This document shows positions 1-64,000 of a stretch of 64,000 nucleotides of DNA, in pieces (within the stretch, counting starts at the first letter, position 1; every line of letters begins with the position of its first letter). The notes under the pieces were generated by a model. That model searched no databases, was not told the origin of the DNA, and worked only from the letters and a program-made list of their open reading frames with translations. Source of the DNA: an uncultured Flavobacteriales bacterium (GTDB lineage: Bacteria; Bacteroidota; Bacteroidia; Flavobacteriales_D; Crocinitomicaceae); assembly GCA_913054135.1 (NCBI GenBank), contig CAJXJK010000007.1:1-64000 (forward strand), in the 5' to 3' direction. The position numbers were made by a program, and so were the translations under genes.

Positions 1-1
1 A

Positions 2-3000
2 TCAGGAGTAAACACATTTGAATGGGTAATTACTAACGGTACATGTCCTCCAAGTGCAGATCAAATTACAATTACTTTAGACCTTTCACCTACAATTGCT
101 GATGCAGGTCCTGACGAAGCTCTTTGTTTAACAAATACTGCTTTAGCTGGTAATTCTCCAGTTGTTGGTACAGGACTTTGGACATTAGTTTCAGGAACTG
201 GAACAATTACAGATCCAACCGATCAGCATACGACAGTTACATCTTTAGGAGTTGGACCGAACGTTTTTGAATGGTCGATAACAAATGGTACTTGTCCTCC
301 CTCTGCAGATCAGGTGACGATAACCGTTTTAGTTGATACAGACTTTGATTTGATTTGTGATATTGATGATGAAGATGATGACAATGATGGTATTCCTGAT
401 ATTGATGAATTTGTAGGAGATTCTGATCTAGATGGAACTCCTGATAGCCTAGATCTTGATTCTGATAATGATGGAATTCCTGATATTATTGAAGCAGGTG
501 GAATTGACACTGACGGAGATGGAGAAATTGATTACCCTACTGCAGGTGACCCAACTTCAATGAATGACACTGATGGAGATGGAATGGATGATTCTGTTGA
601 TACAGATGACGGAGGTACACCATTGCCATTGACTGATACAGATGGAGATGGGGTAAATGATATGACCGACCTTGATTCAGATAATGATGGTACGCCTGAC
701 GCAATCGAAGCAGGTGGTTCAGATGTTGACGGTGATGGTTACTTAGATGGTTTTGTAGATGTTGATACTGATGGCTTTAATGATGTTGCAGATGCAAATG
801 ACAATACTATTCCAGGTATTGCTGATGGAGGAACTCCATTACCTAATCTTGATACCGATAATGACGGATTAAAGAACATGCATGATTTGGATTCTGATAA
901 TGACGGAATTGCAGATGTGATTGAAAACGGTGGAGCTGATGCAGATGGTGATGGACTATTAGATTCATATTCTGATGTTGATGGAGATGGATATAGTGAT
1001 GTAGCCGATTCAGATGACAATACCGTAATGGGTCCAAATGACGGAGGAACTCCTCTGCCAAACAGTGACTTTGATATGGATGGATTCTTGAATGCTCAAG
1101 ATGTTGATTCAGATAATGATGGAATTACAGATGCAACTGAAGCGGGTGGTTTAGATGTTGATGGAGATGGAATCTTAGATGGCTTTGCTGATATTGATGG
1201 AGACGGATTCTCTGATCTAGTTGATACAGATGACAACACTTTAGTTGGTGCTGGTGACGGAGGTACGTCATTAGAAGTTCCGAACTCAGATGCTTCTCAG
1301 GGTGATGATTATTTAGATATCGATTCAGATAATGATGGAATTCAAGATAACGTTGAAGCACAATTATCGGCGGTTTATTTTGTACCAACAGGTCTAGATT
1401 CTGATAATGATGGATTAGATGATGAGTATGACCCAGATAATACGGCTAATATCTTAGTTCCAATAGATACTGATCTTGATGGAATTCCAGATATGCATGA
1501 CTTGGACTCTGACTTAGATGGTGTTTCAGATATAATAGAAGGACATGATTTAAATGGTAATGGAACTATTGATGGATCTGAAAGCGGACCTTTAAGCTCA
1601 GATACAGATGGTGATGGTTTAGATGATGGATTCGATACGGTAATACTATCAGCTGCAACAGCAGGTACAAATGCAGCTAATGGGTCAATTGATCCTTTAT
1701 TAGATGGGATTTTTGCTGATGCCGATAATCCTGGAACTGGTGATCTTGATTGGAGAGAGGTAGATCATGATGGAGATGGAATTTTAGATTTTGTTGATTT
1801 AGATGATGATAATGACGGAATTCCAGACACTGTAGAAGATCTTGATCTTGATATGGATGGAAATCCATACACAAATTTAACTCAGTCAGATAGTGATGGT
1901 ATTGCCGATATCTGGGATATTGATTCTGATAATGACGGTATAGCTGATATTATCGAAGCTGCTGGCATTGATACTAACAGTGATGGACTCGTAGATGATA
2001 TCAATGTTGACTCTACTCTTACTAACGATACCGATAATGATGGTTTAGACGATTTTTACGATTCAGATAACGGTGGAATTGACATTCTAAATCCAGATAC
2101 AGATTTGGATGGGAAAAGAAATTTCCAAGATGAAGACTCAGATAATGATGGAATCTATGATGTTGTTGAAGATGGAGGTACTGATCTTGACAATGATGGA
2201 GAAATTGACTCTTGGGGAGATCATGACGGAGATTTAATCCCAGATTATGCTGATGCAGATTTTACAACAGGCTTAGATGATGACAATGATGGTATTGACG
2301 ATTCTGTTGATGGTGATTTTGTTGGCGGAGGAGATATTGATGGAGATGGTATTGAAGATGCATCTGATGAAGACGCGAATGGAGATGGTTGGGATGATAA
2401 CTTATTCACTTTAGGTGATGAGGATACAGATTCTCAAGGCATTCCAGATTACCTAGACCTTGATTCAGATAATGATGGAACTCCAGATATTATTGAAGAT
2501 GGAGGAGTAGATGATAATGATGATGGAGTGATTGATGACTTTATTGACATTGATGGTGATGGAGCTGATGATGATGACATGACTGATGGAATCTTAGATA
2601 CAGACGGAGATGGAGTTCCTAATCATGAAGATCTTGATTCTGACAATGATAGAATGACAGATACTTACGAAACTGCGAAGCCAGATGTTGATCAAGATGG
2701 AATCATTGATGACTTTACAGATTTAAATGGTGACGGATGGCATGATGATGAGGTCACTGATTTAGCCGATTTTGATAATGATGGCATTCCTGATTATATC
2801 GATTTTGATACTGATGGTGATGGAATCCCAGATGTAATTGAAGCTGGTGGAGATGATGTTGATGGAGACGGAATGATTGATGACTTCACTGATACTGATG
2901 GAAATGGATTAGATGATGGCGGAGCAGTTACACCTGTTGATACTGATGGTGATGGCGTTCTTGATATAATGGATGGTGATTCTGACAATGATGGAGTTCC

Positions 3001-3484
3001 AGATTGGCAAGAAAATGATACCGATTCAGACGGTCAAGGTCCTGATGATACAGATGGAGATGGTATTCTTGATTATGTTGATTTAGATGACGACGAAGAT
3101 GGCACTCTAACTGCTGATGAGCTAGATGAAGATGGAGATATGGTTTATGACGATTGTAATGATGATGGACTTCCTGATTACTTAGATCCTTCGCCTTGTC
3201 AACTTGAGATTCCTGAAGGTTTCTCACCAAATGATGATGGTGTAAATGACTTCTTTGTGATTAACGGAATCCTTGCTTACCCTGAAGCTTCAATGACGAT
3301 CTTCAACAGATGGGGAAATAAAGTTTACGAGACTACCAACGGATATGCAAATGATTGGGACGGAAACAATCAATTCGGAATGACAACTTCATCTCGAGAG
3401 CTACCGGTTGGAACGTATTTCTACGTTCTTGATCCAGGAGACGGAACAGGAGTGATTAAAGGTTATGTATATCTGAATAAATAA
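2..3484 (+). CDS. Giant acidic TSP3-repeat surface protein with T9SS type B sorting domain (5'-partial)
   Basis: The frame is open from base 2 with no stop, so the protein begins outside the window; a GTG at 314 is internal, not the start. The first ~110 visible residues are Ig-like modules of about 85 residues ending FEW-x-ITNGTCPPSADQ. From about 335 to 3189 the protein is almost entirely calcium-binding thrombospondin type 3 repeats (DSDNDG, DxDGDG), arranged in ~75-residue super-repeats containing IEAGG. The last ~90 residues (GFSPNDDGVND, FNRWGNKVYE, NDWDG, YFYVLD) are a CHU_C/gliding-motility domain, the type B T9SS sorting signal. Such proteins are exported by T9SS and displayed on or shed from the surface; type B cargo often needs a PorP/SprF partner, which is the next gene. 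Adhesin function is inferred. The extreme Asp content suggests a Ca-dependent rigid stalk. Confidence 0.9.
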   Translation, partial: SGVNTFEWVITNGTCPPSADQITITLDLSPTIADAGPDEALCLTNTALAGNSPVVGTGLWTLVSGTGTITDPTDQHTTVTSLGVGPNVFEWSITNGTCPPSADQVTITVLVDTDFDLICDIDDEDDDNDGIPDIDEFVGDSDLDGTPDSLDLDSDNDGIPDIIEAGGIDTDGDGEIDYPTAGDPTSMNDTDGDGMDDSVDTDDGGTPLPLTDTDGDGVNDMTDLDSDNDGTPDAIEAGGSDVDGDGYLDGFVDVDTDGFNDVADANDNTIPGIADGGTPLPNLDTDNDGLKNMHDLDSDNDGIADVIENGGADADGDGLLDSYSDVDGDGYSDVADSDDNTVMGPNDGGTPLPNSDFDMDGFLNAQDVDSDNDGITDATEAGGLDVDGDGILDGFADIDGDGFSDLVDTDDNTLVGAGDGGTSLEVPNSDASQGDDYLDIDSDNDGIQDNVEAQLSAVYFVPTGLDSDNDGLDDEYDPDNTANILVPIDTDLDGIPDMHDLDSDLDGVSDIIEGHDLNGNGTIDGSESGPLSSDTDGDGLDDGFDTVILSAATAGTNAANGSIDPLLDGIFADADNPGTGDLDWREVDHDGDGILDFVDLDDDNDGIPDTVEDLDLDMDGNPYTNLTQSDSDGIADIWDIDSDNDGIADIIEAAGIDTNSDGLVDDINVDSTLTNDTDNDGLDDFYDSDNGGIDILNPDTDLDGKRNFQDEDSDNDGIYDVVEDGGTDLDNDGEIDSWGDHDGDLIPDYADADFTTGLDDDNDGIDDSVDGDFVGGGDIDGDGIEDASDEDANGDGWDDNLFTLGDEDTDSQGIPDYLDLDSDNDGTPDIIEDGGVDDNDDGVIDDFIDIDGDGADDDDMTDGILDTDGDGVPNHEDLDSDNDRMTDTYETAKPDVDQDGIIDDFTDLNGDGWHDDEVTDLADFDNDGIPDYIDFDTDGDGIPDVIEAGGDDVDGDGMIDDFTDTDGNGLDDGGAVTPVDTDGDGVLDIMDGDSDNDGVPDWQENDTDSDGQGPDDTDGDGILDYVDLDDDEDGTLTADELDEDGDMVYDDCNDDGLPDYLDPSPCQLEIPEGFSPNDDGVNDFFVINGILAYPEASMTIFNRWGNKVYETTNGYANDWDGNNQFGMTTSSRELPVGTYFYVLDPGDGTGVIKGYVYLNK
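335..3189 (+). repeat. Thrombospondin type 3 (DxDxDG) repeat tract
   Basis: An in-frame coding repeat within the surface protein. More than thirty Asp-rich DxDxDG motifs recur, organised into roughly a dozen longer units of the form DSDNDGxxDxIExGG, then DxDGDG, then D-rich linkers. Copies differ at many codon positions, so the DNA repeat is degenerate rather than recently amplified. The bias produces long false open frames on the opposite strand. Confidence 0.85.
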
Positions 3485-3522
3485 GAATTTGAGATCTAGC
3501 AGGATCAACAAAAATAGATAGT

Positions 3523-4452
3523 ATGAAAAATTTATTATTAATAGTAGCAGTAATTGTATCAAGTGTGGGAGCCAACGCCCAACAAGATGCCATGTTTACG
3601 CATTACTCGTTTAACACCTTAGGTGTGAACCCTGCCTATGCGGGGTCAAGAGATGCATTAACAGTATTGGCACTTCACAGAAGCCAATGGGTGTCATTCC
3701 CTGGTGCGCCAATAACGCAAACAGTTACGGCTCATATGCCTATTGCCAATGATAAAATGGGAGTTGGATTATCAATGATGCATGACAAGATTGGACCCAC
3801 TAGAAATATGGGGTTCTTTGCTGATTTTGCCTACCGTTTGCAAGTAGGAGAGAAAGGTAAACTAGCTTTCGGAATAAAAGCAGGTTCTAGCTTTTTGTCA
3901 AATGATCTTGCCTCAATTTCAACAACTGACGGTGGCGACAATAGTTTTGCTCAGAGCATCACGAGTCAGTTTTTACCAAACTTTGGTGCTGGAGTTTATT
4001 ACCAATTACCACGATTTTATGTGGGTTTATCTACTCCAAGATTATTAGAGAACGACTATGCTTCAAATACAACAGCAGGTTCTGTTGCTTCTGAATCAAG
4101 ACACTACTTCTTGATAGCAGGAGGGATCTTTGATTTATCTAAGGATGCAAAAATTCAATTAAAACCAACCACCTTTTTCAAGGTGACAGCAGGTGCTCCA
4201 ATTGAAGTTGATATAACTGCTTTGCTTTATTTCAATCAAAAGTTTTGGGCGGGTCCAATGTTTAGAACAGGTGATGCTGTTGGAGTGTTAGCAGGTTTAA
4301 ATATTACAACACAGTTTGCCTTAGGATATTCATTTGATTGGTCATATGGAAATGCAACAGGGAAATATAATGCAGGTTCTCATGAGCTTATGTTGAGATA
4401 TGACTTTGTATTTAGAGACAAGAAAGATGTCATTTCACCAAGATATTTTTAA
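3523..4452 (+). CDS. PorP/SprF family T9SS outer-membrane protein
   Basis: A 309-residue outer-membrane beta-barrel-type protein with a signal peptide ending ANAQ. The N-terminal pattern of the PorP/SprF family is clear: MFTHYSFNTLGVNPAYAGSR, then HRSQWVSFPGAP and a conserved GVGLSMMHDKIG stretch. Family members serve T9SS: SprF of Flavobacterium johnsoniae is needed for secretion of the adhesin SprB, and PorP of Porphyromonas gingivalis belongs to the periplasmic/outer-membrane ring complex. The gene lies 38 bases after a type B cargo gene and is followed by a PorE-like gene, so a dedicated export/anchoring role for that cargo is likely. A second, diverged copy is at 22175-23089. Confidence 0.9.
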   Translation: MKNLLLIVAVIVSSVGANAQQDAMFTHYSFNTLGVNPAYAGSRDALTVLALHRSQWVSFPGAPITQTVTAHMPIANDKMGVGLSMMHDKIGPTRNMGFFADFAYRLQVGEKGKLAFGIKAGSSFLSNDLASISTTDGGDNSFAQSITSQFLPNFGAGVYYQLPRFYVGLSTPRLLENDYASNTTAGSVASESRHYFLIAGGIFDLSKDAKIQLKPTTFFKVTAGAPIEVDITALLYFNQKFWAGPMFRTGDAVGVLAGLNITTQFALGYSFDWSYGNATGKYNAGSHELMLRYDFVFRDKKDVISPRYF

Positions 4453-4477
4453 GAAGATTTTACCTAAAGAAATTAAG

Positions 4478-6733
4478 ATGAAGAAATCGATATTAATAAT
4501 TCCAGCCATTCTGCTTGGGTCTCTTTCTCTAGCTCAAGAGATTACAGGTAAAGAGAAAAAAGCTATTGCAGACTATGATGGTTTTTCATATGGTAAGTCT
4601 ATTGAGAAATATGAAGAGATAGTTGCTACCACTGTAGATCAAAAGAGAATGTTGGCCAATAGCTATTGGAGAACTAATGAACTGTTGCAAGCTGAAGAGG
4701 CTTATGCTGAGATTGTGACAACAGAAGGTCATACAGCAGATGATTTATACAGCTATGCATCTATTCTAAGAGAAGTTAAGAACTACGAAAAGTCAGATGA
4801 ATGGATGACGAAGTTTTCAGAAATGAATGTTTCTGACTCTAGAGGTAAAAAGTATGTTGCAAAGCCGGGTTCTCATGAGTCTCTTAAAAAAGATAGAGGT
4901 CAATTTATGGTCAAAAACTTGGACATAAATTCTGAACAACAAGATTTCGGAGCAACTTACTACAAAAGCCAGGTTGTTTTCACATCTTCAAGACAGGGAA
5001 CCAAGTCTATTCTCAGAAGATATAATAGAAACGGTTTAGCCTTCTTAGATACTTACGTTGGGGATATTTCTGCCCATGGTATCGAGAATCTACAATACTT
5101 TAATAACAAGATGAATAAGAAATTTCATGAAGGTCCGGTAGCATTTAATAAGGCCGGAGACATGATGATATTTACATCTAATAATTATAAAGAAAAGGCA
5201 GCAGATGGTGTGAGTAGATTAATGTTGTTCTCATCTAAATTTGTTGAAGATAAATGGGCAGAGCCAGTTGCTTTGCCGTTTAACTCGCCTGATTATTCAG
5301 TTGGGCATGCGTCAATAAGTCAAGACGGAAAAACACTTTATTTCGCTTCTAACATGCCAGGAGGAAAAGGAGGTACGGATATTTACAAAGCACCAATTAA
5401 TAGTGACGGTTCTTTTGGAGAAGCTGTCAATATGGGAGATAAGGTGAACACTGAAGGAAACGAAATGTTCCCATTTATCCATCCTGATAACGAGATCTTA
5501 TTCTTTTCTTCAAATGGACATGTAGGTCTTGGAGGATTAGATGTTATCGTAGCTCAAATCAAAGAAGACAAGTCTATTGGGAAAGTAATGAATGCCGGAG
5601 CTCCTCTTAATTCTAACAGGGATGATTTCTCATTTGTTTTAGGACTTGATGGTAAACAAGGTTATTTTTCATCTAATCGTGATGACGGAAAAGGTGATGA
5701 CGATATCTATTCTCTTGAACTATTGAAAGAGTTCAGTTTCGGAAAAACTATCAAAGGTGTCACAAAAGATAAAGATGGAAACGTACTTGCTGGAGTAGAA
5801 GTTAAATTACTTGATGCGGCAGGAGAAGAGGTTGAAACCGTTACTACAGGAGACAATGGTGAATATTCATTTATGGTTCCTGGAGACAAAGAATGGTCGC
5901 TTGGTGGTGAGAAAGAGGAGTACTTTGCTGGAAATACAACAGTTTCAACAGCTACGGATGACGACGAAGTAGTTGCTCAACTTTCTTTAGAAAAGGATCC
6001 TGGATTATCACTTTATGCTATAATTACTGATAAGGAAACTAAGGCTCCAATTGATAGCGTGCACATCAAGCTTACGGACAATATGACTGGCATCACAGAA
6101 GAGTTCTGGACACCTAGTACAGGTGACTTTTTAAAGCCTTTAAAAGAAAAGAAGATAAAAGATAGAGGATCATATAATCTTGCAATGGATGCAAATGGAT
6201 ATGTTGGTAAAACAGTTACCTACAACACGGAGTTTGATAAAGAAGGGAAGTTTGAAATTCACTCTGCCTTAGATTTGTCATTAGACCCGATTACTGTCGG
6301 AGTTGATTTATCAAAGATTATTGATATTGAACCTATCTATTTTGATATGAGCAAATACAATATTAGAGCTGATGCGGCCCTTGAGCTCGACAAAATCGTA
6401 AAGGTTATGAATGAGAATCCTACCATGGAGATTGAGCTAGGTTCTCATACAGATTCAAGAGGATCAGACGAAGCTAATCTTTCACTATCAGATAAAAGAG
6501 CGAAAGCTTCTGCTCAATATGTAAAAGAGAGAATCACGAATCCTGACAGAATAAAAGGAAAAGGATATGGTGAGTCAACACCAACAACGATAGATTTATC
6601 TGCCGAAGGTGGAGCCGCAGATTTCAAACTTGTGGAATCATATATCACACCTTTTAAAAGAAAGAACAGAAAGAAATATGACGAATTACATCAAATGAAT
6701 AGACGTACAGAGTTTATTGTTTTGAAGATGTAA
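4478..6733 (+). CDS. PorE-like lipid-free OmpA/PD40 propeller protein
   Basis: A 751-residue exported protein. I place the start at ATG 4478 because it gives a clean signal peptide (MKKSILIIPAILLGSLSLAQ); the frame is open upstream to 4400, but that part overlaps the PorP gene. Order of parts: TPR-like helices (~25-130), a PD40/WD40-like propeller (~150-430; repeats such as DGKTLYFASNMPGGKGGTDIY), a carboxypeptidase-regulatory-like beta domain (~430-515), a second beta region, and a C-terminal OmpA peptidoglycan-binding domain (~600-751; SHTDSRGSDEANLSLSDKRA). TPR-propeller-CRD-OmpA is the architecture described for PorE of Porphyromonas, which tethers the T9SS ring complex to peptidoglycan. 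A ~25-residue insertion precedes the final NRRTEF motif. The gene ends in a strong terminator. Confidence 0.85.
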   Translation: MKKSILIIPAILLGSLSLAQEITGKEKKAIADYDGFSYGKSIEKYEEIVATTVDQKRMLANSYWRTNELLQAEEAYAEIVTTEGHTADDLYSYASILREVKNYEKSDEWMTKFSEMNVSDSRGKKYVAKPGSHESLKKDRGQFMVKNLDINSEQQDFGATYYKSQVVFTSSRQGTKSILRRYNRNGLAFLDTYVGDISAHGIENLQYFNNKMNKKFHEGPVAFNKAGDMMIFTSNNYKEKAADGVSRLMLFSSKFVEDKWAEPVALPFNSPDYSVGHASISQDGKTLYFASNMPGGKGGTDIYKAPINSDGSFGEAVNMGDKVNTEGNEMFPFIHPDNEILFFSSNGHVGLGGLDVIVAQIKEDKSIGKVMNAGAPLNSNRDDFSFVLGLDGKQGYFSSNRDDGKGDDDIYSLELLKEFSFGKTIKGVTKDKDGNVLAGVEVKLLDAAGEEVETVTTGDNGEYSFMVPGDKEWSLGGEKEEYFAGNTTVSTATDDDEVVAQLSLEKDPGLSLYAIITDKETKAPIDSVHIKLTDNMTGITEEFWTPSTGDFLKPLKEKKIKDRGSYNLAMDANGYVGKTVTYNTEFDKEGKFEIHSALDLSLDPITVGVDLSKIIDIEPIYFDMSKYNIRADAALELDKIVKVMNENPTMEIELGSHTDSRGSDEANLSLSDKRAKASAQYVKERITNPDRIKGKGYGESTPTTIDLSAEGGAADFKLVESYITPFKRKNRKKYDELHQMNRRTEFIVLKM

Positions 6734-6756
6734 TATTGAGCTCGATTAAAGATTTT

Positions 6757-6796
6757 AAATTGCCCTTTTGAAGCTTTCAAAAGGGCAATTTTTTTG
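6757..6796 (+). terminator. Rho-independent terminator of the first T9SS cassette
   Basis: A perfect inverted repeat (stem 6757-6772 with 6776-6791, three-base loop GCT) is followed by a run of T. It begins 24 bases after the stop codon of the PorE-like gene and closes the plus-strand cassette. Confidence 0.92.
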
Positions 6797-7111
6797 TTCA
6801 TATGCGGGAACCACGCTTTATGTTCGTCACTTATTCTTTGAATTAATCACTTATTCCCAAATCATTTCACTTATAAACTCAACATTTTTTAATGAAAAAC
6901 AGGCCGTATCTTTAATGTGTAGAAAGCAATTAATACAATCGTTAAAGGCCTTGTACACTACGTATTAAAACTCTAGATGGAAATTGAAAAACTCCATCTC
7001 AAAAAAATTCCGAAGCCGAAAAGCTGAGGTGAAGATTGGGCAAAAGGGTGGTCGACGAATCAATAGATGAATTGGCCACTACTTTGCAGCTTAATCACAT
7101 AAATTTTATTG
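6797..7111. other. Intergenic stretch without a convincing gene
   Basis: About 315 bases between two terminators. It contains a 7-bp inverted repeat (6975-6981 with 6993-6999), a 16-codon open frame from ATG 6977 to TGA 7027, and a purine-rich GAGGTGA at 7026-7032. An open frame at 6768-6968 starts inside the terminator and has no visible family features. Because a terminator follows at 7112-7141, a short transcript (small RNA or leader peptide) is possible, but nothing matches an RNA family I recognise. Confidence 0.35.
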
Positions 7112-7141
7112 AACGTCCTTCATTATGGGGGACGTTTTTTT
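7112..7141 (+). terminator. Intrinsic terminator upstream of the small 7159 gene
   Basis: Stem AACGTCC (7112-7118) pairs with GGACGTT (7130-7136) around an 11-base loop and runs into seven T. It falls inside the longest possible reading of the next gene, which argues that the gene starts downstream at 7159 and that a separate transcript ends here. Confidence 0.65.
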
Positions 7142-7158
7142 ATTCCCATATTTACTTC

Positions 7159-7440
7159 ATGAAATTTTTGGTCAAAGAACATAAATCAATTGTGAGACTC
7201 TTTGATGAATTAAGCATTCCATCTACAGATTATTCATTCAGAAAAAAAGGTGGCCAATTGTTTATTGACATGAAGGGCAAAGATGATTCTTTCTGCTTTT
7301 ACAGAAAAAAGGAATCTGCATTAAACAAGCAACTTCAATTCGAAGATAAAATCACTTACCATCTAGGACGAAAGAAAGACATTCAGTTTGATAAGTGGGA
7401 AGATGTGTTGACTGAACTGAAAGCTTGGATGCAGACATAA
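7159..7440 (+). CDS. Small hypothetical protein
   Basis: I do not recognise this 93-residue protein. It starts MKFLVKEHKS and ends ELKAWMQT, is basic and aromatic, has no cysteine pairs and no membrane segment, and is predicted cytoplasmic. The frame is open back to 7033 and could start at TTG 7036 behind GAGGTGA (134 residues), but that extension would be read through a strong terminator-like hairpin, so I prefer ATG 7159. A bidirectional terminator follows immediately. Its reality as a gene rests on frame length, ordinary codon use and the terminator placed at its stop codon. Confidence 0.55.
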   Translation: MKFLVKEHKSIVRLFDELSIPSTDYSFRKKGGQLFIDMKGKDDSFCFYRKKESALNKQLQFEDKITYHLGRKKDIQFDKWEDVLTELKAWMQT

Positions 7441-7441
7441 A

Positions 7442-7472
7442 AAAAAGCCGTCCTCATTGAGAACGGCTTTTT
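7442..7472. terminator. Bidirectional terminator between convergent genes
   Basis: Stem AAAAGCCGT (7443-7451) pairs with ACGGCTTTT (7463-7471). T-runs lie on both sides, so it can serve the plus-strand small gene and the minus-strand protease gene that converge here. Confidence 0.85.
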
Positions 7473-7488
7473 GTAATACAATGATTCT

Positions 7489-10400
7489 TTACTTTCTATT
7501 AACAATCTTTTTGGTGGTTTCGAAATCACCTGAAGTTAGTTTTACGAAATAAGTTCCATCAGCTTTGTCTGTAAGGTCAAAGCTAAATAGAGATTGACCT
7601 TCATATTGATCGTCAAATACTAATCGGCCTGTTACATCTAATATTTGAACTTGCACAGCATCCTCAAAATTCAATAATTGAACATTGAAAACTCCGTTTG
7701 AAGGATTTGGATAAATAGTAAATGTAAATCCGTTTTCAAGTAATCCTAGCTGAGAATCAACAAAAATATCAGCTCTTTGGAAGGTACATCCATTGGCATC
7801 AGTAATGGTCACCGTGTAGTTCCCTGATTCTAATCCAGAAATATCTTCGTCTGTTGAACTAAAGCTGTTAGGCCCTGACCATGAATAAGTATAAGGAGCA
7901 GTTCCGCCAGAAACTGTAAGGTTAATTTCTCCATCATTACCCATCACTTCATCTGTTACATTTTCTGTAGTCGAAAGTACCGCAGGTTCACCAACAGTTC
8001 CACTAACTTGTCCTGTGCACCCATTGTCATCAGTGATGTCAATTGTGTAAGGTCCTGGAGCGAGAGCTGTAAAAGTATCTGACCCTTGATCTCCTGAACC
8101 AATGTCATACATGAAAGGTGCAGTTCCGTTTGTGGTGTTTACTTGAATTGAACCGTCACTATCTCCGTTACAACTTACATCTGTGATAGAAGTTGTTGCA
8201 GTTACCCCAGTTCCAGTGCCAATTGTAACACTGTTACATCCAACCTGACATCCATTATCATCTTGTAAGAAAATGTCATAGGTGTTAGCGGCAAGACCAC
8301 TAAATGTGCCTGTTGGTTGAAAAGTGGTAGCACAATCGTTACTATATCCGTAAGGTGAAGTTCCACCTGCAGCAATTATTTCAATTGAACCGTCCATTGA
8401 ACCTGGGCAAGTTTCATCAATTAAATTAGAGTTCATTGTCAACTCTGTTGGCTCATTGATTACTACATCAATTGAGTTTGAGCAAGCAGAATTATCGATA
8501 ATAGTTACAGTATAGATTCCTCCGGCTAAGCCGTTAAAAGTTCCAGTAGGTTGAGGACCTGATCCTATATCAAATGTGAATGGTGCGTCTCCGCCAGCCA
8601 TTGAAACAGTTAATGATCCATTTGTATCACCAAAGCAAGACAAGTCAACCGAAGTACTACTTGCAGTTCCTGAACAAGGAGAAACAACACAGAAATTGTT
8701 TATTTCTTGGTCACCAAAATCAGAGTCTGTTGCAATCATTGTTGCCAATGTTGCTCCTGTACCATCTTGAGTGATAGAGTAATCTCCATCAATTGAGCAG
8801 TTGTTGTATTGAGCACCTGCTAGTCCATCACCATAGCTATCGTCTATGATGAAATCATAACATCCGGGGTCTAAACAAGTAGTCACTGAAATCAATTCTC
8901 CTCCAGCATTATTCACATAAGGACCGCCACTTAACATGACGTTTGATCCACCATCTTGAATTTCCCAAGTGATTTCATCTCCATAACAATCCATGTTTAT
9001 TTCAAGAGTTACACTTTGCCCGTTTGACATAGTTGAGAATGCACCAGATGAGGCATCATTCCCTGGGTTAGAATCTGCATTTCCGTTAGGTAAATCAGTT
9101 GATGCGTTAAAAGTGTGTGAACCAGACCCAACAGTTTGTGCCGAAAGTGTTACGTTTTCAGTTGCACCTGCAGCTAAAGTTCCTGTCCAATTAAATACCT
9201 GATTTGGTCCTGCGTCTACATCATAATTGATGGTAACAGAAGTTAAATCATTTGTTCCTTCATTTTTCAATGTTACTTCTGGTGTGAAAGTACCAGAACA
9301 AAGAAGACCAGTTGGATTGACAACTGCAGTAATTGCGGCATCATCTGGTAAAGATGGGGTGTTCGGATCCCATCCATCATTTGTGAGTGCTGTACCGCAT
9401 GAAGAAGGAGATAAGTATGTCGTCATTCCTAATGGATAAGAAACTCCTAATCTTCCGTAATAATCCAATTGGTTGTTATCATTGGTTCCTGAGCATGCTG
9501 CCGCACCTCCGTATAATTGTCCTATAATTCTACCATTTTGATCAAAAAGTGGTGATCCAGATGAACCTGGTTCTGTAACTCCTTGATCCCAATCATCAAT
9601 CATCCAAACTTGTGCGGCTGGTCCTCCAGCTGAAGTGTGATAAGGTGATTGATCTTCTCTACAAATTTTCTTTAAATCTCCAGATGGATGGTGGATTCCT
9701 GTGGCTTGAGTTACTGTTTCAGCATCTGAGGCATCCCATCCTGCGAAAAAACAGTTCCAGTTTTGCGCATCAGATACAGTCATATTATCAATCTCTAATA
9801 GGGCATGGTCTGCTTGAGTTCCACTTACTAAAGTAGTCGCTCCGTTTGCAGTTTGATCGTAAGGAGGTCCTGGATCTACAGAGTTTGCGGTAGTAGCGCA
9901 TGACTCATTTCCTACAGGAGATTCCCAGTTAAATCTGAATGCCCAGTTTCCTGTTCCTCCACCCAGACAGTGATTAGCTGTTAAAAAATATGCTGTTCCA
10001 TCATCACATGAGTTGTTAATTAATGCTCCAGTACAAATACCAGATCCACCAACAACAATCATTGCAACCGATCTAATTTGATCATCCCATCCATTACCTA
10101 ATGGACAGTTAACATCAATGTTACAATCACCTGATTGGTTCAAAGCTTTCGCCAAATCTTTTTGAATTGGGTCTAAACTTCTGTAGCCATGAATCACATT
10201 AGAAATTGTGAATGTTCCCTGGTTTATAACATCTGCCGGTTCTACATACTCAACAATAATCTTATCGCCGTGAACTAATTCAGTACCTAATTCTCCGTCA
10301 GATCTATTGTTTCTATTTGTATATGCTCCAACACGGTTAGTTTGTTGTTCATCATACAAATAAAGATATGCACCTTTTGGCAAGTTGTAATCTTCAAATA

Positions 10401-10728
10401 AAAGGTTCATAGTCATGGCACCATCACATTCGATAGCTAATTGCCATACCTTGTCACCGTTGGGCAGGGTGGTCCAGTTTCCTGAGTTTTGAGGAGTGTA
10501 ATTAACGTCATACTTATAACCAAATCTCCAAGGAGTATCTTTGGCAGCATCATTAATTTCATCTTCTTCATTAATAGCGGCTTGATCATAACCGGGCATG
10601 ACCTCAAGAGGAATATCTTTTGTGTCCAGTTTGCCGTTCCAGCCTAAAGGGGAGCCTAAATTTGTGGTTTGAGCATATAGCCCAAACGACAGGCCAAGGC
10701 AGGCCAGTAGCGTGTAAATTTTCTTCAT
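7489..10728 (-). CDS. Secreted trypsin-like (lysyl-endopeptidase-type) serine protease with SprB repeats and T9SS type A domain
   Basis: 1079 residues, with a signal peptide MKKIYTLLACLGLSFGLYAQ. Residues ~200-440 form an S1-family protease close to lysyl endopeptidases. The catalytic triad is visible: His253 in LTANHCLG, Asp308 in ADHALLEID, Ser390 in GSSGSPLF. Next come a CARDB-like module (~465-565), a beta module with the CYDFIIDDSYGDG motif, and about four or five SprB-type repeats (APFTFDIG...GGIYTVTIIDN) to ~985. The last ~75 residues (IYPNPSNGVFNVQL ... GTYFVKLTSG ... KKIVNRK) are a type A T9SS sorting domain, cleaved by PorU and often replaced by A-LPS linkage. It probably degrades extracellular protein. 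The gene appears monocistronic, with terminators downstream on its own strand and before its start. Confidence 0.92.
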   Translation of the reverse strand: MKKIYTLLACLGLSFGLYAQTTNLGSPLGWNGKLDTKDIPLEVMPGYDQAAINEEDEINDAAKDTPWRFGYKYDVNYTPQNSGNWTTLPNGDKVWQLAIECDGAMTMNLLFEDYNLPKGAYLYLYDEQQTNRVGAYTNRNNRSDGELGTELVHGDKIIVEYVEPADVINQGTFTISNVIHGYRSLDPIQKDLAKALNQSGDCNIDVNCPLGNGWDDQIRSVAMIVVGGSGICTGALINNSCDDGTAYFLTANHCLGGGTGNWAFRFNWESPVGNESCATTANSVDPGPPYDQTANGATTLVSGTQADHALLEIDNMTVSDAQNWNCFFAGWDASDAETVTQATGIHHPSGDLKKICREDQSPYHTSAGGPAAQVWMIDDWDQGVTEPGSSGSPLFDQNGRIIGQLYGGAAACSGTNDNNQLDYYGRLGVSYPLGMTTYLSPSSCGTALTNDGWDPNTPSLPDDAAITAVVNPTGLLCSGTFTPEVTLKNEGTNDLTSVTINYDVDAGPNQVFNWTGTLAAGATENVTLSAQTVGSGSHTFNASTDLPNGNADSNPGNDASSGAFSTMSNGQSVTLEINMDCYGDEITWEIQDGGSNVMLSGGPYVNNAGGELISVTTCLDPGCYDFIIDDSYGDGLAGAQYNNCSIDGDYSITQDGTGATLATMIATDSDFGDQEINNFCVVSPCSGTASSTSVDLSCFGDTNGSLTVSMAGGDAPFTFDIGSGPQPTGTFNGLAGGIYTVTIIDNSACSNSIDVVINEPTELTMNSNLIDETCPGSMDGSIEIIAAGGTSPYGYSNDCATTFQPTGTFSGLAANTYDIFLQDDNGCQVGCNSVTIGTGTGVTATTSITDVSCNGDSDGSIQVNTTNGTAPFMYDIGSGDQGSDTFTALAPGPYTIDITDDNGCTGQVSGTVGEPAVLSTTENVTDEVMGNDGEINLTVSGGTAPYTYSWSGPNSFSSTDEDISGLESGNYTVTITDANGCTFQRADIFVDSQLGLLENGFTFTIYPNPSNGVFNVQLLNFEDAVQVQILDVTGRLVFDDQYEGQSLFSFDLTDKADGTYFVKLTSGDFETTKKIVNRK

Positions 10729-10822
10729 GTAAACGTTTTTTGAGACCTACAAAATACGAAAAATAACCCTATCTCATGATAATTGTTAAAATACAAACAG
10801 CCATTAATTGGAGTCCTATGAA

Positions 10823-10854
10823 CAAAAAAAAGCCCCGCTTTGTACAGCAGGGCT
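10823..10854 (-). terminator. Terminator of the PKD-repeat gene
   Basis: Read on the minus strand, AGCCC (10854-10850) pairs with GGGCT (10835-10831), with an inner AGC/GCT pair, followed by seven T. It lies just downstream of the stop codon of the PKD-repeat gene. Confidence 0.85.
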
Positions 10855-10860
10855 CAGTTT

Positions 10861-13800
10861 TTAATGTTTAATAATCCGTTTTGGTTCAAATTTGGTGTCA
10901 CTTAAAACTGTGACTAAATAGGTACCGGATTCTAGATGAGATATGTCTACTTTAATCTGCTCATTTGCTGTCGCATTAGACTGAGTGTAAACCAGTTTTC
11001 CACTCAGATCATAAATCATAATATCTGCTTCAATATCGATTTCAATGAAGAATAATCCATTTGTTGGGTTAGGGTAGATGTTAAATTGTGCCAAGCTACT
11101 TTCTTCACCAATAGATAATCCACATTGAGAATATATGACATCACAGTAAGTGGTATCACATCCGTTCGCATCAGTAATTGTTAAGCATGGTGTCCACGTT
11201 CCGGCAGCATAAGAATGCACTGGATTCGCATCAGCAGAAGTTCCGCCATCTCCGAAATTCCAGTAATATGAATATGGAGCAACACCACCAAAGGCCGTTG
11301 AGATGAAATTGATATCGCATTCTAAAGAATCTGAATACCATTGGAATGCACCTTGAGTATTACATGGTGAAGCGCCACAATTAACAAATACTTCCATAGT
11401 GAATGAATCACTGCATCCTCCAACAGAATCGATAATAGTCATAACCACAATATAAGTTCCGTTAGTTGAATAGGTGTGAGTCGGATCTGGATCATTTGAT
11501 GTGTTTCCGTCTCCGAAATCCCAGTAATAGTCATACGTAAGAGGATCGTTAAATCCAGGGACGAACCATACAGAATCACAAGCAATAAATGCAGGATTGA
11601 AAGACGCATTACAAGATGTTGTTGGACAATTTGTTGTCAATAATTGGCATGACGTAGTATCACATCCATTGGCATCCGTGACAGTTAAACAAACCTGATA
11701 ACTATTTGCTCCTCCAGAATATTGGTGTACAGGATTAACGTCACTGCTTGAGTTTCCGTCACCAAAGTCCCAATAGTAGTTGTATGGCGCTTGGCCTCCG
11801 AATGCAGCACCGTAAAATGCAACTTCACAATTGTTAAAGTTCATAGTGTAGGTGTAGTCACTAATTACACTGCAGTTGTTTCCGCATGCAACATTCACAG
11901 GGATTGTTATGATATCTTGACAACCACTGAGAGAATCAGATACAGTCAGAACAACATAATATGTTCCATCACTAGAGTATGTGTGACCGAAGTAGTCGTC
12001 CGTAGATGTGTTTCCATCACCTAAGTCCCAATAGTAAGTGTATTGAGGTCCTTGAGATGCTGCGTAGAACACAACTGTTTGACAATCTTGATAAGTGTAA
12101 GTGAACTGAGCATCACATGAAGTTGGATTACATTGAGAGACAGCAATATCACAGATTGTGGTATCACAACCATTAGCATCTGTAATTGTCAAACATGGTG
12201 TCCATGTTGTAAAGGCTGGGTAGTAGTGGGTAGGATGAGCATCAGTTGATGTGTTTCCGTCTCCGAAATCCCAGTAGTAACTATAAGGAGCTGTTCCGCC
12301 AAATGCAGTTGAAACGAATTGCGTGTAACAATTAGGATCCGTGTTGTAGTCAAAGGCACCTTGAACATTACAAGGAGTCACTCCACAATTAATTGTCAAG
12401 GTAAGAGCTGTTTGATTGAAGCAATTGAATAAAGTATCCGTGATTGCTAAATAAACAGTGTGAACTCCGTTTGCAAATGTGTGAGCAGGGTTTTGTTCTG
12501 TACTTGTTGTTCCGTCTCCAAAATTCCATAAGTAAGTCATACCTGCACCTGAAGCAACTGGTACAAAGTAAATTGAATCACAGCCAATATAAGTGTATGT
12601 AAATGTTGGGTCGCATTGCGGCGGATTACATTGAGAAGTAATGATGTCACAAATTGTGGTATCACATCCGTTCGCATCTGTAATTGTTAAACAAGGTGTG
12701 AATGTTGATCCGTTTGGATAAGCATGAGTCGGGTTCTCTGCAGAAGATGTGTTTCCGTCACCGAAATCCCAGAAGTAAGTGTATGGTGCTTGTCCTCCAT
12801 ATGGAGCAGGGTAGAATGTCACGTCACAATTGTTGAAATTTTGTGTCGTCGTATATCCGCCACTCACTGAGCATCCTCCACAACTAACTTGAAGTGTCAT
12901 GTAAAACTGATCAAAGCAACCTGATAGTGAATCACTAACGTAAAGGTAAACGACATGTACACCATCTGCAAAATCATGAGTAGGCGTAGCCTGATTTGAA
13001 GTGTTTCCGTCACCAAAGTCCCAGAAGTAGTCAAAGTTTAATCCTGAAGATGCAGAGAAGAATTGTATTGTATTACAATCTAAGTAAGTGAATGTGAATT
13101 GAGCATCACAAGAAGGAGGTATACAATTTACAGTTACTTGCTGGTAGATTGTAGTATCACAGCCATTAGCATCCGTGATTGTTAAAGTAGGTGTGTAAAC
13201 CGAATAACTAACATAATCATGAACAGGATGTGCGTCAGTACTTGTTTGACCATCACCAAAGTTCCAGAAATAAGTGTAAGGAGCCGTTCCACCAAATGCC
13301 GTACTGATGAATTGTGTGCTACAATCTAAAGAATCAGTGTACGCAACAAAGTCTCCTTGAACGTTGCAGTTTGCAATTGTACAGTTGATGTCAATAGTTT
13401 GGAAAGTTTGGTCTCCGCAATTATTTATTGAATCAAGTACTACTAATTGAACAGTATAAGTTCCGTTCGCGCTATAAGCGTATACAGGGCTTTGATCAGA
13501 GCTCGTTCCTCCATCTCCAAATGTCCAATCATGAGTGTATTGTGGACCAGTAGCAACTGGTGTAAATATCACAGAGTCACATCCGATTAGCGTCCAAGTG
13601 AATTGTGCATCACAAGGCTGATAGGTGCAATTTGAGAATAAACTCATACAAATTGTGGTATCACATCCGCTTGCGTCAGTAACAGTTAAACATGGCTGGT
13701 AAGTTTGGTTGTTAGGGTAAGTGTGAACAGGATGAGCATCAGTAGATGTATTTCCATCTCCAAAATCCCAGCTATAGTTATAAGGTGCAAGACCTCCATA

Positions 13801-15162
13801 TGCTGAACTGATAAATACAAATTCACAGTTCCCATTTTGCTGGTAAGTGAAATCGGCAAAAGTGGTACAGGTAGATCCGCAATTAATTGTAATCCATTGA
13901 GTTGTTGAGTCAGTGCATCCAGATAATGAATCTTCTAAGTAAAGTGATACTTGATATACACCATCTGCAAAATTATGAATTGGATTGGCATCAGTTGATG
14001 TGTTTCCATCTCCAAAATCCCAGAGATATGTGTAATTTAAGCCATAACTCGTTGGGAAAAAGTATCCACCATCACAGCCCACAAAGTTGTAACTAAAGCT
14101 AGCGTCACAAGCTGTAGGGTTACAATAAGCTTGAACAACATCATAAATTGTTGTATCACATCCGTTAGCATCCGTGATCGTCAATGAAGGAGTATATGTC
14201 GCTTGAGTAGGGTAGGTGTAAACAGGGCTTGCTAGGTTTGATGTTTGTCCATCTCCAAAATTCCAGAAGTAAGTGTAAGGTGCAACTCCGCCATATGCTG
14301 TGCTCACGAAACTAACGCTACAATCTGTTGAGTCAACAAAGTGAGCAAAGGCTCCCTGTACTGAGCATGATGTACAGTTAATTGTCACCGATTGAGTAAT
14401 AATGCTTTGGCAAAGCGTAACTGTGTCCATTATGGATAGTGAGACTAAATAAGTTCCGTTTGTTAAGAATTGATTTAATGGGTAGGGATCAGTTGATGTG
14501 TTTCCATCATTGAAATCCCAGAAGTAAGTGAATTGAGATCCTACACTAGTTGGGTAAAAATAAACTGAATCACATCCTGCAAATGAATAATTGAATTGTG
14601 CATCACATGATTGCGGAATACATTGTTGTTGAACTGGATAACAAATAGTCGTATCACAACCTGATGCATCTGTCACTGTTAAACAAGTGTTGTAAGTTGC
14701 GTTATTAGGAAAGGTGTGAATTGGGTTTGAATCAGTAGATGTACCTCCATCTCCGAAATCCCAGTAATATGAGAAAGGGCTTATACCACTGACAGTACTT
14801 GCGAAATATGTTTCACAGTTGGCTGAGGTATAAACAAAGTCTGTAAAGAGATTACAAATTGTGGTACAATTGACTGTTACTACATCTGTATTACTTTGAA
14901 AGCAGCCAGCAACTGTATCTTGCAGTGTCAGGATGACCGTGTAAGTTCCGTTGGTTGCGTAGTTGTGTGCTGGACTTTCCTCCATACTGGTATTCCCATC
15001 ACCAAAATCCCAGAAATACACGAATTGTGATCCCATTGAATTTGGCACGAACCAAAGCGAATCGCAATCAACAGTTGTGGTTGTGAATGTTGGGTCGCAT
15101 TGTGCGTTAGAGATTGTTGCAAAACTAATTAGGGCAATTAGGAGGCTCAAAAATTTTCTCAT
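10861..15162 (-). CDS. Secreted protein of 16 alternating PKD domains with T9SS type A sorting domain
   Basis: 1433 residues with a signal peptide MRKFLSLLIALISFATISNAQ. Residues ~21-1347 are 16 PKD-fold domains of ~83 residues, each carrying the W-x-F-GDG-x-TS core. They alternate strictly between two subtypes. Type A has a CDAQF-like start, then Y(F/Y)WDFGDGNTS and a DSLSGC-like end. Type B has CxVQGxF, then GGxAPYxYFWNFGDG and LTITDANGCDTTIC. Cysteines recur at fixed places, suggesting disulfides. The last ~86 residues (FNIYPNPTNGLFFIEI ... GTYLVTVLSD ... KRIIKH) form a type A T9SS sorting domain. PKD tandem arrays usually act as stalks, adhesins or glycan-binding spacers; no catalytic domain is visible. 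It has its own terminator. The 208-base region upstream shows no clear promoter. Confidence 0.93.
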   Translation of the reverse strand: MRKFLSLLIALISFATISNAQCDPTFTTTTVDCDSLWFVPNSMGSQFVYFWDFGDGNTSMEESPAHNYATNGTYTVILTLQDTVAGCFQSNTDVVTVNCTTICNLFTDFVYTSANCETYFASTVSGISPFSYYWDFGDGGTSTDSNPIHTFPNNATYNTCLTVTDASGCDTTICYPVQQQCIPQSCDAQFNYSFAGCDSVYFYPTSVGSQFTYFWDFNDGNTSTDPYPLNQFLTNGTYLVSLSIMDTVTLCQSIITQSVTINCTSCSVQGAFAHFVDSTDCSVSFVSTAYGGVAPYTYFWNFGDGQTSNLASPVYTYPTQATYTPSLTITDANGCDTTIYDVVQAYCNPTACDASFSYNFVGCDGGYFFPTSYGLNYTYLWDFGDGNTSTDANPIHNFADGVYQVSLYLEDSLSGCTDSTTQWITINCGSTCTTFADFTYQQNGNCEFVFISSAYGGLAPYNYSWDFGDGNTSTDAHPVHTYPNNQTYQPCLTVTDASGCDTTICMSLFSNCTYQPCDAQFTWTLIGCDSVIFTPVATGPQYTHDWTFGDGGTSSDQSPVYAYSANGTYTVQLVVLDSINNCGDQTFQTIDINCTIANCNVQGDFVAYTDSLDCSTQFISTAFGGTAPYTYFWNFGDGQTSTDAHPVHDYVSYSVYTPTLTITDANGCDTTIYQQVTVNCIPPSCDAQFTFTYLDCNTIQFFSASSGLNFDYFWDFGDGNTSNQATPTHDFADGVHVVYLYVSDSLSGCFDQFYMTLQVSCGGCSVSGGYTTTQNFNNCDVTFYPAPYGGQAPYTYFWDFGDGNTSSAENPTHAYPNGSTFTPCLTITDANGCDTTICDIITSQCNPPQCDPTFTYTYIGCDSIYFVPVASGAGMTYLWNFGDGTTSTEQNPAHTFANGVHTVYLAITDTLFNCFNQTALTLTINCGVTPCNVQGAFDYNTDPNCYTQFVSTAFGGTAPYSYYWDFGDGNTSTDAHPTHYYPAFTTWTPCLTITDANGCDTTICDIAVSQCNPTSCDAQFTYTYQDCQTVVFYAASQGPQYTYYWDLGDGNTSTDDYFGHTYSSDGTYYVVLTVSDSLSGCQDIITIPVNVACGNNCSVISDYTYTMNFNNCEVAFYGAAFGGQAPYNYYWDFGDGNSSSDVNPVHQYSGGANSYQVCLTVTDANGCDTTSCQLLTTNCPTTSCNASFNPAFIACDSVWFVPGFNDPLTYDYYWDFGDGNTSNDPDPTHTYSTNGTYIVVMTIIDSVGGCSDSFTMEVFVNCGASPCNTQGAFQWYSDSLECDINFISTAFGGVAPYSYYWNFGDGGTSADANPVHSYAAGTWTPCLTITDANGCDTTYCDVIYSQCGLSIGEESSLAQFNIYPNPTNGLFFIEIDIEADIMIYDLSGKLVYTQSNATANEQIKVDISHLESGTYLVTVLSDTKFEPKRIIKH
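11122..15102 (-). repeat. Eight tandem copies of a two-domain (A-B) PKD repeat
   Basis: The coding sequence repeats with a period of about 500 bp (two PKD domains), eight times. The A and B halves are recognisably different throughout, so the array grew by duplication of an A-B pair rather than of a single domain. Copies vary at the nucleotide level. Confidence 0.85.
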
Positions 15163-15370
15163 TGTCGTAAGTTAATTGTCAATTGATACTTTAAGAACGA
15201 GACGATTTTTGAATGGTTGACTGAAAAAAGAAAAAATAATGTTCTTCAGTAAAACTGTAAATTAATTAACTTTTAAAAAGTGAATAGCAGTAAGGGAAAC
15301 CGATTTTTTTATCGATTAAAAATAAAATTGCTTAGATGAAAATTATTATTTGCCCGACCAAGTTTTCAGC

Positions 15371-18300
15371 TTAAAACAAGATTCCCATGAAGAGAACGTC
15401 ATCAATTTGATCAAAATCGGCTTGCCAAAGTTCGAAGTTTGAAGCCACAGAATCAGAGTAATTTTCTTTTTTATGTTCTCTCAATCCTTCTATGATTTTC
15501 TTCGTTCCTGAAAGCTTAAGTTTACGACCATCTGGTCCACCAAACTGATCAGGATAACCATCAGAGAATAAGTACAGTGAATCACCAGGGTTCATCTGGA
15601 ATTTTTTAAGCGTGAATTCAACTTCATTTGATTCACCCCCACCAATTCCGCGTTTGTCACCACCAATGATATCGATTTCACCTTTTTGCTGAATGTAAGA
15701 ATGACGCTTGGCAGCACTCAATATCACTTCGTTGGTATTCGTGTTTATCTCACAAAGTGTTAAATCCATTCCGTCTCTTGATCTGAAAAAGTCAATTTCT
15801 TTAGTGTCACTCTCTTCTTGCTGATGAAGAATTTTTTGAATCTCATCATCTAATTTCTCTAATACTTTTTCAGGGGTTAACCACTCACCCGAAGTTTCCA
15901 TTAGTTTATAAAGGTTTCTCAAAGTTGTGGAACCAATCATACTCATAAATGCTCCAGGAACACCATGTCCTGTACAATCACAACATCCAACAATAATTTT
16001 GTCTTCGTATTCTCTTATGAAATAAAAGTCACCACTTACTACATCTCTAGGTTTGAAGAAGATAAATGAGTGAGGGTAGTATTTTGCGAGAGCGCCATCT
16101 TTAGGAAGTATTGCAGACTGGATTCTTTGAGCATAATTAATACTTGATGTTAAATCATTATTTATCTCTTCAATTTTATCAGCCTTTTCAACAACTTCTT
16201 TAGTTTTTATTTCAAGTTGATTTTCAAGATATGCTTGAGTTGCTTTGAATCTTCTTACTCTCAATCGAATAACGACCAGAACTATTCCGACCAGAGCTAA
16301 TAAAACTAGGAGGTAGAACCACCATGTTTTCCAAAATGGTTTAGCAATAGTTATTTTGATGCAATTCTTTATTGGAGAACAATCACCATCCTCATTACAT
16401 GCAATTAATTGAAGTTCATATTCACCGTCAGCAATTCTACCGTATGTAGCCGATTCTTCATATGACGGATTAGAGAATATGTGATCATAGCCTTCGAGCT
16501 TAAATTTATAGGTGACATCCTCAGGATTTTTGAAGCTTATGCCAATAAAGTCAAATTGGATTCTGTAGTTGTTATAAGGAAGCACAATCTCTTCGTCAAT
16601 GCTATAATTTTTTTCATTGATTATTACTTTCAGCAAATTGACTACAGGTGCGATTCTGTTCTTCTTATCCTTACTAGGGTCATATTTGATTCCGCCATTA
16701 TCTGAACCAATCCATAAATTAGATTGCTCGTCTAAGAACATAGCGTTTAAGTTAATTTGAGAATTTATGCCAGATTCATGATCAAAAGTTTCAACTTCTT
16801 CAGCATTAGAAGATAGTTTGGTAAGTCCACCTCTATGTCCTACCCACATAAATCCTCTGCTATCAGTGTGCAGAGCATAGCAAAAGTTCGATTTAAGGCC
16901 ATCATCAGTTGAAAAGTTAACAAATGATTTACCAATTTTTTTGTAGATCCCCGATTCTGCCGTGGCAAGCCAAATATCGCCTTTAAGATCTTTTGTGATT
17001 CCAATAACCTCTAGTTCACCTGTGTTTGTAATTTCGAATTCTTCTATTGATGAATTTCTTAGGGCGTACAAATACCTACTATGAGTTCCCATCCAAATTG
17101 TTCCTTCATCATCAGCCATCACAGTTTTTATTGCGTTATGTGCAAGGCCCATTTCGGTATCAAACAAATTGGTGGAATTATTAGCGATATTATAAACTAT
17201 TAGTCCGCCATCTGTAGCCACCCAAACCGAACCATTATTCACGGTTAGTTGATTTACCTTGTTTTGTAATGAGCCATAATCCCATTTGATTTTGTTTACT
17301 TTGTCAGTTCTCAAATCAATAGAATACATACCATCTCTATGAGTTCCCACCCACATAACTGAATCGCTTTGGTAAAGAGAGGTGATTATGTTATTAGATA
17401 GACCATTTTCATTATTGTAAAACTTCCATTGTTCTTCCATGGACGGCGAGATCCTGATTAATCCATTTTCGACTCCAAACCACTTTGTGTCATTATCAAT
17501 CCAAATTGCACTGACATCATTTCCATATTCATTTGGATCGTGACTATAAAAAGTGAAAAAATCATCAATTAATGTGGAAAGACCTGCACCAAAAGTTCCT
17601 ACCCAAATATTGCCTTCTCTGTCTTGATATACAGATTGAACGTAATTACTTGACAGGCCAGTATCCTCATTGTAAGCTGTTACTCTAAAGTCACTGTTTC
17701 CTGTTGAGTCAGTGTGAAGTTTGATTAATCCTTGCCCATAGGTTCCTAACCAAATATTGTTGTCTTTATCTTCAAGAATTGTTTGAATTTGATACACTGA
17801 TATGTCAATATCACTATCCCAAGATCTAAACTGAAGTTGCTCGTCTAATCTTGTCTTTACTAAATCACCATTTTTCATTCCAACTAGAAAGACACCTGGG
17901 TCATTGGAAGGAGAAATTGCAGAAATCCATTCGTCTTCAAAGTAAGATGCCGTAGATACCCATTTACCTTCAGGTTTTTGAATGAGGATTAGGCCTTCAT
18001 CCGTCCCAACCATAATGCTTGACTCATCTATGCATTGAATTGAGAAGAAATTCTCTTTTTCGAAAGATCCAATTTTCATTGGTACGTTATCATCAATCAT
18101 GAATAATCCTTCACTTTGACTAATGAAAAAGGTGCTTGAACCGTTTGAAGAGATACCATTAATTTTACCATCTACCAATCCTTTAGTTCTGATTGATGAG
18201 AAGTCTTCTCCATTAAAATTGGTAAGGCCACCTTCATTGTGTCCGAACCATTGCAATCCGTCACCATCCACGTGAGAACAGGTGATAATGTCTTCGGCTA

Positions 18301-18517
18301 AGCCATCTAATGTAGAAAAGCTGACAAAGTTTTTACCATCAAATTTTGCTAATCCTTCACCTGTCCCAACCCATAAATAACCTTGCGGGTCCTGGTTTAT
18401 AGAGTAAATGAAGTTTTGCGAAATTCCATCTTCTGTCGTGTATTGATTAAATCTATACTCTTGAGCGCTGGAGTAAACACTTGTAAATAAAAGAAGTAGG
18501 AGTATAAATTTGCTCAT
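15371..18517 (-). CDS. Membrane sensor: two-component-type propeller, Y_Y_Y domain and SpoIIE/PP2C phosphatase
   Basis: 1048 residues. Signal peptide MSKFILLLLLFTSVYSSAQ; then about fourteen Reg_prop blades (~20-620; motifs such as NIWVGTFGAGL and DSRGFMWVGHRGGLTKL) forming a periplasmic double propeller; a Y_Y_Y domain (~640-715); one membrane helix (FWKTWWFYLLVLLALVGIVL); a coiled coil; and a cytoplasmic SpoIIE-type PP2C phosphatase (~800-1048). Metal-binding motifs are intact: VVSGDFYF, CCDCTGHGVPGAFMS, LFSDGYPDQFGG and the terminal DDVLF. In Bacteroidota, Reg_prop sensors usually end in a histidine kinase or HTH; here the output is Ser/Thr dephosphorylation. The likely substrates are the SiaC-family proteins in the same cluster, by analogy with SiaA acting on SiaC in Pseudomonas aeruginosa. 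It is the last gene of the cluster. Confidence 0.92.
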   Translation of the reverse strand: MSKFILLLLLFTSVYSSAQEYRFNQYTTEDGISQNFIYSINQDPQGYLWVGTGEGLAKFDGKNFVSFSTLDGLAEDIITCSHVDGDGLQWFGHNEGGLTNFNGEDFSSIRTKGLVDGKINGISSNGSSTFFISQSEGLFMIDDNVPMKIGSFEKENFFSIQCIDESSIMVGTDEGLILIQKPEGKWVSTASYFEDEWISAISPSNDPGVFLVGMKNGDLVKTRLDEQLQFRSWDSDIDISVYQIQTILEDKDNNIWLGTYGQGLIKLHTDSTGNSDFRVTAYNEDTGLSSNYVQSVYQDREGNIWVGTFGAGLSTLIDDFFTFYSHDPNEYGNDVSAIWIDNDTKWFGVENGLIRISPSMEEQWKFYNNENGLSNNIITSLYQSDSVMWVGTHRDGMYSIDLRTDKVNKIKWDYGSLQNKVNQLTVNNGSVWVATDGGLIVYNIANNSTNLFDTEMGLAHNAIKTVMADDEGTIWMGTHSRYLYALRNSSIEEFEITNTGELEVIGITKDLKGDIWLATAESGIYKKIGKSFVNFSTDDGLKSNFCYALHTDSRGFMWVGHRGGLTKLSSNAEEVETFDHESGINSQINLNAMFLDEQSNLWIGSDNGGIKYDPSKDKKNRIAPVVNLLKVIINEKNYSIDEEIVLPYNNYRIQFDFIGISFKNPEDVTYKFKLEGYDHIFSNPSYEESATYGRIADGEYELQLIACNEDGDCSPIKNCIKITIAKPFWKTWWFYLLVLLALVGIVLVVIRLRVRRFKATQAYLENQLEIKTKEVVEKADKIEEINNDLTSSINYAQRIQSAILPKDGALAKYYPHSFIFFKPRDVVSGDFYFIREYEDKIIVGCCDCTGHGVPGAFMSMIGSTTLRNLYKLMETSGEWLTPEKVLEKLDDEIQKILHQQEESDTKEIDFFRSRDGMDLTLCEINTNTNEVILSAAKRHSYIQQKGEIDIIGGDKRGIGGGESNEVEFTLKKFQMNPGDSLYLFSDGYPDQFGGPDGRKLKLSGTKKIIEGLREHKKENYSDSVASNFELWQADFDQIDDVLFMGILF

Positions 18518-18683
18518 CAGTGTCTTTTAGGAAATGCCAGTCTCCTCGTTTTGGAGTTTTGGTACCGTGCCTATTTGAATTCTGCTCACAGGCTTGGTTT
18601 CTCCTTATTGATTCGTAATATAGAAACTTACGTTATTATTCACGGTAGGTTTCGTTTATTTTTATGAATCTTTTAAAGGTTTT

Positions 18684-19070
18684 CTAAGATTTTAATTCAA
18701 TAGGAGTCATGACTAAAACATCTCCTACTAATTTTCTGAAATCATTCCCAGTTTCTTCCATTTCGAAATCGTCCTGATCATATCTCCATTCTATTTGGAT
18801 TTTACGAGAATGTTGCAGAGTTTTCATTTCTCGCATCATATTGATTAAAACTTTTGAAGAAACCGTGTTGTAATATTCTAGTTCGATTGAAACTTTTAAA
18901 ATATCCGCTTTAGATTTATAAAACTCCTCTAACCAATTTTGAAAGGGCGAGAAAAACGAGCGTGCATCCTCAGGTAAACTCTTACCAATAATCGATAGTG
19001 TTCCTTTTTCAATGTCTCCTTTAATTTCAGGTGACTTTTCTGTTTCTGGTGCAAAAAATGAATTTTCCAT
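18684..19070 (-). CDS. SiaC-family (DUF1987) regulatory phosphoprotein, copy 1
   Basis: A 128-residue cytoplasmic protein of the DUF1987/SiaC family. Features seen: GTLSIIGKSLPEDARSFF near residue 30, the ELEYYNTVSSK segment with Thr69, and an acidic DQDDFEMEETGNDF near the end. In Pseudomonas aeruginosa, SiaC is phosphorylated on a threonine by SiaB and dephosphorylated by the PP2C phosphatase SiaA; the free form activates the diguanylate cyclase SiaD. Thr69 is the probable equivalent (inferred by motif). It lies 166 bases upstream of a SpoIIE phosphatase gene and 88 bases after a secreted-protein gene. No SiaB or GGDEF protein is visible in the window. Confidence 0.85.
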   Translation of the reverse strand: MENSFFAPETEKSPEIKGDIEKGTLSIIGKSLPEDARSFFSPFQNWLEEFYKSKADILKVSIELEYYNTVSSKVLINMMREMKTLQHSRKIQIEWRYDQDDFEMEETGNDFRKLVGDVLVMTPIELKS

Positions 19071-19158
19071 TTGGGTTAATATGACTTACCGCAAAATAGT
19101 TGAACACAAAGATTAACAAGGGTTTAAGCTTTGAGTCAAATAAAATTGTGAATTTCAA

Positions 19159-20115
19159 TTACTTTGGGGTTATTTTAATATTGGTTTTTGGTTTCGGCAC
19201 TCCTCCAATTGGTATGGTGAAGAAGGGTAAAGTTTCACCGTATTGATTGGTGATATAAAAGCTTACATTATTATTTTTTGCAGGATTCTTCTTGTTTTTA
19301 TGAAACTGAACATCAAATGTTGATTCTTTCTCTTTCTCAAAGATTTTATGTTCACTCTTCATCCATTTTCCTTGACCTGACTTTTTAAGAAAGATGGCAT
19401 ATCTTGAATTCGTTATTATTTTCAATTCTCCATCATTATCCCAATCAAAATTTCCTTGTTTAACTGAAATTGTTCTGTTATCAATATATGGGTATACATG
19501 TGAGATTTCCTTCGGGTCTTCATGCATTCTAAAAGTGTATTCGTAGGTGAACGCATTTCCTCCTTCAATCTCAATATTTTTTGTTGGTGAAGTACTTAAG
19601 AAATAGCGATATAAATTACCGTCATCACCACTTATTCCCTCTGCAATAATTTTGAATACATTTCCGCCAACTTTTTTCCAGTTTTCACCCGAAGTAGGGT
19701 TTAAGGGACCGAATGTATACCATTTGCCGTCGTAATCAGTACCAAATGTTTTAGAGTGCAAGAGGTTACCACTTTTGTATTTTCCAATTGGACTTGAAGA
19801 TCTAGCATCTTTTTCTGTAACACAACCTTTTCCACCATAAACAGAAAACTTTGTTTTCGTATTGTACTTACCTTTTTGTTCATCATGTTTCCCACTTGCG
19901 CCTGGATCATATACTCTGATATAAACAGGGTCTTTATGAGTGCTAGGGATTACAAAAAAGAAGGTTTGTGAGAAATCATCATCACCCCAAGATTTGCTTC
20001 CTTCTTTGCCGAAAGTACAAAGGAAAGGAATGTTCTCAATTTTTGCAGGAACCTGTTGTGCTTCTGCCTGGTAAGACAATAAGAAGAGTGCTGTAAATGC
20101 TATAATAATTTTCAT
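19159..20115 (-). CDS. Secreted hypothetical protein of the T9SS/SiaC cluster
   Basis: 318 residues with a signal peptide MKIIIAFTALFLLSYQAEAQ. I do not recognise a named domain. The mature part is beta-rich and opens with a TFFFVIPSTHKDPVYIRVYDPG segment that looks like a jelly-roll or C2-like strand pattern, then a glycine-rich middle (GKWYTFGPLNP) and a C-terminal region with YITNQYGETLPFFTI. There is no T9SS sorting domain, no lipobox and no membrane helix, so it is probably periplasmic. It sits 29 bases downstream of the PorE-like gene, in line with the adhesin and PorP genes, so an accessory role in export or assembly of that adhesin is a reasonable guess. Confidence 0.7.
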   Translation of the reverse strand: MKIIIAFTALFLLSYQAEAQQVPAKIENIPFLCTFGKEGSKSWGDDDFSQTFFFVIPSTHKDPVYIRVYDPGASGKHDEQKGKYNTKTKFSVYGGKGCVTEKDARSSSPIGKYKSGNLLHSKTFGTDYDGKWYTFGPLNPTSGENWKKVGGNVFKIIAEGISGDDGNLYRYFLSTSPTKNIEIEGGNAFTYEYTFRMHEDPKEISHVYPYIDNRTISVKQGNFDWDNDGELKIITNSRYAIFLKKSGQGKWMKSEHKIFEKEKESTFDVQFHKNKKNPAKNNNVSFYITNQYGETLPFFTIPIGGVPKPKTNIKITPK

Positions 20116-20144
20116 GATATCGTTTCTTTCAATAATTGAGCCAA

Positions 20145-22181
20145 CTATTTTAAAAGTGTGAACTCTACTCTTCTATTTTTTTGTTTCCCTGCTTCATTTT
20201 CATTCGAAGCTATTGGGTTTGCTTCTCCGAGTCCTCTTGATGTAATTCTTTTTACATCAATTCCAGCAGCTGCTAGGTAATCTTTTACTGCATTAGCCCT
20301 CTTCTTTGAAAGATTCAAGTTATACTCAGGAGCACCACTCGCATCAGTAAATGCTTCTATGAGCATATTTAAATCTTTATTTTGGAGTAAAATGTCTCTA
20401 ATTAGCTTCAAATCTTTCTCAAAAAGAGGCTTGATTTGCCAACTTCCTTCATCAAACTGAAGGTTTTCAAGAACAAATGCTTTGTCAATTTGGAAGTCAT
20501 CCAGTTCACTTTTTGTGAATGGTTTAACTTCAGCATTCTCAAAACCATCCTTTTTAAGTTCTTTCCATACTGGGTGGGCCTGTTCTATATTTTTAAATTC
20601 ACCCACTAAATACATATAGCTTTTTTCTTCTTCAATGTATTTGATTCTCACATTACCATATTTCTCAAGTCCCACCCTAAATGCCTTATCATTTATTATT
20701 GAGTCAGATTTCAGAGCTTCAATAGAGTAGAGGTAGGTAGAATCATTATCACCATTAGGAGTTGAGGCAATGTTGTGTTCTGTTGGATTTAGCCTTTCTA
20801 AACTTGACGAGGCTTTTTCAGTACAATTTATTTGCTTCGTAACACAGTATTTTGTGCCGTCATCTTTTGAAATAATACCTAAAGTGATTGAATGAGGACC
20901 TTCAGTACTGATTTTGTGTTCAGCAGTTATTCCTTTTAGATGTGTTCCATCATCAAATGTCCAGTAATAACCTTCAGCATTTAGATTTGAGATGTTTGTT
21001 CGCTCTGCGGATACCAAAAACTTTTCATTTGGTGCAACTGCATTTGCAGAAGAAATATAAGCTTGCTCAGTTTCTTCTAAACTAAGGTGGAAATAGTTTT
21101 GTTCAAAGTAAACTTGATCTACAATGGTGTCAATTACATTTAAATAAATGTCATATTCTCCAAAACCAGGAAAGCAATAGTCAACTGAGATACCTCTCTT
21201 TTTGACACCTTGAATGTCCCATTCATAGATTAGCCCAGGAGTGTCATCAAAGCTCATGGCGTTTTCTTCTTCAAGTAAATAGCAAAAACTCACCTCGGTC
21301 AATTCAGTACAGTTATCAAATGTTGGAAAGAGAGAATTCAATTTATAGATTTCATCCATTCCTCCACGATCAGATGAAAGAAAAGCTGTGCCCAGATTGT
21401 CTGTTGAAGTAAGGTGAAAATCATTTGCATCACTATTAATTGGAGCAGGTAAAAGAACCGCTTCATTACCTTCAGAATGCTTATAGACATCTAGATCTGG
21501 CTTCGAACCTCTGTTTGATGAAAAATAGATGTTTCCTCCAATGACCGTAGGGAAAACTTCTCCCTTATCAGTGTTCACTTCAGCACCGAGGTTTGTTGGT
21601 TTAGTCCATTCCCCATTTGTGAATGAAGATTTGTAGATGTCAAAAGATCCGAATCCCCCCGGCATATCAGATGCAAAATAGAGTGTTTTTCCGTCTTCAC
21701 TTAATGCAGGATGGGTGATATTATATGAAGTGTCATTGTAAGTGAATTCATTCAATAATTGCCATTTCCCGTTTTTTTTGTTCGAAAAATAGATGCCTAA
21801 TTTAGTATTGGCTTTCTCCAGCTTGCTCCCGTTCAAATATTGCAATTGATTCTTAGAGACTGCTGCAAATTGATTTTTGGACCCAAATGCAATAGGTCCA
21901 TCATGAAGTGCTGAACTAAATCTTTGGTCAAATACTGATGTAGCATTAAAGTCAGTGGTATCTAAAATGTAAAGTTCATTTGTATTTCTGTTTGAAGCGT
22001 CTAAATAAGTAATCTTCATGTTACTCTTTTGATCACTACAAACGATAATCTTATCTTCAAATTGAACAGGGGCGTATACGTTACCTTTTAGCCCAGTTTT
22101 CACCTTTGTAATTTCATACTCTTGACCAAAACTGATTAAAGAAATGGTAAGAACTAATATGGTGAGTACAGCTTTTACCAT
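20145..22181 (-). CDS. PorE-like PD40/OmpA protein of the second T9SS cassette
   Basis: 678 residues with a signal peptide MVKAVLTILVLTISLISFGQ. A PD40-type propeller (~30-290; SEDGKTLYFASDMPGGFGSFDIY and GNIYFSSNRGSKPDLDVY) is followed by PKD/Ig-like beta modules (~310-455), a SPOR-like alpha/beta segment (~495-560; YMYLVGEFKNIEQAHPVWKE), and a C-terminal OmpA domain (~570-678; EAFTDASGAPEYNLNLSKKRA). It differs from the copy at 4478-6733 in lacking the N-terminal TPR part and in the added PKD and SPOR-like modules. Its start overlaps the PorP stop by 7 bases, so the two are translationally coupled. It probably anchors the PorP-dependent export complex to peptidoglycan. Confidence 0.85.
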   Translation of the reverse strand: MVKAVLTILVLTISLISFGQEYEITKVKTGLKGNVYAPVQFEDKIIVCSDQKSNMKITYLDASNRNTNELYILDTTDFNATSVFDQRFSSALHDGPIAFGSKNQFAAVSKNQLQYLNGSKLEKANTKLGIYFSNKKNGKWQLLNEFTYNDTSYNITHPALSEDGKTLYFASDMPGGFGSFDIYKSSFTNGEWTKPTNLGAEVNTDKGEVFPTVIGGNIYFSSNRGSKPDLDVYKHSEGNEAVLLPAPINSDANDFHLTSTDNLGTAFLSSDRGGMDEIYKLNSLFPTFDNCTELTEVSFCYLLEEENAMSFDDTPGLIYEWDIQGVKKRGISVDYCFPGFGEYDIYLNVIDTIVDQVYFEQNYFHLSLEETEQAYISSANAVAPNEKFLVSAERTNISNLNAEGYYWTFDDGTHLKGITAEHKISTEGPHSITLGIISKDDGTKYCVTKQINCTEKASSSLERLNPTEHNIASTPNGDNDSTYLYSIEALKSDSIINDKAFRVGLEKYGNVRIKYIEEEKSYMYLVGEFKNIEQAHPVWKELKKDGFENAEVKPFTKSELDDFQIDKAFVLENLQFDEGSWQIKPLFEKDLKLIRDILLQNKDLNMLIEAFTDASGAPEYNLNLSKKRANAVKDYLAAAGIDVKRITSRGLGEANPIASNENEAGKQKNRRVEFTLLK

Positions 22182-23089
22182 TGCAAGAATCTAGGGTTTT
22201 GTGCTTTCGTTTTATAAAGGAAATTGTACTTGATGCCAAGTTCATGAGATCCTGAAGAATAGCTTAACAAATCACCTAATGGTATCCCTAATGAATACAT
22301 AAAGCTTAATTGCTGATTCGCATTGATCTTAAATAATGCAATAATAGATTCTGAAGTTCTATAAGAAACTCCTGCTTCAAAAAATCGGTTAAATTCTGCC
22401 ATCAAATTCAGGTCAATTTGAGGAGTTGTACCCATGTTATATTTTAATAGAAATGAAGGCTTTAACTTGATTTTTGATCCCGCATCAATTTTTAAACCAC
22501 CGCCAAGATGAAAATTATAATCAAGTGGACTATGAGACATAGTGAGTCTACCGTCTTCAATTTGACTGTTAAACATAAATGGAATTGAAAGACTTACGAA
22601 ATATTTCTTTGAGCCGTAATACACTCCAAAGCTTGAGTTGGGAAGTATTGAAAGTGGTGTGTCTGTTGAGAATTGCTCATCACCGGTATCATATGTTTGA
22701 AGTTCTGAGTGGTAAGATCTTACAAGGTTAAGTCCTGCGGCCACACCAAAGCTCAGCTGTGATGATTTCATCTTGATTCTATAGGCGTACGTTCCATAAA
22801 AGCCTGTATTTCTGTCTACTCCAATTTGATCTGCGAACAATTGAAACCCTACAGCTGAGGATTCATTTTTAAGTGGCGAATGAGCTGATAAACTCTGGGT
22901 AAGAGGTGCGCCTGGGAATCCTATCCACTGCGCTCTAAAAGATCCTGAAATTGACCAAGCTTCTTCACTTCCTGTAAGAGCTGGATTCAAAGGAACGCCG
23001 TTAAACATGTATTGTGTTCTGATCGGAGATACTTGCCCAAAAGCTGTCACTATTGACACAAAAGATAATATGGATAAGATTAATTTCAT
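22175..23089 (-). CDS. PorP/SprF family T9SS outer-membrane protein, second copy
   Basis: 304 residues with a signal peptide ending TAFGQ. It carries the family signature: RTQYMFNGVPLNPALTGSEE, FRAQWIGFPGAPLTQS, and VGFQLFADQIGVDRNTGFYG. The start codon overlaps the stop of the upstream adhesin gene in an ATGA, and its own stop overlaps the PorE-like gene, so all three are translationally coupled. PorP/SprF proteins partner with type B cargo for T9SS export. Compared with the copy at 3523 the pattern is conserved but the sequence is well diverged, which suggests an old duplication with specialised cargo. Confidence 0.9.
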   Translation of the reverse strand: MKLILSILSFVSIVTAFGQVSPIRTQYMFNGVPLNPALTGSEEAWSISGSFRAQWIGFPGAPLTQSLSAHSPLKNESSAVGFQLFADQIGVDRNTGFYGTYAYRIKMKSSQLSFGVAAGLNLVRSYHSELQTYDTGDEQFSTDTPLSILPNSSFGVYYGSKKYFVSLSIPFMFNSQIEDGRLTMSHSPLDYNFHLGGGLKIDAGSKIKLKPSFLLKYNMGTTPQIDLNLMAEFNRFFEAGVSYRTSESIIALFKINANQQLSFMYSLGIPLGDLLSYSSGSHELGIKYNFLYKTKAQNPRFLQW

Positions 23090-26000
23090 TTTTTAATTAC
23101 CAAGTATCCTTTATAAGTTAGCGTGTCATCTACAATTAAAATGTAGTAATAGGTGTCATTCATTAATGTTTCTCCTGAAGAATCTGTTCCTTTCCAATCA
23201 TTTTGGTAATTCTCTGTTTGGAATACAGATTGACCCCAACGATTCATAATGTTTAATGAATTCGGCAATTCTTCAACCCCATCAATAATAAAAGTGTCGT
23301 TTTTGTCATCATCATTTGGAGATATGGCTGCAGGAATGAAAATTGAATTCACAGTAACAATGACGTCATCTTTGACTGTTGGACAAGAGCCGTTATAAAC
23401 TGTCCAGGTAAATACGTTGGTGCCTTCCATTAATCCGTTTACTGAAGTAGCTGGATTGCCCATTTCAACAATGTTTGCTCCCTCAAGAGTTGTCCAGTTT
23501 CCAGCCCCGACATTTGTTTCGACAGCATTTAGGTTTGTGAAAAATCTGTAATTCAATACAATATCGTCTCCTGCATCAGCTGTTGGTTGCTCATAAAATG
23601 TAATGTATAATGTGTCCTCGTTTTGGCAGCTTCCTTCTTGCTCATGCCATACAAATTCGTGCAACCCATAATCGGCAACAGTGATGTCGGCATTATATAA
23701 ACTTGAATCATTTGTTGTAAAATCTAGGTCTGAATACCAATATCCAGATACTCCTGAATCATAAGCAAACATTTGAATGTCAAGTCCACAAGCGACCGTG
23801 TCAATACCAGCATCTGGGGTAGGGATTCCAATAACGGTTATTGGATGGGTTAGACTTTCATCACAGGCTGGAGTTCCTACTGTGTAAGTGATATCTGTAG
23901 ATCCAGCACCCACAACGGTTGGGTCAAAATTGTTTCCAGTCATTCCGTTTCCACTCCAAACTCCAGGTGAAGAACCGGTCACAAGTAATGAGAAGTCAAC
24001 AATTCCATCCGCAATACAAATCGGCGTTGGCATTGTCCAAGAAGAATCTAAATCAGGAAGAACATGAACTATTTGAGTAGATGTGTCATGACATTGTCCG
24101 TATCCAGTAATGTAGTCAATTGTGTAGTCTCCACTTAATCCAGATAAATCAATGATTGAACCTGCGTTAATGGATGTTCCTTCCCAGAAACCACCAACTG
24201 ATGTCGTGCCTGATATGAAAAGATTGTTTAAATCAAAAGTTCCAATGTTCTCACAAAGTGTATCCAATAATTGAGTTGTTGGATTTAATTCTTCAACCAA
24301 AGTGATTTGGAGGGTTAAACTATCTTCACAAGTTCCGTTATCTACTACATGAGTCACATTGTATGTTCCGCCTGCTGTAGTTGAATAATCTAAGATCTCA
24401 TTCATAGAACCAGAATGAGTGGCAGAGCCAGATCCTCCGTAGCTATAAAAAGAGCTTGTTTCGCCAAGTATTGTTTGAACCGAGTCACTTAGGTCAATGA
24501 AAGTATCGGGTAGGCAAACAGTGTCTGGAATCCAGAAAATGTCATTGATAGGTGGAAGTATTTCTATTGAGAATGAAGATGTCGTAGCACACAAATTCGG
24601 AGTTAGGTAATCAATTGTGTAGTTGCCAGGTGTAGTTGTATTTAAACTGATTTCTCCAGTTGTAGTATTCACGATTTGTAGGTTGGTCGTTACTTCCGAG
24701 AAAGTTCCGCCGGCAGTTGCTACGTTATTGGGAAGAACGTTTGCTCCGGGGGTGCAATAAGAAAGGTTATAGTCGAAAGTAGCATCCTGTAGGGGTTCAA
24801 TAACAAAGTCAACTGAGTCAGTCACTGGGCAAAGGCCATTTGTTGTGTAGTACACTTTGTAAACTCCTGGCGTACTTCCGGATATATCTACTTCTCCAGT
24901 AAGGGGTACAATAGAAATTAATCCGCTATTTGCACTCCAACTTCCTCCTGGTGATGTGACTGAAGTTGGGAGTTGATTTGAAGCTGTTTCACAATAGTTA
25001 GTTGTAGAATAATTGAATGAAGCGTCATCAGCATTATTGATTGTTACGTCAAAAGTTTCAATGCAAGGGAAAACCGAATAAGAGATTGTGTAAACGCCTG
25101 AGGTAGAGGTTTGAAGATTGATTTCACCAGTAGAGCTGTTAATGACTACACCTAGCGGAGAGGCGGTAAATACGCCTCCAAGGTCACCTGTTATTGTTGG
25201 GACAGGGTCAGGGTCAATAACCAAACAATAAGTTGCTGCCCCATAACTGAAAGCTGCGTCACATGACGCTACTTGGGCACCAACAGAGTAAAATGCTGGA
25301 TCATTTATTGAATTGAAAGTTGTAGCCAACCAATCAGCATCTCTTGCAATGTTTGAAATTCTAATTTCGTCTTCATAACCATCCAGCTCTGCAGTTGCAG
25401 CTAATTCATGATCTTCTCCGACTCTCAGAAATGAAAGTGTTCCTCCGGTAGGATCATTCACATAAGAAATCGGACCTTCAATTAGGGCTCCGTCTTGATA
25501 AAAGAATAATTCGTTTGCAGTTGCGTCTCGGGTCACAGTTAGCATGGAGAATCCAGCCGCCATAGAAATTGTATTCGTAGTAACCGTCGATTCGACTGCA
25601 GGAACAGCTCCATATTCCCAATCCATTTGCATTCTGCCGTCGTTAAGTATGTTGAAGTAGTATAGGAAATTCCTGTTCTCAGTAGAAGCAGAGCCTCCCA
25701 TTCCTAAAATTGTATTGTTTCGAGAACCAGCACTGTATGACTGAAAGTCAACCCAAGCAGATATTGTCAAGTCTCCAGTTATATGAAGGTCTGGGTCAAT
25801 TAATGAGGATAAATTGTCATTCGCAGAAGTGAAGTCTCTACATTTTGCAGCCGCGCCGACAGTGTTGTCAACTGTACCTGCATTTGTCAGGTCGGCATTA
25901 CTTGAGGTTCCATCTAAAAAGTTACCGGTTAAATGATAAACCCCTTTGTAATTAGCATCCCATGTTAGGTCAGAAGATTGATCTGCGAGAATGGTGGCAT

Positions 26001-26376
26001 TTCCATAATTCATCCAGATTTCGGTGTCTACTGTTGTGCTAAGAGTTGGGATCTTAACCCAGGCCGTGAATGCGCCAGTCAATGGGTTATACGACTCCAA
26101 TTGATGTTCAAGTTCTGTCAAGCCATCATTAAGACTAAACTTAATGTCCCACCCATTTGCACTTTCCATTTCACCACCAAAAGATGAATACGCCATTTGG
26201 GCGTCCGTCTCACTAATCATGATAGGAAAATCAACATGGTCACCAAGACCCTGAACCAATGAACTATTAATTGTTACCGGTTTATAGTAGATGTAGCCAG
26301 CTAACTGGGCACAAGAATTGTGGCCAATAAAAAGGCTGAAAACGAAGAGGGCTAATATTTTGACTAAAGGTTTCAA
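23086..26376 (-). CDS. DUF2341/LamG surface adhesin with T9SS type B sorting domain
   Basis: 1096 residues. It starts at TTG 26376, one base after the stop of the upstream SiaC gene; no in-frame ATG lies upstream and the signal peptide (MKPLVKILALFVFSLFIGHN) fits. Residues ~30-125 match DUF2341 (VDFPIMISETDA ... ELEHQLESYN ... WVKIPTLST) and ~145-350 a LamG/concanavalin-like domain (GDLTISAWVDFQ). Then come several ~85-residue Ig-like repeats (GGSWSANSGLISI, TPGVYKVYYTTNGLCPVTDS), and a terminal CHU_C domain (AISPNDDDKNDTFII, IMNRWGQSVFQTENYQNDWKG). DUF2341+LamG pairs are typical of carbohydrate-binding surface proteins. It is exported by T9SS, probably with the coupled PorP gene. Ligand unknown. 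Confidence 0.88.
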   Translation of the reverse strand: MKPLVKILALFVFSLFIGHNSCAQLAGYIYYKPVTINSSLVQGLGDHVDFPIMISETDAQMAYSSFGGEMESANGWDIKFSLNDGLTELEHQLESYNPLTGAFTAWVKIPTLSTTVDTEIWMNYGNATILADQSSDLTWDANYKGVYHLTGNFLDGTSSNADLTNAGTVDNTVGAAAKCRDFTSANDNLSSLIDPDLHITGDLTISAWVDFQSYSAGSRNNTILGMGGSASTENRNFLYYFNILNDGRMQMDWEYGAVPAVESTVTTNTISMAAGFSMLTVTRDATANELFFYQDGALIEGPISYVNDPTGGTLSFLRVGEDHELAATAELDGYEDEIRISNIARDADWLATTFNSINDPAFYSVGAQVASCDAAFSYGAATYCLVIDPDPVPTITGDLGGVFTASPLGVVINSSTGEINLQTSTSGVYTISYSVFPCIETFDVTINNADDASFNYSTTNYCETASNQLPTSVTSPGGSWSANSGLISIVPLTGEVDISGSTPGVYKVYYTTNGLCPVTDSVDFVIEPLQDATFDYNLSYCTPGANVLPNNVATAGGTFSEVTTNLQIVNTTTGEISLNTTTPGNYTIDYLTPNLCATTSSFSIEILPPINDIFWIPDTVCLPDTFIDLSDSVQTILGETSSFYSYGGSGSATHSGSMNEILDYSTTAGGTYNVTHVVDNGTCEDSLTLQITLVEELNPTTQLLDTLCENIGTFDLNNLFISGTTSVGGFWEGTSINAGSIIDLSGLSGDYTIDYITGYGQCHDTSTQIVHVLPDLDSSWTMPTPICIADGIVDFSLLVTGSSPGVWSGNGMTGNNFDPTVVGAGSTDITYTVGTPACDESLTHPITVIGIPTPDAGIDTVACGLDIQMFAYDSGVSGYWYSDLDFTTNDSSLYNADITVADYGLHEFVWHEQEGSCQNEDTLYITFYEQPTADAGDDIVLNYRFFTNLNAVETNVGAGNWTTLEGANIVEMGNPATSVNGLMEGTNVFTWTVYNGSCPTVKDDVIVTVNSIFIPAAISPNDDDKNDTFIIDGVEELPNSLNIMNRWGQSVFQTENYQNDWKGTDSSGETLMNDTYYYILIVDDTLTYKGYLVIKK

Positions 26377-26377
26377 G

Positions 26378-26755
26378 CTAAGATTTGATGGCTTTCATGG
26401 TGATCATATCACCGATTAAATTTTTAAAATCTTGTCCTGTTTCTTCCATTTCAAGATCATCTTCGTCATATATCCAGTCTACACTTACTGGTTTAATTTC
26501 TTTTACTTGTTCCAATCTCAATAATAGATTGATGAGCAATTTAGAAGTTGCCGTATTGTAATATTCTAATTGAATGGTAACCTTAATCTCATTGGCTGGC
26601 GATTCATAAAATCGACTCAACCATTCTCTAAAAGGCATGTAAAATGCCTTTGCGTCCTCAGGAAGACTTCTTCCTTTCATGCTTAAGATTCCTTCCGAAA
26701 TACTTCCTTCAATTGTTGGGGTTTTGAAGGTTTCACCTACTTTATAATTATTCAT
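26378..26755 (-). CDS. SiaC-family (DUF1987) regulatory phosphoprotein, copy 2
   Basis: 125 residues. Same family signature as the copy at 18684: GILSMKGRSLPEDAKAFY, LEYYNTATSKLLIN with Thr68 at the expected phosphosite, and DEDDLEMEETGQDF. It is the closest relative of copy 1 in the window. Its stop codon is one base from the start of the adhesin gene and its start is 13 bases from the next SiaC gene, so it is firmly inside the operon. Likely a cytoplasmic switch protein dephosphorylated by the cluster's SpoIIE phosphatase (inference). Confidence 0.87.
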   Translation of the reverse strand: MNNYKVGETFKTPTIEGSISEGILSMKGRSLPEDAKAFYMPFREWLSRFYESPANEIKVTIQLEYYNTATSKLLINLLLRLEQVKEIKPVSVDWIYDEDDLEMEETGQDFKNLIGDMITMKAIKS

Positions 26756-26768
26756 TTAACTAGAAAGT

Positions 26769-27176
26769 TTACAGTCTTTCGACTTCATGGAGGTTAATCT
26801 TACATTTCATGATTTCATCATAATACTCACCGATTTCTTTCATCTCTAAATCGTCTGATTCGTAAAACCAATCTATTTCAACTTCAGTTTTCATACCAAT
26901 CATGTCATCAAGCATTCTTAGCATCCTTGTGATGACAACTGCAGAACTACTGTTCATATACATCAGGGCGAATTTTACATTTGTCTTTGCAGCTGGATTT
27001 GCTGTGTATTCAGCCATCCATCTGTTAAACTTGTAATAAAACTCTCTTGTATTCTCAGGTATTGAGGAACCTCTCAACTCGATTTCACCATTCGGCTTAT
27101 CTAGTTTGATGTAAGGAGTTTTTGAAGTTTTTTCAAAAATTAATACATCCTGATGTTGATACTCTGTAGTCTCCAT
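26769..27176 (-). CDS. Diverged SiaC-family (DUF1987) protein with Ser at the phosphosite
   Basis: 135 residues from ATG 27176 (a TTG at 27182 would add two). The family pattern is present but diverged: NGEIELRGSSIPENTREFYY, ALMYMNSSSAVVI, and ESDDLEMKEIGEYY. The segment that reads YYNT in the other two copies reads YMNS here, so Ser76 replaces the presumed phospho-Thr. It is the first gene of the siaC-siaC-adhesin-PorP-PorE order. It might respond to a different kinase or act as a constitutive partner. Confidence 0.82.
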   Translation of the reverse strand: METTEYQHQDVLIFEKTSKTPYIKLDKPNGEIELRGSSIPENTREFYYKFNRWMAEYTANPAAKTNVKFALMYMNSSSAVVITRMLRMLDDMIGMKTEVEIDWFYESDDLEMKEIGEYYDEIMKCKINLHEVERL

Positions 27177-27207
27177 TTTCAATTTTTCCCTAATTTTTTA
27201 GTTTTAG

Positions 27208-27237
27208 CAAAGCCTAAAATACAATAATTCGGGCAAA
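27208..27237 (-). promoter_or_regulatory. Candidate promoter of the SiaC/T9SS cluster
   Basis: On the minus strand TTTG (27237-27234) is followed by a 17-base spacer and TAGGCTTTG (27216-27208). This is close to the Bacteroidota TTTG-N19-TAnnTTTG consensus, with one extra base in the downstream box. The predicted start would leave about 25 bases of leader before ATG 27176. Confidence 0.35.
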
Positions 27238-27349
27238 AAACCTTCGCTTGCGCGTATAAAGTACGGTATTTAAACGATTGAAGTTTCATAATGACAAGAG
27301 TATTCCACTATGATTTGAGGATGAAAGGAGGCCTGTTTTTTTTGGTGTT

Positions 27350-27384
27350 AGCTGATTTTCAGTTGTTTTGAAAATGAAACAGCT
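27350..27384 (-). other. Long imperfect hairpin at the end of the receiver operon
   Basis: AGCTG (27350-27354) pairs with CAGCT (27380-27384), and TTTTCA with TGAAAA inside. It overlaps the stop codon of the receiver gene. There is no T-run after it on the minus strand, so it is not a classical terminator; it may stabilise the 3' end or pause transcription. Confidence 0.35.
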
Positions 27385-27814
27385 AGACAAAAGAAAGGTA
27401 TTCTTTTGAAAATTTAGACCAAAACTTCTTCAATTTGCCTTCATTTTGATCTTCAAAATCTTGGATGAAGCCTTCGGCGTTCTGCATCAATAAAACGTCC
27501 TTTCTGAAATATTTGCTTGCCCCAGCAAGATCCGCTTTTTGCAGTACTTCAGGATTGTTTTGTCCACTAACAACTACTATATCACAAGATGGCAGATTTT
27601 CTTTAAAAAGAGGCAGGGCATCCACGCCATTTAATCCTCCTAAAATGTGGTCAAGAAAGATGATTTCGGGTTTCACTTTAAGCAATTGGCCTAATGCACT
27701 CTCGCAATTGGAAAAAACATGTATGTTAAATGTGCCAACTTTTTCAAGTCGCTTTTTGAAAGTCACTGCAAAAAACTCGTCATCTTCTACAATGAATATA
27801 TTTTTAACGTCCAT
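27383..27814 (-). CDS. Single-domain response regulator (receiver)
   Basis: 143 residues, a CheY-like receiver with no output domain. Acidic residues Asp11/Asp12 (VEDDEF), phosphoacceptor Asp55 (IIFLDHILGG), Ser83 (VVVSGQN) and Lys105 (YFRKD) are all in place, so it should be phosphorylated. A short basic/aromatic C-terminal tail (FWSKFSKEYLSFV) follows. The gene overlaps the upstream pseudo-receiver gene by 11 bases and is the third gene of a kinase operon. It is probably a phosphotransfer target of the hybrid kinase at 28259, and it sits just before the SiaC/T9SS cluster. Confidence 0.88.
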   Translation of the reverse strand: MDVKNIFIVEDDEFFAVTFKKRLEKVGTFNIHVFSNCESALGQLLKVKPEIIFLDHILGGLNGVDALPLFKENLPSCDIVVVSGQNNPEVLQKADLAGASKYFRKDVLLMQNAEGFIQDFEDQNEGKLKKFWSKFSKEYLSFV

Positions 27815-28226
27815 AATTTAATTTTTTAGTAGAGTAAAGAACATTGAGTGATCTCTCAAAATTGCGTTCGAAAAGCACATCCTCCTTGACGAATTTTGTG
27901 GTTGCTTTAACCACTAAATCATCCATGTGGATTGGAGCAAATCGTTCGTAAGTGTGAACGATTGTAGCTGAGTTAAATTTACTTTTAAGTAGTCGTAAAT
28001 AATGCAATTCTTCTTGGTCATGAAAAGCTGACTCATTTGAAATTACTAGGGTTCTTTCTGGGATTGATATTTTCATTAGGTCCATTACATTAGCATAACT
28101 TTTGAGTACCCAATCTTGATCTGTCAGTGAAAAGAAGTTTTTTAGGATAAGTTTTGTTCTTGCCAATTTCTCCTCATTTCTTCCTACAACTACTACGTGT
28201 TGCCTTTTTTCATCCCTTCTGTTCAT
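27804..28226 (-). CDS. Degenerate receiver-like protein
   Basis: 140 residues with a receiver-like alternation of strands and helices: HVVVVGRNEEKLARTKLIL, TLVISNESAF, SATIVHTYE, TTKFVKEDVLF. Aligned by eye with the next gene, the acidic pair after strand 1 is absent (GRN) and the phosphoacceptor Asp is Ser (VISNE), while the KxFVKED lysine region is retained. It is therefore likely a pseudo-receiver that cannot take phosphate in the usual way. It is coupled to the canonical receiver (11-base overlap) and lies 32 bases after the hybrid kinase. It may act by binding a partner. The receiver assignment is my inference. Confidence 0.65.
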   Translation of the reverse strand: MNRRDEKRQHVVVVGRNEEKLARTKLILKNFFSLTDQDWVLKSYANVMDLMKISIPERTLVISNESAFHDQEELHYLRLLKSKFNSATIVHTYERFAPIHMDDLVVKATTKFVKEDVLFERNFERSLNVLYSTKKLNYGR

Positions 28227-28258
28227 GAGACAAAAGTAGTCCTCACTGTCACTTTAAT

Positions 28259-30937
28259 TCAATCAAAATCGATAAGTGGCTTTGAATTCCCGATAGACTG
28301 CGAGTTAAAGTTCGCTTGTTTGTCCTTTATATGCTGTATAGTGCCTTCTACTTCAATTATAAACTCATTGATTTCAGCTAGAGTTGCTGTTCCGTTTTCA
28401 ATTTTTTCTGCCTTTTGGTTGAGTTCTATAAATTCGAAAGTGATGAAAGAAGGTTTCATTTTATGTGCTGATTTTCTAATGATTTCTGAAGAGAGCAAGT
28501 CTTTTTCATTTTTCATTAAAATCAATTCTTGGCCAGTACTTTTCAAATAGATATCAAATAAAGTATTAACGAAATCGGCATCACCATCAGATAAATTGAT
28601 CAATGTTGGCATTTCGAGACTATTCCATTTTGAGGAAATAGATTTTTCATTTTTAGAAGAGGTGACCTGATGAAAAACCCTTCTTAGGTCATTGGTTTTA
28701 AATGGTTTAGAAATGAATCCGTTCATTCCTAGTTCGGCACATTTGAGTCTCTCTTCGTCAAGAACGTGTGCCGACATGGCGAAAATTGGCACATCAGAAA
28801 CTTCTCTGATTTTGGAGGTTGCGGTGTATCCATCCATGACAGGCATTTGGAGGTCCATTAAGATTATGTCTGGCCTGAATGATTCAAACATATCAAGGCC
28901 TTCTTGACCGTTTTTTGCAGAGCAAAAGTTGATACCTAAACCTTCCATCACTCTTTCATTTAGCAAGATGTTTACTTCATGGTCTTCACAAATCATAACT
29001 TTTAGCGAACTCAAATCAAGAGATTCTAAATTCACTGTTGCTGCTAATTCGGTTGATTGACTAATCTCAAGTGGGATGTCAATAGTGAAAGTGGAGCCTT
29101 TATGAATTGTAGATTCAACAGTTACACTTCCCCCCATTAAGTCACAAAGGTTTTTAACGATTGAAAGCCCTAAGCCCGTGCCTTGGTGTTTTCTTTGAAA
29201 ACTAGAATCAACTTGCGTGAAGTTATCAAAGATAATTGCGGCATTCTTTTTAGAAATACCCATGCCTGTATCATTTATTTCAAATGTACATGTGATGAAG
29301 TTATCACTTACGTTAGTGAAGGAGGTGGTTATAGTCACTCCCCCTTTGTTAGTAAACTTAATTGCGTTACTTACTATGTTATTTAGAACCTGACCGATCT
29401 TTACTTGATCACCGATAACAATTTTAGGTAATTCTGATGGGATGTTAATTTCTAAGCTGAGATTCTTGTCTTCTGCTTCTTGAGAGTATAAGGAATCTAC
29501 CTTATGAAGTAATTCGGCTAAATCAAAATTCTGTTTATTCACAGACATCTTGCCGGCTTCAATTTTAGTTAGATCTAGAATGTCATTGATAATGGACATC
29601 AGGTCTTCACCTGACTTTTGAATGATATTTATCCATTTAGATTGATCTTCATTTAGCTCACTTTGTTCTAGTATGTCTGTAAATCCAATAAGAGCGTTCA
29701 GTGGGGTTCTGATTTCATGACTCATGTTGGCTAAGAACTGAGATTTAAATTCAGCACTTTTTTCTGCTAGTTGTTTGGCTTCCTTAAGTTTTCTTTCAGT
29801 CTCTTTTCGTTGTGAAATGTCTTGGTAGAATATTAGGTTAGAAGGGGTGCCATTGAATTCAATCTCTGCAACAGAAATTTGAACCGGAATTGACTGCTTG
29901 TCGGATGTGTAAACAAAAGAGTCAAGCACGTCAATTTTTCCTTTCAAATAGAGGGCGTAATTTTTTTGAGAAGCTTCAAGGTGATCAGGCGGAATAGTGT
30001 CAAAAATACTCATCCCAATCATTTTTCCAGATTGATATTTATGAAGCTTTGAACAGGCTTCATTCAAATCGATAATCATGTTGTCAACTTTAGATTCTAC
30101 TAAGATTGGCACATCACTGTTCTCGAAAATTGATCTGAAGTTTTGTTCATTCTCCCGAATCTGTCTTTCTTGATGAATCCTTTCAGTGACTTCTCTAACA
30201 AAGAAAGTTGCCCCATTGATTTTGTCATTCGAAAGGATGGGTGTACACGAACATTCCAAGACAAAAGATCGATCTTCAACTTTATATTCATCAATTGATC
30301 TTGAGTTTTCTCCTTTTAAAGCTTTGTTATATAGCGTAAGCCATTTGTTCCTAAATTTTTCATCTAGACGTTTAAAGAAAGGTTCTCCTATTTTTAGAGG
30401 TGATAGGACATGTTGCTTTAAGTTGTTTTTAGCGACCTGGTTAATGATTAGCAAGTTTCCTTTAGCATCTACTGACCATATTCCATCACTTGTGTTGTCC
30501 AAGAAAGCTCTGGTGTTCGCATAGTTTTCATCCAGTCTTTTCTCTAGATCGTCTCTTAACTTATCCTCTTTTTTTCTTCTTTCTACATTCGTGATTTGTT
30601 TTTCTATTTCCCCAACACTTAAAAAGTCTTTAGCTATGAAATCAAATGCACCAAGTTTTAAACTTTCAACTGCATGTTTTACTTCAACTTTAGAGCTAAG
30701 AATAATCACCGGACTATCTTCAATGTTCAGGTTGTTTCTGATGAATTCGAGGGCAGTTCCGTCCGGCAGATTGAAATCACAAAAAATGATATCAAAATGT
30801 TGGTGAGAAATTATCTTAGAGGCTTCTGACAAAGATCTAACAGAAGTCAATGTTGAAGGTATTGAGCTTTTACTCAAGTGTCTTTTAAAAATTAAAAGAT
30901 CAGCTTCATCATTTTCAACATGTAAAACTCTTGTCAT
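28259..30937 (-). CDS. Hybrid histidine kinase (REC-PAS-PAS-HisKA-HATPase-REC-Hpt)
   Basis: 892 residues, no membrane segment, so a cytoplasmic kinase. Order: N-terminal receiver (1-120, Asp54 in IFCDFNLPDG), two PAS domains (~135-255 and ~262-380), HisKA with His407 in NMSHEIRTPLNALIGF, HATPase_c with N-box NIVSNAIKFTN and GTGLGLSIV, second receiver (~645-755, Asp695 in ILMDLQMPVMDG), and a C-terminal Hpt with His825 (KSAHKMKPSF). All phosphorelay residues are intact. The input receiver at the N-terminus suggests that it is itself controlled by another phosphodonor. It heads an operon with two small receiver proteins, which are the obvious Hpt targets. It is divergent from no gene; a tRNA lies upstream. 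Confidence 0.93.
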   Translation of the reverse strand: MTRVLHVENDEADLLIFKRHLSKSSIPSTLTSVRSLSEASKIISHQHFDIIFCDFNLPDGTALEFIRNNLNIEDSPVIILSSKVEVKHAVESLKLGAFDFIAKDFLSVGEIEKQITNVERRKKEDKLRDDLEKRLDENYANTRAFLDNTSDGIWSVDAKGNLLIINQVAKNNLKQHVLSPLKIGEPFFKRLDEKFRNKWLTLYNKALKGENSRSIDEYKVEDRSFVLECSCTPILSNDKINGATFFVREVTERIHQERQIRENEQNFRSIFENSDVPILVESKVDNMIIDLNEACSKLHKYQSGKMIGMSIFDTIPPDHLEASQKNYALYLKGKIDVLDSFVYTSDKQSIPVQISVAEIEFNGTPSNLIFYQDISQRKETERKLKEAKQLAEKSAEFKSQFLANMSHEIRTPLNALIGFTDILEQSELNEDQSKWINIIQKSGEDLMSIINDILDLTKIEAGKMSVNKQNFDLAELLHKVDSLYSQEAEDKNLSLEINIPSELPKIVIGDQVKIGQVLNNIVSNAIKFTNKGGVTITTSFTNVSDNFITCTFEINDTGMGISKKNAAIIFDNFTQVDSSFQRKHQGTGLGLSIVKNLCDLMGGSVTVESTIHKGSTFTIDIPLEISQSTELAATVNLESLDLSSLKVMICEDHEVNILLNERVMEGLGINFCSAKNGQEGLDMFESFRPDIILMDLQMPVMDGYTATSKIREVSDVPIFAMSAHVLDEERLKCAELGMNGFISKPFKTNDLRRVFHQVTSSKNEKSISSKWNSLEMPTLINLSDGDADFVNTLFDIYLKSTGQELILMKNEKDLLSSEIIRKSAHKMKPSFITFEFIELNQKAEKIENGTATLAEINEFIIEVEGTIQHIKDKQANFNSQSIGNSKPLIDFD

Positions 30938-31055
30938 AGTTGGGTTAATGAATTTGTGTTTTCATTTTTTTTAGATGAGCTTCACAGAAAACTCGATAAT
31001 TAAAGTTAGTCAATTTAAATTGATGAGTTAACCAAGTTGGAGGGGGGTAAAAACA

Positions 31056-31087
31056 AAAACCCGAAGCTTCCTTAAGCTTCGGGTTTT
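31056..31087 (-). terminator. Terminator of tRNA-Asp
   Basis: CCCGAAGCTT (31060-31069) pairs with AAGCTTCGGG (31074-31083) around a 4-base loop, with A/T tails on both sides. On the minus strand it is followed by a T-rich stretch. It lies ~45 bases downstream of the tRNA. Confidence 0.9.
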
Positions 31088-31131
31088 CTAGGTCTACAGC
31101 CATATAGACTTACTTTTTACTCAAACTGAGT

Positions 31132-31208
31132 TGGCGGTCTGGACGAGACTCGAACTCGCGACCCCCTGCGTGACAGGCAGGTATTCTAACCAACTGAACT
31201 ACCAAACC
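31132..31208 (-). tRNA. tRNA-Asp (anticodon GTC)
   Basis: The minus strand folds as a complete cloverleaf: acceptor GGTTTGG with CCAGACC, D-arm with AGTTGG, anticodon stem CCTGC/GCAGG flanking the loop with GTC, and T-arm with GTTCGAGTC. Discriminator G and an encoded CCA are present; the coordinates include the CCA. Confidence 0.96.
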
Positions 31209-31238
31209 AAAATTTTGCTTTCCTTTGAAAGCGGAGGC

Positions 31239-31270
31239 CAAAATTAAGTATTTTTTTGAATCGCGCAACA
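31239..31270 (-). promoter_or_regulatory. Promoter of tRNA-Asp
   Basis: On the minus strand, TGTTG (31270-31266), a 19-base spacer and TAATTTTG (31246-31239) match the Bacteroidota sigma-A pattern (TTG, 17-23 bases, TAnnTTTG) exactly. Transcription would start ~25 bases before the mature tRNA. Confidence 0.7.
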
Positions 31271-31284
31271 AAAAAATAAAATAA

Positions 31285-32211
31285 TTAAATTATTTTTTGT
31301 CGCTTAATGAGGTATTGTTGTAGGACGAATTCGACACCTTCTTGAATATCAGCATCAATGAAATCAATTTTGAACTGAGAACACTTCATTTTTAGTTCAG
31401 ACATTTTTTTCTCAACCTCAGCCTTATATGACTTTTTTAGCTCATTTGGTTGAAGTTTCACCTTTTCTCCGGTTTCTAAATCAATAAAAGTTGTTGGTTT
31501 GTTTGGGAAGTCAAAGTCAATTTCATGCTTCTTATCAGTCACATTAAAGAGTAGTACTTCGTGTTTGTTATGTTTGAGATGAAGAAAGGCGTCAGTGATA
31601 TCATCTAAAGATTCGGATGAAAAGAAGTCAGAGAAAATCACTATCAATGATCTCTTATGATTATTCTCAGCGACATTGTGAAGGATGTCTGTTAATTTGG
31701 TTGGCTTATTTAAGTTCACAGCTTGTTCACTCATTAACTGTTCTAATTCATGATAAATTCTTCTGTGATGAGAACTGGAAGTTTTCACTGCTGTGTCCAA
31801 TTTAATTTCGTCTGAGAATGCTGTTAGACCAACCCCATCTCTCTGTTTTTTGAGTATTTCAACCAATGACGCCATGGCGTATATAGAGAAACCAATTTTA
31901 TTTAGGGGGTATTCTTCGCTTAGTTCAGGAAAATACATAGAAGAAGACATGTCCAGGATCATTCTGCATCTTAAGTTAGTCTCTTCTTCGTACCGCTTAA
32001 CGAAAAGCTTATCAGTTTTTGCGAACAGTTTCCAATCAATGTGCTTAGTGCTCTCACCATTGTTATAGAGCCTGTGTTCGGCAAATTCAACCGAGAACCC
32101 ATGAAAAGGAGACCTGTGCATTCCTGTGATAAAACCTTCAACCACTTGCTTAGCAACAAACTCTAAGTTACCGAATTTGGCCAGTTCTTGTATGTCAATT
32201 TTACCGTACAT
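31285..32211 (-). CDS. DUF58 domain (vWA-like) protein
   Basis: A 308-residue cytoplasmic protein of the DUF58 family, with the family core FHGFSVEFAEHRLYNNGE, IDWKLFAKTDKLFVKRYEEET and a vWA-type metal site DMSSS. I use ATG 32211 rather than the GTG at 32220, which would add three residues. In many Bacteroidota, DUF58 genes lie next to a MoxR AAA+ ATPase and BatA/BatB genes and are thought to act with them in envelope stress or complex assembly. None of those genes is adjacent here, so this copy stands alone between tRNA-Asp and a divergent gene. Confidence 0.88.
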   Translation of the reverse strand: MYGKIDIQELAKFGNLEFVAKQVVEGFITGMHRSPFHGFSVEFAEHRLYNNGESTKHIDWKLFAKTDKLFVKRYEEETNLRCRMILDMSSSMYFPELSEEYPLNKIGFSIYAMASLVEILKKQRDGVGLTAFSDEIKLDTAVKTSSSHHRRIYHELEQLMSEQAVNLNKPTKLTDILHNVAENNHKRSLIVIFSDFFSSESLDDITDAFLHLKHNKHEVLLFNVTDKKHEIDFDFPNKPTTFIDLETGEKVKLQPNELKKSYKAEVEKKMSELKMKCSQFKIDFIDADIQEGVEFVLQQYLIKRQKII

Positions 32212-32279
32212 TCCTTTCACTAAAGATACTCATTTCCCTTATATTTTATATCTTTCATGAACTTATCTTTAAGTGATTT

Positions 32280-32657
32280 ATGATTAAAAATAAGACTGAG
32301 AAAAGAGAATGTTTGCATTGTGGTTCTGAATTATTCGGAAGACGCGATAAAAAGTATTGCTCAGATTATTGTAGATCAGGTGCTCATAATGAGCAAAATA
32401 GGGACTACTCAACTTATATGAGGAGGGTTAATAATATTCTAAGAAAGAATCGTAGAATTTTGGCCGAACATAACCCAAAAGGTAAGTCAAAGATTTCTGG
32501 TGCTGTGTTGATGGAACACGGCTTTAACTTTGCATATTTTACAAATGTTTATGAAACCAAGAAGGGTGGAAAGTATTACTTTTGCTATGACCAAGGTTAT
32601 ATTAAACTTGAAGATGGAACATATGCCTTGGTAGTTCGAGAATCATACGTCAAATGA
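32280..32657 (+). CDS. Small zinc-finger-like protein
   Basis: 125 residues with an N-terminal putative zinc site, C11-x2-C14 ... C27-x3-C31 ([20 protein letters not shown]), followed by a basic helix ([20 protein letters not shown]) and a small C-terminal beta part. The combination suggests a nucleic-acid or ribosome-associated protein, but I know no characterised member. It overlaps yidD by 4 bases (ATGA), so the two are co-translated. Confidence 0.7.
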
Positions 32658-32899
32658 GAAAAGTAATAAACTCAATTTTTATTTTTCCGGTGAAAATTTA
32701 TCAATGGGTAATTTCACCTATTTTTCCAGCAAGTTGTAGGTATAATCCAACTTGTAGTGGTTATATGATTACCGCTATTAAAGAATGGGGACCTTTAAAG
32801 GGAGGATGGATGGGATTGAAACGAATCGCTTCGTGTCATCCTTGGGGAGGAATGGGACACGACCCAGTACCAGAAAATCCAAAAAGAAAAAAAGATTAA
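32654..32899 (+). CDS. yidD: Membrane protein insertion efficiency factor YidD
   Basis: 81 residues with the full family pattern: [50 protein letters not shown] and GHDPVP. YidD is a small peripheral inner-membrane protein that helps YidC insert membrane proteins. In many bacteria it lies beside rnpA and yidC; here it instead follows a zinc-finger gene (ATGA overlap) and overlaps the convergent gene by 4 bases. Confidence 0.95.
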
Positions 32900-33330
32900 T
32901 AAGGGTAGAATTCTGCCATTTTCTTTCCTTCTGCTTTTGACTTAGGATTGAATGATGCCCATGATTTACCTTTTCTATACATCAAAGTTTTCTTCCCTAA
33001 GAATCCAGAAATTTTAAGCTTTGTTGCCTGCGCTAATTCGTAAATATACTTTTCGTCGTTATCTAATAGCTCTTTTAATTTACTCTCTAAGTCTTTCACA
33101 TCTGTAGCTTCGTTTTGAAGTTTTTTCAATCCTTCGTAAATCGTGAGTCCATCAAAATGAGAATGATTCTTAATTGTATCGAAAATAACGAACATCCCAA
33201 TTGATTTGGTCGGAACGACGAAGAAGTAATCTTTGGTGCACATAACGCAACTGTAAATTTGCTTCATTGGCATTTTTGAATTCATAGCCAAGGCGTCTTC
33301 AATAAATAATAATTCTCCGTTATTTTCCAT
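32896..33330 (-). CDS. Hypothetical protein
   Basis: 144 residues, no signal peptide or membrane helix; I do not recognise the family. The N-terminal half is beta-rich with [17 protein letters not shown], the middle is a charged helical stretch ([21 protein letters not shown]) and the C-terminus is basic. Its stop overlaps that of yidD by 4 bases on the opposite strand. Probably cytoplasmic. Confidence 0.65.
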
Positions 33331-33361
33331 GTTATAAGATTTTCAATGGTGAATATAGCAA

Positions 33362-33390
33362 TAAAAAAAGGGACACTTTCATGTCCCTTA
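33362..33390 (-). terminator. Terminator of the 34476-33410 pair
   Basis: AAGGGACA (33368-33375) pairs with TGTCCCTT (33382-33389) around a 6-base loop; on the minus strand it ends in a T-run. It lies 20 bases after the stop of the secreted-protein gene. Confidence 0.88.
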
Positions 33391-33409
33391 ATCTTGCCAT
33401 TTAGGTAAT

Positions 33410-33823
33410 TTATATTTTGGCAATTTTCTTTTTCTCTTCTTTTACAAAGTTGGTTAATGAAAGAAATTCATCTTCTGCATTCTTTTTCAAATAAGTGTCT
33501 TTGGTTTCCCAATTGACTTTGTAATCACAAAAGTGGTCTCTAGCACAGCCTTGAGCAAATGTTATGTTGCCGTATACCATATCACCTTTCGTTTCATCTT
33601 CATTTATGCGTTGAGAAAATCCAGAAGGACATCTGCTAAACATTTTTTCTTCATCAAAATGAACTAAGTCATTGAGTTCTGTGAAGACTTTCTCGCGCAT
33701 ATAGGTCCACATTTCTGAATTGGTTACTTTGTCATTGTCTTCTGTTGGTTCTTCTGATTGATTAAAGGAACTAAAGAGAGTTGCTGTTAGTGAGATACAG
33801 CCTAATAAAATTAACTTTTTCAT
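33410..33823 (-). CDS. Secreted hypothetical protein
   Basis: 137 residues with an N-terminal signal peptide (MKKLILLGCISLTATLFSSF). The mature part is acidic, with three cysteines (SRCPSG, QGCARDHFCDY) that may form disulfides or bind metal, and a lysine-rich tail. The family is not recognised. The gene overlaps the end of the DUF2306 gene by 4 bases (ATGA) and is followed by a terminator, so the two form a small operon. Confidence 0.65.
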   Translation of the reverse strand: MKKLILLGCISLTATLFSSFNQSEEPTEDNDKVTNSEMWTYMREKVFTELNDLVHFDEEKMFSRCPSGFSQRINEDETKGDMVYGNITFAQGCARDHFCDYKVNWETKDTYLKKNAEDEFLSLTNFVKEEKKKIAKI

Positions 33824-34476
33824 ATTTCTGATTTTTGAGATTTATTGATTGATAGATTTTTCTTGAACTTGAAATAGATGAATATCTCAATGAATAATAA
33901 GTTGATAATCCAGCTAAGCCATGCTGTGGATACAATTACAAAGTCTTCAGAAAAGGTGTTTGCAAAAGACATTGCGGGAACCAGAATTCTTAATGTTACT
34001 GCAGCAAAGGATAGTGCGAAACTTCTGTACATCCATTTTTGATGCTCAATAATGTTTCTTTGCTTTACCCTGATAATGGCCATTATGGTTGTGTAGAACC
34101 AAAGCCCACCCATGATTAAAAATGCAATGGTTGAAGATTGCCCTCCTTCGGCGTAAAAAGCCATGATTAAACCGGTAGGTGCTGCAAAAAGAAGAATTCC
34201 GTAAGCGTATATTTTGCCTATAGCTTTGTGAAGCTTGAGGTTCTTGTTTCTTATTTTTTCAATGAATTGAAACGGGCCGACCAGAATTATAGCCATTCCA
34301 CTAATTACATGAATGTAAAAAGTAGGTCTCCATATTGGGTCGAAAATCAAATCTCCTTTAACCAATAGAAAATTGATATCAGGTTTAAATGATAAATATT
34401 GCGCAGTGATATAGAAAAGGAGAATGGCAAAAAATGTCATTGTTAACCAGGCTATATTTTTAGAGATCTGTATCAC
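33820..34476 (-). CDS. DUF2306 family membrane protein
   Basis: 218 residues starting at GTG 34476. Six or seven hydrophobic helices are visible. The DUF2306 pattern is present: FYIHVISGMAIILVGPFQFIEKIRNKNLKLHKAIGKIY, with conserved histidines in HV and LHKAIG, and EHQKWMYRSFAL. The conserved His residues hint at haem or metal binding; function is not established. It is first in a two-gene operon. Confidence 0.85.
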   Translation of the reverse strand: MIQISKNIAWLTMTFFAILLFYITAQYLSFKPDINFLLVKGDLIFDPIWRPTFYIHVISGMAIILVGPFQFIEKIRNKNLKLHKAIGKIYAYGILLFAAPTGLIMAFYAEGGQSSTIAFLIMGGLWFYTTIMAIIRVKQRNIIEHQKWMYRSFALSFAAVTLRILVPAMSFANTFSEDFVIVSTAWLSWIINLLFIEIFIYFKFKKNLSINKSQKSEI

Positions 34477-34600
34477 TTGATGAATTACATTTTAAAACGA
34501 AAAAGGTTCACTTCCAACAAATTATAACCATGATTTAAATTTACAGGAAGTTTGCCCTTTTTCTAATTCGATAATACAGAGATTAAAATAAGTAACAAAA

Positions 34601-34630
34601 AAAATCCCAAAGCTTTCGCAATGGGATTTT
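34601..34630 (-). terminator. Terminator of dsbD
   Basis: AAAATCCCA (34601-34609) pairs with TGGGATTTT (34622-34630); on the minus strand it is followed by a T-run. It lies 20 bases after the dsbD stop codon. Confidence 0.88.
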
Positions 34631-34650
34631 TAAATGTATTGTTTTAGTGA

Positions 34651-37140
34651 TTATTTGGCAATTTCAAATTCAGGAACAATCAATGTTGCATCCTTTGCGC
34701 CTCCGAAAGCGGTTTTTCCTTTTTCAAGCCAAGCTTTAAAGGCGTCTGCATTACCGTGTGTTTGATAATTGGCCTTTCCTGAAATGTTATTTTCATTATG
34801 ATCAAGTATAACATACATTGGTTGAGTTACCTCTTGGTATTTCTCTATTTGCATATTCATCCACTTGTCTCCAATGGTTTCCATTACTTCTCCGTTTCTA
34901 TCTTTTTCTCCTTCGTATTGTTCAGCTATAGCACCTCTGTCATCTACATATAAAGATGCAATCACAAAGTCTTCAGCCATGATAGGGGAGATGTTTTCAT
35001 CTGCCCATACAAATTCTTCCATTTTTCTACAGTTTACGCATGCCCATCCGGTAAAGTCTACTAGTAAAGGTTTGTCAACTTCTTTTGCATATTCTAATGC
35101 TTCGTAGTAATCTCTAATTACATTAATACCATGACCGTGTGCGTGAGTTGATTCTGGCCAGTCATCTGACACTTCTGGGGCAGTTCCGTGGAATCCGTAA
35201 GGTGCTTCAGAGTAACTAATTGGAGGTGGGAAACCAGATATCCATTTCAATGGAGCTCCAAATAATCCTGGAATCAAATAGATAATGAATCCTAGGATGA
35301 TCATTGCAAACATTCCTCTACCCACTGAAAGTTTTTGCATTGGACTATCATGTGGGAATTGAATTTTACCTAAGAGATAGATGAAAAGCATTAAGAAAAC
35401 TCCGATCCAAATTGCCAAGAACATTTCTCTCTCTAAGAAGTGCCATTGCATAACTAAATCTGCATTTGACAAGAATTTCAATGCCAACGCAACTTCTATG
35501 AATCCAAGCACAACCTTAACTGTATTCAGCCATCCGCCAGATTGAGGTAAAGAATTAAGCCATCCAGGGAAGGCTGCAAATAACCCAAAAGGTAATGCTA
35601 ATGCTACTGAGAATCCGAGCATTGCAACAATTGGTCCTGAAATACCTCCTTGTGCTGATTGCACTAAAACTGATCCCACAATAGGTCCTGTACAAGAGAA
35701 TGAAACAAGTGCTAATGTGAACGCCATAAAGAAAATCCCAACAGTACCTCCTCTATCTGCTTGTTTGTCTGCCTTGTTTACCCAAGAGTTCGGTAGTGTA
35801 ATTTCGAATGCTCCAAAGAATGAAATTGCGAAAACAATGAAAAGAACAAAGAAGGTGATGTTAACCCATGGGTTTGTAGCCATAGCATTCAGAGCGTCGG
35901 CTCCCGCAAGTGATGCTACTAATACCCCAAGGATTACATAGATTGCAATAATAAATCCAGCATATAAAAAAGCTTTTCTGATTCCTTGAGCTTTCGTTTT
36001 TGACTGCTTTGTAAAAAATGAAACCGTCATTGGAATCATAGGGAAAACACATGGTGTAAGTAGTGCTAAGAAACCGCCAATGAATGACAGAAAGAATATT
36101 AACCACAATGAGTCTTTTTCGGTTCTTACCCCATTGTCTGACGCTTCATTCAGGTCAAATGCAAGTAACGAGCTTTCTGTATTGTGGAAATCGTTTTCAC
36201 AGCCCATCAAATAAAGATCAAGATTTCCTGTGAGGGTTGATAATTTATTGGTGTCCTTAACGGTAATGTTTTGTTGAATCACTACTTCGTATTTATATCC
36301 CATAGATTTTTCACCAATAATTTTATTGATTGTTGTAGTGTAATCTTCTTTTGAAGCAATATTGTCGTCGTCATTCAGTGTGAAAACTGACTTGTATCCT
36401 TCTGCATTATCAAAGGCGTACATTGCGAAGGTCGAGTCAATTTCAATGTTTACAGATAAGGTGTAATTCATCTTGTCTGTTCTCCAAGGATCAGAAACAC
36501 GTACTTTAACTGGGTCAAAAACATCAACGAATGATGCTCCTTCGCAAGTTGCTAGAGCCGCTAGTAATGTTGAGTCTGTTAGTGTTGAGTTGTTATCCGA
36601 AGCTATCGTAAGATTTTCGTCTTCAACTACGTCATTGTTACCTTCTTCAATATATGTACTGTTGCAATCTCCAGCTCCATTGCATTTGATCTCAACTTCT
36701 CTAAAGTCAGGAGGGAAGCAGGCTGTTTTACATGCCATAAACCCGTACTCTAGCTTTATTTTAAAGTCTTCTTTATTTTTTATTTTAATTCTTTGCTTAA
36801 ATCTTGCCTTTTCACCTGGGAAGTATTTCTCAGGGAATCCTTCGTTTTTATGTTCTTCTGCTCCGTATTCTCTTACTTTTCCTATCAGCTCATAGTCAGA
36901 GCTAGGTGCGAAAGTAAATTCAGTTGGATAAGCTACCGCACCATCAGGTTGAACTTGAGAATAGATATGCCAATGGTCTTTTTGCGTCACTGTCATATTA
37001 ATGAGGGCTTCGCAATTGTCTTCATAGGTAATAGAAAACTTCCAACTAATTACCTCATCTACCGAATTTGGCATTTCTTGTGAAAAAGAAAATGCTGAGG
37101 TGAAAGCAATGAGAAGTGTTAACAGAAGTCTTTTGAACAT
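34651..37140 (-). CDS. dsbD: Protein-disulfide reductase DsbD
   Basis: 829 residues, the three-part DsbD layout. A signal peptide (MFKRLLLTLLIAFTSAFSFS) leads to a periplasmic alpha domain with Cys137/Cys141 (FMACKTACFPPD). The central membrane domain has about eight helices with the redox cysteines in LLTPCVFPMIP and VSFSCTGPIVG. The C-terminal thioredoxin domain has Cys701/Cys704 in GWACVNCRKME. DsbD moves electrons from cytoplasmic thioredoxin across the membrane to reduce periplasmic disulfides and feed cytochrome c maturation. It is longer than the E. coli protein, through an enlarged N-terminal region. It is flanked by terminators on both sides and is probably monocistronic. Confidence 0.94.
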   Translation of the reverse strand: MFKRLLLTLLIAFTSAFSFSQEMPNSVDEVISWKFSITYEDNCEALINMTVTQKDHWHIYSQVQPDGAVAYPTEFTFAPSSDYELIGKVREYGAEEHKNEGFPEKYFPGEKARFKQRIKIKNKEDFKIKLEYGFMACKTACFPPDFREVEIKCNGAGDCNSTYIEEGNNDVVEDENLTIASDNNSTLTDSTLLAALATCEGASFVDVFDPVKVRVSDPWRTDKMNYTLSVNIEIDSTFAMYAFDNAEGYKSVFTLNDDDNIASKEDYTTTINKIIGEKSMGYKYEVVIQQNITVKDTNKLSTLTGNLDLYLMGCENDFHNTESSLLAFDLNEASDNGVRTEKDSLWLIFFLSFIGGFLALLTPCVFPMIPMTVSFFTKQSKTKAQGIRKAFLYAGFIIAIYVILGVLVASLAGADALNAMATNPWVNITFFVLFIVFAISFFGAFEITLPNSWVNKADKQADRGGTVGIFFMAFTLALVSFSCTGPIVGSVLVQSAQGGISGPIVAMLGFSVALALPFGLFAAFPGWLNSLPQSGGWLNTVKVVLGFIEVALALKFLSNADLVMQWHFLEREMFLAIWIGVFLMLFIYLLGKIQFPHDSPMQKLSVGRGMFAMIILGFIIYLIPGLFGAPLKWISGFPPPISYSEAPYGFHGTAPEVSDDWPESTHAHGHGINVIRDYYEALEYAKEVDKPLLVDFTGWACVNCRKMEEFVWADENISPIMAEDFVIASLYVDDRGAIAEQYEGEKDRNGEVMETIGDKWMNMQIEKYQEVTQPMYVILDHNENNISGKANYQTHGNADAFKAWLEKGKTAFGGAKDATLIVPEFEIAK

Positions 37141-37225
37141 AATTGTAGATTTTGAATTCCAAATTTAATAGAAAAGGCTAGATTAGAATATATCATATAC
37201 CCTTTACTCTTGAACTTCTAAAAAT

Positions 37226-37254
37226 AAAAAAAGCGACTCAAGGCCACTTTTTTT
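37226..37254 (-). terminator. Terminator between the 37273 gene and dsbD
   Basis: On the minus strand AGUGGC pairs with GUCGCU (two G-U pairs) around CUUGA, extended by an A-run on the 5' side and a T-run on the 3' side. Confidence 0.7.
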
Positions 37255-37272
37255 AACAATTATTTAAGATGA

Positions 37273-37557
37273 TTATATCATTCTTATGTCTACTATTTTA
37301 GAAATTGGTATCCAAATTCCACCTTTTAAGCAAATGAAACTCTTTCCTGTCGCCCAAACAGTAGTTTGAACAGTCTTAAGACCTGAATCAGAATAGAATT
37401 CTATTTCACATTTAAATTTATCGATATTGCCTAGTCTAGTGGCGTCACGAAGTTTAGACATGAGGGCTGGGTGTTGTTCAAATTGAATCATCTTTTTGAA
37501 CGAAAGGGTGGTGATTGATTCTTTCTCAATTAGCACTGGGTTTAATACTTCTGGCAT
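37273..37557 (-). CDS. Small hypothetical protein
   Basis: 94 residues, no signal or membrane segment. A beta-rich C-terminal half (KCEIEFYSDSGLKTVQTTVWA, then KSFICLKGGIWIPISKIVDIRMI) looks like a small barrel that could bind RNA or a ligand, but I cannot name the family. Single gene with its own terminator downstream. Confidence 0.65.
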   Translation of the reverse strand: MPEVLNPVLIEKESITTLSFKKMIQFEQHPALMSKLRDATRLGNIDKFKCEIEFYSDSGLKTVQTTVWATGKSFICLKGGIWIPISKIVDIRMI

Positions 37558-37701
37558 AGCGAGGTTTTTGAGGTCAGTCTCTCATTTAACACATTTATAA
37601 AAATGCGAGTCAAACGTGTTAAAAATTGATTCTGAGTGATTTCGGTTTTCTCAATTTAAGAATAAATCAGGTATAAACCAAATAAAATATTAGGCAATAA
37701 A

Positions 37702-37729
37702 AAACCCTGATGCGAAAACATCAGGGTTT
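37702..37729 (-). terminator. Terminator of the 37753 gene
   Basis: AAACCCTGATG (37702-37712) pairs perfectly with CATCAGGGTTT (37719-37729) around a 6-base loop; a T-run follows on the minus strand. Confidence 0.92.
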
Positions 37730-37752
37730 AAAATGATTTAGGTATCTAAATT

Positions 37753-38124
37753 TTATTTCATGATATAGTTGGTGATGAATTCATTTAATTCAACATGTTC
37801 ACCGTTTACGTCAATTTCTTTTACTTCTAGACTAACAAAAAATCGAGTGATTACTCTTCTTGCCATGTCGTTATCGTCATTAACTGTGAAGATTACATTA
37901 TTACCACCTTCTACTGCTGAAGTAGAAACTGAAAAATAATCTACATAGTAAGCTGCAGTTTTGTTTATGTCTTCAATTGAAAAATCATCAGACATTGTAA
38001 AATTGAATGTATTCGTGGATGCCTTGTCGTATTCAGCAGATGCGTCATCAAAAGTTACACCATGGTGAGCCATTGTAAATACAGTTAATAATAATCCAGT
38101 TGCTAATCCTAAAAACTTTTTCAT
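37753..38124 (-). CDS. Small secreted hypothetical protein
   Basis: 123 residues with a signal peptide (MKKFLGLATGLLLTVFTMA). The mature ~100 residues are acidic and predicted alpha/beta, with FSIEDINKTAAYYVDYFSV and NVIFTVNDDNDMARRVITRF, resembling a small ferredoxin-like or HMA-type fold without the CxxC motif. Probably periplasmic; function unknown. It stands alone, with a strong terminator downstream. Confidence 0.65.
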   Translation of the reverse strand: MKKFLGLATGLLLTVFTMAHHGVTFDDASAEYDKASTNTFNFTMSDDFSIEDINKTAAYYVDYFSVSTSAVEGGNNVIFTVNDDNDMARRVITRFFVSLEVKEIDVNGEHVELNEFITNYIMK

Positions 38125-38267
38125 TTTACTAATTTTTTATTCGTTTGTCCCATTTTACTGGTTTTTTTCAATTTTTTAGAATGGTATTAAGTACCGATTC
38201 AACCATTAGACGCAATTCATATGCCAAAGGTTGAGCCAAGATATGAAATTATTTTTTAGAGTTCAGA

Positions 38268-38296
38268 TTGACCTATTGAAAAAAGGGCTATTATTG
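38268..38296 (+). promoter_or_regulatory. Candidate promoter of rnhB
   Basis: TTG (38268-38270), an 18-base spacer and TATTATTG (38289-38296) match the Bacteroidota consensus at all but one position. The start codon is 17 bases further on. Confidence 0.35.
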
Positions 38297-38313
38297 AAGT
38301 ATAGAATAAAATA

Positions 38314-38919
38314 ATGGCATTGAAAAGATCATTTTCAAAAGATAAAATTGAGGCTGGATGTGATGAGGCAGGTAGAGGCTGTTTGGCAGGCCCTGTGGTT
38401 GCAGCTGCTGTAATATTGCCCAGATCATTCAAGCATCCACTTTTGAATGATTCAAAGAAGATGACAGCTGCTCAAAGAAAGCTGCTTTATCCTATTATCA
38501 AGAAGAAAGCTGTGTCTTGGGGTATAGGTATTGTTGACCATGAAGAAATTGATAAAATCAATATTCTCAATGCCTCTTTTGAAGCTATGCATAGAGCCGT
38601 TCATCAATTAGAAAAACGCCCAGAACTTTTGTTAATTGACGGAAATCGTTTTAATCCTTATGAAGGAATTGGTCATGAGTGCATCATAAAGGGAGATGCA
38701 AAATTCTTGTCAATTGCAGCTGCTTCAGTTTTAGCCAAACAAAAAAGAGATGAAATCATGGAAGAGTACGCTCTTAAATTTCCAGACTATAGGTGGGATA
38801 AAAATAAAGGGTATCCAACCAAAGAACATAGGTTGGCCATTGAGAAAGTTGGAACATCACCAATTCACAGACTTTCTTTTAAATTGTTAGCTGACGAGCA
38901 ATTGAAATTAGATATTTAG
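38314..38919 (+). CDS. rnhB: Ribonuclease HII
   Basis: 201 residues with the RNase HII signature AGCDEAGRGCLAGPVVAAAVIL (Asp17, Glu18), then LLIDGNRF and KGDAKFLSIAAASVLAK, which supply the remaining active-site acids. It removes ribonucleotides misincorporated into DNA and cleaves RNA-DNA hybrids. The length is typical. It lies upstream of, and in the same direction as, the outer-membrane gene pair, with 74 bases between. Confidence 0.96.
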   Translation: MALKRSFSKDKIEAGCDEAGRGCLAGPVVAAAVILPRSFKHPLLNDSKKMTAAQRKLLYPIIKKKAVSWGIGIVDHEEIDKINILNASFEAMHRAVHQLEKRPELLLIDGNRFNPYEGIGHECIIKGDAKFLSIAAASVLAKQKRDEIMEEYALKFPDYRWDKNKGYPTKEHRLAIEKVGTSPIHRLSFKLLADEQLKLDI

Positions 38920-38981
38920 AGTTCACATTTTAGTGTGCAAACATCCCTAAGTAAGTAACGTTTTTAGTCAATTAGTATTCA

Positions 38982-38989
38982 TAATTTTG
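38982..38989 (+). promoter_or_regulatory. Perfect TAnnTTTG box abutting a GTG start
   Basis: TAATTTTG ends 4 bases before the GTG start at 38994. No good TTG element lies 17-23 bases upstream, so it may be chance; if used, the mRNA would be leaderless or nearly so. Confidence 0.25.
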
Positions 38990-38993
38990 AATT

Positions 38994-41279
38994 GTGAAGA
39001 AGTCAAATGTCATTTCTAGAATCATACTGGTATTAGCCCTCTTGGCAATATTCGGATATTTGGCGCTTACCATTTTTAATATTCAATCGTCCAAATTATC
39101 GCTTTTGTCTTTTAAAATTGAAGAGAACGCTCAGACTGTTGTAATATCAGATGCAGATAGATTAATTGGCAAAATTGAGAATGCTTCTGAAGTGAAAATT
39201 GATGGATATCCAGAACTTTTAAAATCAGGAATTGACTTCGTTTTGAAGCAAGATAGTGTTGATTTTAATTCTATCGTCTCTCGTGAATTGGCGATTTCAT
39301 TCAATGAATCTGATTTTGCTATTACCTATGAAGATGGCGTTTCATTTTCTGCTTTGGCCAGCTTTATTTCGAGCGAATTGAATGTTGAGTCTTCATTTTC
39401 GGCTGACAAGTTGGTTGTTGGAGGCCATAGTTTTATTGCACATGAATTTGGTGATTTCAAATGTATTTCATCTCAAAACATAACACCATCAGAGGCTACA
39501 GATTCAATTGAATACGGATCGGCAGATTACATTGTTTTCAATCAAAGTTCTCCAAGTGGTGTAAGGCATATGGTTTCAAAAGATTACCACTTTACTCTGA
39601 CTGAGGATGCCACTGCTTCTTTAAAAGGTAAAGTGATCAACTCAGAAGAATACTTTAAAGTTGCGCCCGGTAAATTTGACGCTTTAGAATTTTATGGTTC
39701 ATCACGCTTTGAAGAAGATGCCGGTATTTTACTCAGTCCTGAAGCCGTTGACGTTATGGATTGGGTTCAAGATGGTATTCTCTTGGTTCAATTTGGTGAA
39801 TATGAAATGATAATAGGCAGAGAAAAACCTGAGGCGAGCCTAAGTTTCATTTTAGAGGAGCAAACATTGGATTCTCAGCCTGATTCTGTGGGTATCAATG
39901 AATTTAATATTGGTAGTTACAAAATTCAATCATATACGAGTTCAGCGGATTGGTCATCAGTAATTCCTTCTCTGAAAACTAATCTTTCATATTATACTGA
40001 GCTCAATGATTTTGTGATATTGTCCAACAACATCCCTGCAATGAGATGGTATTTGGGAGAGTTTCAATTGGGCAATTTATTTGAACAGAATTTATCCGAT
40101 TATAGATTGTATGAAGATTGTTTGCCCAATGCTTCACACTTCATTCAAATGCTTAAAAATGAAGAGGCCGTAAATTGTGAAAGCCATACCTACCAAAAGA
40201 ACGGCATGAAATTAATCACGGGTGTTGAAACGAATAAGCTCGATATACAATCTGAGAATGTTGAGTTGTTGGTTGATTTCTCAATTCAAATAAGTCCTAC
40301 AGATATTCTTATTGATGAAGATAAAATACTCCTCTCTAATTCAACCGCCATTAGTGTTTATAAAACTGAAGGGGAATTAATTTGGTCTAAAAACCTTGAG
40401 GCAACCTTGATTTCAAAACCACAAATTGTCGACTTTGAGAATGATGGCGTCAATGAGTATGTTCTTTTTCAAAAGAATAAGCTAGATGTTGTAAACTCAT
40501 TGGGTAAATCCCTTAATGGATTTCCGATTACCTTATCTGGAAACTGTAAAGCTGGCCTGGCAGTTAATTACGATAATATGTTCAACTACAGGTTGATTGT
40601 GAATGAAGGCAATGCAGTTAAAGTATATAATGAATCTGGAAAAATTGTTGAAGGTTGGATGTTTGAAGGGATGAATGCTCCAATTAAAAGTGAAATTTAT
40701 CATGTGCTTACGTCAGGAAAAGACATCATAGCCTTTAAAGATGAGAATAAACAACAATACATTCTAAATAGAAGAGGAGAGAGTAGGTTGAGTGACCAAG
40801 TGAGCTTCCAATTGCCAAATGAAACTGACTTTGTTGTCGGCGGAATGGAGTCTTCGTTAAGGAAAATGGGTTATTCAAATGGCTACATCTATAATTACTA
40901 TGTTTTGGATGGTCAAAAGGATTCTGTTAAAATTGATAAATACATCCAACCGATTGATGTAAGTTGGGAGTATAATAGTGGCAGCCCTTTAATGATAGTA
41001 GAGGAAACAGAGCGGTTGTTAATAGTTGATCAGCACGGTTATATCAAGAGTGAAGTACTAAAACCTCAACAAACTAATAAATTCGTTGGTTTGGTAGGAA
41101 CCAAAGACTATGGCTTCGTTTTTTCGGATAATTCTCAGAATAGTATATATTTGTTGAATAATTTTGGAAAAATGATGTTGCCCAATGCGGTCCAAGGCTC
41201 TTCAGTCTGTTCAATATCAGGTGACGTACTTTACACTTATTCTGGAATTAATATTAAAGCTTACAAAATTATAAACTAG
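38994..41279 (+). CDS. Membrane-anchored hypothetical protein with propeller-like C-terminus
   Basis: 761 residues from GTG 38994; no nearby in-frame ATG exists and an N-terminal anchor helix (VISRIILVLALLAIFGYLALT) fits this start. Residues ~35-430 are a large alpha/beta region with no recognised domain. Residues ~440-760 show propeller-like repeats (SVYKTEGELIWSKNLEAT, NDGVNEYVLFQKNKLDVV). There is no lipobox, so the body is probably periplasmic with the anchor in the inner membrane. It ends 3 bases before the start of the DUF5723/OmpA gene, so the pair is co-expressed and may form one envelope complex. Function unknown. Confidence 0.75.
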   Translation: MKKSNVISRIILVLALLAIFGYLALTIFNIQSSKLSLLSFKIEENAQTVVISDADRLIGKIENASEVKIDGYPELLKSGIDFVLKQDSVDFNSIVSRELAISFNESDFAITYEDGVSFSALASFISSELNVESSFSADKLVVGGHSFIAHEFGDFKCISSQNITPSEATDSIEYGSADYIVFNQSSPSGVRHMVSKDYHFTLTEDATASLKGKVINSEEYFKVAPGKFDALEFYGSSRFEEDAGILLSPEAVDVMDWVQDGILLVQFGEYEMIIGREKPEASLSFILEEQTLDSQPDSVGINEFNIGSYKIQSYTSSADWSSVIPSLKTNLSYYTELNDFVILSNNIPAMRWYLGEFQLGNLFEQNLSDYRLYEDCLPNASHFIQMLKNEEAVNCESHTYQKNGMKLITGVETNKLDIQSENVELLVDFSIQISPTDILIDEDKILLSNSTAISVYKTEGELIWSKNLEATLISKPQIVDFENDGVNEYVLFQKNKLDVVNSLGKSLNGFPITLSGNCKAGLAVNYDNMFNYRLIVNEGNAVKVYNESGKIVEGWMFEGMNAPIKSEIYHVLTSGKDIIAFKDENKQQYILNRRGESRLSDQVSFQLPNETDFVVGGMESSLRKMGYSNGYIYNYYVLDGQKDSVKIDKYIQPIDVSWEYNSGSPLMIVEETERLLIVDQHGYIKSEVLKPQQTNKFVGLVGTKDYGFVFSDNSQNSIYLLNNFGKMMLPNAVQGSSVCSISGDVLYTYSGINIKAYKIIN

Positions 41280-41282
41280 AAG

Positions 41283-43865
41283 ATGAAAAAATTATTGCTT
41301 GCATTGTCTGTCTTTACTCTTTTTGGCTCTACTACAGCCATAGCTCAAGATTTTATGGGGTATAGACAAAGTAATTATTCAGGGGTTTCAGGTGGAGATT
41401 TTAATCCTGCCAGCATTGCTGATAATAGATTTGTTGTAGACGTAACACTTGGAGGATTCTCTTTTTCAGGTTACAATGATCATTTATATTTTAACACTAG
41501 ATTAATGCCATATTGGTGGTCTCAGTCTTTTGATAGCAGTGATCCTGCAGTTAACGCATGGCAAACTGCTCCGAATTACGGAACCATCATTGGTCCAGAT
41601 TCAACTGCCTATTACAAAGGTATTGGTGAAGGGAACTTTTTCACATTTGCAAATGCTCAAGGAAAAGCTAGAACTGCGTATTTCTCGAACGACATTGATA
41701 TCATGAATGTCATGATTTCTATCAACAGAAAGTACGGTATGGCGATTAGTCTTGGAGTGAAATCAAGAACGATTTTCAATCTTGATCATTTGGCTCCAGA
41801 ATTATTAGAATTGGCAGAGAATGATTTGGAAGTTCCAGATTTATGGAATACAGATTTGAGTAACCAATTGTTAAATATGTCATTCAATAGCTGGGTTGAG
41901 TACAATGCTGGTTTCGGGATGACGGTTTTTGACAAAGATGAGCACTATATGAAAGCAGGTGTGAAATTGAAGTTCTTGCAAGGGCTTGGATCAATTTACA
42001 TGTATACTGATGAAGTAAACTATAACTTCATTAATGCTGACACTGCCTTGTCTATTCAAGGTGAGTTTAACTACGGTTATTCATCAAATATTGATACGCA
42101 TTGGGATGCTAATAACTCTCAGTTTACTGGTACTCCTGGTTTTTCTGATATCTATTCACTACAATCTAAATTAGGTTTTGGTGCCGATTTAGGAATCGTT
42201 TACGAATGGAGACCAGATTGGAAAGAATACAAATATGACATGGATGGTGAAACTAATCTATGGAGAAGAGATAAGAACAAATACAAATTGAAAGTTAATT
42301 TCGCCTTGAATGATTTAGGTGGAATGAGATACACGAAATCAGTAAACTCTAGAAACTTTTCAGCAGACGCAAATGTTTTTGACTTAGCTGGATTCAATGA
42401 TACTGAGAGTCTTGAATCGTTCAACCAAAATGTAGATACAATGGTAACTGATGGACAGGCGTCTATCATTAACGATAAAGGAACTTTCTATATGAACTTA
42501 CCAACACACATTAATGCAGGTGTTGATTGGAATATTTGGAGTGATTTTTATTTACAATTCAATTCAATGATTGGATTCCAAATGAACAAAGATGCTCACA
42601 AAGTAAGATACCCAACTAGCTTCTCATTAACTCCGAGATATGATTTCATGTGGGCTGGTTTATCAGTGCCTGTTACATACTCTGGATTATACGGATTAAG
42701 AACTGGATTAGGATTAAGAATGGGACCAATCATTATTGGAACAGGAGATTTGAAATGGGTATTCGCACCAACGAAAGACAAAGATATTCGAGGAGCAGAT
42801 ATTTACTTTGCTTTGAAAGTACCAGTATTGTTTACACATCCTAAAGATATCGATATGGATAAAGTATCGGATAAAGTTGATTTATGTGTTGAGACTCCTG
42901 GAGTTTGGGAATTCATGGGATGTCCTGATACAGATGGTGATGGTATCCAAGATTCTGAAGATGCTTGTCCTACTGAAGCAGGTCCAGTTGAATTCCAAGG
43001 TTGTCCTGATAGAGATGGAGATAAAATCATTGATAAAGATGATCAATGTCCAGATGATGCAGGTTTAGCTGAGTTTAACGGATGTCCTGATACAGATGGT
43101 GATAGAATCATTGATAAGAATGATGATTGTCCTGATGTTCCTGGAATAGAATTGTTCAACGGATGTCCTGATACTGATGGAGATGGCTTGAAAGATTCTG
43201 ATGACCTTTGTCCAGAAGTTGCTGGTCCTAAAGAAAACCAAGGTTGTCCTGATACTGATGGTGACGGAATCTTTGATTACTTAGATGGATGTCCTACTGA
43301 GGCAGGCCCTGAAGAGAATAGAGGTTGTCCTTGGCCAGATACTGATGGAGATGGATTATTAGATAAAGATGATAAGTGTCCTTACAATGCAGGTCCTCCT
43401 GAAAATGATGGATGTCCTTACACTGATACAGATGGTGATGGCGTGATTGACAAAGATGATGAGTGTGTTAATACTCCTGGTCCTGTTGAAAACAAAGGTT
43501 GTCCTGTAATTGATGTAGAGATCTTGAAGAGAGCATTTGATGCACTTCAGTTCGAAACTTCTAAAGCAGTTATCAAAGATGAGTCGTTCGAGTCATTAGA
43601 AGACTTAGCAACCTACTTAGTTGATAATCCTGACTTCAGATTGAAAATTGCGGGTCATACAGATAGTCAAGGTGCAGCACAAGCCAACTTGATCTTATCT
43701 AAGAAACGTGCTGAAGCAGTAAGAGACTTCTTAGAGTCTAGAGGTGTAGCGAAAGAAAGAATGATTGTTCAATACTTCGGTGAAGAGCAACCAATTGCTA
43801 CAAATGATACTGCTGAAGGTAGAGAGCAAAACAGACGTGTTGAAATGGAAGTGATATTTGAATAG
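41283..43865 (+). CDS. Outer-membrane DUF5723 barrel with TSP3 repeats and OmpA domain
   Basis: 860 residues with a signal peptide MKKLLLALSVFTLFGSTTAIAQ. Residues ~25-510 are a DUF5723-type barrel (MGYRQSNYSGVSGGDFNPAS). Residues ~525-745 hold about eight thrombospondin type 3 units with paired cysteines (GCPDTDGDGIQDSEDACP). Residues ~755-860 form an OmpA peptidoglycan-binding domain (AGHTDSQGAAQANLILSKKRA, REQNRRVEMEV). The layout is that of an OprF/OmpA-type structural protein in which a Ca-binding linker joins an outer-membrane barrel to the cell wall. It is translated 3 bases after its partner gene and ends in a strong terminator, both signs of a compact, well-expressed operon. Confidence 0.92.
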   Translation: MKKLLLALSVFTLFGSTTAIAQDFMGYRQSNYSGVSGGDFNPASIADNRFVVDVTLGGFSFSGYNDHLYFNTRLMPYWWSQSFDSSDPAVNAWQTAPNYGTIIGPDSTAYYKGIGEGNFFTFANAQGKARTAYFSNDIDIMNVMISINRKYGMAISLGVKSRTIFNLDHLAPELLELAENDLEVPDLWNTDLSNQLLNMSFNSWVEYNAGFGMTVFDKDEHYMKAGVKLKFLQGLGSIYMYTDEVNYNFINADTALSIQGEFNYGYSSNIDTHWDANNSQFTGTPGFSDIYSLQSKLGFGADLGIVYEWRPDWKEYKYDMDGETNLWRRDKNKYKLKVNFALNDLGGMRYTKSVNSRNFSADANVFDLAGFNDTESLESFNQNVDTMVTDGQASIINDKGTFYMNLPTHINAGVDWNIWSDFYLQFNSMIGFQMNKDAHKVRYPTSFSLTPRYDFMWAGLSVPVTYSGLYGLRTGLGLRMGPIIIGTGDLKWVFAPTKDKDIRGADIYFALKVPVLFTHPKDIDMDKVSDKVDLCVETPGVWEFMGCPDTDGDGIQDSEDACPTEAGPVEFQGCPDRDGDKIIDKDDQCPDDAGLAEFNGCPDTDGDRIIDKNDDCPDVPGIELFNGCPDTDGDGLKDSDDLCPEVAGPKENQGCPDTDGDGIFDYLDGCPTEAGPEENRGCPWPDTDGDGLLDKDDKCPYNAGPPENDGCPYTDTDGDGVIDKDDECVNTPGPVENKGCPVIDVEILKRAFDALQFETSKAVIKDESFESLEDLATYLVDNPDFRLKIAGHTDSQGAAQANLILSKKRAEAVRDFLESRGVAKERMIVQYFGEEQPIATNDTAEGREQNRRVEMEVIFE

Positions 43866-43887
43866 AATATCCTTCATCTAAATATTA

Positions 43888-43926
43888 AAGTCCTCTCTCG
43901 GTTCATTCGAGAGAGGACTTTTTTTT
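43888..43926 (+). terminator. Terminator of the DUF5723/OmpA operon
   Basis: AAGTCCTCTCTCG (43888-43900) pairs perfectly with CGAGAGAGGACTT (43908-43920) around a 7-base loop, followed by a T-run. Confidence 0.95.
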
Positions 43927-43962
43927 GTGACTTATTTGAGCAATTGCATTATATTTAAGCTA

Positions 43963-44706
43963 ATGAATAAAGTATTAAAGATATTCCCGATCATTCTTTT
44001 ACTGACATTGGTTTCATGTAATTCAGGACCAGTATTAGACATTGATAGAGCAGAAATTGATGAATATGTTCAATCATGCTTAGATCCTGAGAGAATCTAT
44101 GATATAACACAAGGTGCTAGATATTCTAGGGATGATGAAACTTATCAGGTAAATGGTTATGCTCATTACGATACACTCGTACTTCATTCTATTCAAGAAG
44201 CAAGTGAAAGTTCATCAATAACCCGTAATATCTTTTATAAAGAAGACTTGCCGGTGTATGTTGAAGAGTACATTACCGAATTTGGTGAAGACGAAAGTAA
44301 TTATACAGAACGTAAGGTCTATTTAAACGGCAGAGATGTAATTGAAGCAGAAGAGAGAAGTTCAGTTCTTGATATCGAACTCGAGGTCTTCAAAGCAGTT
44401 GAAATATCGGCAGATGAATATGATTTTGATTGTCCTGTGAACGCTCTCCTTCAAGAAGGTGATTTCGAAATGAAGTATGGCGAATTCTTAATCTTAGGTC
44501 CTGAGTCTTATTTAATACTTGAGAACTCTGAAAGTAAGTATGGTGTCGCACTTTACATTACGCAAGGAGATGAGCTTTTAGATAACCTCTATGCTCGTCC
44601 ATTAGATTACCAAGGTAAAACTCTTTACTTTGATTATGAGTTTAGAGAAATGAACGGTATTGAACGCATGATTTACCATGGCGCCGAAATCATTGAAGAA
44701 GATTAA
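43963..44706 (+). CDS. Hypothetical lipoprotein
   Basis: 247 residues from ATG 43963; a GTG at 43927 is inside the preceding terminator and is rejected as a start. A lipoprotein signal (MNKVLKIFPIILLLTLVSC) places the lipidated cysteine at residue 19. The mature part is strongly acidic and beta-rich (IFYKEDLPVYVEEYITEFGEDE) with no recognised domain. Its stop overlaps that of the convergent DUF4783 gene by 4 bases. Confidence 0.7.
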   Translation: MNKVLKIFPIILLLTLVSCNSGPVLDIDRAEIDEYVQSCLDPERIYDITQGARYSRDDETYQVNGYAHYDTLVLHSIQEASESSSITRNIFYKEDLPVYVEEYITEFGEDESNYTERKVYLNGRDVIEAEERSSVLDIELEVFKAVEISADEYDFDCPVNALLQEGDFEMKYGEFLILGPESYLILENSESKYGVALYITQGDELLDNLYARPLDYQGKTLYFDYEFREMNGIERMIYHGAEIIEED

Positions 44707-45155
44707 TCGTTCTGTTCAATAGTTAAAGAGGTGATTTTATTTACCCCTTTAATCATCTTTGAATTGATGGTTACCCTGTATACGAAATCAGAGCTGAGTT
44801 CACCAATGAAGTATTCACTTTGACCTGATTTTCCTTTATGTATAACTTTAAAGTCTTTTGGCTTGTGGGTTAGAAAAAACGTCTTTAAAATTTGCTCTGA
44901 CTGCGAATCTGAGTAAAGATCTTCTTTTCCATCAATTGATAAATCAACATTATCGCTAAAACGAGAAGCAATACGCTCGGCGTTCCCAGCTTTAAATGCA
45001 GAAACCATTAATGCTTCAAAGGTAGGTTGCTGAAGTAACTCAGTTTCACCTCTCAACACAGGTTTAAACTCAATCTCAGTGATTTGAGGTCCACTTGGTT
45101 GGGCAAATGCAAATCCGCTTATTACTAAACTGAATATGAATATGTACTTTTTCAT
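44703..45155 (-). CDS. DUF4783 family periplasmic protein
   Basis: 150 residues from ATG 45155 (MKKYIFIFSLVISGFAFAQ, a clean signal peptide); the frame is open to 45203 but that extension lacks support. The mature part is NTF2-like: FEALMVSAFKAGNAERIASRFSDNVDLSI, then LKTFFLTHKPKDFKVIHKGKSG, typical of DUF4783 in Bacteroidota. Function not known. Convergent with the lipoprotein gene. Confidence 0.82.
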   Translation of the reverse strand: MKKYIFIFSLVISGFAFAQPSGPQITEIEFKPVLRGETELLQQPTFEALMVSAFKAGNAERIASRFSDNVDLSIDGKEDLYSDSQSEQILKTFFLTHKPKDFKVIHKGKSGQSEYFIGELSSDFVYRVTINSKMIKGVNKITSLTIEQND

Positions 45156-45261
45156 CAAATTAATTTCAATAGTTTGAATTACTTTTACAACACTAAATAG
45201 CAAAAACTGAGCCAGAAATATACCAGGCGAAGATACGCATAAAGCTAAGTAAAAAATTGTA

Positions 45262-46287
45262 ATGCATAAATTAGTTCTTATACAGGTATTGCGTGCATTT
45301 GCAGTGTTGGCAGTGGTTCTCTTTCATTTAAGCGAATCAAGTAGAACTGAATTTGGATTCACTTTTATTGAATCCTTCTCTAATTTTGGATATGCAGGTG
45401 TTGATCTCTTTTTTGTGATAAGTGGGTTCATCATCTTTTACACATCTTCAAAATACCTTGAAAACAAGAAGCCTTTTCAGTTTCTTCTGAAGCGTCTTCT
45501 GCGCCTATATCCAGTGTATTGGATTGTGTTTGGTGGACTCTTTTCAGCTGCTTTATTACTTGGAGACTCTTCTTCTATGAGCGCTTCATTCCAAATGGGT
45601 GATCTGCCTGGTAGTTTGAGTTTGTGGTTCGGTCATGAGATGATTAATGGGGTGAGCTGGAGTTTGAGTTATGAACTTTTCTTTTACGTTTTGTTCTTCT
45701 TAGTTTTACTAAATCGAAAGTTCATTTTGATAGGCATTGCAGTTCTTTGTTTAGCCATTGTTAATTTGTTTTTTGCACCAACTTGGCTTACTGAAGGAGT
45801 TCTTCAATATCTCACGAATCCATTTCTGATTGAATTTGCTTTTGGAGTGCTCGCAGGCTATTTAGTAAAACAAAAAATTGGAGGAGTGTATATAGGTGTA
45901 CTAGGCTTGGTATTGCTTTTTGCAGGTGGAATATTGTATGATCATCAAATATCGAGGATATTTCTTTATGGTATTACCTCATTTCTAATTGTTCTTGGCT
46001 TTAGTTCGTGGGAATCAAAAAGCAAGCACACATTCAAGTTTTTGAGGTTGCCTACATTGATAGGGGATGCATCTTATTCTATGTATTTGATACATTTACC
46101 ATTACTAAGAATTGCTCATAAAATGACTGCCGGACAAGTCAACTCTGAATGGGCATCCTATCTATTCAATATTTTAATCATACTCTTAATTATTGGAGTT
46201 TCAATTGGGTTTTACCTGTTGATAGAGAAACCTTTAATTAAATATCTTAACGGCAGATTAGCAGGCTCAAAAAAGCAGTTGAAATGA
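45262..46287 (+). CDS. Acyltransferase 3 family membrane protein
   Basis: 341 residues with about ten membrane helices. Family motifs: QVLRAFAVLAVVLFHLSE (catalytic His), GYAGVDLFFVISGFIIFY, and FLLKRLLRLYPVYWI. Such enzymes (OatA, NodX, Oac types) move acetyl or other acyl groups onto cell-surface sugars. It lies near the polysaccharide locus and may modify that polymer, although it is co-transcribed with rlmH (ATGA overlap). Confidence 0.92.
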   Translation: MHKLVLIQVLRAFAVLAVVLFHLSESSRTEFGFTFIESFSNFGYAGVDLFFVISGFIIFYTSSKYLENKKPFQFLLKRLLRLYPVYWIVFGGLFSAALLLGDSSSMSASFQMGDLPGSLSLWFGHEMINGVSWSLSYELFFYVLFFLVLLNRKFILIGIAVLCLAIVNLFFAPTWLTEGVLQYLTNPFLIEFAFGVLAGYLVKQKIGGVYIGVLGLVLLFAGGILYDHQISRIFLYGITSFLIVLGFSSWESKSKHTFKFLRLPTLIGDASYSMYLIHLPLLRIAHKMTAGQVNSEWASYLFNILIILLIIGVSIGFYLLIEKPLIKYLNGRLAGSKKQLK

Positions 46288-46757
46288 AGATAAATCTAAT
46301 TGTAATTGGTAAAACTCATAAAAAGTTTTTGGTTGAAGGAGAGGCTGAATATTTCAAAAGGATTAAGCGTTACTGCAAAACAGAGATCATTGTCATTCCA
46401 GATATAAAAAATGCAAAAAACAAGTCAGAAGATCAGCTTAAAGAGGAAGAGGGTAATCTAATATTGTCAAAAATAGAGAATGCTGATTTCACTGTTTTGC
46501 TAGATGAAAAAGGAGAGCAATTCACCTCTGTTCAGTTTTCGAGATGGATTCAGAAAGAAATGAATAAAGGACCTAAGAAGATTAATTTTATAGTAGGCGG
46601 ACCCTATGGGTTTTCTGAGAAGGTATACCAAAAAGCGAATGCAAAAATATCACTTTCAAAAATGACCTTTAGCCATCAAATGATAAGAATGCTCTTTCTT
46701 GAGCAACTGTACAGAGCGTTCTCAATTTTGAAGAACGAACCTTATCATCACGAATAG
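46284..46757 (+). CDS. rlmH: 23S rRNA (pseudouridine1915-N3)-methyltransferase RlmH
   Basis: 157 residues of the SPOUT family. Family motifs are FIVGGPYGFSEKVYQKANAKISLSKMT, then SHQMIRMLFLEQLYRAFSILKNEPYHHE, ending in the expected Tyr-His-His. It methylates pseudouridine 1915 in helix 69 of 23S rRNA. The length is normal. It starts within the stop of the acyltransferase gene (ATGA). Confidence 0.96.
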   Translation: MKINLIVIGKTHKKFLVEGEAEYFKRIKRYCKTEIIVIPDIKNAKNKSEDQLKEEEGNLILSKIENADFTVLLDEKGEQFTSVQFSRWIQKEMNKGPKKINFIVGGPYGFSEKVYQKANAKISLSKMTFSHQMIRMLFLEQLYRAFSILKNEPYHHE

Positions 46758-46758
46758 A

Positions 46759-47532
46759 TTATTTAACTCCCTTAAAAATTCTACGTCCCAAATATTGAAA
46801 GAATCTTGGGTGATAATGTAATTTGTCCTTTTCGCATAGAACCTTGACTTTTTTTGTTTGACCGCTCTTTAAGGCATCTACATTATTTCGAATTAGTTCT
46901 AAGCCTGAGATGTATTGGAGTAGTGGATAGGTTCTATAATTGTCTTTTGCCGAAGGCATGAGAATGACTTGATCTATAATCTTACCTGTATCAATTCCTG
47001 AATCAAGATAATGTAAAGTGACTCCAAATAAATCTTTGTTGTCATCATAGAGAGCCCAATATCCACCATGTACACCTCTATATTTTGGTGTGATGCCCAC
47101 ATGAATATTGACGATTGGAGCATTCAGCAATTCAATGGTTTTTTTCGAAAGGATTCTTGTTCCATTAATAAAGACGATATCGGTTTGAAGGTCCTTTATT
47201 AACGCATGAAATTCAGCTGAATTTACATTTTCTATGGATGAAATATCTGAGGTAAAATTTACTTGCAAATCGCCAAAAGGTGCCAGTAGTTGCTGTCTTC
47301 TTTTTTTTGAGCTTAATAAAGGTGCTATTAACTTTAAAAAGGCGACTTGCCCCATTGTTTTAATGAATCCGATTTTTTTAGTTCGGCGTTTGATTACCTC
47401 AGAAGCTGGGGGAGCATCCTCATAGATTATTTTTGTTATGCTCCAATGTTTTCCGACCTCTTGAATAAGGAGGTCAGTATTGGTTCCTTTACGCCCAATA
47501 ACTATGGCTTTATGTTCTCTAGATTGCTTCAA
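46759..47532 (-). CDS. Formyltransferase-family protein of the polysaccharide locus
   Basis: 257 residues starting at TTG 47532, overlapping the deacetylase gene by 14 bases. The formyltransferase core is present: INGTRILSKKTIE, NIHVGITPKYRGVHGGYWAL (the Asn-x-His pair) and YLDSGIDTGKII (catalytic Asp region). It lacks the C-terminal domain of methionyl-tRNA formyltransferase and is shorter, so a role in N-formylating an amino sugar in the surface polymer is more likely. N10-formyl-THF is the usual donor. Confidence 0.85.
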   Translation of the reverse strand: MKQSREHKAIVIGRKGTNTDLLIQEVGKHWSITKIIYEDAPPASEVIKRRTKKIGFIKTMGQVAFLKLIAPLLSSKKRRQQLLAPFGDLQVNFTSDISSIENVNSAEFHALIKDLQTDIVFINGTRILSKKTIELLNAPIVNIHVGITPKYRGVHGGYWALYDDNKDLFGVTLHYLDSGIDTGKIIDQVILMPSAKDNYRTYPLLQYISGLELIRNNVDALKSGQTKKVKVLCEKDKLHYHPRFFQYLGRRIFKGVK

Positions 47533-48478
47533 TTTCAGACATGTTTAAAGATTTAAAACCAAAAGTATTCTCAAGTTCTTTATAATGTTCAATGATCGAT
47601 TTCAATTGTTCAAAATGAGCTTCAGTAATTGTTGAGAAATTATGTGGGTGCCACCATAAATGATACAGTGTGCCAGTTTTTGCAGCCAAGGTCATTTCAG
47701 CTTTTATTCGCTTTATTTTTCTTTTTTCTAGGATTTCCTTGCCTGAATGAGGTCTGAAAAATCTGCTAGCTGGAATATTCAATACACCTGAAATTCTTTC
47801 TAAATCATTGATAGCAGTTGCCTGGGTGTTAGAAACTTTGTAGTAGGCGTCTAAGTACCTCATACCTTTCTTGCTGATACTTTCTTTAGCGTAAGCACTA
47901 TTTGACCAATAATTGTTTGCCTGATTTCCTCTGAAAGACACAATGCCGGCCTCAGAGCAAAGCTTTAAATAGTCTTTATTGATTTGGTTTCTAGGGAAAA
48001 CTATTGATTTGAAACTAGTGTTTAGTTTTTTTGAGACATTCTTCATGTCGGCTAAATCCGAAGAAAAATCTGAATCACTTTGTCCATCTTCAAGCGTATA
48101 GTAATGGCTGAAGGTATGAGAGCTTAGTTCTTGAAATTCGGTTTGAACAATTGCTTTAGCTTCTTTTAATCCGCTTAATAATTCAAACGGAATGTCATTG
48201 AATTTATCTTGTGAAAAAGGAAATGGAGAATAGTTTTGATTGACATAAGGTATTTGGCGATTTCCAAATTTTGAATTCAATTCTTCGAACGATTCTGTAG
48301 CAAGAAGTCCTACCATTGCCCAAGAAACATGAATCTTATTTGATTCAAATTCGCTAAGCATTTTCAAGACAATTTCTTCAACTTTTAAAAGCCCATCTTT
48401 CTTTTCATGCCAAGGAATTACATCATGAATTCCCCAAAATTTTTCAAAATCTAACGATATGCAAAAGACACCTTCAAT
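47519..48478 (-). CDS. Polysaccharide deacetylase-like protein, unusual or damaged start
   Basis: NodB-type polysaccharide deacetylase. The frame is open from 48508, but the first ATG/GTG/TTG in frame is TTG 48367, which would cut off the start of the catalytic domain. Upstream codons clearly encode that missing part (GVFCISLDFEKFWGIHD, the first conserved motif), so I start at ATT 48478, a rare codon; ATT 48499 is an alternative. Downstream motifs are IHVSWAMVGLLA, LSSHTFSHYY and FPRNQINKDY, with PHSG and LWWHPHNF near the end. ATG 48485 is one frame out, so a one-base indel is possible. It probably acts on a surface glycan or its precursor, coupled to the formyltransferase gene. Confidence 0.72.
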   Translation of the reverse strand: MEGVFCISLDFEKFWGIHDVIPWHEKKDGLLKVEEIVLKMLSEFESNKIHVSWAMVGLLATESFEELNSKFGNRQIPYVNQNYSPFPFSQDKFNDIPFELLSGLKEAKAIVQTEFQELSSHTFSHYYTLEDGQSDSDFSSDLADMKNVSKKLNTSFKSIVFPRNQINKDYLKLCSEAGIVSFRGNQANNYWSNSAYAKESISKKGMRYLDAYYKVSNTQATAINDLERISGVLNIPASRFFRPHSGKEILEKRKIKRIKAEMTLAAKTGTLYHLWWHPHNFSTITEAHFEQLKSIIEHYKELENTFGFKSLNMSEIEAI

Positions 48479-48564
48479 AACCCATTTTTTAGTGAAAATA
48501 GGAAATAATCACGGACCTACGCTAACTTTTAGTGTCCAAAGGGCGTAAAAAGTGAAAGCAAGAT

Positions 48565-49872
48565 ATGGTTGGGGTTTTTGATTGGGGAATATGGATAGTT
48601 TACTTTGTGTTAATGTACCTATTACTGATGGTGTACAGGAATACGAAAAGTGAAGAATATTATCGTTTTTTTCTTGCTGGATTCGGGGTTAAAGTACTTG
48701 GTGGATTAGGGTTCGCAATGATTTATGTCTACTACTATGGATTTGGCGACACCTTTGCATATTTCAACGGTTCTTCAGTGATGGCCGATTTGCTTGTTGA
48801 CAACCCTAATGATTACTTTAGATTGCTCTTCTCAGGAGCTGGCTCTTTCGCAGGAGACCTTAAAGTGCACACTTCACAAATTGTTTATGCCACCGGACCA
48901 GAAGAGTGGTTCATGATCAAATTACTCTCACCAATTACTTTTATATGTTTCAAGTCATACCTTGTTATCACACTTTTCACCTCTCTGTTCTCTTTTTATG
49001 GGGCTTGGAAGCTGTTTTTGGTATTTCGAAAAATCTTGCCGAATAAAGAATTCTTGTGCTTTGTGGCAGCATTCCTGATTCCATCAACCATGTTCTGGGG
49101 TGGAGGTATTATGAAAGATACTTTCACTTTAGGAAGCATGAACTTGTTGATTTACTTCACTTATCAAATGTTATTTGAGAAGAAGTGGTCGCTCAAGTAC
49201 ATCTTTAGTGCTGTTCTGTGTATCGTTATTATTTATATGCTCAAGGCTTATATCTTTTTGTGCTTTATACCTGCAGTGCTATTTGGTATAAACGCTTTAA
49301 TGAAGGTGAGGTTTGACAATGCGATTATAAGAAGGCTGATGAATTTGTTCGTTATTACTACATCTGTTGTAGTGGTGTTGGCTGTTTCGAATTTCGTTGG
49401 GGAGAACTCATCAAAATATAGCGTTGAAGGACTAGAAGGCAGAGTGAAAGGTTTTCACACTTGGCATACTTCTCAAGGAGGGTCAGCTTATGATTTGGGA
49501 GTGACTGATTATACACCCTTAGGAGTTTTATCTAAAATTCCTGCCTCTCTAAATGTCACTTTTTTTAGGCCCTATATATGGGAGGCTCGAAATCCTGTGG
49601 TGTTTATTGCAGCCATTGAAAGTCTTGTCTTTCTTGGGCTCATCTTGTTTTCGTTTTATAAACAAAGATTGCGGGTGTTTTCAAAGTTTGTTTCTCACCC
49701 AATGATTATTATTTTCTTGGTGTACTGCTTAATCTTTGGTTTTGTAGTAGGATTCACTTCTTACAATTTTGGAGCCCTAGGTAGATACAAAATCCCAATA
49801 TTCGCACTGTTTGCTTTTCTAGTATTCTATGTAAGTGTTAAAGGAAACCCTAAAATTGAAGACAGGACTTAG
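48565..49872 (+). CDS. Polytopic membrane protein of the polysaccharide locus
   Basis: 435 residues with ten or more hydrophobic helices and one longer soluble loop (~285-335). A conserved-looking YYYGFGDTFAYFNGS lies after the second helix, and MFWGGGIMKDTF is in mid-protein. The pattern (membrane protein with an acidic first loop) recalls GT-C glycosyltransferases or Wzy-like polymerases, but I see no decisive motif. It is the only plus-strand gene in the locus and converges with the last glycosyltransferase gene, overlapping by 4 bases. It could be the polymerase that the locus otherwise lacks. Confidence 0.65.
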   Translation: MVGVFDWGIWIVYFVLMYLLLMVYRNTKSEEYYRFFLAGFGVKVLGGLGFAMIYVYYYGFGDTFAYFNGSSVMADLLVDNPNDYFRLLFSGAGSFAGDLKVHTSQIVYATGPEEWFMIKLLSPITFICFKSYLVITLFTSLFSFYGAWKLFLVFRKILPNKEFLCFVAAFLIPSTMFWGGGIMKDTFTLGSMNLLIYFTYQMLFEKKWSLKYIFSAVLCIVIIYMLKAYIFLCFIPAVLFGINALMKVRFDNAIIRRLMNLFVITTSVVVVLAVSNFVGENSSKYSVEGLEGRVKGFHTWHTSQGGSAYDLGVTDYTPLGVLSKIPASLNVTFFRPYIWEARNPVVFIAAIESLVFLGLILFSFYKQRLRVFSKFVSHPMIIIFLVYCLIFGFVVGFTSYNFGALGRYKIPIFALFAFLVFYVSVKGNPKIEDRT

Positions 49873-50975
49873 GATTGTTGAGCAACTTCTTGATAGATTT
49901 TTCTGAGTTGAATAGCATTCTTTTCCCAGCTGAACATTTTGGCGTAATCTATTTTACTCGTGCTAACGAATTCTTGATTCACCGCTAACTCCATTCCTTT
50001 CACAATTTCTTCTACGCTTTCGGGATCTACCAAAATTGCGTGTTCATTTCCAACTTCAGCAGTCGCTCCGCGGTTTGAAGTTATAACTGCTTTACCGAAA
50101 GAAAATCCTTCAATAATTGGAAATCCGAATCCTTCAAAAAGGGAAGGGAAAACAACCGCCTGGCAGTCGTGATAAAGAAGCTTTAATGTGTTATTGGATA
50201 CTTCATTTAATTGATGGATTCTATCTTGAGTAAGAGCTTCGTTCAAGTAGTTATGACCGGCAAGCACTAAATGAATACCTGGATTACTTTTTTTATACTC
50301 TTCAAAGGCAGCTATGATTCGCGTAATATTTTTGTGCTCTCTTATTTGCCCCACATAAAGTAAGTATGAAGATGGCAAATTGAGCTTTTTTCTCTCAGCT
50401 TCTAAAACCTCTTCATCAATGTCGTTAAAATCAGATTCCAATCCATTATGCAAAACTTCAAATCGCTTGTCGTTAGTTGAGTAGCCATGAAGTTTAGAAA
50501 GTTCTTCTTTGACACTTTCAGAAACAAAAAGCACCTTTTTTGAATGCTTCAAGGTCTTTTTGATTGCCCACTTAAAATACTGTGTTTTTAATCCTGTCGG
50601 ATCATTAAACTTTTTAATTTTCCTTGAGTAATTAGAATCATGTATTGTTGCGATTACTGGAGTGTTTCCAGTTTTAAAGGGAGCATCTAAATGTGGGTAG
50701 TGATAAACATCTGCATTAAATGATGAAATCACTTTTTTCATTGAAATGTAGTTCCTTGGACCCATATGAGGGAGGTCAATGGTGTGAAATCGAATATTAG
50801 CATGCTTTTCTAAGATCGTGTATATCGAATTAGTTTTCTCAATTGTCGGATTCAATAAAAGATCGATTTCGTCCTCAGGATGCAAAGTTAAATAGGCATC
50901 TAAAAGACAAATTATATATCTGCTAATACCACTATAGTAATTCAGATGAACGCGTGCATCAAATAGAATCTTCAT
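49869..50975 (-). CDS. Glycosyltransferase family 4
   Basis: 368 residues, GT-B fold, retaining GT4 type. Seen: N-terminal Rossmann half with a YSGISRYIICLLDAY glycine loop, LLYVGQIREHKNITRIIAAF at the start of the C-terminal half, and VFPSLFEGFGFPIIEGFSFGKAVI, the nucleotide-sugar E-x7-E signature. It transfers a sugar from an NDP-sugar to the growing surface glycan at the cytoplasmic face. It is the last gene of the 13-gene minus-strand operon and is coupled (ATGA) to the FkbM gene before it. Confidence 0.92.
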   Translation of the reverse strand: MKILFDARVHLNYYSGISRYIICLLDAYLTLHPEDEIDLLLNPTIEKTNSIYTILEKHANIRFHTIDLPHMGPRNYISMKKVISSFNADVYHYPHLDAPFKTGNTPVIATIHDSNYSRKIKKFNDPTGLKTQYFKWAIKKTLKHSKKVLFVSESVKEELSKLHGYSTNDKRFEVLHNGLESDFNDIDEEVLEAERKKLNLPSSYLLYVGQIREHKNITRIIAAFEEYKKSNPGIHLVLAGHNYLNEALTQDRIHQLNEVSNNTLKLLYHDCQAVVFPSLFEGFGFPIIEGFSFGKAVITSNRGATAEVGNEHAILVDPESVEEIVKGMELAVNQEFVSTSKIDYAKMFSWEKNAIQLRKIYQEVAQQS

Positions 50976-51775
50976 GAGTTGATTAAGGATTCAAATTTGC
51001 TTGATTGAGCTTGATGGATTAAGAAATAATATCCATCCGAGGGATGTTTCTGAACATTCAAACTAAGAGATAGCGGCCCTTTGAGAGTCTCTTTTAATTC
51101 ATAAAATTCATATCCTAACTCATTCTTTAATACATCAGAAAAATAGGCTGGCGTATGTCCTGCTCTGAGCATGCAGGTGTGAGAAAACTCAATCAATATC
51201 GTTGGCTGATGCTTAGTCAATAGTTCACGCATACCTTCAACGGCAATAGGTTCATGCCCTTCAATATCCATTTTGACAAAATCAATTGAGCCCTGAATAT
51301 CGAGATCATCAAGCTTGATTGTTTTAACCGTGTGTTCATCAGAGTTTTCTTCCTTCTCATTTCCTATATACGCAACTCCAGTATTTGGGCCACCAAAATC
51401 AAGTAAGGGAAGTTGCATGGTTATTTCTCCTTCAGCATTGCTGACGGCTGCGTGATGCAAGTCAATATTTGTTAAGCCAAAACCTTTAACAACCTGTGTT
51501 AGCACATCAAATGTGAAAGGGATTGGTTCAAAAGCAATCACTTTTCCTTTCAAACATTTTTGAGCCATTTTCACACAATAGTGCCCGTAGTTAGCTCCTA
51601 AATCAAGGACTATAGAATCCTCTTTGATGAAATTCTCTGAAAATGAAAGTTCGATTTCATCATACTTGTTGTTCTTTATGTCTTGAATTTTTCCCTTTAC
51701 ATAGGCTTTTTTATAGCCCTTTTCTCCTCCAACTTTGAAGATGATTTTTTTAAGAGATGATTTCAGCTTTGACAT
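50972..51775 (-). CDS. FkbM family methyltransferase
   Basis: 267 residues. SAM-binding motif SIVLDLGANYGHYCVKMA, acidic loop VIAFEPIPFTFDVL and the FkbM-type FVKMDIEGHEP. The family O-methylates sugars in surface glycans or natural products. It is one of three FkbM genes in this operon. It is coupled by ATGA to the next glycosyltransferase gene and lies 22 bases after the previous one. Confidence 0.92.
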   Translation of the reverse strand: MSKLKSSLKKIIFKVGGEKGYKKAYVKGKIQDIKNNKYDEIELSFSENFIKEDSIVLDLGANYGHYCVKMAQKCLKGKVIAFEPIPFTFDVLTQVVKGFGLTNIDLHHAAVSNAEGEITMQLPLLDFGGPNTGVAYIGNEKEENSDEHTVKTIKLDDLDIQGSIDFVKMDIEGHEPIAVEGMRELLTKHQPTILIEFSHTCMLRAGHTPAYFSDVLKNELGYEFYELKETLKGPLSLSLNVQKHPSDGYYFLIHQAQSSKFESLINS

Positions 51776-51797
51776 AATAGAACAACAAAGGTAAGGC

Positions 51798-52868
51798 TTA
51801 TGTTAAACTTTGTATTAGTTGAATGTAATTTTGGGCCATTTTATTGGCCGAATAAAACGCTACTATTGTCTCTCTATTTTTCTTCCCAATTTCTTCTAAT
51901 TGTGACTGGCTTTCAATTGCCATTTTCATTTTTTGATAAAGATCTTCATGGTTTCCTGATTGATATAACCATCCGTTCACTTCATCTTTTACAATTAGTT
52001 TGTTATTCTCAATATCTGAAGTGATAATAGGAAGTTCAGATGCCATGGCTTGCAAAATTGCCGTACTCATATTTTCGGCATGCGTGGCATGTGAGTATAT
52101 GCTTATGTTTTGATAGAAGTTCACCATTTCATTTTCAGATAAAAGTCCAAGAAACTTCACATTTGGGCTTATTCCCAATTTAATGGCTTGCTTTTTAAGG
52201 CTAATCTTTAAAGGGCCATCTCCTGCTAAATGCAATTCTGATAATGGGTATTCATTTACAATTTTAGAAAAAGCTATCAATAAATTATGATGGTCTTTCA
52301 CTTCAACCATCCTTCCAGCCAAACCAAAAATTATTTTGTCAGTTTTTACAGTTGGTTTAAAGAGGAATGTATCTATTCCGTTTTGAATGAGTTCAACCCT
52401 TCCCTTATTGCCATAAAGCGTTTGGTTTTCCGCAATCATATTTTCATTTAAGCAAACAACTGCATCCGCCTTTTTAAGGGCATATTTGCTTAAAAAATGT
52501 AAAAACTTAGATTTGCTTTGATTGTTCTCATGTTCAACATAGATTGAGATAGCATTATTTCGCTTAGCAAATTTCGAAGCCGTAATTATCAATTCATTAT
52601 TATGGATGATGATAACATCAGGATTTGTCTTTGTTAGATATTCTTTAAAAAGCCGAGATGCTTTCAGGTATCTTTTCTGTTTTTTAGGAATGACATGAGA
52701 TGGAATATTCAGCTGATTGCATTTTTGAATATAATCTTGATTAACCTCATCTACGCCATAAAAAACTAAATGATTATTGTATAGCTTACCGAACTCATTT
52801 TCTATTAATGGGAACACTACATTGCCATGTCCGCCGAGCCCTGAAAAGATTACGTGAACAATTTTCAT
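51798..52868 (-). CDS. Glycosyltransferase family 4
   Basis: 356 residues. N-terminal glycine-rich loop (FSGLGGHGNVVF), IFGLAGRMVEVKDHHNLLIAF at the domain junction, and the GT4 donor-binding segment YSHATHAENMSTAILQAMASELPII. Sugar specificity cannot be read from sequence. It is coupled by ATGA to the GINT1-like gene. Confidence 0.92.
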   Translation of the reverse strand: MKIVHVIFSGLGGHGNVVFPLIENEFGKLYNNHLVFYGVDEVNQDYIQKCNQLNIPSHVIPKKQKRYLKASRLFKEYLTKTNPDVIIIHNNELIITASKFAKRNNAISIYVEHENNQSKSKFLHFLSKYALKKADAVVCLNENMIAENQTLYGNKGRVELIQNGIDTFLFKPTVKTDKIIFGLAGRMVEVKDHHNLLIAFSKIVNEYPLSELHLAGDGPLKISLKKQAIKLGISPNVKFLGLLSENEMVNFYQNISIYSHATHAENMSTAILQAMASELPIITSDIENNKLIVKDEVNGWLYQSGNHEDLYQKMKMAIESQSQLEEIGKKNRETIVAFYSANKMAQNYIQLIQSLT

Positions 52869-53716
52869 GAGAAGAGTTTTCTTTTAATCCGCCTTAATGG
52901 CTTCAATGCTGAAAAATAGGTCTTCTTCACATCAAATACAATCTTATCTCCAAATTGATTAATAGTATGAAATCCTGAATATCCTTCAGGAGGATCAATT
53001 CTAGCTACTTCTTCTTCAGCATATAGATCTTGAGAGAGGCTCGTGATTTTGAAAATAACCACGCCTTTTCCGTATCCTTTTTTACAATTTTGGCCTAACC
53101 TGTAAAGTTCGTTATCTACGTTAAATAGATTGCCGGCCATTCTTCCTCCAATAGCTGTTACGCAAATTGGGCTAGATGAGTGTTTCTCCCAATTTTCAAA
53201 ATCTTTTGAAACAAAAAGATGAAGCTCTTCATTTTGTTTACCATTTTGAAGTCCGGCAAATAACCAATAAGTGTCATTGTAGAAATAAACAATTGGGTCA
53301 ACCAATGCTGAATTCAAGAATAATTTCGCCTTGAGGTCATTGACATTGTAAATGGTTGTTTCCTTATTGTAAGACGACTCTGGAATCATCTTCAAAACAC
53401 CATCTATTTCAATTAAAAATGGGAAAGATAGGTGCCAGTTTTCTTTCAGAAAAGTCTTTTCGTTACTTAGTTTTCCGTCTGCCAAGTTTAACTTTGACAA
53501 TGATCCATGTTGACTTTTGAAATCGAAGCGTTCACAAATAATATTGTCATGCCCTAAGGATGAATGCCAAAATGGGTCTGCGTAGTAATACTCTTTTGAA
53601 GTAGCATAAAAGGTCGCCTTCTCGAAATCAATTCCGTTCTGAATTACTTCAGAAAGATTGAAAGGAGCTGTTCCAATCATCCAATGGTCTTCGTAGAAAT
53701 AATTAAAGAGTCCCAT
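52865..53716 (-). CDS. GINT1-like (GH43-type propeller) glycan protein
   Basis: 283 residues with a five-bladed propeller look: YYYADPFWHSS, FPFLIEIDGVLKMIPESSYN, ALVDPIVYFYNDTYWLFAG and GGRMAGNLFNVDNELYRLGQNC. This resembles the N-terminal domain of plant glucosamine inositolphosphorylceramide transferase (GINT1), which recurs in bacterial glycan loci, often with formyltransferases. Whether it transfers, hydrolyses or only binds sugar is unknown. It overlaps the FAD-protein gene by 14 bases and the next glycosyltransferase gene by 4, so it is inside the operon. Confidence 0.78.
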   Translation of the reverse strand: MGLFNYFYEDHWMIGTAPFNLSEVIQNGIDFEKATFYATSKEYYYADPFWHSSLGHDNIICERFDFKSQHGSLSKLNLADGKLSNEKTFLKENWHLSFPFLIEIDGVLKMIPESSYNKETTIYNVNDLKAKLFLNSALVDPIVYFYNDTYWLFAGLQNGKQNEELHLFVSKDFENWEKHSSSPICVTAIGGRMAGNLFNVDNELYRLGQNCKKGYGKGVVIFKITSLSQDLYAEEEVARIDPPEGYSGFHTINQFGDKIVFDVKKTYFSALKPLRRIKRKLFS

Positions 53717-54785
53717 TTAATATTGGATTTGAAATCATACTCAAGATTAAGTCACTCGTATCAAACTCTTCAATGGTCCCATTTGAAAGTTTGCTTAAAT
53801 CGTATGCAGATTTATTTTTTTTCACATTTAAAACATATGGCTCGTAGTGCGATTTTAGCAGTTTGTTTGATTCCTCAATGATCCCGAAATCTAATAGCTT
53901 ATTGTGAATTTCTCTCGCAAGTTGGCTTTGCTCCAAATCAGTGGGCATGTCTTCATAGGTTCTAACAGAAAGATTATTTTCTTGAACTCCGTTAGATTTT
54001 TTAATTGAAATACAGAGTACACCTTTACCTTTCGTATCTGTGTACAATCCCACATTACTGATGAGGTTTATTAAATCATCACCCACTACATCCACAAAGC
54101 TAATATGGTCAATCTCTTTTTCAAATAAGAAAACGTAATGTTCAGAAACGTAGTTCTCGTATTCGTAGCTTATAGATTTATTTTCAATCTGAAATTTTTC
54201 TGTTTTATAGTTCTTAGGAAGATATAGTTTCGAAGTGCTTAATGAGCTTCCGTCTTTAAGCTTCAAAAGAGCTTTTCCATTGCTTACTGAGATTTCAGTA
54301 ATGCTGTTTTGAGAGATATTACAATCTGTTTTATTCAATCCGCTTACTAATTCTTGACAGCCACCATTGAAATAGAAGTAAGGTTGAATTTCGTTCTTTT
54401 TGAACAGGTTACCTATTTTATCCACTCTGTACATTTCCAATAGTTTGGATTTGCTGAAAGTCTTTGAAAGAAGCAGAAAGTTAATTTTTAAAGAATTCAT
54501 AAATGATTCTCCTTTTCTAGTGCGGTAAAGTGTCTTGGGGGGAATCTGCATTTGATCCGGTAGAAGTTGACTTTTTTGCAAGAGTTCAAATCCTTTTTGA
54601 TAATTCTTAAGAATATGGCATCCAACCTCTAAATTATTTATCCCCCATAGTTCTGACGTATACCAAGCTCCACCCATCCGATCACTCTGCTCAATTAGAA
54701 GAGAGTTTTCTTTTTTGCAAAGTGCAGCATGGCTCATCATCATGAGCGGGCTACTACCTAAAAATATGGAGTCATATTGCGTCAT
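53703..54785 (-). CDS. FAD/NAD-binding oxidoreductase-like protein
   Basis: 360 residues from ATG 54785, whose ATGA overlaps the upstream stop codon; the longer frame to 54809 is not needed. The N-terminal dinucleotide fold (DSIFLGSSPLMMMSHAALC, then LLIEQSDRMGGAWYTSE) resembles amine-oxidase, protoporphyrinogen-oxidase or UDP-galactopyranose-mutase-like flavoproteins, but the GxGxxG is degenerate (GSSPLM). A mutase-like or sugar oxidoreductase role within the operon is plausible but unproven. Confidence 0.7.
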   Translation of the reverse strand: MTQYDSIFLGSSPLMMMSHAALCKKENSLLIEQSDRMGGAWYTSELWGINNLEVGCHILKNYQKGFELLQKSQLLPDQMQIPPKTLYRTRKGESFMNSLKINFLLLSKTFSKSKLLEMYRVDKIGNLFKKNEIQPYFYFNGGCQELVSGLNKTDCNISQNSITEISVSNGKALLKLKDGSSLSTSKLYLPKNYKTEKFQIENKSISYEYENYVSEHYVFLFEKEIDHISFVDVVGDDLINLISNVGLYTDTKGKGVLCISIKKSNGVQENNLSVRTYEDMPTDLEQSQLAREIHNKLLDFGIIEESNKLLKSHYEPYVLNVKKNKSAYDLSKLSNGTIEEFDTSDLILSMISNPILNGTL

Positions 54786-55438
54786 GATGACTTTTTTAGT
54801 AATGCACAACTTGCGCGAACGGGTTTATGAATCTTTGGAACATATTTTATCAAATTCCACCAAGTTTTCGGCTTATAAAAAGGTACGAAAAGTCTAATAA
54901 AAGTGATGAAAAATGCCTTTTTATCTTGCCAAAGGTGTTTGATAAATGAATCGCTACTCACCAATGTTGCGTTTATAATTTCGGTAGCCGGAAAAAGTTG
55001 GCAAAGCTCTTCGGGTGAAGGTCTATATAAAGTATCAACGGGGTCGGCAACATACGGATACCTGTTAGATACTGAAACCATTAAGAGCGAGTTCTCAGGC
55101 ATCATTTGAATGAGCGATTTTGCAAATTTTTCTTTGTCAGCAATATTGGTTAAAACATTGGCGCAAATAAGCAATTGAAATTTTTCTCCCTTAAGTTGAT
55201 CTATAAAATCGTCATCAAGTAAATCCCCAACTATGTCGACACTTTCAGAATCTTTAATGTCAATGTTTTTTATGATGCCACCTTTTGTAATTCGATTACT
55301 CAAAGCTTTGATCCAAGGCTGCAGTTCGTAATGAGATTCATCTGAACTGCCAATGTTCGCCACAGGGTAAATCTGAATCTTTTCTTTCTCTAAAAAATCC
55401 AATTGTGATGAAATCCACTCAGCTTCTTCTTTTAACAT
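54782..55438 (-). CDS. Class I SAM-dependent methyltransferase-like protein
   Basis: 218 residues. The fold of a Rossmann methyltransferase is suggested by YPVANIGSSDESHYELQPW (motif I region), DIKDSESVDIVGDLLDD and FQLLICANVLTNIADKEKF, followed by LMVSVSNRYPYVADP. The glycine motif is atypical. It overlaps the glycosyltransferase 2 gene by 20 bases and the FAD-protein gene by ATGA. It probably modifies a sugar of the polymer. Confidence 0.75.
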   Translation of the reverse strand: MLKEEAEWISSQLDFLEKEKIQIYPVANIGSSDESHYELQPWIKALSNRITKGGIIKNIDIKDSESVDIVGDLLDDDFIDQLKGEKFQLLICANVLTNIADKEKFAKSLIQMMPENSLLMVSVSNRYPYVADPVDTLYRPSPEELCQLFPATEIINATLVSSDSFIKHLWQDKKAFFITFIRLFVPFYKPKTWWNLIKYVPKIHKPVRASCALLKKSS

Positions 55439-56309
55439 TCAAGAGGTGTTTAATAGTTGCCAAAGTTCTTTTTGAGAACAGTGCACTTGGCTTTTTACTT
55501 AAAGCTTTACGAAGATAATGAATTGCTTTCTTTCTAAAACCTCTTCCTTCAATTGCAGCTGCCAGGGCTGTCATTGAATACATTTCAAACAAAATTCTTT
55601 TTTCGAACTTGGCTAAAATGTTGTGATGATTTTTGATGAGAATATTGAAGTATTTTAAGGCTACCTCAAAGTTTTTTGATTTCATGTTTGACATGGTACT
55701 TCCTTCATGCAGGATGTATTTGAAGCTTGGTATATTTTCATACTGTAATTCGTAAGCAAGAGATAATTTCAATATGAAATACCAATCTTCACAAATTATG
55801 AACTCTCTATCAGTATTGAAAGGATGTTCTTTATATGCTGCGCTTTGCACAAAAGTGCCGTTCAGATGAACATAGTTTTTGTGGCAAACGACTTCGTTTA
55901 AGTCCCCCTCAAAAGTTCTTTTGTTGCCATTCTCAGTTCCCGTTTCATCACAATAAAGCCAAGGATAGCAAAGTACCTTAGTTTCTTTGTTTGATTGTAT
56001 ATTATCATAGGCCTTTTGAAGATGATGTACTAACATCAGGTCATCTGAATCAAAGAAATTGAGGAATTCTCCCTGCGCTTTTTGGGCGCCAAAATCTCTA
56101 GCAGCACCTCTTTCACCATTTTCTTTATAAAAGTACTTGATTCGATTATCATCAATTGCCGAAATCACTTCTTTTGTGTTGTCAGTGCTTCCATCATCAA
56201 CAATGATTAGTTCCCAATCTTCAAACTCTTGATTGATGATTGAATGTATTGTATTCTCAATGCGGTCAGCTCGATTATAGGACGGTATGATTACTGAGAA
56301 AAATGGCAT
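55419..56309 (-). CDS. Glycosyltransferase family 2
   Basis: 296 residues, GT-A fold. SVIIPSYNRADRIENTIHSI, then LIIVDDGSTDNT and GEFLNFFDSDDLM (the metal-binding DxD) identify GT2. CEDWYFILKLSLAYELQ is the downstream catalytic region. It shares one base (TAATG) with the FkbM gene and overlaps the methyltransferase gene by 20. It adds one sugar to a lipid-linked or nascent glycan. Confidence 0.94.
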   Translation of the reverse strand: MPFFSVIIPSYNRADRIENTIHSIINQEFEDWELIIVDDGSTDNTKEVISAIDDNRIKYFYKENGERGAARDFGAQKAQGEFLNFFDSDDLMLVHHLQKAYDNIQSNKETKVLCYPWLYCDETGTENGNKRTFEGDLNEVVCHKNYVHLNGTFVQSAAYKEHPFNTDREFIICEDWYFILKLSLAYELQYENIPSFKYILHEGSTMSNMKSKNFEVALKYFNILIKNHHNILAKFEKRILFEMYSMTALAAAIEGRGFRKKAIHYLRKALSKKPSALFSKRTLATIKHLLNVKRRS

Positions 56310-57121
56310 TAGCTAAATTTTGAAATTAGGGCTTGCTTGGTATCCTCAGGTACAAATATGTAATCGCACATTTCAAGTTCAGAGTGAATTCCAAACTCCT
56401 GAACTTCTTCAATTTTAACACCACCTTTTTTAATCACTCTGAAAATAGCATAGTTGTTAGAATTTAAGATGTTCTTAATTTCCTTTTGTCTCTCTAATCT
56501 GAATTTGTTTTCTTGAGAATAAACTGGCAATATTTCGCATATAAAAGTAGCCGATTGGTTTACTTCAAAAATAGACTGGATAACCTCTAACTCGGCACCT
56601 TCAACATCTATTTTAGCAATGTCAAAATTCTTGTATTTAGTTTCTTGAAGAGGGATTGTTTGAATATCCAAACTAATTCTTTCGTCTTCTGGTCTAAATT
56701 CTTTAATCATTGAAGCACTTGAATCTCCTTTATCTTTAGGCAGTAAAAAGAGTTGTGCATCTTCTTTTTTGTTTGAGATTCCGTAAGGTTCAAGGGCGCA
56801 ATTTGTGAAGTTATTTTTCTTAATCAAGTCTTCGACATAGTTCACACAAAGCCTATTGGGCTCAAAACCTATGTAATCTGAATTTGGAAACAAAGCTTTC
56901 CAAGCGATCAAAGTTTGACCAACATTGACACCAACATCTAACAAAGATTTGTCTTGGCCTCCTAACTTGAGAAAAAGCTCAATCATCCAAGGTTCGGAGT
57001 TTCTTAAGTTTGCATATCCTAAGCCATTCTGTATAGGAACCATAACGGTTTTATCCTGAACGAAGAATGGATAGGATCTTTTGATTCCTGCCTTATCAAA
57101 TATTTTTTTTAGCAAAATCAT
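56309..57121 (-). CDS. FkbM family methyltransferase
   Basis: 270 residues. Motif I is SLLDVGVNVGQTLIAWKA, followed by DYIGFEPNRLCVNYVEDL and the FkbM-type IAKIDVEGAELEVI. It is the second of three FkbM genes, diverged from the other two, so each probably methylates a different sugar. It is coupled by ATGA to the preceding glycosyltransferase gene. Confidence 0.92.
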   Translation of the reverse strand: MILLKKIFDKAGIKRSYPFFVQDKTVMVPIQNGLGYANLRNSEPWMIELFLKLGGQDKSLLDVGVNVGQTLIAWKALFPNSDYIGFEPNRLCVNYVEDLIKKNNFTNCALEPYGISNKKEDAQLFLLPKDKGDSSASMIKEFRPEDERISLDIQTIPLQETKYKNFDIAKIDVEGAELEVIQSIFEVNQSATFICEILPVYSQENKFRLERQKEIKNILNSNNYAIFRVIKKGGVKIEEVQEFGIHSELEMCDYIFVPEDTKQALISKFS

Positions 57122-58218
57122 AGTTCTATCAGTTCAGTGATTTGTTGAATTTTTTGGCGATAATTTCGTTCATAGGCATATTCTGATCGCATTGCTTTCT
57201 TTTCAGAATGATTCCAGAAATCCAAGTTACTAGCTACTTCCTTAATTGTTTTTGGTAAGTCATTATTGTCTTCCAAAATCAAAATCAAATCTTTGTCAGC
57301 ATCAGAATAATCAGAAATGAAAGAGCAAATGGTGACATTTCCGCTTAGCAAATAAGAAAGGATTTTATGGGTGTTAACCACTCTTAATTCTGATTTATAC
57401 AGAGTAAGATTAATATCTGCTTTGGACAAAAGGTCGTTTAATTGAGAATAGTGGACAGGTCCAATAAAAAACATATTCGATCTTTTTTCTAACTCTTCAA
57501 TTTGAGCAACCACCGCTTCATCCGTTTTACCCAAATTACTCTTGGATTTTGGTCCGACAAAAATAAAGTCAATGTTCAGATTGAAATCCGCAATTTTTCC
57601 TAACAAATCGTAATCCAAATAATTACTAAAGTTGCCAATGGCTATAGCTTTGATCTTGTTTTCACCCGGAAGCTTTGCGTTATACTTGCTATTCGAAGCA
57701 ATGTCTGTCCCATGACCAGTTACGTTGGTCTGGGTCCCGGCTGGTAATTTTTCTTCTAAATGTTTTGAAATCGTGAAGAGGTGGTGTGAAGAGCGAACAA
57801 TCTCATCTTCATATTTTGCATTATAATGGATGTCAGCAGAATGATATATTTTGCAATCTGCTGACCACACCTCTTGATTAAAAAATCGGTAAGGATCAAA
57901 ACTCCAAATGATATCAATTTTCTCACCAATAAATTGCTCTATGTTTTTAGCTGTTTTTTTGAATGTTGATTCTTGAATTCGCTTGGGTAGGGTATTTAGT
58001 CTCGGTAAAATGTTTTTGTACTCAACAATAGTTAAGTTGTCAGAAAGTTGAGTGGATGTAATTTTTTGTTTTTGGATTGGTGTTTTATTCGAACCTTCTG
58101 GAGGTCCAAGAAAATAAACGGTATTGTTTTCAGATAGATAATTAGCGTAATGATGTTTTGAAACAAAATTATCTCCCCACTTTTCTGTCGATATGATCAA
58201 TATCGTTTTATTCTTCAT
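57118..58218 (-). CDS. Glycosyltransferase (GT-B type)
   Basis: 366 residues from ATG 58218 (MKNKTILIISTEKWGDNFVS); an ATG at 58242 would deepen the overlap with the preceding gene from 11 to 35 bases. The N-terminal half holds HADIHYNAKYEDEI-type segments, and the C-terminal half IKAIAIGNFSNYLDYDLLG, IDFIFVGPKSK and ADINLTLYKSELRVVNTHKILSYLLSG. This is the layout of GT4-like enzymes with a weaker signature. Donor unknown. Confidence 0.85.
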   Translation of the reverse strand: MKNKTILIISTEKWGDNFVSKHHYANYLSENNTVYFLGPPEGSNKTPIQKQKITSTQLSDNLTIVEYKNILPRLNTLPKRIQESTFKKTAKNIEQFIGEKIDIIWSFDPYRFFNQEVWSADCKIYHSADIHYNAKYEDEIVRSSHHLFTISKHLEEKLPAGTQTNVTGHGTDIASNSKYNAKLPGENKIKAIAIGNFSNYLDYDLLGKIADFNLNIDFIFVGPKSKSNLGKTDEAVVAQIEELEKRSNMFFIGPVHYSQLNDLLSKADINLTLYKSELRVVNTHKILSYLLSGNVTICSFISDYSDADKDLILILEDNNDLPKTIKEVASNLDFWNHSEKKAMRSEYAYERNYRQKIQQITELIEL

Positions 58219-59350
58219 CAAAAACTTCTTTGAAATAATCAAAATAGGTTTGACCTATAGTTTCATAATTTCTTGCAGCAAGTATAGATTTTGACATGGC
58301 TTCTCCGTTAAAAGAGGCATAATTTGCTTTCATTTTAAGCATTGCATCTTTCCATGCTTCAGGAGTTGGATCTGCTACAATATATCCATTTGTGTCATCT
58401 ATATATTCTTTGATTCCACCCATCTCGTTCGAAATTACAGGAGTTCCAGTAGCCAATGCTTCGGCGCAAATAGATGAGGAAGTTTCGTAGTGAGAAGATT
58501 GGCAATAAACTTGAGAATCATGGATAGTTTTGACGAGTTCGTCTTGCGGAATTCGACCTTTGTAAATGATTTTTTCTTCCAGATTTAACTTTTTAATCAG
58601 TTGGACAAGCCTATCTGATAGTTTTCCTGATCCTGCAAGAATCAATTGAACGTCTTGATCCTCTTTGAGCAACAAGTTGAAACCTTCAATTAAAAGAAAC
58701 GGGTTCTTTAAATCAGTCCAGTTATTTACCGAACAGAAAGTGAAGATTTCGGGGTTTTTGTTTTTCTCTTTGTAATAAAAATCATTCGCGTTTATTACAA
58801 TTGGAAGAACTTTGTAATTCAGTGAATCTAAGCTGCAAAAGTTTTGAATATCTTCTCCCAAGGCGTTTGAAACAAGGAATAGTGGAACATCATGTCTAAA
58901 GATATTCTCTATTCGCTTTCTTCCTTTGTGTCCTTTTGGTAGATGAAACTCTTCATAATATGCTGACCAAACATCTGAAATGGTAAATTTTAAATTAGGG
59001 AATTTTGTCTTGAATTCACTAATTGAAACGGCATTTGGGTAAGCAATGTAAAAATTGACAATGTCAAACTTGCTTTGATTTTCTTTCAGGAATTTCTTGA
59101 TAAATCGTGCGACCAATTTCTCTTTGATAATCCATTTGTTGATGGCCGGATTGAAAGTTTTTCGGTTGAGTTTAACACCCTCAAAAACTTCTGACACCAT
59201 TTCTTTTTTATCACTAAAATGCAAGTGCAACACTTCATTTTCGCAATGCTTATTAAGCGCTTGTAGCTGTCTCAATACAAAAACCCCCGCTAATTCATGA
59301 TCAGGGTTCGGAAACCAAGGGGTGATATGTAATATTCTCAATTTGCTCAT
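58208..59350 (-). CDS. Glycosyltransferase family 4
   Basis: 380 residues. ILHITPWFPNPDHELAGVFV at the N-terminus, FTFCSVNNWTDLKNPFLLIEGF at the domain junction, LILAGSGKLSDRL, and SSHYETSSSICAEALATGTPVIS, the GT4 donor-binding signature. It starts in the stop codon of the preceding GT2 gene (ATGA). It is a cytoplasmic or membrane-associated enzyme of polymer assembly. Confidence 0.93.
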   Translation of the reverse strand: MSKLRILHITPWFPNPDHELAGVFVLRQLQALNKHCENEVLHLHFSDKKEMVSEVFEGVKLNRKTFNPAINKWIIKEKLVARFIKKFLKENQSKFDIVNFYIAYPNAVSISEFKTKFPNLKFTISDVWSAYYEEFHLPKGHKGRKRIENIFRHDVPLFLVSNALGEDIQNFCSLDSLNYKVLPIVINANDFYYKEKNKNPEIFTFCSVNNWTDLKNPFLLIEGFNLLLKEDQDVQLILAGSGKLSDRLVQLIKKLNLEEKIIYKGRIPQDELVKTIHDSQVYCQSSHYETSSSICAEALATGTPVISNEMGGIKEYIDDTNGYIVADPTPEAWKDAMLKMKANYASFNGEAMSKSILAARNYETIGQTYFDYFKEVFDEE

Positions 59351-60327
59351 TTTAAGAAAAAATAATAATTCAATTTTTCAAGACGGTAAGCGATCCTATA
59401 AATAACTTTGTTGCTAAGATACATGAAAGCCTTTCTAGAGAAGATTTTTTTTACGACTGACTGAGAGATTGTGCCGAAACCAAACTTGTCTATTTTTCTC
59501 AATCGCGCAAAGGCAGAATCAAGTTCTCCTAATTCTCCATTTTTGAAGAGGTGATTCATCATTTCGCGATATACAAATCTTAATTGACGCTTAAATAAAA
59601 GGCTTGAGAATGTTTTTGATTCAAGATGTTTTAAATAAAGATGCTCTTTTCCTCTAAGCATTTTTACCTGATTTAAGTGTATGCCTGATGGATGTTCTCT
59701 GTAGTAAACGAGTCTTTCGTTCTGTCCAAAGAATGTTTTATTGTCAATAGCAAGTCTTAGCCAAAGGTCCCAATCTTCGGTCCCAATTTGTTGCTTTTCT
59801 TCATTCAGTGGGTGAGATTTTGCCACTTCTGTTTTGAGCAATACTGAACTATTGATAATGCCAGATCTTACAAAGAGGTCTTTCACAAAAGCATCCCCAT
59901 TGAGCTCTCCCGTTTTCCAGATAGGAATTTCCTTATTTGATTCTTTAACTTCATGAAATTCGCAGCCTTGTGAGAATATTAAGTCAATTCGAGGATTACT
60001 TTGGGCTAATTTGATTTGAATATCAAGCTTTTCTTCGGTCCACAAATCATCTGCATCTAAAAATGCAATCCAATCGCCTTTTGCTTTAGAGATCCCCAAG
60101 TTTCTTGCTGAAGCTTGCCCTCCATTCTCTTTGCACAAGTATGTAACTCTTGAATCTTTCTCTTGTACTCCTTTAATTAAACTGGTAGTGTTGTCGGTAG
60201 AGCCGTCATCTACGATTATCAATTCCCAATTAGAGAAAGATTGTTTCAGAACACTATCGATTGTTTCCTCAATAAATTTTTCACCATTAAAGACAGGTAT
60301 TACAATACTTATGATTGGCTGACTCAC
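59347..60327 (-). CDS. Glycosyltransferase family 2
   Basis: 326 residues starting at GTG 60327. GT2 signature: SIVIPVFNGEKFIEETIDSV, LIIVDDGSTDNT, DWIAFLDADDLW and TEDWDLWLRLAI. The C-terminal ~70 residues are basic and aromatic, suggesting membrane association. A 73-base gap separates it from the FkbM gene upstream, the largest in the operon. Confidence 0.94.
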   Translation of the reverse strand: MSQPIISIVIPVFNGEKFIEETIDSVLKQSFSNWELIIVDDGSTDNTTSLIKGVQEKDSRVTYLCKENGGQASARNLGISKAKGDWIAFLDADDLWTEEKLDIQIKLAQSNPRIDLIFSQGCEFHEVKESNKEIPIWKTGELNGDAFVKDLFVRSGIINSSVLLKTEVAKSHPLNEEKQQIGTEDWDLWLRLAIDNKTFFGQNERLVYYREHPSGIHLNQVKMLRGKEHLYLKHLESKTFSSLLFKRQLRFVYREMMNHLFKNGELGELDSAFARLRKIDKFGFGTISQSVVKKIFSRKAFMYLSNKVIYRIAYRLEKLNYYFFLK

Positions 60328-60400
60328 GGTTTTAAAATTTGTTCAATAGTGTAGGTTTGTTTGGCATCTTTTCGTTCAATAACGACAGTTGACTATGTGT

Positions 60401-61201
60401 TTAGTCTCTCAAAACAGCTAGTATATTTTGAAATAAAAAGATCTCATGTTTAGGTTGCCAGTGATTGAGAGGAATCAATTTCTTTTCTTCTAATCTAAAA
60501 AAGTCAAAGCCATCTAACTCTGCATAGAAATCCTTTAAAAACCTTCTTTTCACAATGTTAACTTCATTAAATTCAAACTGAATAAGCTTTACTTTGTTTT
60601 CTTGTAGAAGCCCTTTTGCTCCTCTAAGCGCTTCTAATTCGAAGCCCTCAATATCAATCTTTAAAAAGTCTATTTCTTCAATCCCATTTGTTGCACAATA
60701 ATTATCTAAAGTGTCTACCTTAATATCAATTGATGTCAAGTTTTCTTGCTTTCCAATAACTGTTAAAATTTCTGGATTAGAAGATGCTTGAACACTAGTC
60801 TTGTCATCTTGACTAAAATAGAGCTTAAGGTTTCCTTCTTCTTCGCCTATCCCTCCATTTACTAAGGTTGCTATAGACTGACAATTTTCTTTTAGTTTTT
60901 GAAAAGTGTTTGGATTTGGTTCAAAACAATGAATACTAGCGCTTGGATGGTTTTTCGCTAGGAGTTCAGTGAAGTCTCCAACATTTGCTCCGACATCTAT
61001 AAAAGTTGGCTTCTTGCTTATGTTTTGTTTTCCCAAAATGTTTTTGATGAAATTGAGTTCGCCACTTGCTTCTAGTGAAGTTGATCTTAAAAAACCGCTC
61101 TCAACATAGCCTAATCCTGTCAAGTCTATCTTGGCTTTTCTAGACAGAAAGAGAATGATTCTGACACAGAGTTGTCCTATTTTGAGTTTAATCTTTTGCA
61201 T
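60401..61201 (-). CDS. FkbM family methyltransferase
   Basis: 266 residues with an N-terminal hydrophobic segment (LCVRIILFLSRKA). Motif I is PTFIDVGANVGDFTELLA, then IHCFEPNPNTFQKLKENC and FLKIDIEGFELEALRGA. It is the third FkbM gene of the operon, 32 bases after the flippase gene. Probably O-methylates a sugar; an N-terminal membrane contact would place it near lipid-linked intermediates. Confidence 0.92.
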   Translation of the reverse strand: MQKIKLKIGQLCVRIILFLSRKAKIDLTGLGYVESGFLRSTSLEASGELNFIKNILGKQNISKKPTFIDVGANVGDFTELLAKNHPSASIHCFEPNPNTFQKLKENCQSIATLVNGGIGEEEGNLKLYFSQDDKTSVQASSNPEILTVIGKQENLTSIDIKVDTLDNYCATNGIEEIDFLKIDIEGFELEALRGAKGLLQENKVKLIQFEFNEVNIVKRRFLKDFYAELDGFDFFRLEEKKLIPLNHWQPKHEIFLFQNILAVLRD

Positions 61202-61233
61202 TAAAATTATTTTGTCACGATCACGGAGTATGG

Positions 61234-62688
61234 CTAATTTACTGATTTTTTCAAGCCAATCATTCTTTTTACTTTGTCAAAGTCGATCATTTTTTCTTGG
61301 AATAAATAAAAAGTGAAAATTAGAATTAACATGATTTTGATTGTCAGTACATAAGCATAATCTAAAGTCAGAATAAAATCCAGGTAGCTGCCGAAACCAA
61401 AGAAGATTGCGAATGTAATAAGGACCCTGGCGTACTTCATTTTTTCAAGTGGAATTCTGTAAAGCCTTTGTGAAATGGCGAAGAGAGTTCCATTACTAAT
61501 AATTAAACTGATCAAGGTGGCAATAGCTGCACCCGTAAACCCCCACTCATTGATGAAATAATAATTTAATACTACATTCAATCCACTTGTGATGATAACA
61601 GTGATGGCGATCAGTTTAGTCTTCTCTTTTACGTGCAGCCCTGGAGAGAACATGCCTAAACCAGTAATCAAAACAGCTAAATAAAACAGAGGCATGAATA
61701 CGCTTGCTTCATAATAAATGGGTTGAGTGAAAATGTAAAGAGTTTCGTAAGAAAAGTAAGCCAAGCAAAGCCCCCCAATTGTACTTAATCCGATAAAGAG
61801 TTTGAAGATTTTACCAAGTTCAGTTTTAGTTGAAGGGTCTGAATGTCTTTCGTAGATAAGTGGAGCTAGGGCGGATTGAAAAGCAAGAATTATCAATGAA
61901 ACAATTGCTGAAAATTTAAAGGCCATGTCATAGACACCCACTGCCTCTAGAGATTCATTTATTTCTTTTATAAAAACTCGGTCAGTATAATTCAACACCA
62001 TGTACGCTATTGAGGCAGGAACCAAAGGTGTACTAAAAACCAGCAGCTTTTTAATCGACTTCTTGTCAATATGAAACATTAAGTCTTTCCTCAATTGATA
62101 GAGCTGGAAGACAATGATTAAAGGAGCAGTAATAATTGATGAAAGAAATATACTTTCTAGCCTATAGTTCAGTCCGAGTGCAAAAAGAAGGATAAGTAAG
62201 ATGCTAATAATTGCATACAAGAAGGTTGTTATAGAGTAAGCTTTGGTTTTTCGCAAGAACTTTAACTGAACACCTAGCGTGTAGAATAAGCTGTTGAGAA
62301 AGATGGTAACTAGCCAGAGGTGATAAACATAGATTGGTATTTGGCTGTCTTCTGATAAAAAGGCTAAGACCTCATCTTGAAAAACGAGTGCAAAAATTAT
62401 GAAAACTGTATAGCTCCCCATGGTGAAGAAAAGACTAGAAGAAGCAATTTTCTTTTTCTCAAGAGGTGAAGTTAGTTTGTCTGAAATGAACCTTCCCATT
62501 CCTTGATAAATCTGGAATGAAAAAATTGCAGCTACAAGCGCGGCTGAGACCCCAAGCATAGCTAGCATTCCGTATTCACTTCCTGTAAAATATGCCGAGT
62601 AAAAAGGCAGCAACAACAAACTGACTCCTTTGGTGAGTAAGTTGGCAATCGTATAAAGTCCTCCTTCTTTTAGTAAATCTCTTAGCAT
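61234..62688 (-). CDS. Wzx-type polysaccharide flippase
   Basis: 484 residues with about 14 membrane helices in the MATE-like/MurJ layout typical of oligosaccharide flippases. The N-terminal GGLYTIANLLTKGVSLLLLPFYSAYFT and mid-protein PLVPASIAYMVLNYTDRVFI are characteristic. It moves lipid-linked repeat units across the inner membrane, implying a Wzx/Wzy-type surface polymer. It is the first gene of the minus-strand operon and is divergent from rdgB. No priming glycosyltransferase is in the window. Confidence 0.94.
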   Translation of the reverse strand: MLRDLLKEGGLYTIANLLTKGVSLLLLPFYSAYFTGSEYGMLAMLGVSAALVAAIFSFQIYQGMGRFISDKLTSPLEKKKIASSSLFFTMGSYTVFIIFALVFQDEVLAFLSEDSQIPIYVYHLWLVTIFLNSLFYTLGVQLKFLRKTKAYSITTFLYAIISILLILLFALGLNYRLESIFLSSIITAPLIIVFQLYQLRKDLMFHIDKKSIKKLLVFSTPLVPASIAYMVLNYTDRVFIKEINESLEAVGVYDMAFKFSAIVSLIILAFQSALAPLIYERHSDPSTKTELGKIFKLFIGLSTIGGLCLAYFSYETLYIFTQPIYYEASVFMPLFYLAVLITGLGMFSPGLHVKEKTKLIAITVIITSGLNVVLNYYFINEWGFTGAAIATLISLIISNGTLFAISQRLYRIPLEKMKYARVLITFAIFFGFGSYLDFILTLDYAYVLTIKIMLILIFTFYLFQEKMIDFDKVKRMIGLKKSVN

Positions 62689-62777
62689 TTGCAGATAAAG
62701 CGTAGTTTTGCAAAGTAAATTAACGCAATTTTTATGCGTTCTATTTTACTTAATCGATAAGTTGTACACATGCTCCT

Positions 62778-63353
62778 ATGAATATAGTATTTGCCACACA
62801 AAATCAGAATAAAGCCAAAGAAATTCAAAAGCTTTTGCCAACTAAACTTGTAGTCAAAACTTTAAGTGAAATCGGATGTCATGAAGATATTCCAGAAACG
62901 GCTCCAAACCTTGAGGGAAATGCCTCATTGAAGTCTCTGTATGTAGCGCAAAAATTTGACATGAATTGCTTTGCAGATGATACCGGTTTAGAGATTGAAG
63001 CACTCAACGGAGAACCTGGTGTTTATTCAGCTAGATACGCCGGCGATCAAAAAGATTCGAATGATAATATGGATTTGGTGCTCGAGAAATTGAAAGATGA
63101 ATCGAACAGAAAAGCTCAGTTTAGGACTGTAATCTCACTTAGAATGAATGGTCAAGAGGTCCTTTTCGAAGGAATAGTTAAAGGGAATATCAGATCAGAA
63201 AGATCAGGTGTAGAAGGATTTGGTTATGACCCAATTTTTGAACCTGAAGGCTTTGATGTCACTTTTGCTGAAATGTCAATTGAGGACAAAAATAAAATCT
63301 CTCATAGAGGAAAAGCTGTGCAAAAGTTGATTGCTTATCTCAATAATGTCTAA
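62778..63353 (+). CDS. rdgB: Non-canonical purine NTP pyrophosphatase RdgB/HAM1
   Basis: 191 residues. Motifs: FATQNQNKAKEIQKLLP, CFADDTGLEIEALNGEPGVYSARYAG, FGYDPIFEPEG and SHRGKAVQKL. It hydrolyses ITP, dITP and XTP to the monophosphate, keeping damaged purines out of nucleic acids. Length normal. Another ATG 8 bases upstream is out of frame. Divergent from the flippase gene. Confidence 0.96.
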   Translation: MNIVFATQNQNKAKEIQKLLPTKLVVKTLSEIGCHEDIPETAPNLEGNASLKSLYVAQKFDMNCFADDTGLEIEALNGEPGVYSARYAGDQKDSNDNMDLVLEKLKDESNRKAQFRTVISLRMNGQEVLFEGIVKGNIRSERSGVEGFGYDPIFEPEGFDVTFAEMSIEDKNKISHRGKAVQKLIAYLNNV

Positions 63354-63375
63354 TTTCATACTCTAAAATTTATTC

Positions 63376-63909
63376 ATGATACAAAGATCACAAACAGTGT
63401 ATTTATTACTGGCATTCATTTGTATGACTCTGTTATTGTTTTTTCCTCTTTTCTCAGTTGTTTCAACTTTTGATGGAATTTCCATGACAGGTGAAGTAAG
63501 CGCTTACGGATTTCATATCGTTGATGCGCCAACTATTGATGCTGAAGGCATGACCTTCTCACCAGGAAAACCAGTAGAGGTACCGATTTACATTATTTTT
63601 ATTGTGTTAGCCTTGTTAACAGCAATGGGAATTATGCTGTACAAGAAGAGGAAAAGACAACTGCTGGTTTGTAGATTAAATTTCATTTTACACCTCATTG
63701 TAGTAATTGCCTTCTATGTGTTTTATTACTTAGGACAAGGTGCCTTATCTGAAGCTTTAAATTCAAAAGCGGTTGAAGGAGTTGAGGTTTCTTTTGCAAT
63801 GAACGCAGGATTCTTTCTATTGATTCCGACCATTCCATTTTTACTATTGGCAATTCGTGGAATTAAGAATGATGAGAAGTTATTGCAATCAATTGATAGA
63901 ATTAGATAA
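63376..63909 (+). CDS. DUF4293 family membrane protein
   Basis: 177 residues with four hydrophobic helices (starting TVYLLLAFICMTLLLFFPLF) and an extracytoplasmic loop of ~50 residues after the first. The MIQRSQTVYLLLA start is typical of DUF4293 in Bacteroidota. Function unknown. It shares one base (TAATG) with the following ATPase gene, so they are co-translated. Confidence 0.88.
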   Translation: MIQRSQTVYLLLAFICMTLLLFFPLFSVVSTFDGISMTGEVSAYGFHIVDAPTIDAEGMTFSPGKPVEVPIYIIFIVLALLTAMGIMLYKKRKRQLLVCRLNFILHLIVVIAFYVFYYLGQGALSEALNSKAVEGVEVSFAMNAGFFLLIPTIPFLLLAIRGIKNDEKLLQSIDRIR

Positions 63910-64000
63910 TGAATTATTTATCGGTTGAAAACCTAACCAAATCATTTGGTGTTCGAGTAATTTTTGAAGATTTAACTTTCGGAATTGATAAAGGCGATAA
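63909..64000 (+). CDS. ABC-F family ATP-binding protein (3'-partial)
   Basis: Only the first 30 codons are in the window: MNYLSVENLTKSFGVRVIFE and a following GIDKGD. This is the start of an ABC ATPase domain just before the Walker A loop, and the double use of the LSVENLTKSFG pattern is typical of ABC-F (EttA/Uup-like) proteins of Bacteroidota, which act on the ribosome and not in transport. An ordinary ABC transporter ATPase cannot be excluded from so little sequence. Confidence 0.75.
   Translation, partial: MNYLSVENLTKSFGVRVIFEDLTFGIDKGD

Follow-up and report, generated by a model that had tools for sequence, protein, structure and literature searches.

A conserved type IX adhesin cassette followed by a propeller sensor-phosphatase in Bacteroidota, with SiaC genes as accessory partners

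Described relatives and the locus

SiaC is a protein switch in the control of Pseudomonas biofilms. HTCS sensors, for their part, bind a sugar or a polymer. In the SiaABCD system of P. aeruginosa, SiaA removes the phosphate from Thr68 of SiaC, whose output controls aggregation (PMC7647112). A further described relative concerns the type IX secretion system (T9SS), since PMC12618676 puts forward adhesin, PorP and PorE as a wall-anchored complex. The PG1035-PorP-PorE proteins of P. gingivalis and Fjoh_3952-3950 comprise an adhesin, a shuttle and an OmpA-domain PorE-like protein.

The locus reported here lies on the minus strand of the window (the whole 64-kb stretch of DNA analysed), where the ORF list and Pfam matches place all eight genes of a cluster proposed in an earlier note. 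Its spacings were also correct: gaps of 13, 1, -4 and -7 bases join the first five genes, and two wider ones measure 88 and 166 bases. The unit also reaches further upstream. Positions 27383-30937, ahead of the SiaC pair, hold two small proteins along with a hybrid histidine kinase, and synteny places the kinase and receiver with SiaC1-SiaC2 in two congeners as well (G100 and G167):

15371..18517, minus strand: sensor-phosphatase with propeller and SpoIIE domains (Pfam, NF038263, PDB matches 6k4e and 4a2l)
18551..18655, minus strand: decayed 3' copy of secP (identity to the intact gene)
18684..19070, minus strand: SiaC3, 128 aa (PF09345, motif column, tree)
19159..20115, minus strand: secP, 318 aa, exported, two beta-sandwich domains (name coined here)
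20145..22181, minus strand: PorE-like protein with PD40 repeats, PKD and an OmpA peptidoglycan-binding domain (domain matches)
22175..23089, minus strand: outer-membrane shuttle of the PorP/SprF family (PF11751 and TIGR03519 above cut-off)
23086..26376, minus strand: adhesin-like protein with type B CTD (CHU_C) and DUF2341, TTG start (CHU_C/TIGR04131)
26378..26755, minus strand: SiaC2, 125 aa (PF09345, phosphosite alignment)
26769..27176, minus strand: SiaC1 (PF09345), with an in-frame TTG start at 27182
27383..27814, minus strand: single-domain response regulator (Response_reg), a neighbour of the SiaC pair kept in the genus
27804..28226, minus strand: small protein between kinase and regulator (ORF, no Pfam match)
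28259..30937, minus strand: hybrid histidine kinase with receiver, PAS, HisKA, HATPase_c and receiver (Pfam, synteny)

The 166-base gap contains the decayed secP 3' end, which still aligns with intact secP at 63% identity over 35 residues, interrupted by a stop codon, and at 78% DNA identity over 76 bases. Promoter and terminator scans of the sequence gave no signal above shuffle level, and a tRNA was the sole match of an Rfam search.

The adhesin is assigned to the type B T9SS substrates by CHU_C (77 bits) and TIGR04131 (44.3 bits, cut-off 35), and PorP exceeds the curated cut-offs of both PF11751 (234 bits) and TIGR03519 (226 bits). Its PorE-like neighbour reaches 152 bits against NF052230, where the cut-off is 600; it resembles PorE in layout and is not its orthologue. 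These three genes follow an order identical to that of Fjoh_3952-3950; unlike PG1035 and Fjoh_3952-3950, in so far as the available description covers them, they are followed by secP and the sensor-phosphatase.

A gene order kept around secP

The 318-residue secP belongs to no family in Pfam or NCBIfam; its relatives number 508. Within the cassette it shows the strongest conservation, with a median identity of 56% vs 31-34% for the others. The adhesin ectodomain is variable, conservation between cassettes being confined to the C-terminal ~300 residues. Among 106 distinct secP loci, a PorE-like gene lies directly upstream of secP in 83, the propeller gene comes next on the same strand in 101 (one gene later in the window), and the complete adhesin-PorP-PorE-secP order is found in 56, both within the window's taxonomic order and in Bacteroidales. 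In an evenly spread sample of 178 Bacteroidales genomes the picture was the same, the propeller gene directly following secP in 25/25 fetched loci. Cassettes are also carried by cultivable laboratory strains, among them Breznakibacter xylanolyticus DSM 6779 and Labilibacter sediminis CG51 (loci L164 and L177). The spacing is operon-like, with gaps of 30 bases or fewer at 56/57 adhesin-PorP, 59/61 PorP-PorE and 91/101 secP-propeller junctions. The deeply conserved unit thus consists of the type B adhesin, PorP, the PorE-like protein, secP and the periplasmic-propeller/SpoIIE phosphatase, and the order of cassette and phosphatase is conserved far beyond chance, which bears out the earlier proposal that the two belong together. 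Some secP-propeller pairs occur with no PorE or adhesin gene alongside, which indicates that the local partner need not be the adhesin. A random draw from the phylum, with full-length secP matches in 2 of 296, gave too few to be of use.

Searched against PDB sequences, a secP profile found nothing significant. Fold comparison matched viral capsid proteins, SIDT1/2, insecticidal and clostridial proteins, and carbohydrate-binding modules, all of them set aside: with Z under 8, a Foldseek TM of about 0.2 and a common beta-sandwich arrangement, these matches are uninformative on function.

The sensor-phosphatase and its outputs

The product of the propeller gene carries seven Reg_prop stretches, a Y_Y_Y domain and SpoIIE (Pfam), arranged as a signal peptide, the propeller, one transmembrane segment at ~728-757, a coiled coil and a cytoplasmic PP2C domain, the phosphatase domain being taken as residues 757-1047. 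This arrangement makes the sensor periplasmic, instead of external as had been suggested. Both Pfam and a match of the sensor part to the HTCS structure PDB 4a2l (E 3e-46) identify it as of HTCS type, sharing the periplasmic Reg_prop propeller, the Y_Y_Y domain and the single transmembrane segment with the Bacteroides sensors. It differs from them in that a PP2C phosphatase (SpoIIE) takes the place of the HisKA, receiver and HTH output, and the genes that accompany it in the genome belong to the T9SS and not to sugar utilisation. The propeller also bears a distant likeness to PorZ of the T9SS, at 67.6 bits far below the cut-off of 260; PorZ, unlike the window protein, has no transmembrane phosphatase.

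The SpoIIE/PP2C domain (PF07228) scores 54 bits and possesses the metal-binding Asp residues: D830, D847 and GHG850-852 are kept in all 104 propeller-SpoIIE proteins, and D986, D1039 and D1040 are present in 97% of them. The closest PDB chain to the catalytic part, and the one strong match, is the PP2C domain of SiaA (6k4e, E 4e-30). Against the SiaA equivalog NF038263, only the C-terminal part matches, at 150 bits, where the whole-protein cut-off is 700. The genome encodes 50 SpoIIE proteins, and others score 102-210 bits with the same model, so that SiaA-likeness was dropped as proof of specificity for SiaC, given that other SpoIIE proteins match as well or better. In four loci (L073, L076, L089 and L204) the propeller is fused to a histidine kinase, and in the last of these the kinase-output propeller sits in a complete cassette. 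A literature search found no paper combining SpoIIE with type IX secretion, nor one on SpoIIE with a propeller in Bacteroidetes.

An HTCS-type sensor is what would be expected if the propeller bound a sugar or polymer, perhaps presented by secP; adhesin, PorP and PorE would then serve at the surface under shared regulation, being neither the input nor a direct target. The secP-propeller pairs lacking an adhesin fit this explanation, as do the two beta-sandwich domains of secP, a fold common to carbohydrate-binding modules among many others, though Z-scores under 8 deprive that match of weight. Nevertheless, the gene directly upstream of secP in 83/106 loci encodes a PorE-like protein and not a sugar-utilisation partner, and we regard glycan sensing as improbable.

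SiaC partners and the direction of signalling

All three SiaC proteins match PF09345 (107, 108 and 112 bits, cut-off 24.5), and each has a phosphorylatable residue at the position of P. aeruginosa Thr68: Thr68 in SiaC2, Thr69 in SiaC3 and Ser in SiaC1. A tree places SiaC3 closest to SiaC2. With 68-76 bits against the SiaC equivalog NF038265 (cut-off 150), they belong to the same family and are not the Pseudomonas orthologue. As for the opposing kinase, SiaB is indeed missing from the window, as first noted, but four SiaB ORFs lie elsewhere in the genome, making a kinase available. Pfam detected no GGDEF domain, as in SiaD, in the eight cluster genes and three upstream genes. The locus shares with SiaABCD a membrane phosphatase with a SiaA-like PP2C domain, the Thr/Ser at the Thr68 site and genomic SiaB kinases, and departs from it in several ways: its sensor is an HTCS-type propeller, SiaB is encoded in trans, T9SS genes lie among the three SiaC copies, and no diguanylate cyclase is co-encoded.

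Could SiaC genes and phosphatase simply be unrelated neighbours of the cassette? In the window's genome, an excess of SiaC genes beside PorP was not found, 2 of 11 SiaC loci lying within 12 kb of PorP vs ~1.8 expected (some contig sizes being approximate). However, the gene order kept across two taxonomic orders already contradicts chance for the phosphatase; congeners carry almost the same genes as the window in a different order (secP-phosphatase-kinase-regulator-SiaC-SiaC-adhesin-PorP-PorE), showing that the set stays together through rearrangement; and one genome (G103) has a contiguous PorE-secP-phosphatase-SiaB-SiaC-kinase run, where the successive gaps, counted from secP, are -4, 2, -4 and 13 bases. 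We consider coincidence very improbable.

Another locus (L184) reads SiaC x3-PorE-secP-phosphatase. Most cassettes have no SiaC nearby, and SiaC, rather than bracketing the cassette as a defining feature, is an accessory that joined the conserved unit at least twice. In counts not corrected for phylogeny, SiaC is present in 69/70 cassette genomes and SiaB in 53/54, and within Bacteroidales SiaC occurs in 25/25 cassette genomes vs 53/153; SiaC is in any case frequent in the taxonomic order of the window (246/299). The one cassette genome without both (G006) has a propeller carrying a histidine kinase, not SpoIIE. The contiguous G103 run, together with this near-universal presence, indicates that the link of SiaC to phosphatase and cassette is probably functional.

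On a reading in line with the earlier note, the propeller would read an environmental cue and the phosphatase set the phosphorylation of SiaC, which would then control export, assembly or activity of the adhesin. In two distinct lineages of SiaC, the gene does adjoin that of the adhesin in the same orientation, and the aggregation output of P. aeruginosa SiaC is in keeping with such control. Against it, SiaC is cytoplasmic whereas adhesin, PorP, PorE and secP lie beyond the inner membrane, most cassettes do without a nearby SiaC, and the same adhesin cassette can carry a histidine kinase output. No evidence supporting SiaC control of adhesin export was found, and we judge this direction unlikely. 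From adhesin to propeller the make-up stays constant, and what changes is the cytoplasmic output, either SpoIIE or histidine kinase; the cassette therefore seems to be input more than target, which suggests the opposite direction, with SiaC as output.

Our proposal is a trans-envelope sensor operon, with the adhesin cassette as input and SiaC as output, and we give it an even chance. The T9SS would export the type B adhesin with its PorP shuttle, and the OmpA-domain PorE-like protein would hold it on the wall. Exported, two-domain secP, possibly contacting both PorE and propeller, would couple the state of the adhesin complex to the propeller that the inner-membrane phosphatase holds in the periplasm, and this propeller would in turn set how active the SiaA-like PP2C domain is on the cytoplasmic side. 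That domain may dephosphorylate the SiaC proteins at the Thr/Ser matching Thr68, opposed by the SiaB kinases encoded elsewhere, and unphosphorylated SiaC would then act on some partner. In the window's genus, SiaC genes and a hybrid kinase have become part of the operon. More tentatively, with the balance leaning slightly against it, this could be a widespread, undescribed outside-in envelope sensor of Bacteroidota, running from adhesin via PorP/PorE and secP to a propeller with an exchangeable output (a SiaA-like phosphatase on SiaC, or a histidine kinase) and giving surface-contact or adhesin-assembly sensing.

Many Bacteroidota have a conserved operon comprising an adhesin with its wall anchor, a membrane sensor-phosphatase and a so far unstudied exported protein, and such bacteria may sense the activity of their own adhesin and pass the signal to a SiaC switch. 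Because the operon unites the export cassette of an adhesin with a new family of exported proteins and a sensor-phosphatase, two questions become testable in one locus: by what means T9SS bacteria learn the state of the adhesins on their surface, and to what the numerous Bacteroidota proteins of the SiaC and SpoIIE families react. The operon also supplies the SiaC switches with a likely upstream signal.

Genes of the adhesin locus

The eight genes of the earlier note were confirmed from their ORF coordinates at 15371-27176, all on the minus strand, the first five being joined by gaps or overlaps of 13, 1, -4 and -7 bases. Pfam and NCBIfam assign three SiaC proteins, one PorP/SprF, one type B CTD adhesin-like protein, an OmpA-domain PorE-like protein and a Reg_prop/Y_Y_Y/SpoIIE phosphatase; the remaining exported protein (318 aa), here called secP, gave no NCBIfam match and no Pfam match above the cut-off.

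27383-30937 (-), hybrid histidine kinase, small protein and single receiver protein, upstream of SiaC1
26769-27176 (-), SiaC1
26378-26755 (-), SiaC2
19159-20115 (-), secP
18684-19070 (-), SiaC3
18551-18655 (-), decayed remnant of another secP copy (its 3' end), with internal stops, between SiaC3 and the phosphatase gene
15371-18517 (-), propeller-SpoIIE phosphatase
7489-15162 (-), two large exported proteins adjoining the cassette, protease-like (1079 aa) and with repeated PKD-like units (1433 aa), both with sorting-like C-termini
3574-4401 (+), best-scoring PorP/SprF of the 30 in this genome, at the opposite end of the window from the cassette

The earlier note described SiaC genes as bracketing the secretion cassette. 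Across the window's own assembly the closeness of SiaC to PorP is at chance, with 2 of 11 SiaC loci less than 12 kb from a PorP gene against about 1.8 expected, a figure for which several contig sizes were approximated. Because this genome is rich in such genes (14 SiaC, 30 PorP and 50 SpoIIE matches, and 4 SiaB ORFs), closeness alone is weak evidence.

A conserved cassette around secP

We anchored the comparison of cassettes on secP, which is present in 47 of 299 genomes of the window's order and in 25 of the 178 Bacteroidales genomes of a separate, even draw; a scan of GTDB contigs yielded 508 secP-encoding stretches, the best 80 of which are Flavobacteriales and Bacteroidales loci. Among 106 non-identical secP loci (those of one genus not being independent, genes called mechanically as longest ORFs, and domains labelled by profiles that were built on the proteins of the window and on relatives of these), a propeller gene comes next after secP on the same strand in 101, a PorE-like gene precedes it in 83, and the full adhesin-PorP-PorE-secP order occurs in 56. 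Gene spacing in the compared loci is operon-like. The propeller gene also comes next after secP in all 25 loci fetched from the Bacteroidales draw, and the window departs from this order solely by the insertion of SiaC3. The decayed secP copy sits where secP normally ends, so that the window retains the trace of a duplication, which probably brought in SiaC3.

The best conserved member is secP, with a median identity to the window's protein of 56% versus 31-34% for PorP, PorE and the phosphatase; the adhesins have only their C-terminal ~300 residues in common. The AlphaFold model of secP is confident (mean pLDDT 89.5, pTM 0.86) and predicts two beta-sandwich domains (~19-178 and ~190-292), from which no function was read, since all matches to solved structures fall below Z 8 and the arrangement is a common one. 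The sensor part of the phosphatase matches periplasmic domains of HTCS proteins (4a2l and 3v9f, E 3e-46). For the catalytic part, the single strong match in the PDB is SiaA-PP2C (6k4e, E 4e-30), a likeness that is unspecific because other SpoIIE proteins of the compared genomes score alike. From a signal peptide and one transmembrane segment, the propeller is assigned to the periplasm and the phosphatase domain to the cytoplasm. The metal-binding Asp residues are kept across 104 propeller-SpoIIE proteins.

The same genome carries a second PorE-secP-phosphatase set (locus L070, contig C12:46000-65900), with no adhesin, PorP or SiaC adjoining. In some Bacteroidetes (loci L122 and L142), a second propeller-SpoIIE gene lies to the right of the secP-phosphatase pair and converges tail to tail on the phosphatase gene of that pair.

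Linkage to SiaC and SiaB

All but one of the cassette genomes encode SiaC (69 of 70), and likewise SiaB (53 of 54). Bacteroidales genomes encode SiaC in 25/25 cases with secP versus 53/153 without (Fisher 8.5e-11, phylogeny ignored), and those of the window's order in 46/47 versus 200/252 (p 6e-4). The adhesin gene is directly preceded by SiaC in the window and at loci L105, L063, L074, L086 and L158. SiaC lies upstream of PorE at L088 and at the Bacteroidales locus L184 (three SiaC frames, one short), and after the phosphatase at L079. Genome G103 (locus L069) has the run PorE-secP-phosphatase-SiaB-SiaC-hybrid kinase, and two congeners have secP-phosphatase-kinase-regulator-SiaC-SiaC-adhesin-PorP-PorE, a permutation of nearly the same genes as in the window. 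In congeners, the SiaC pair stays linked to the kinase and receiver that lie upstream of SiaC1 in the window.

AU tests on a SiaC tree rejected placing the family-f3 SiaC proteins from beside the adhesin in one clade with the window's SiaC2 and SiaC3 (p 0.002), but not in one with SiaC1 (p 0.39); SiaC has therefore been recruited beside the adhesin at least twice. At the phosphosite of P. aeruginosa SiaC (PMC7647112), SiaC2 has Thr68, SiaC3 Thr69 and SiaC1 a Ser. Elsewhere in the window's own genome lie two SiaB-SiaC operons (L013, C17:110147-112094; L016, C1:117110-119052). They come with a convergent SpoIIE gene and a SiaB of two domains, and are apparently complete SiaABC sets.

Variable output and direction of signalling

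The sole cassette genome found with neither SiaC nor SiaB (G006, locus L073) has, after secP, a propeller bearing a histidine kinase ATPase domain in place of SpoIIE. Kinase-output propellers also follow secP at L076, L089 and L204, the last within a complete adhesin-PorP-PorE-secP cassette. In the open-access library to which our search was confined, no paper was found that mentions SpoIIE together with type IX secretion, or SpoIIE with propeller and Bacteroidetes.

Adhesin, PorP and PorE have been proposed to form a wall-anchored complex (PMC12618676). The earlier note read the locus as inside-out control, the phosphatase governing the adhesin through SiaC. Both directions are possible, but the side formed by adhesin, anchor, secP and propeller is constant and the cytoplasmic output is variable, which favours outside-in signalling: secP, through putative contacts with either neighbour, would couple the adhesin-PorP-PorE complex to the propeller, and the phosphatase would report the state of that complex to SiaC, its presumed substrate.
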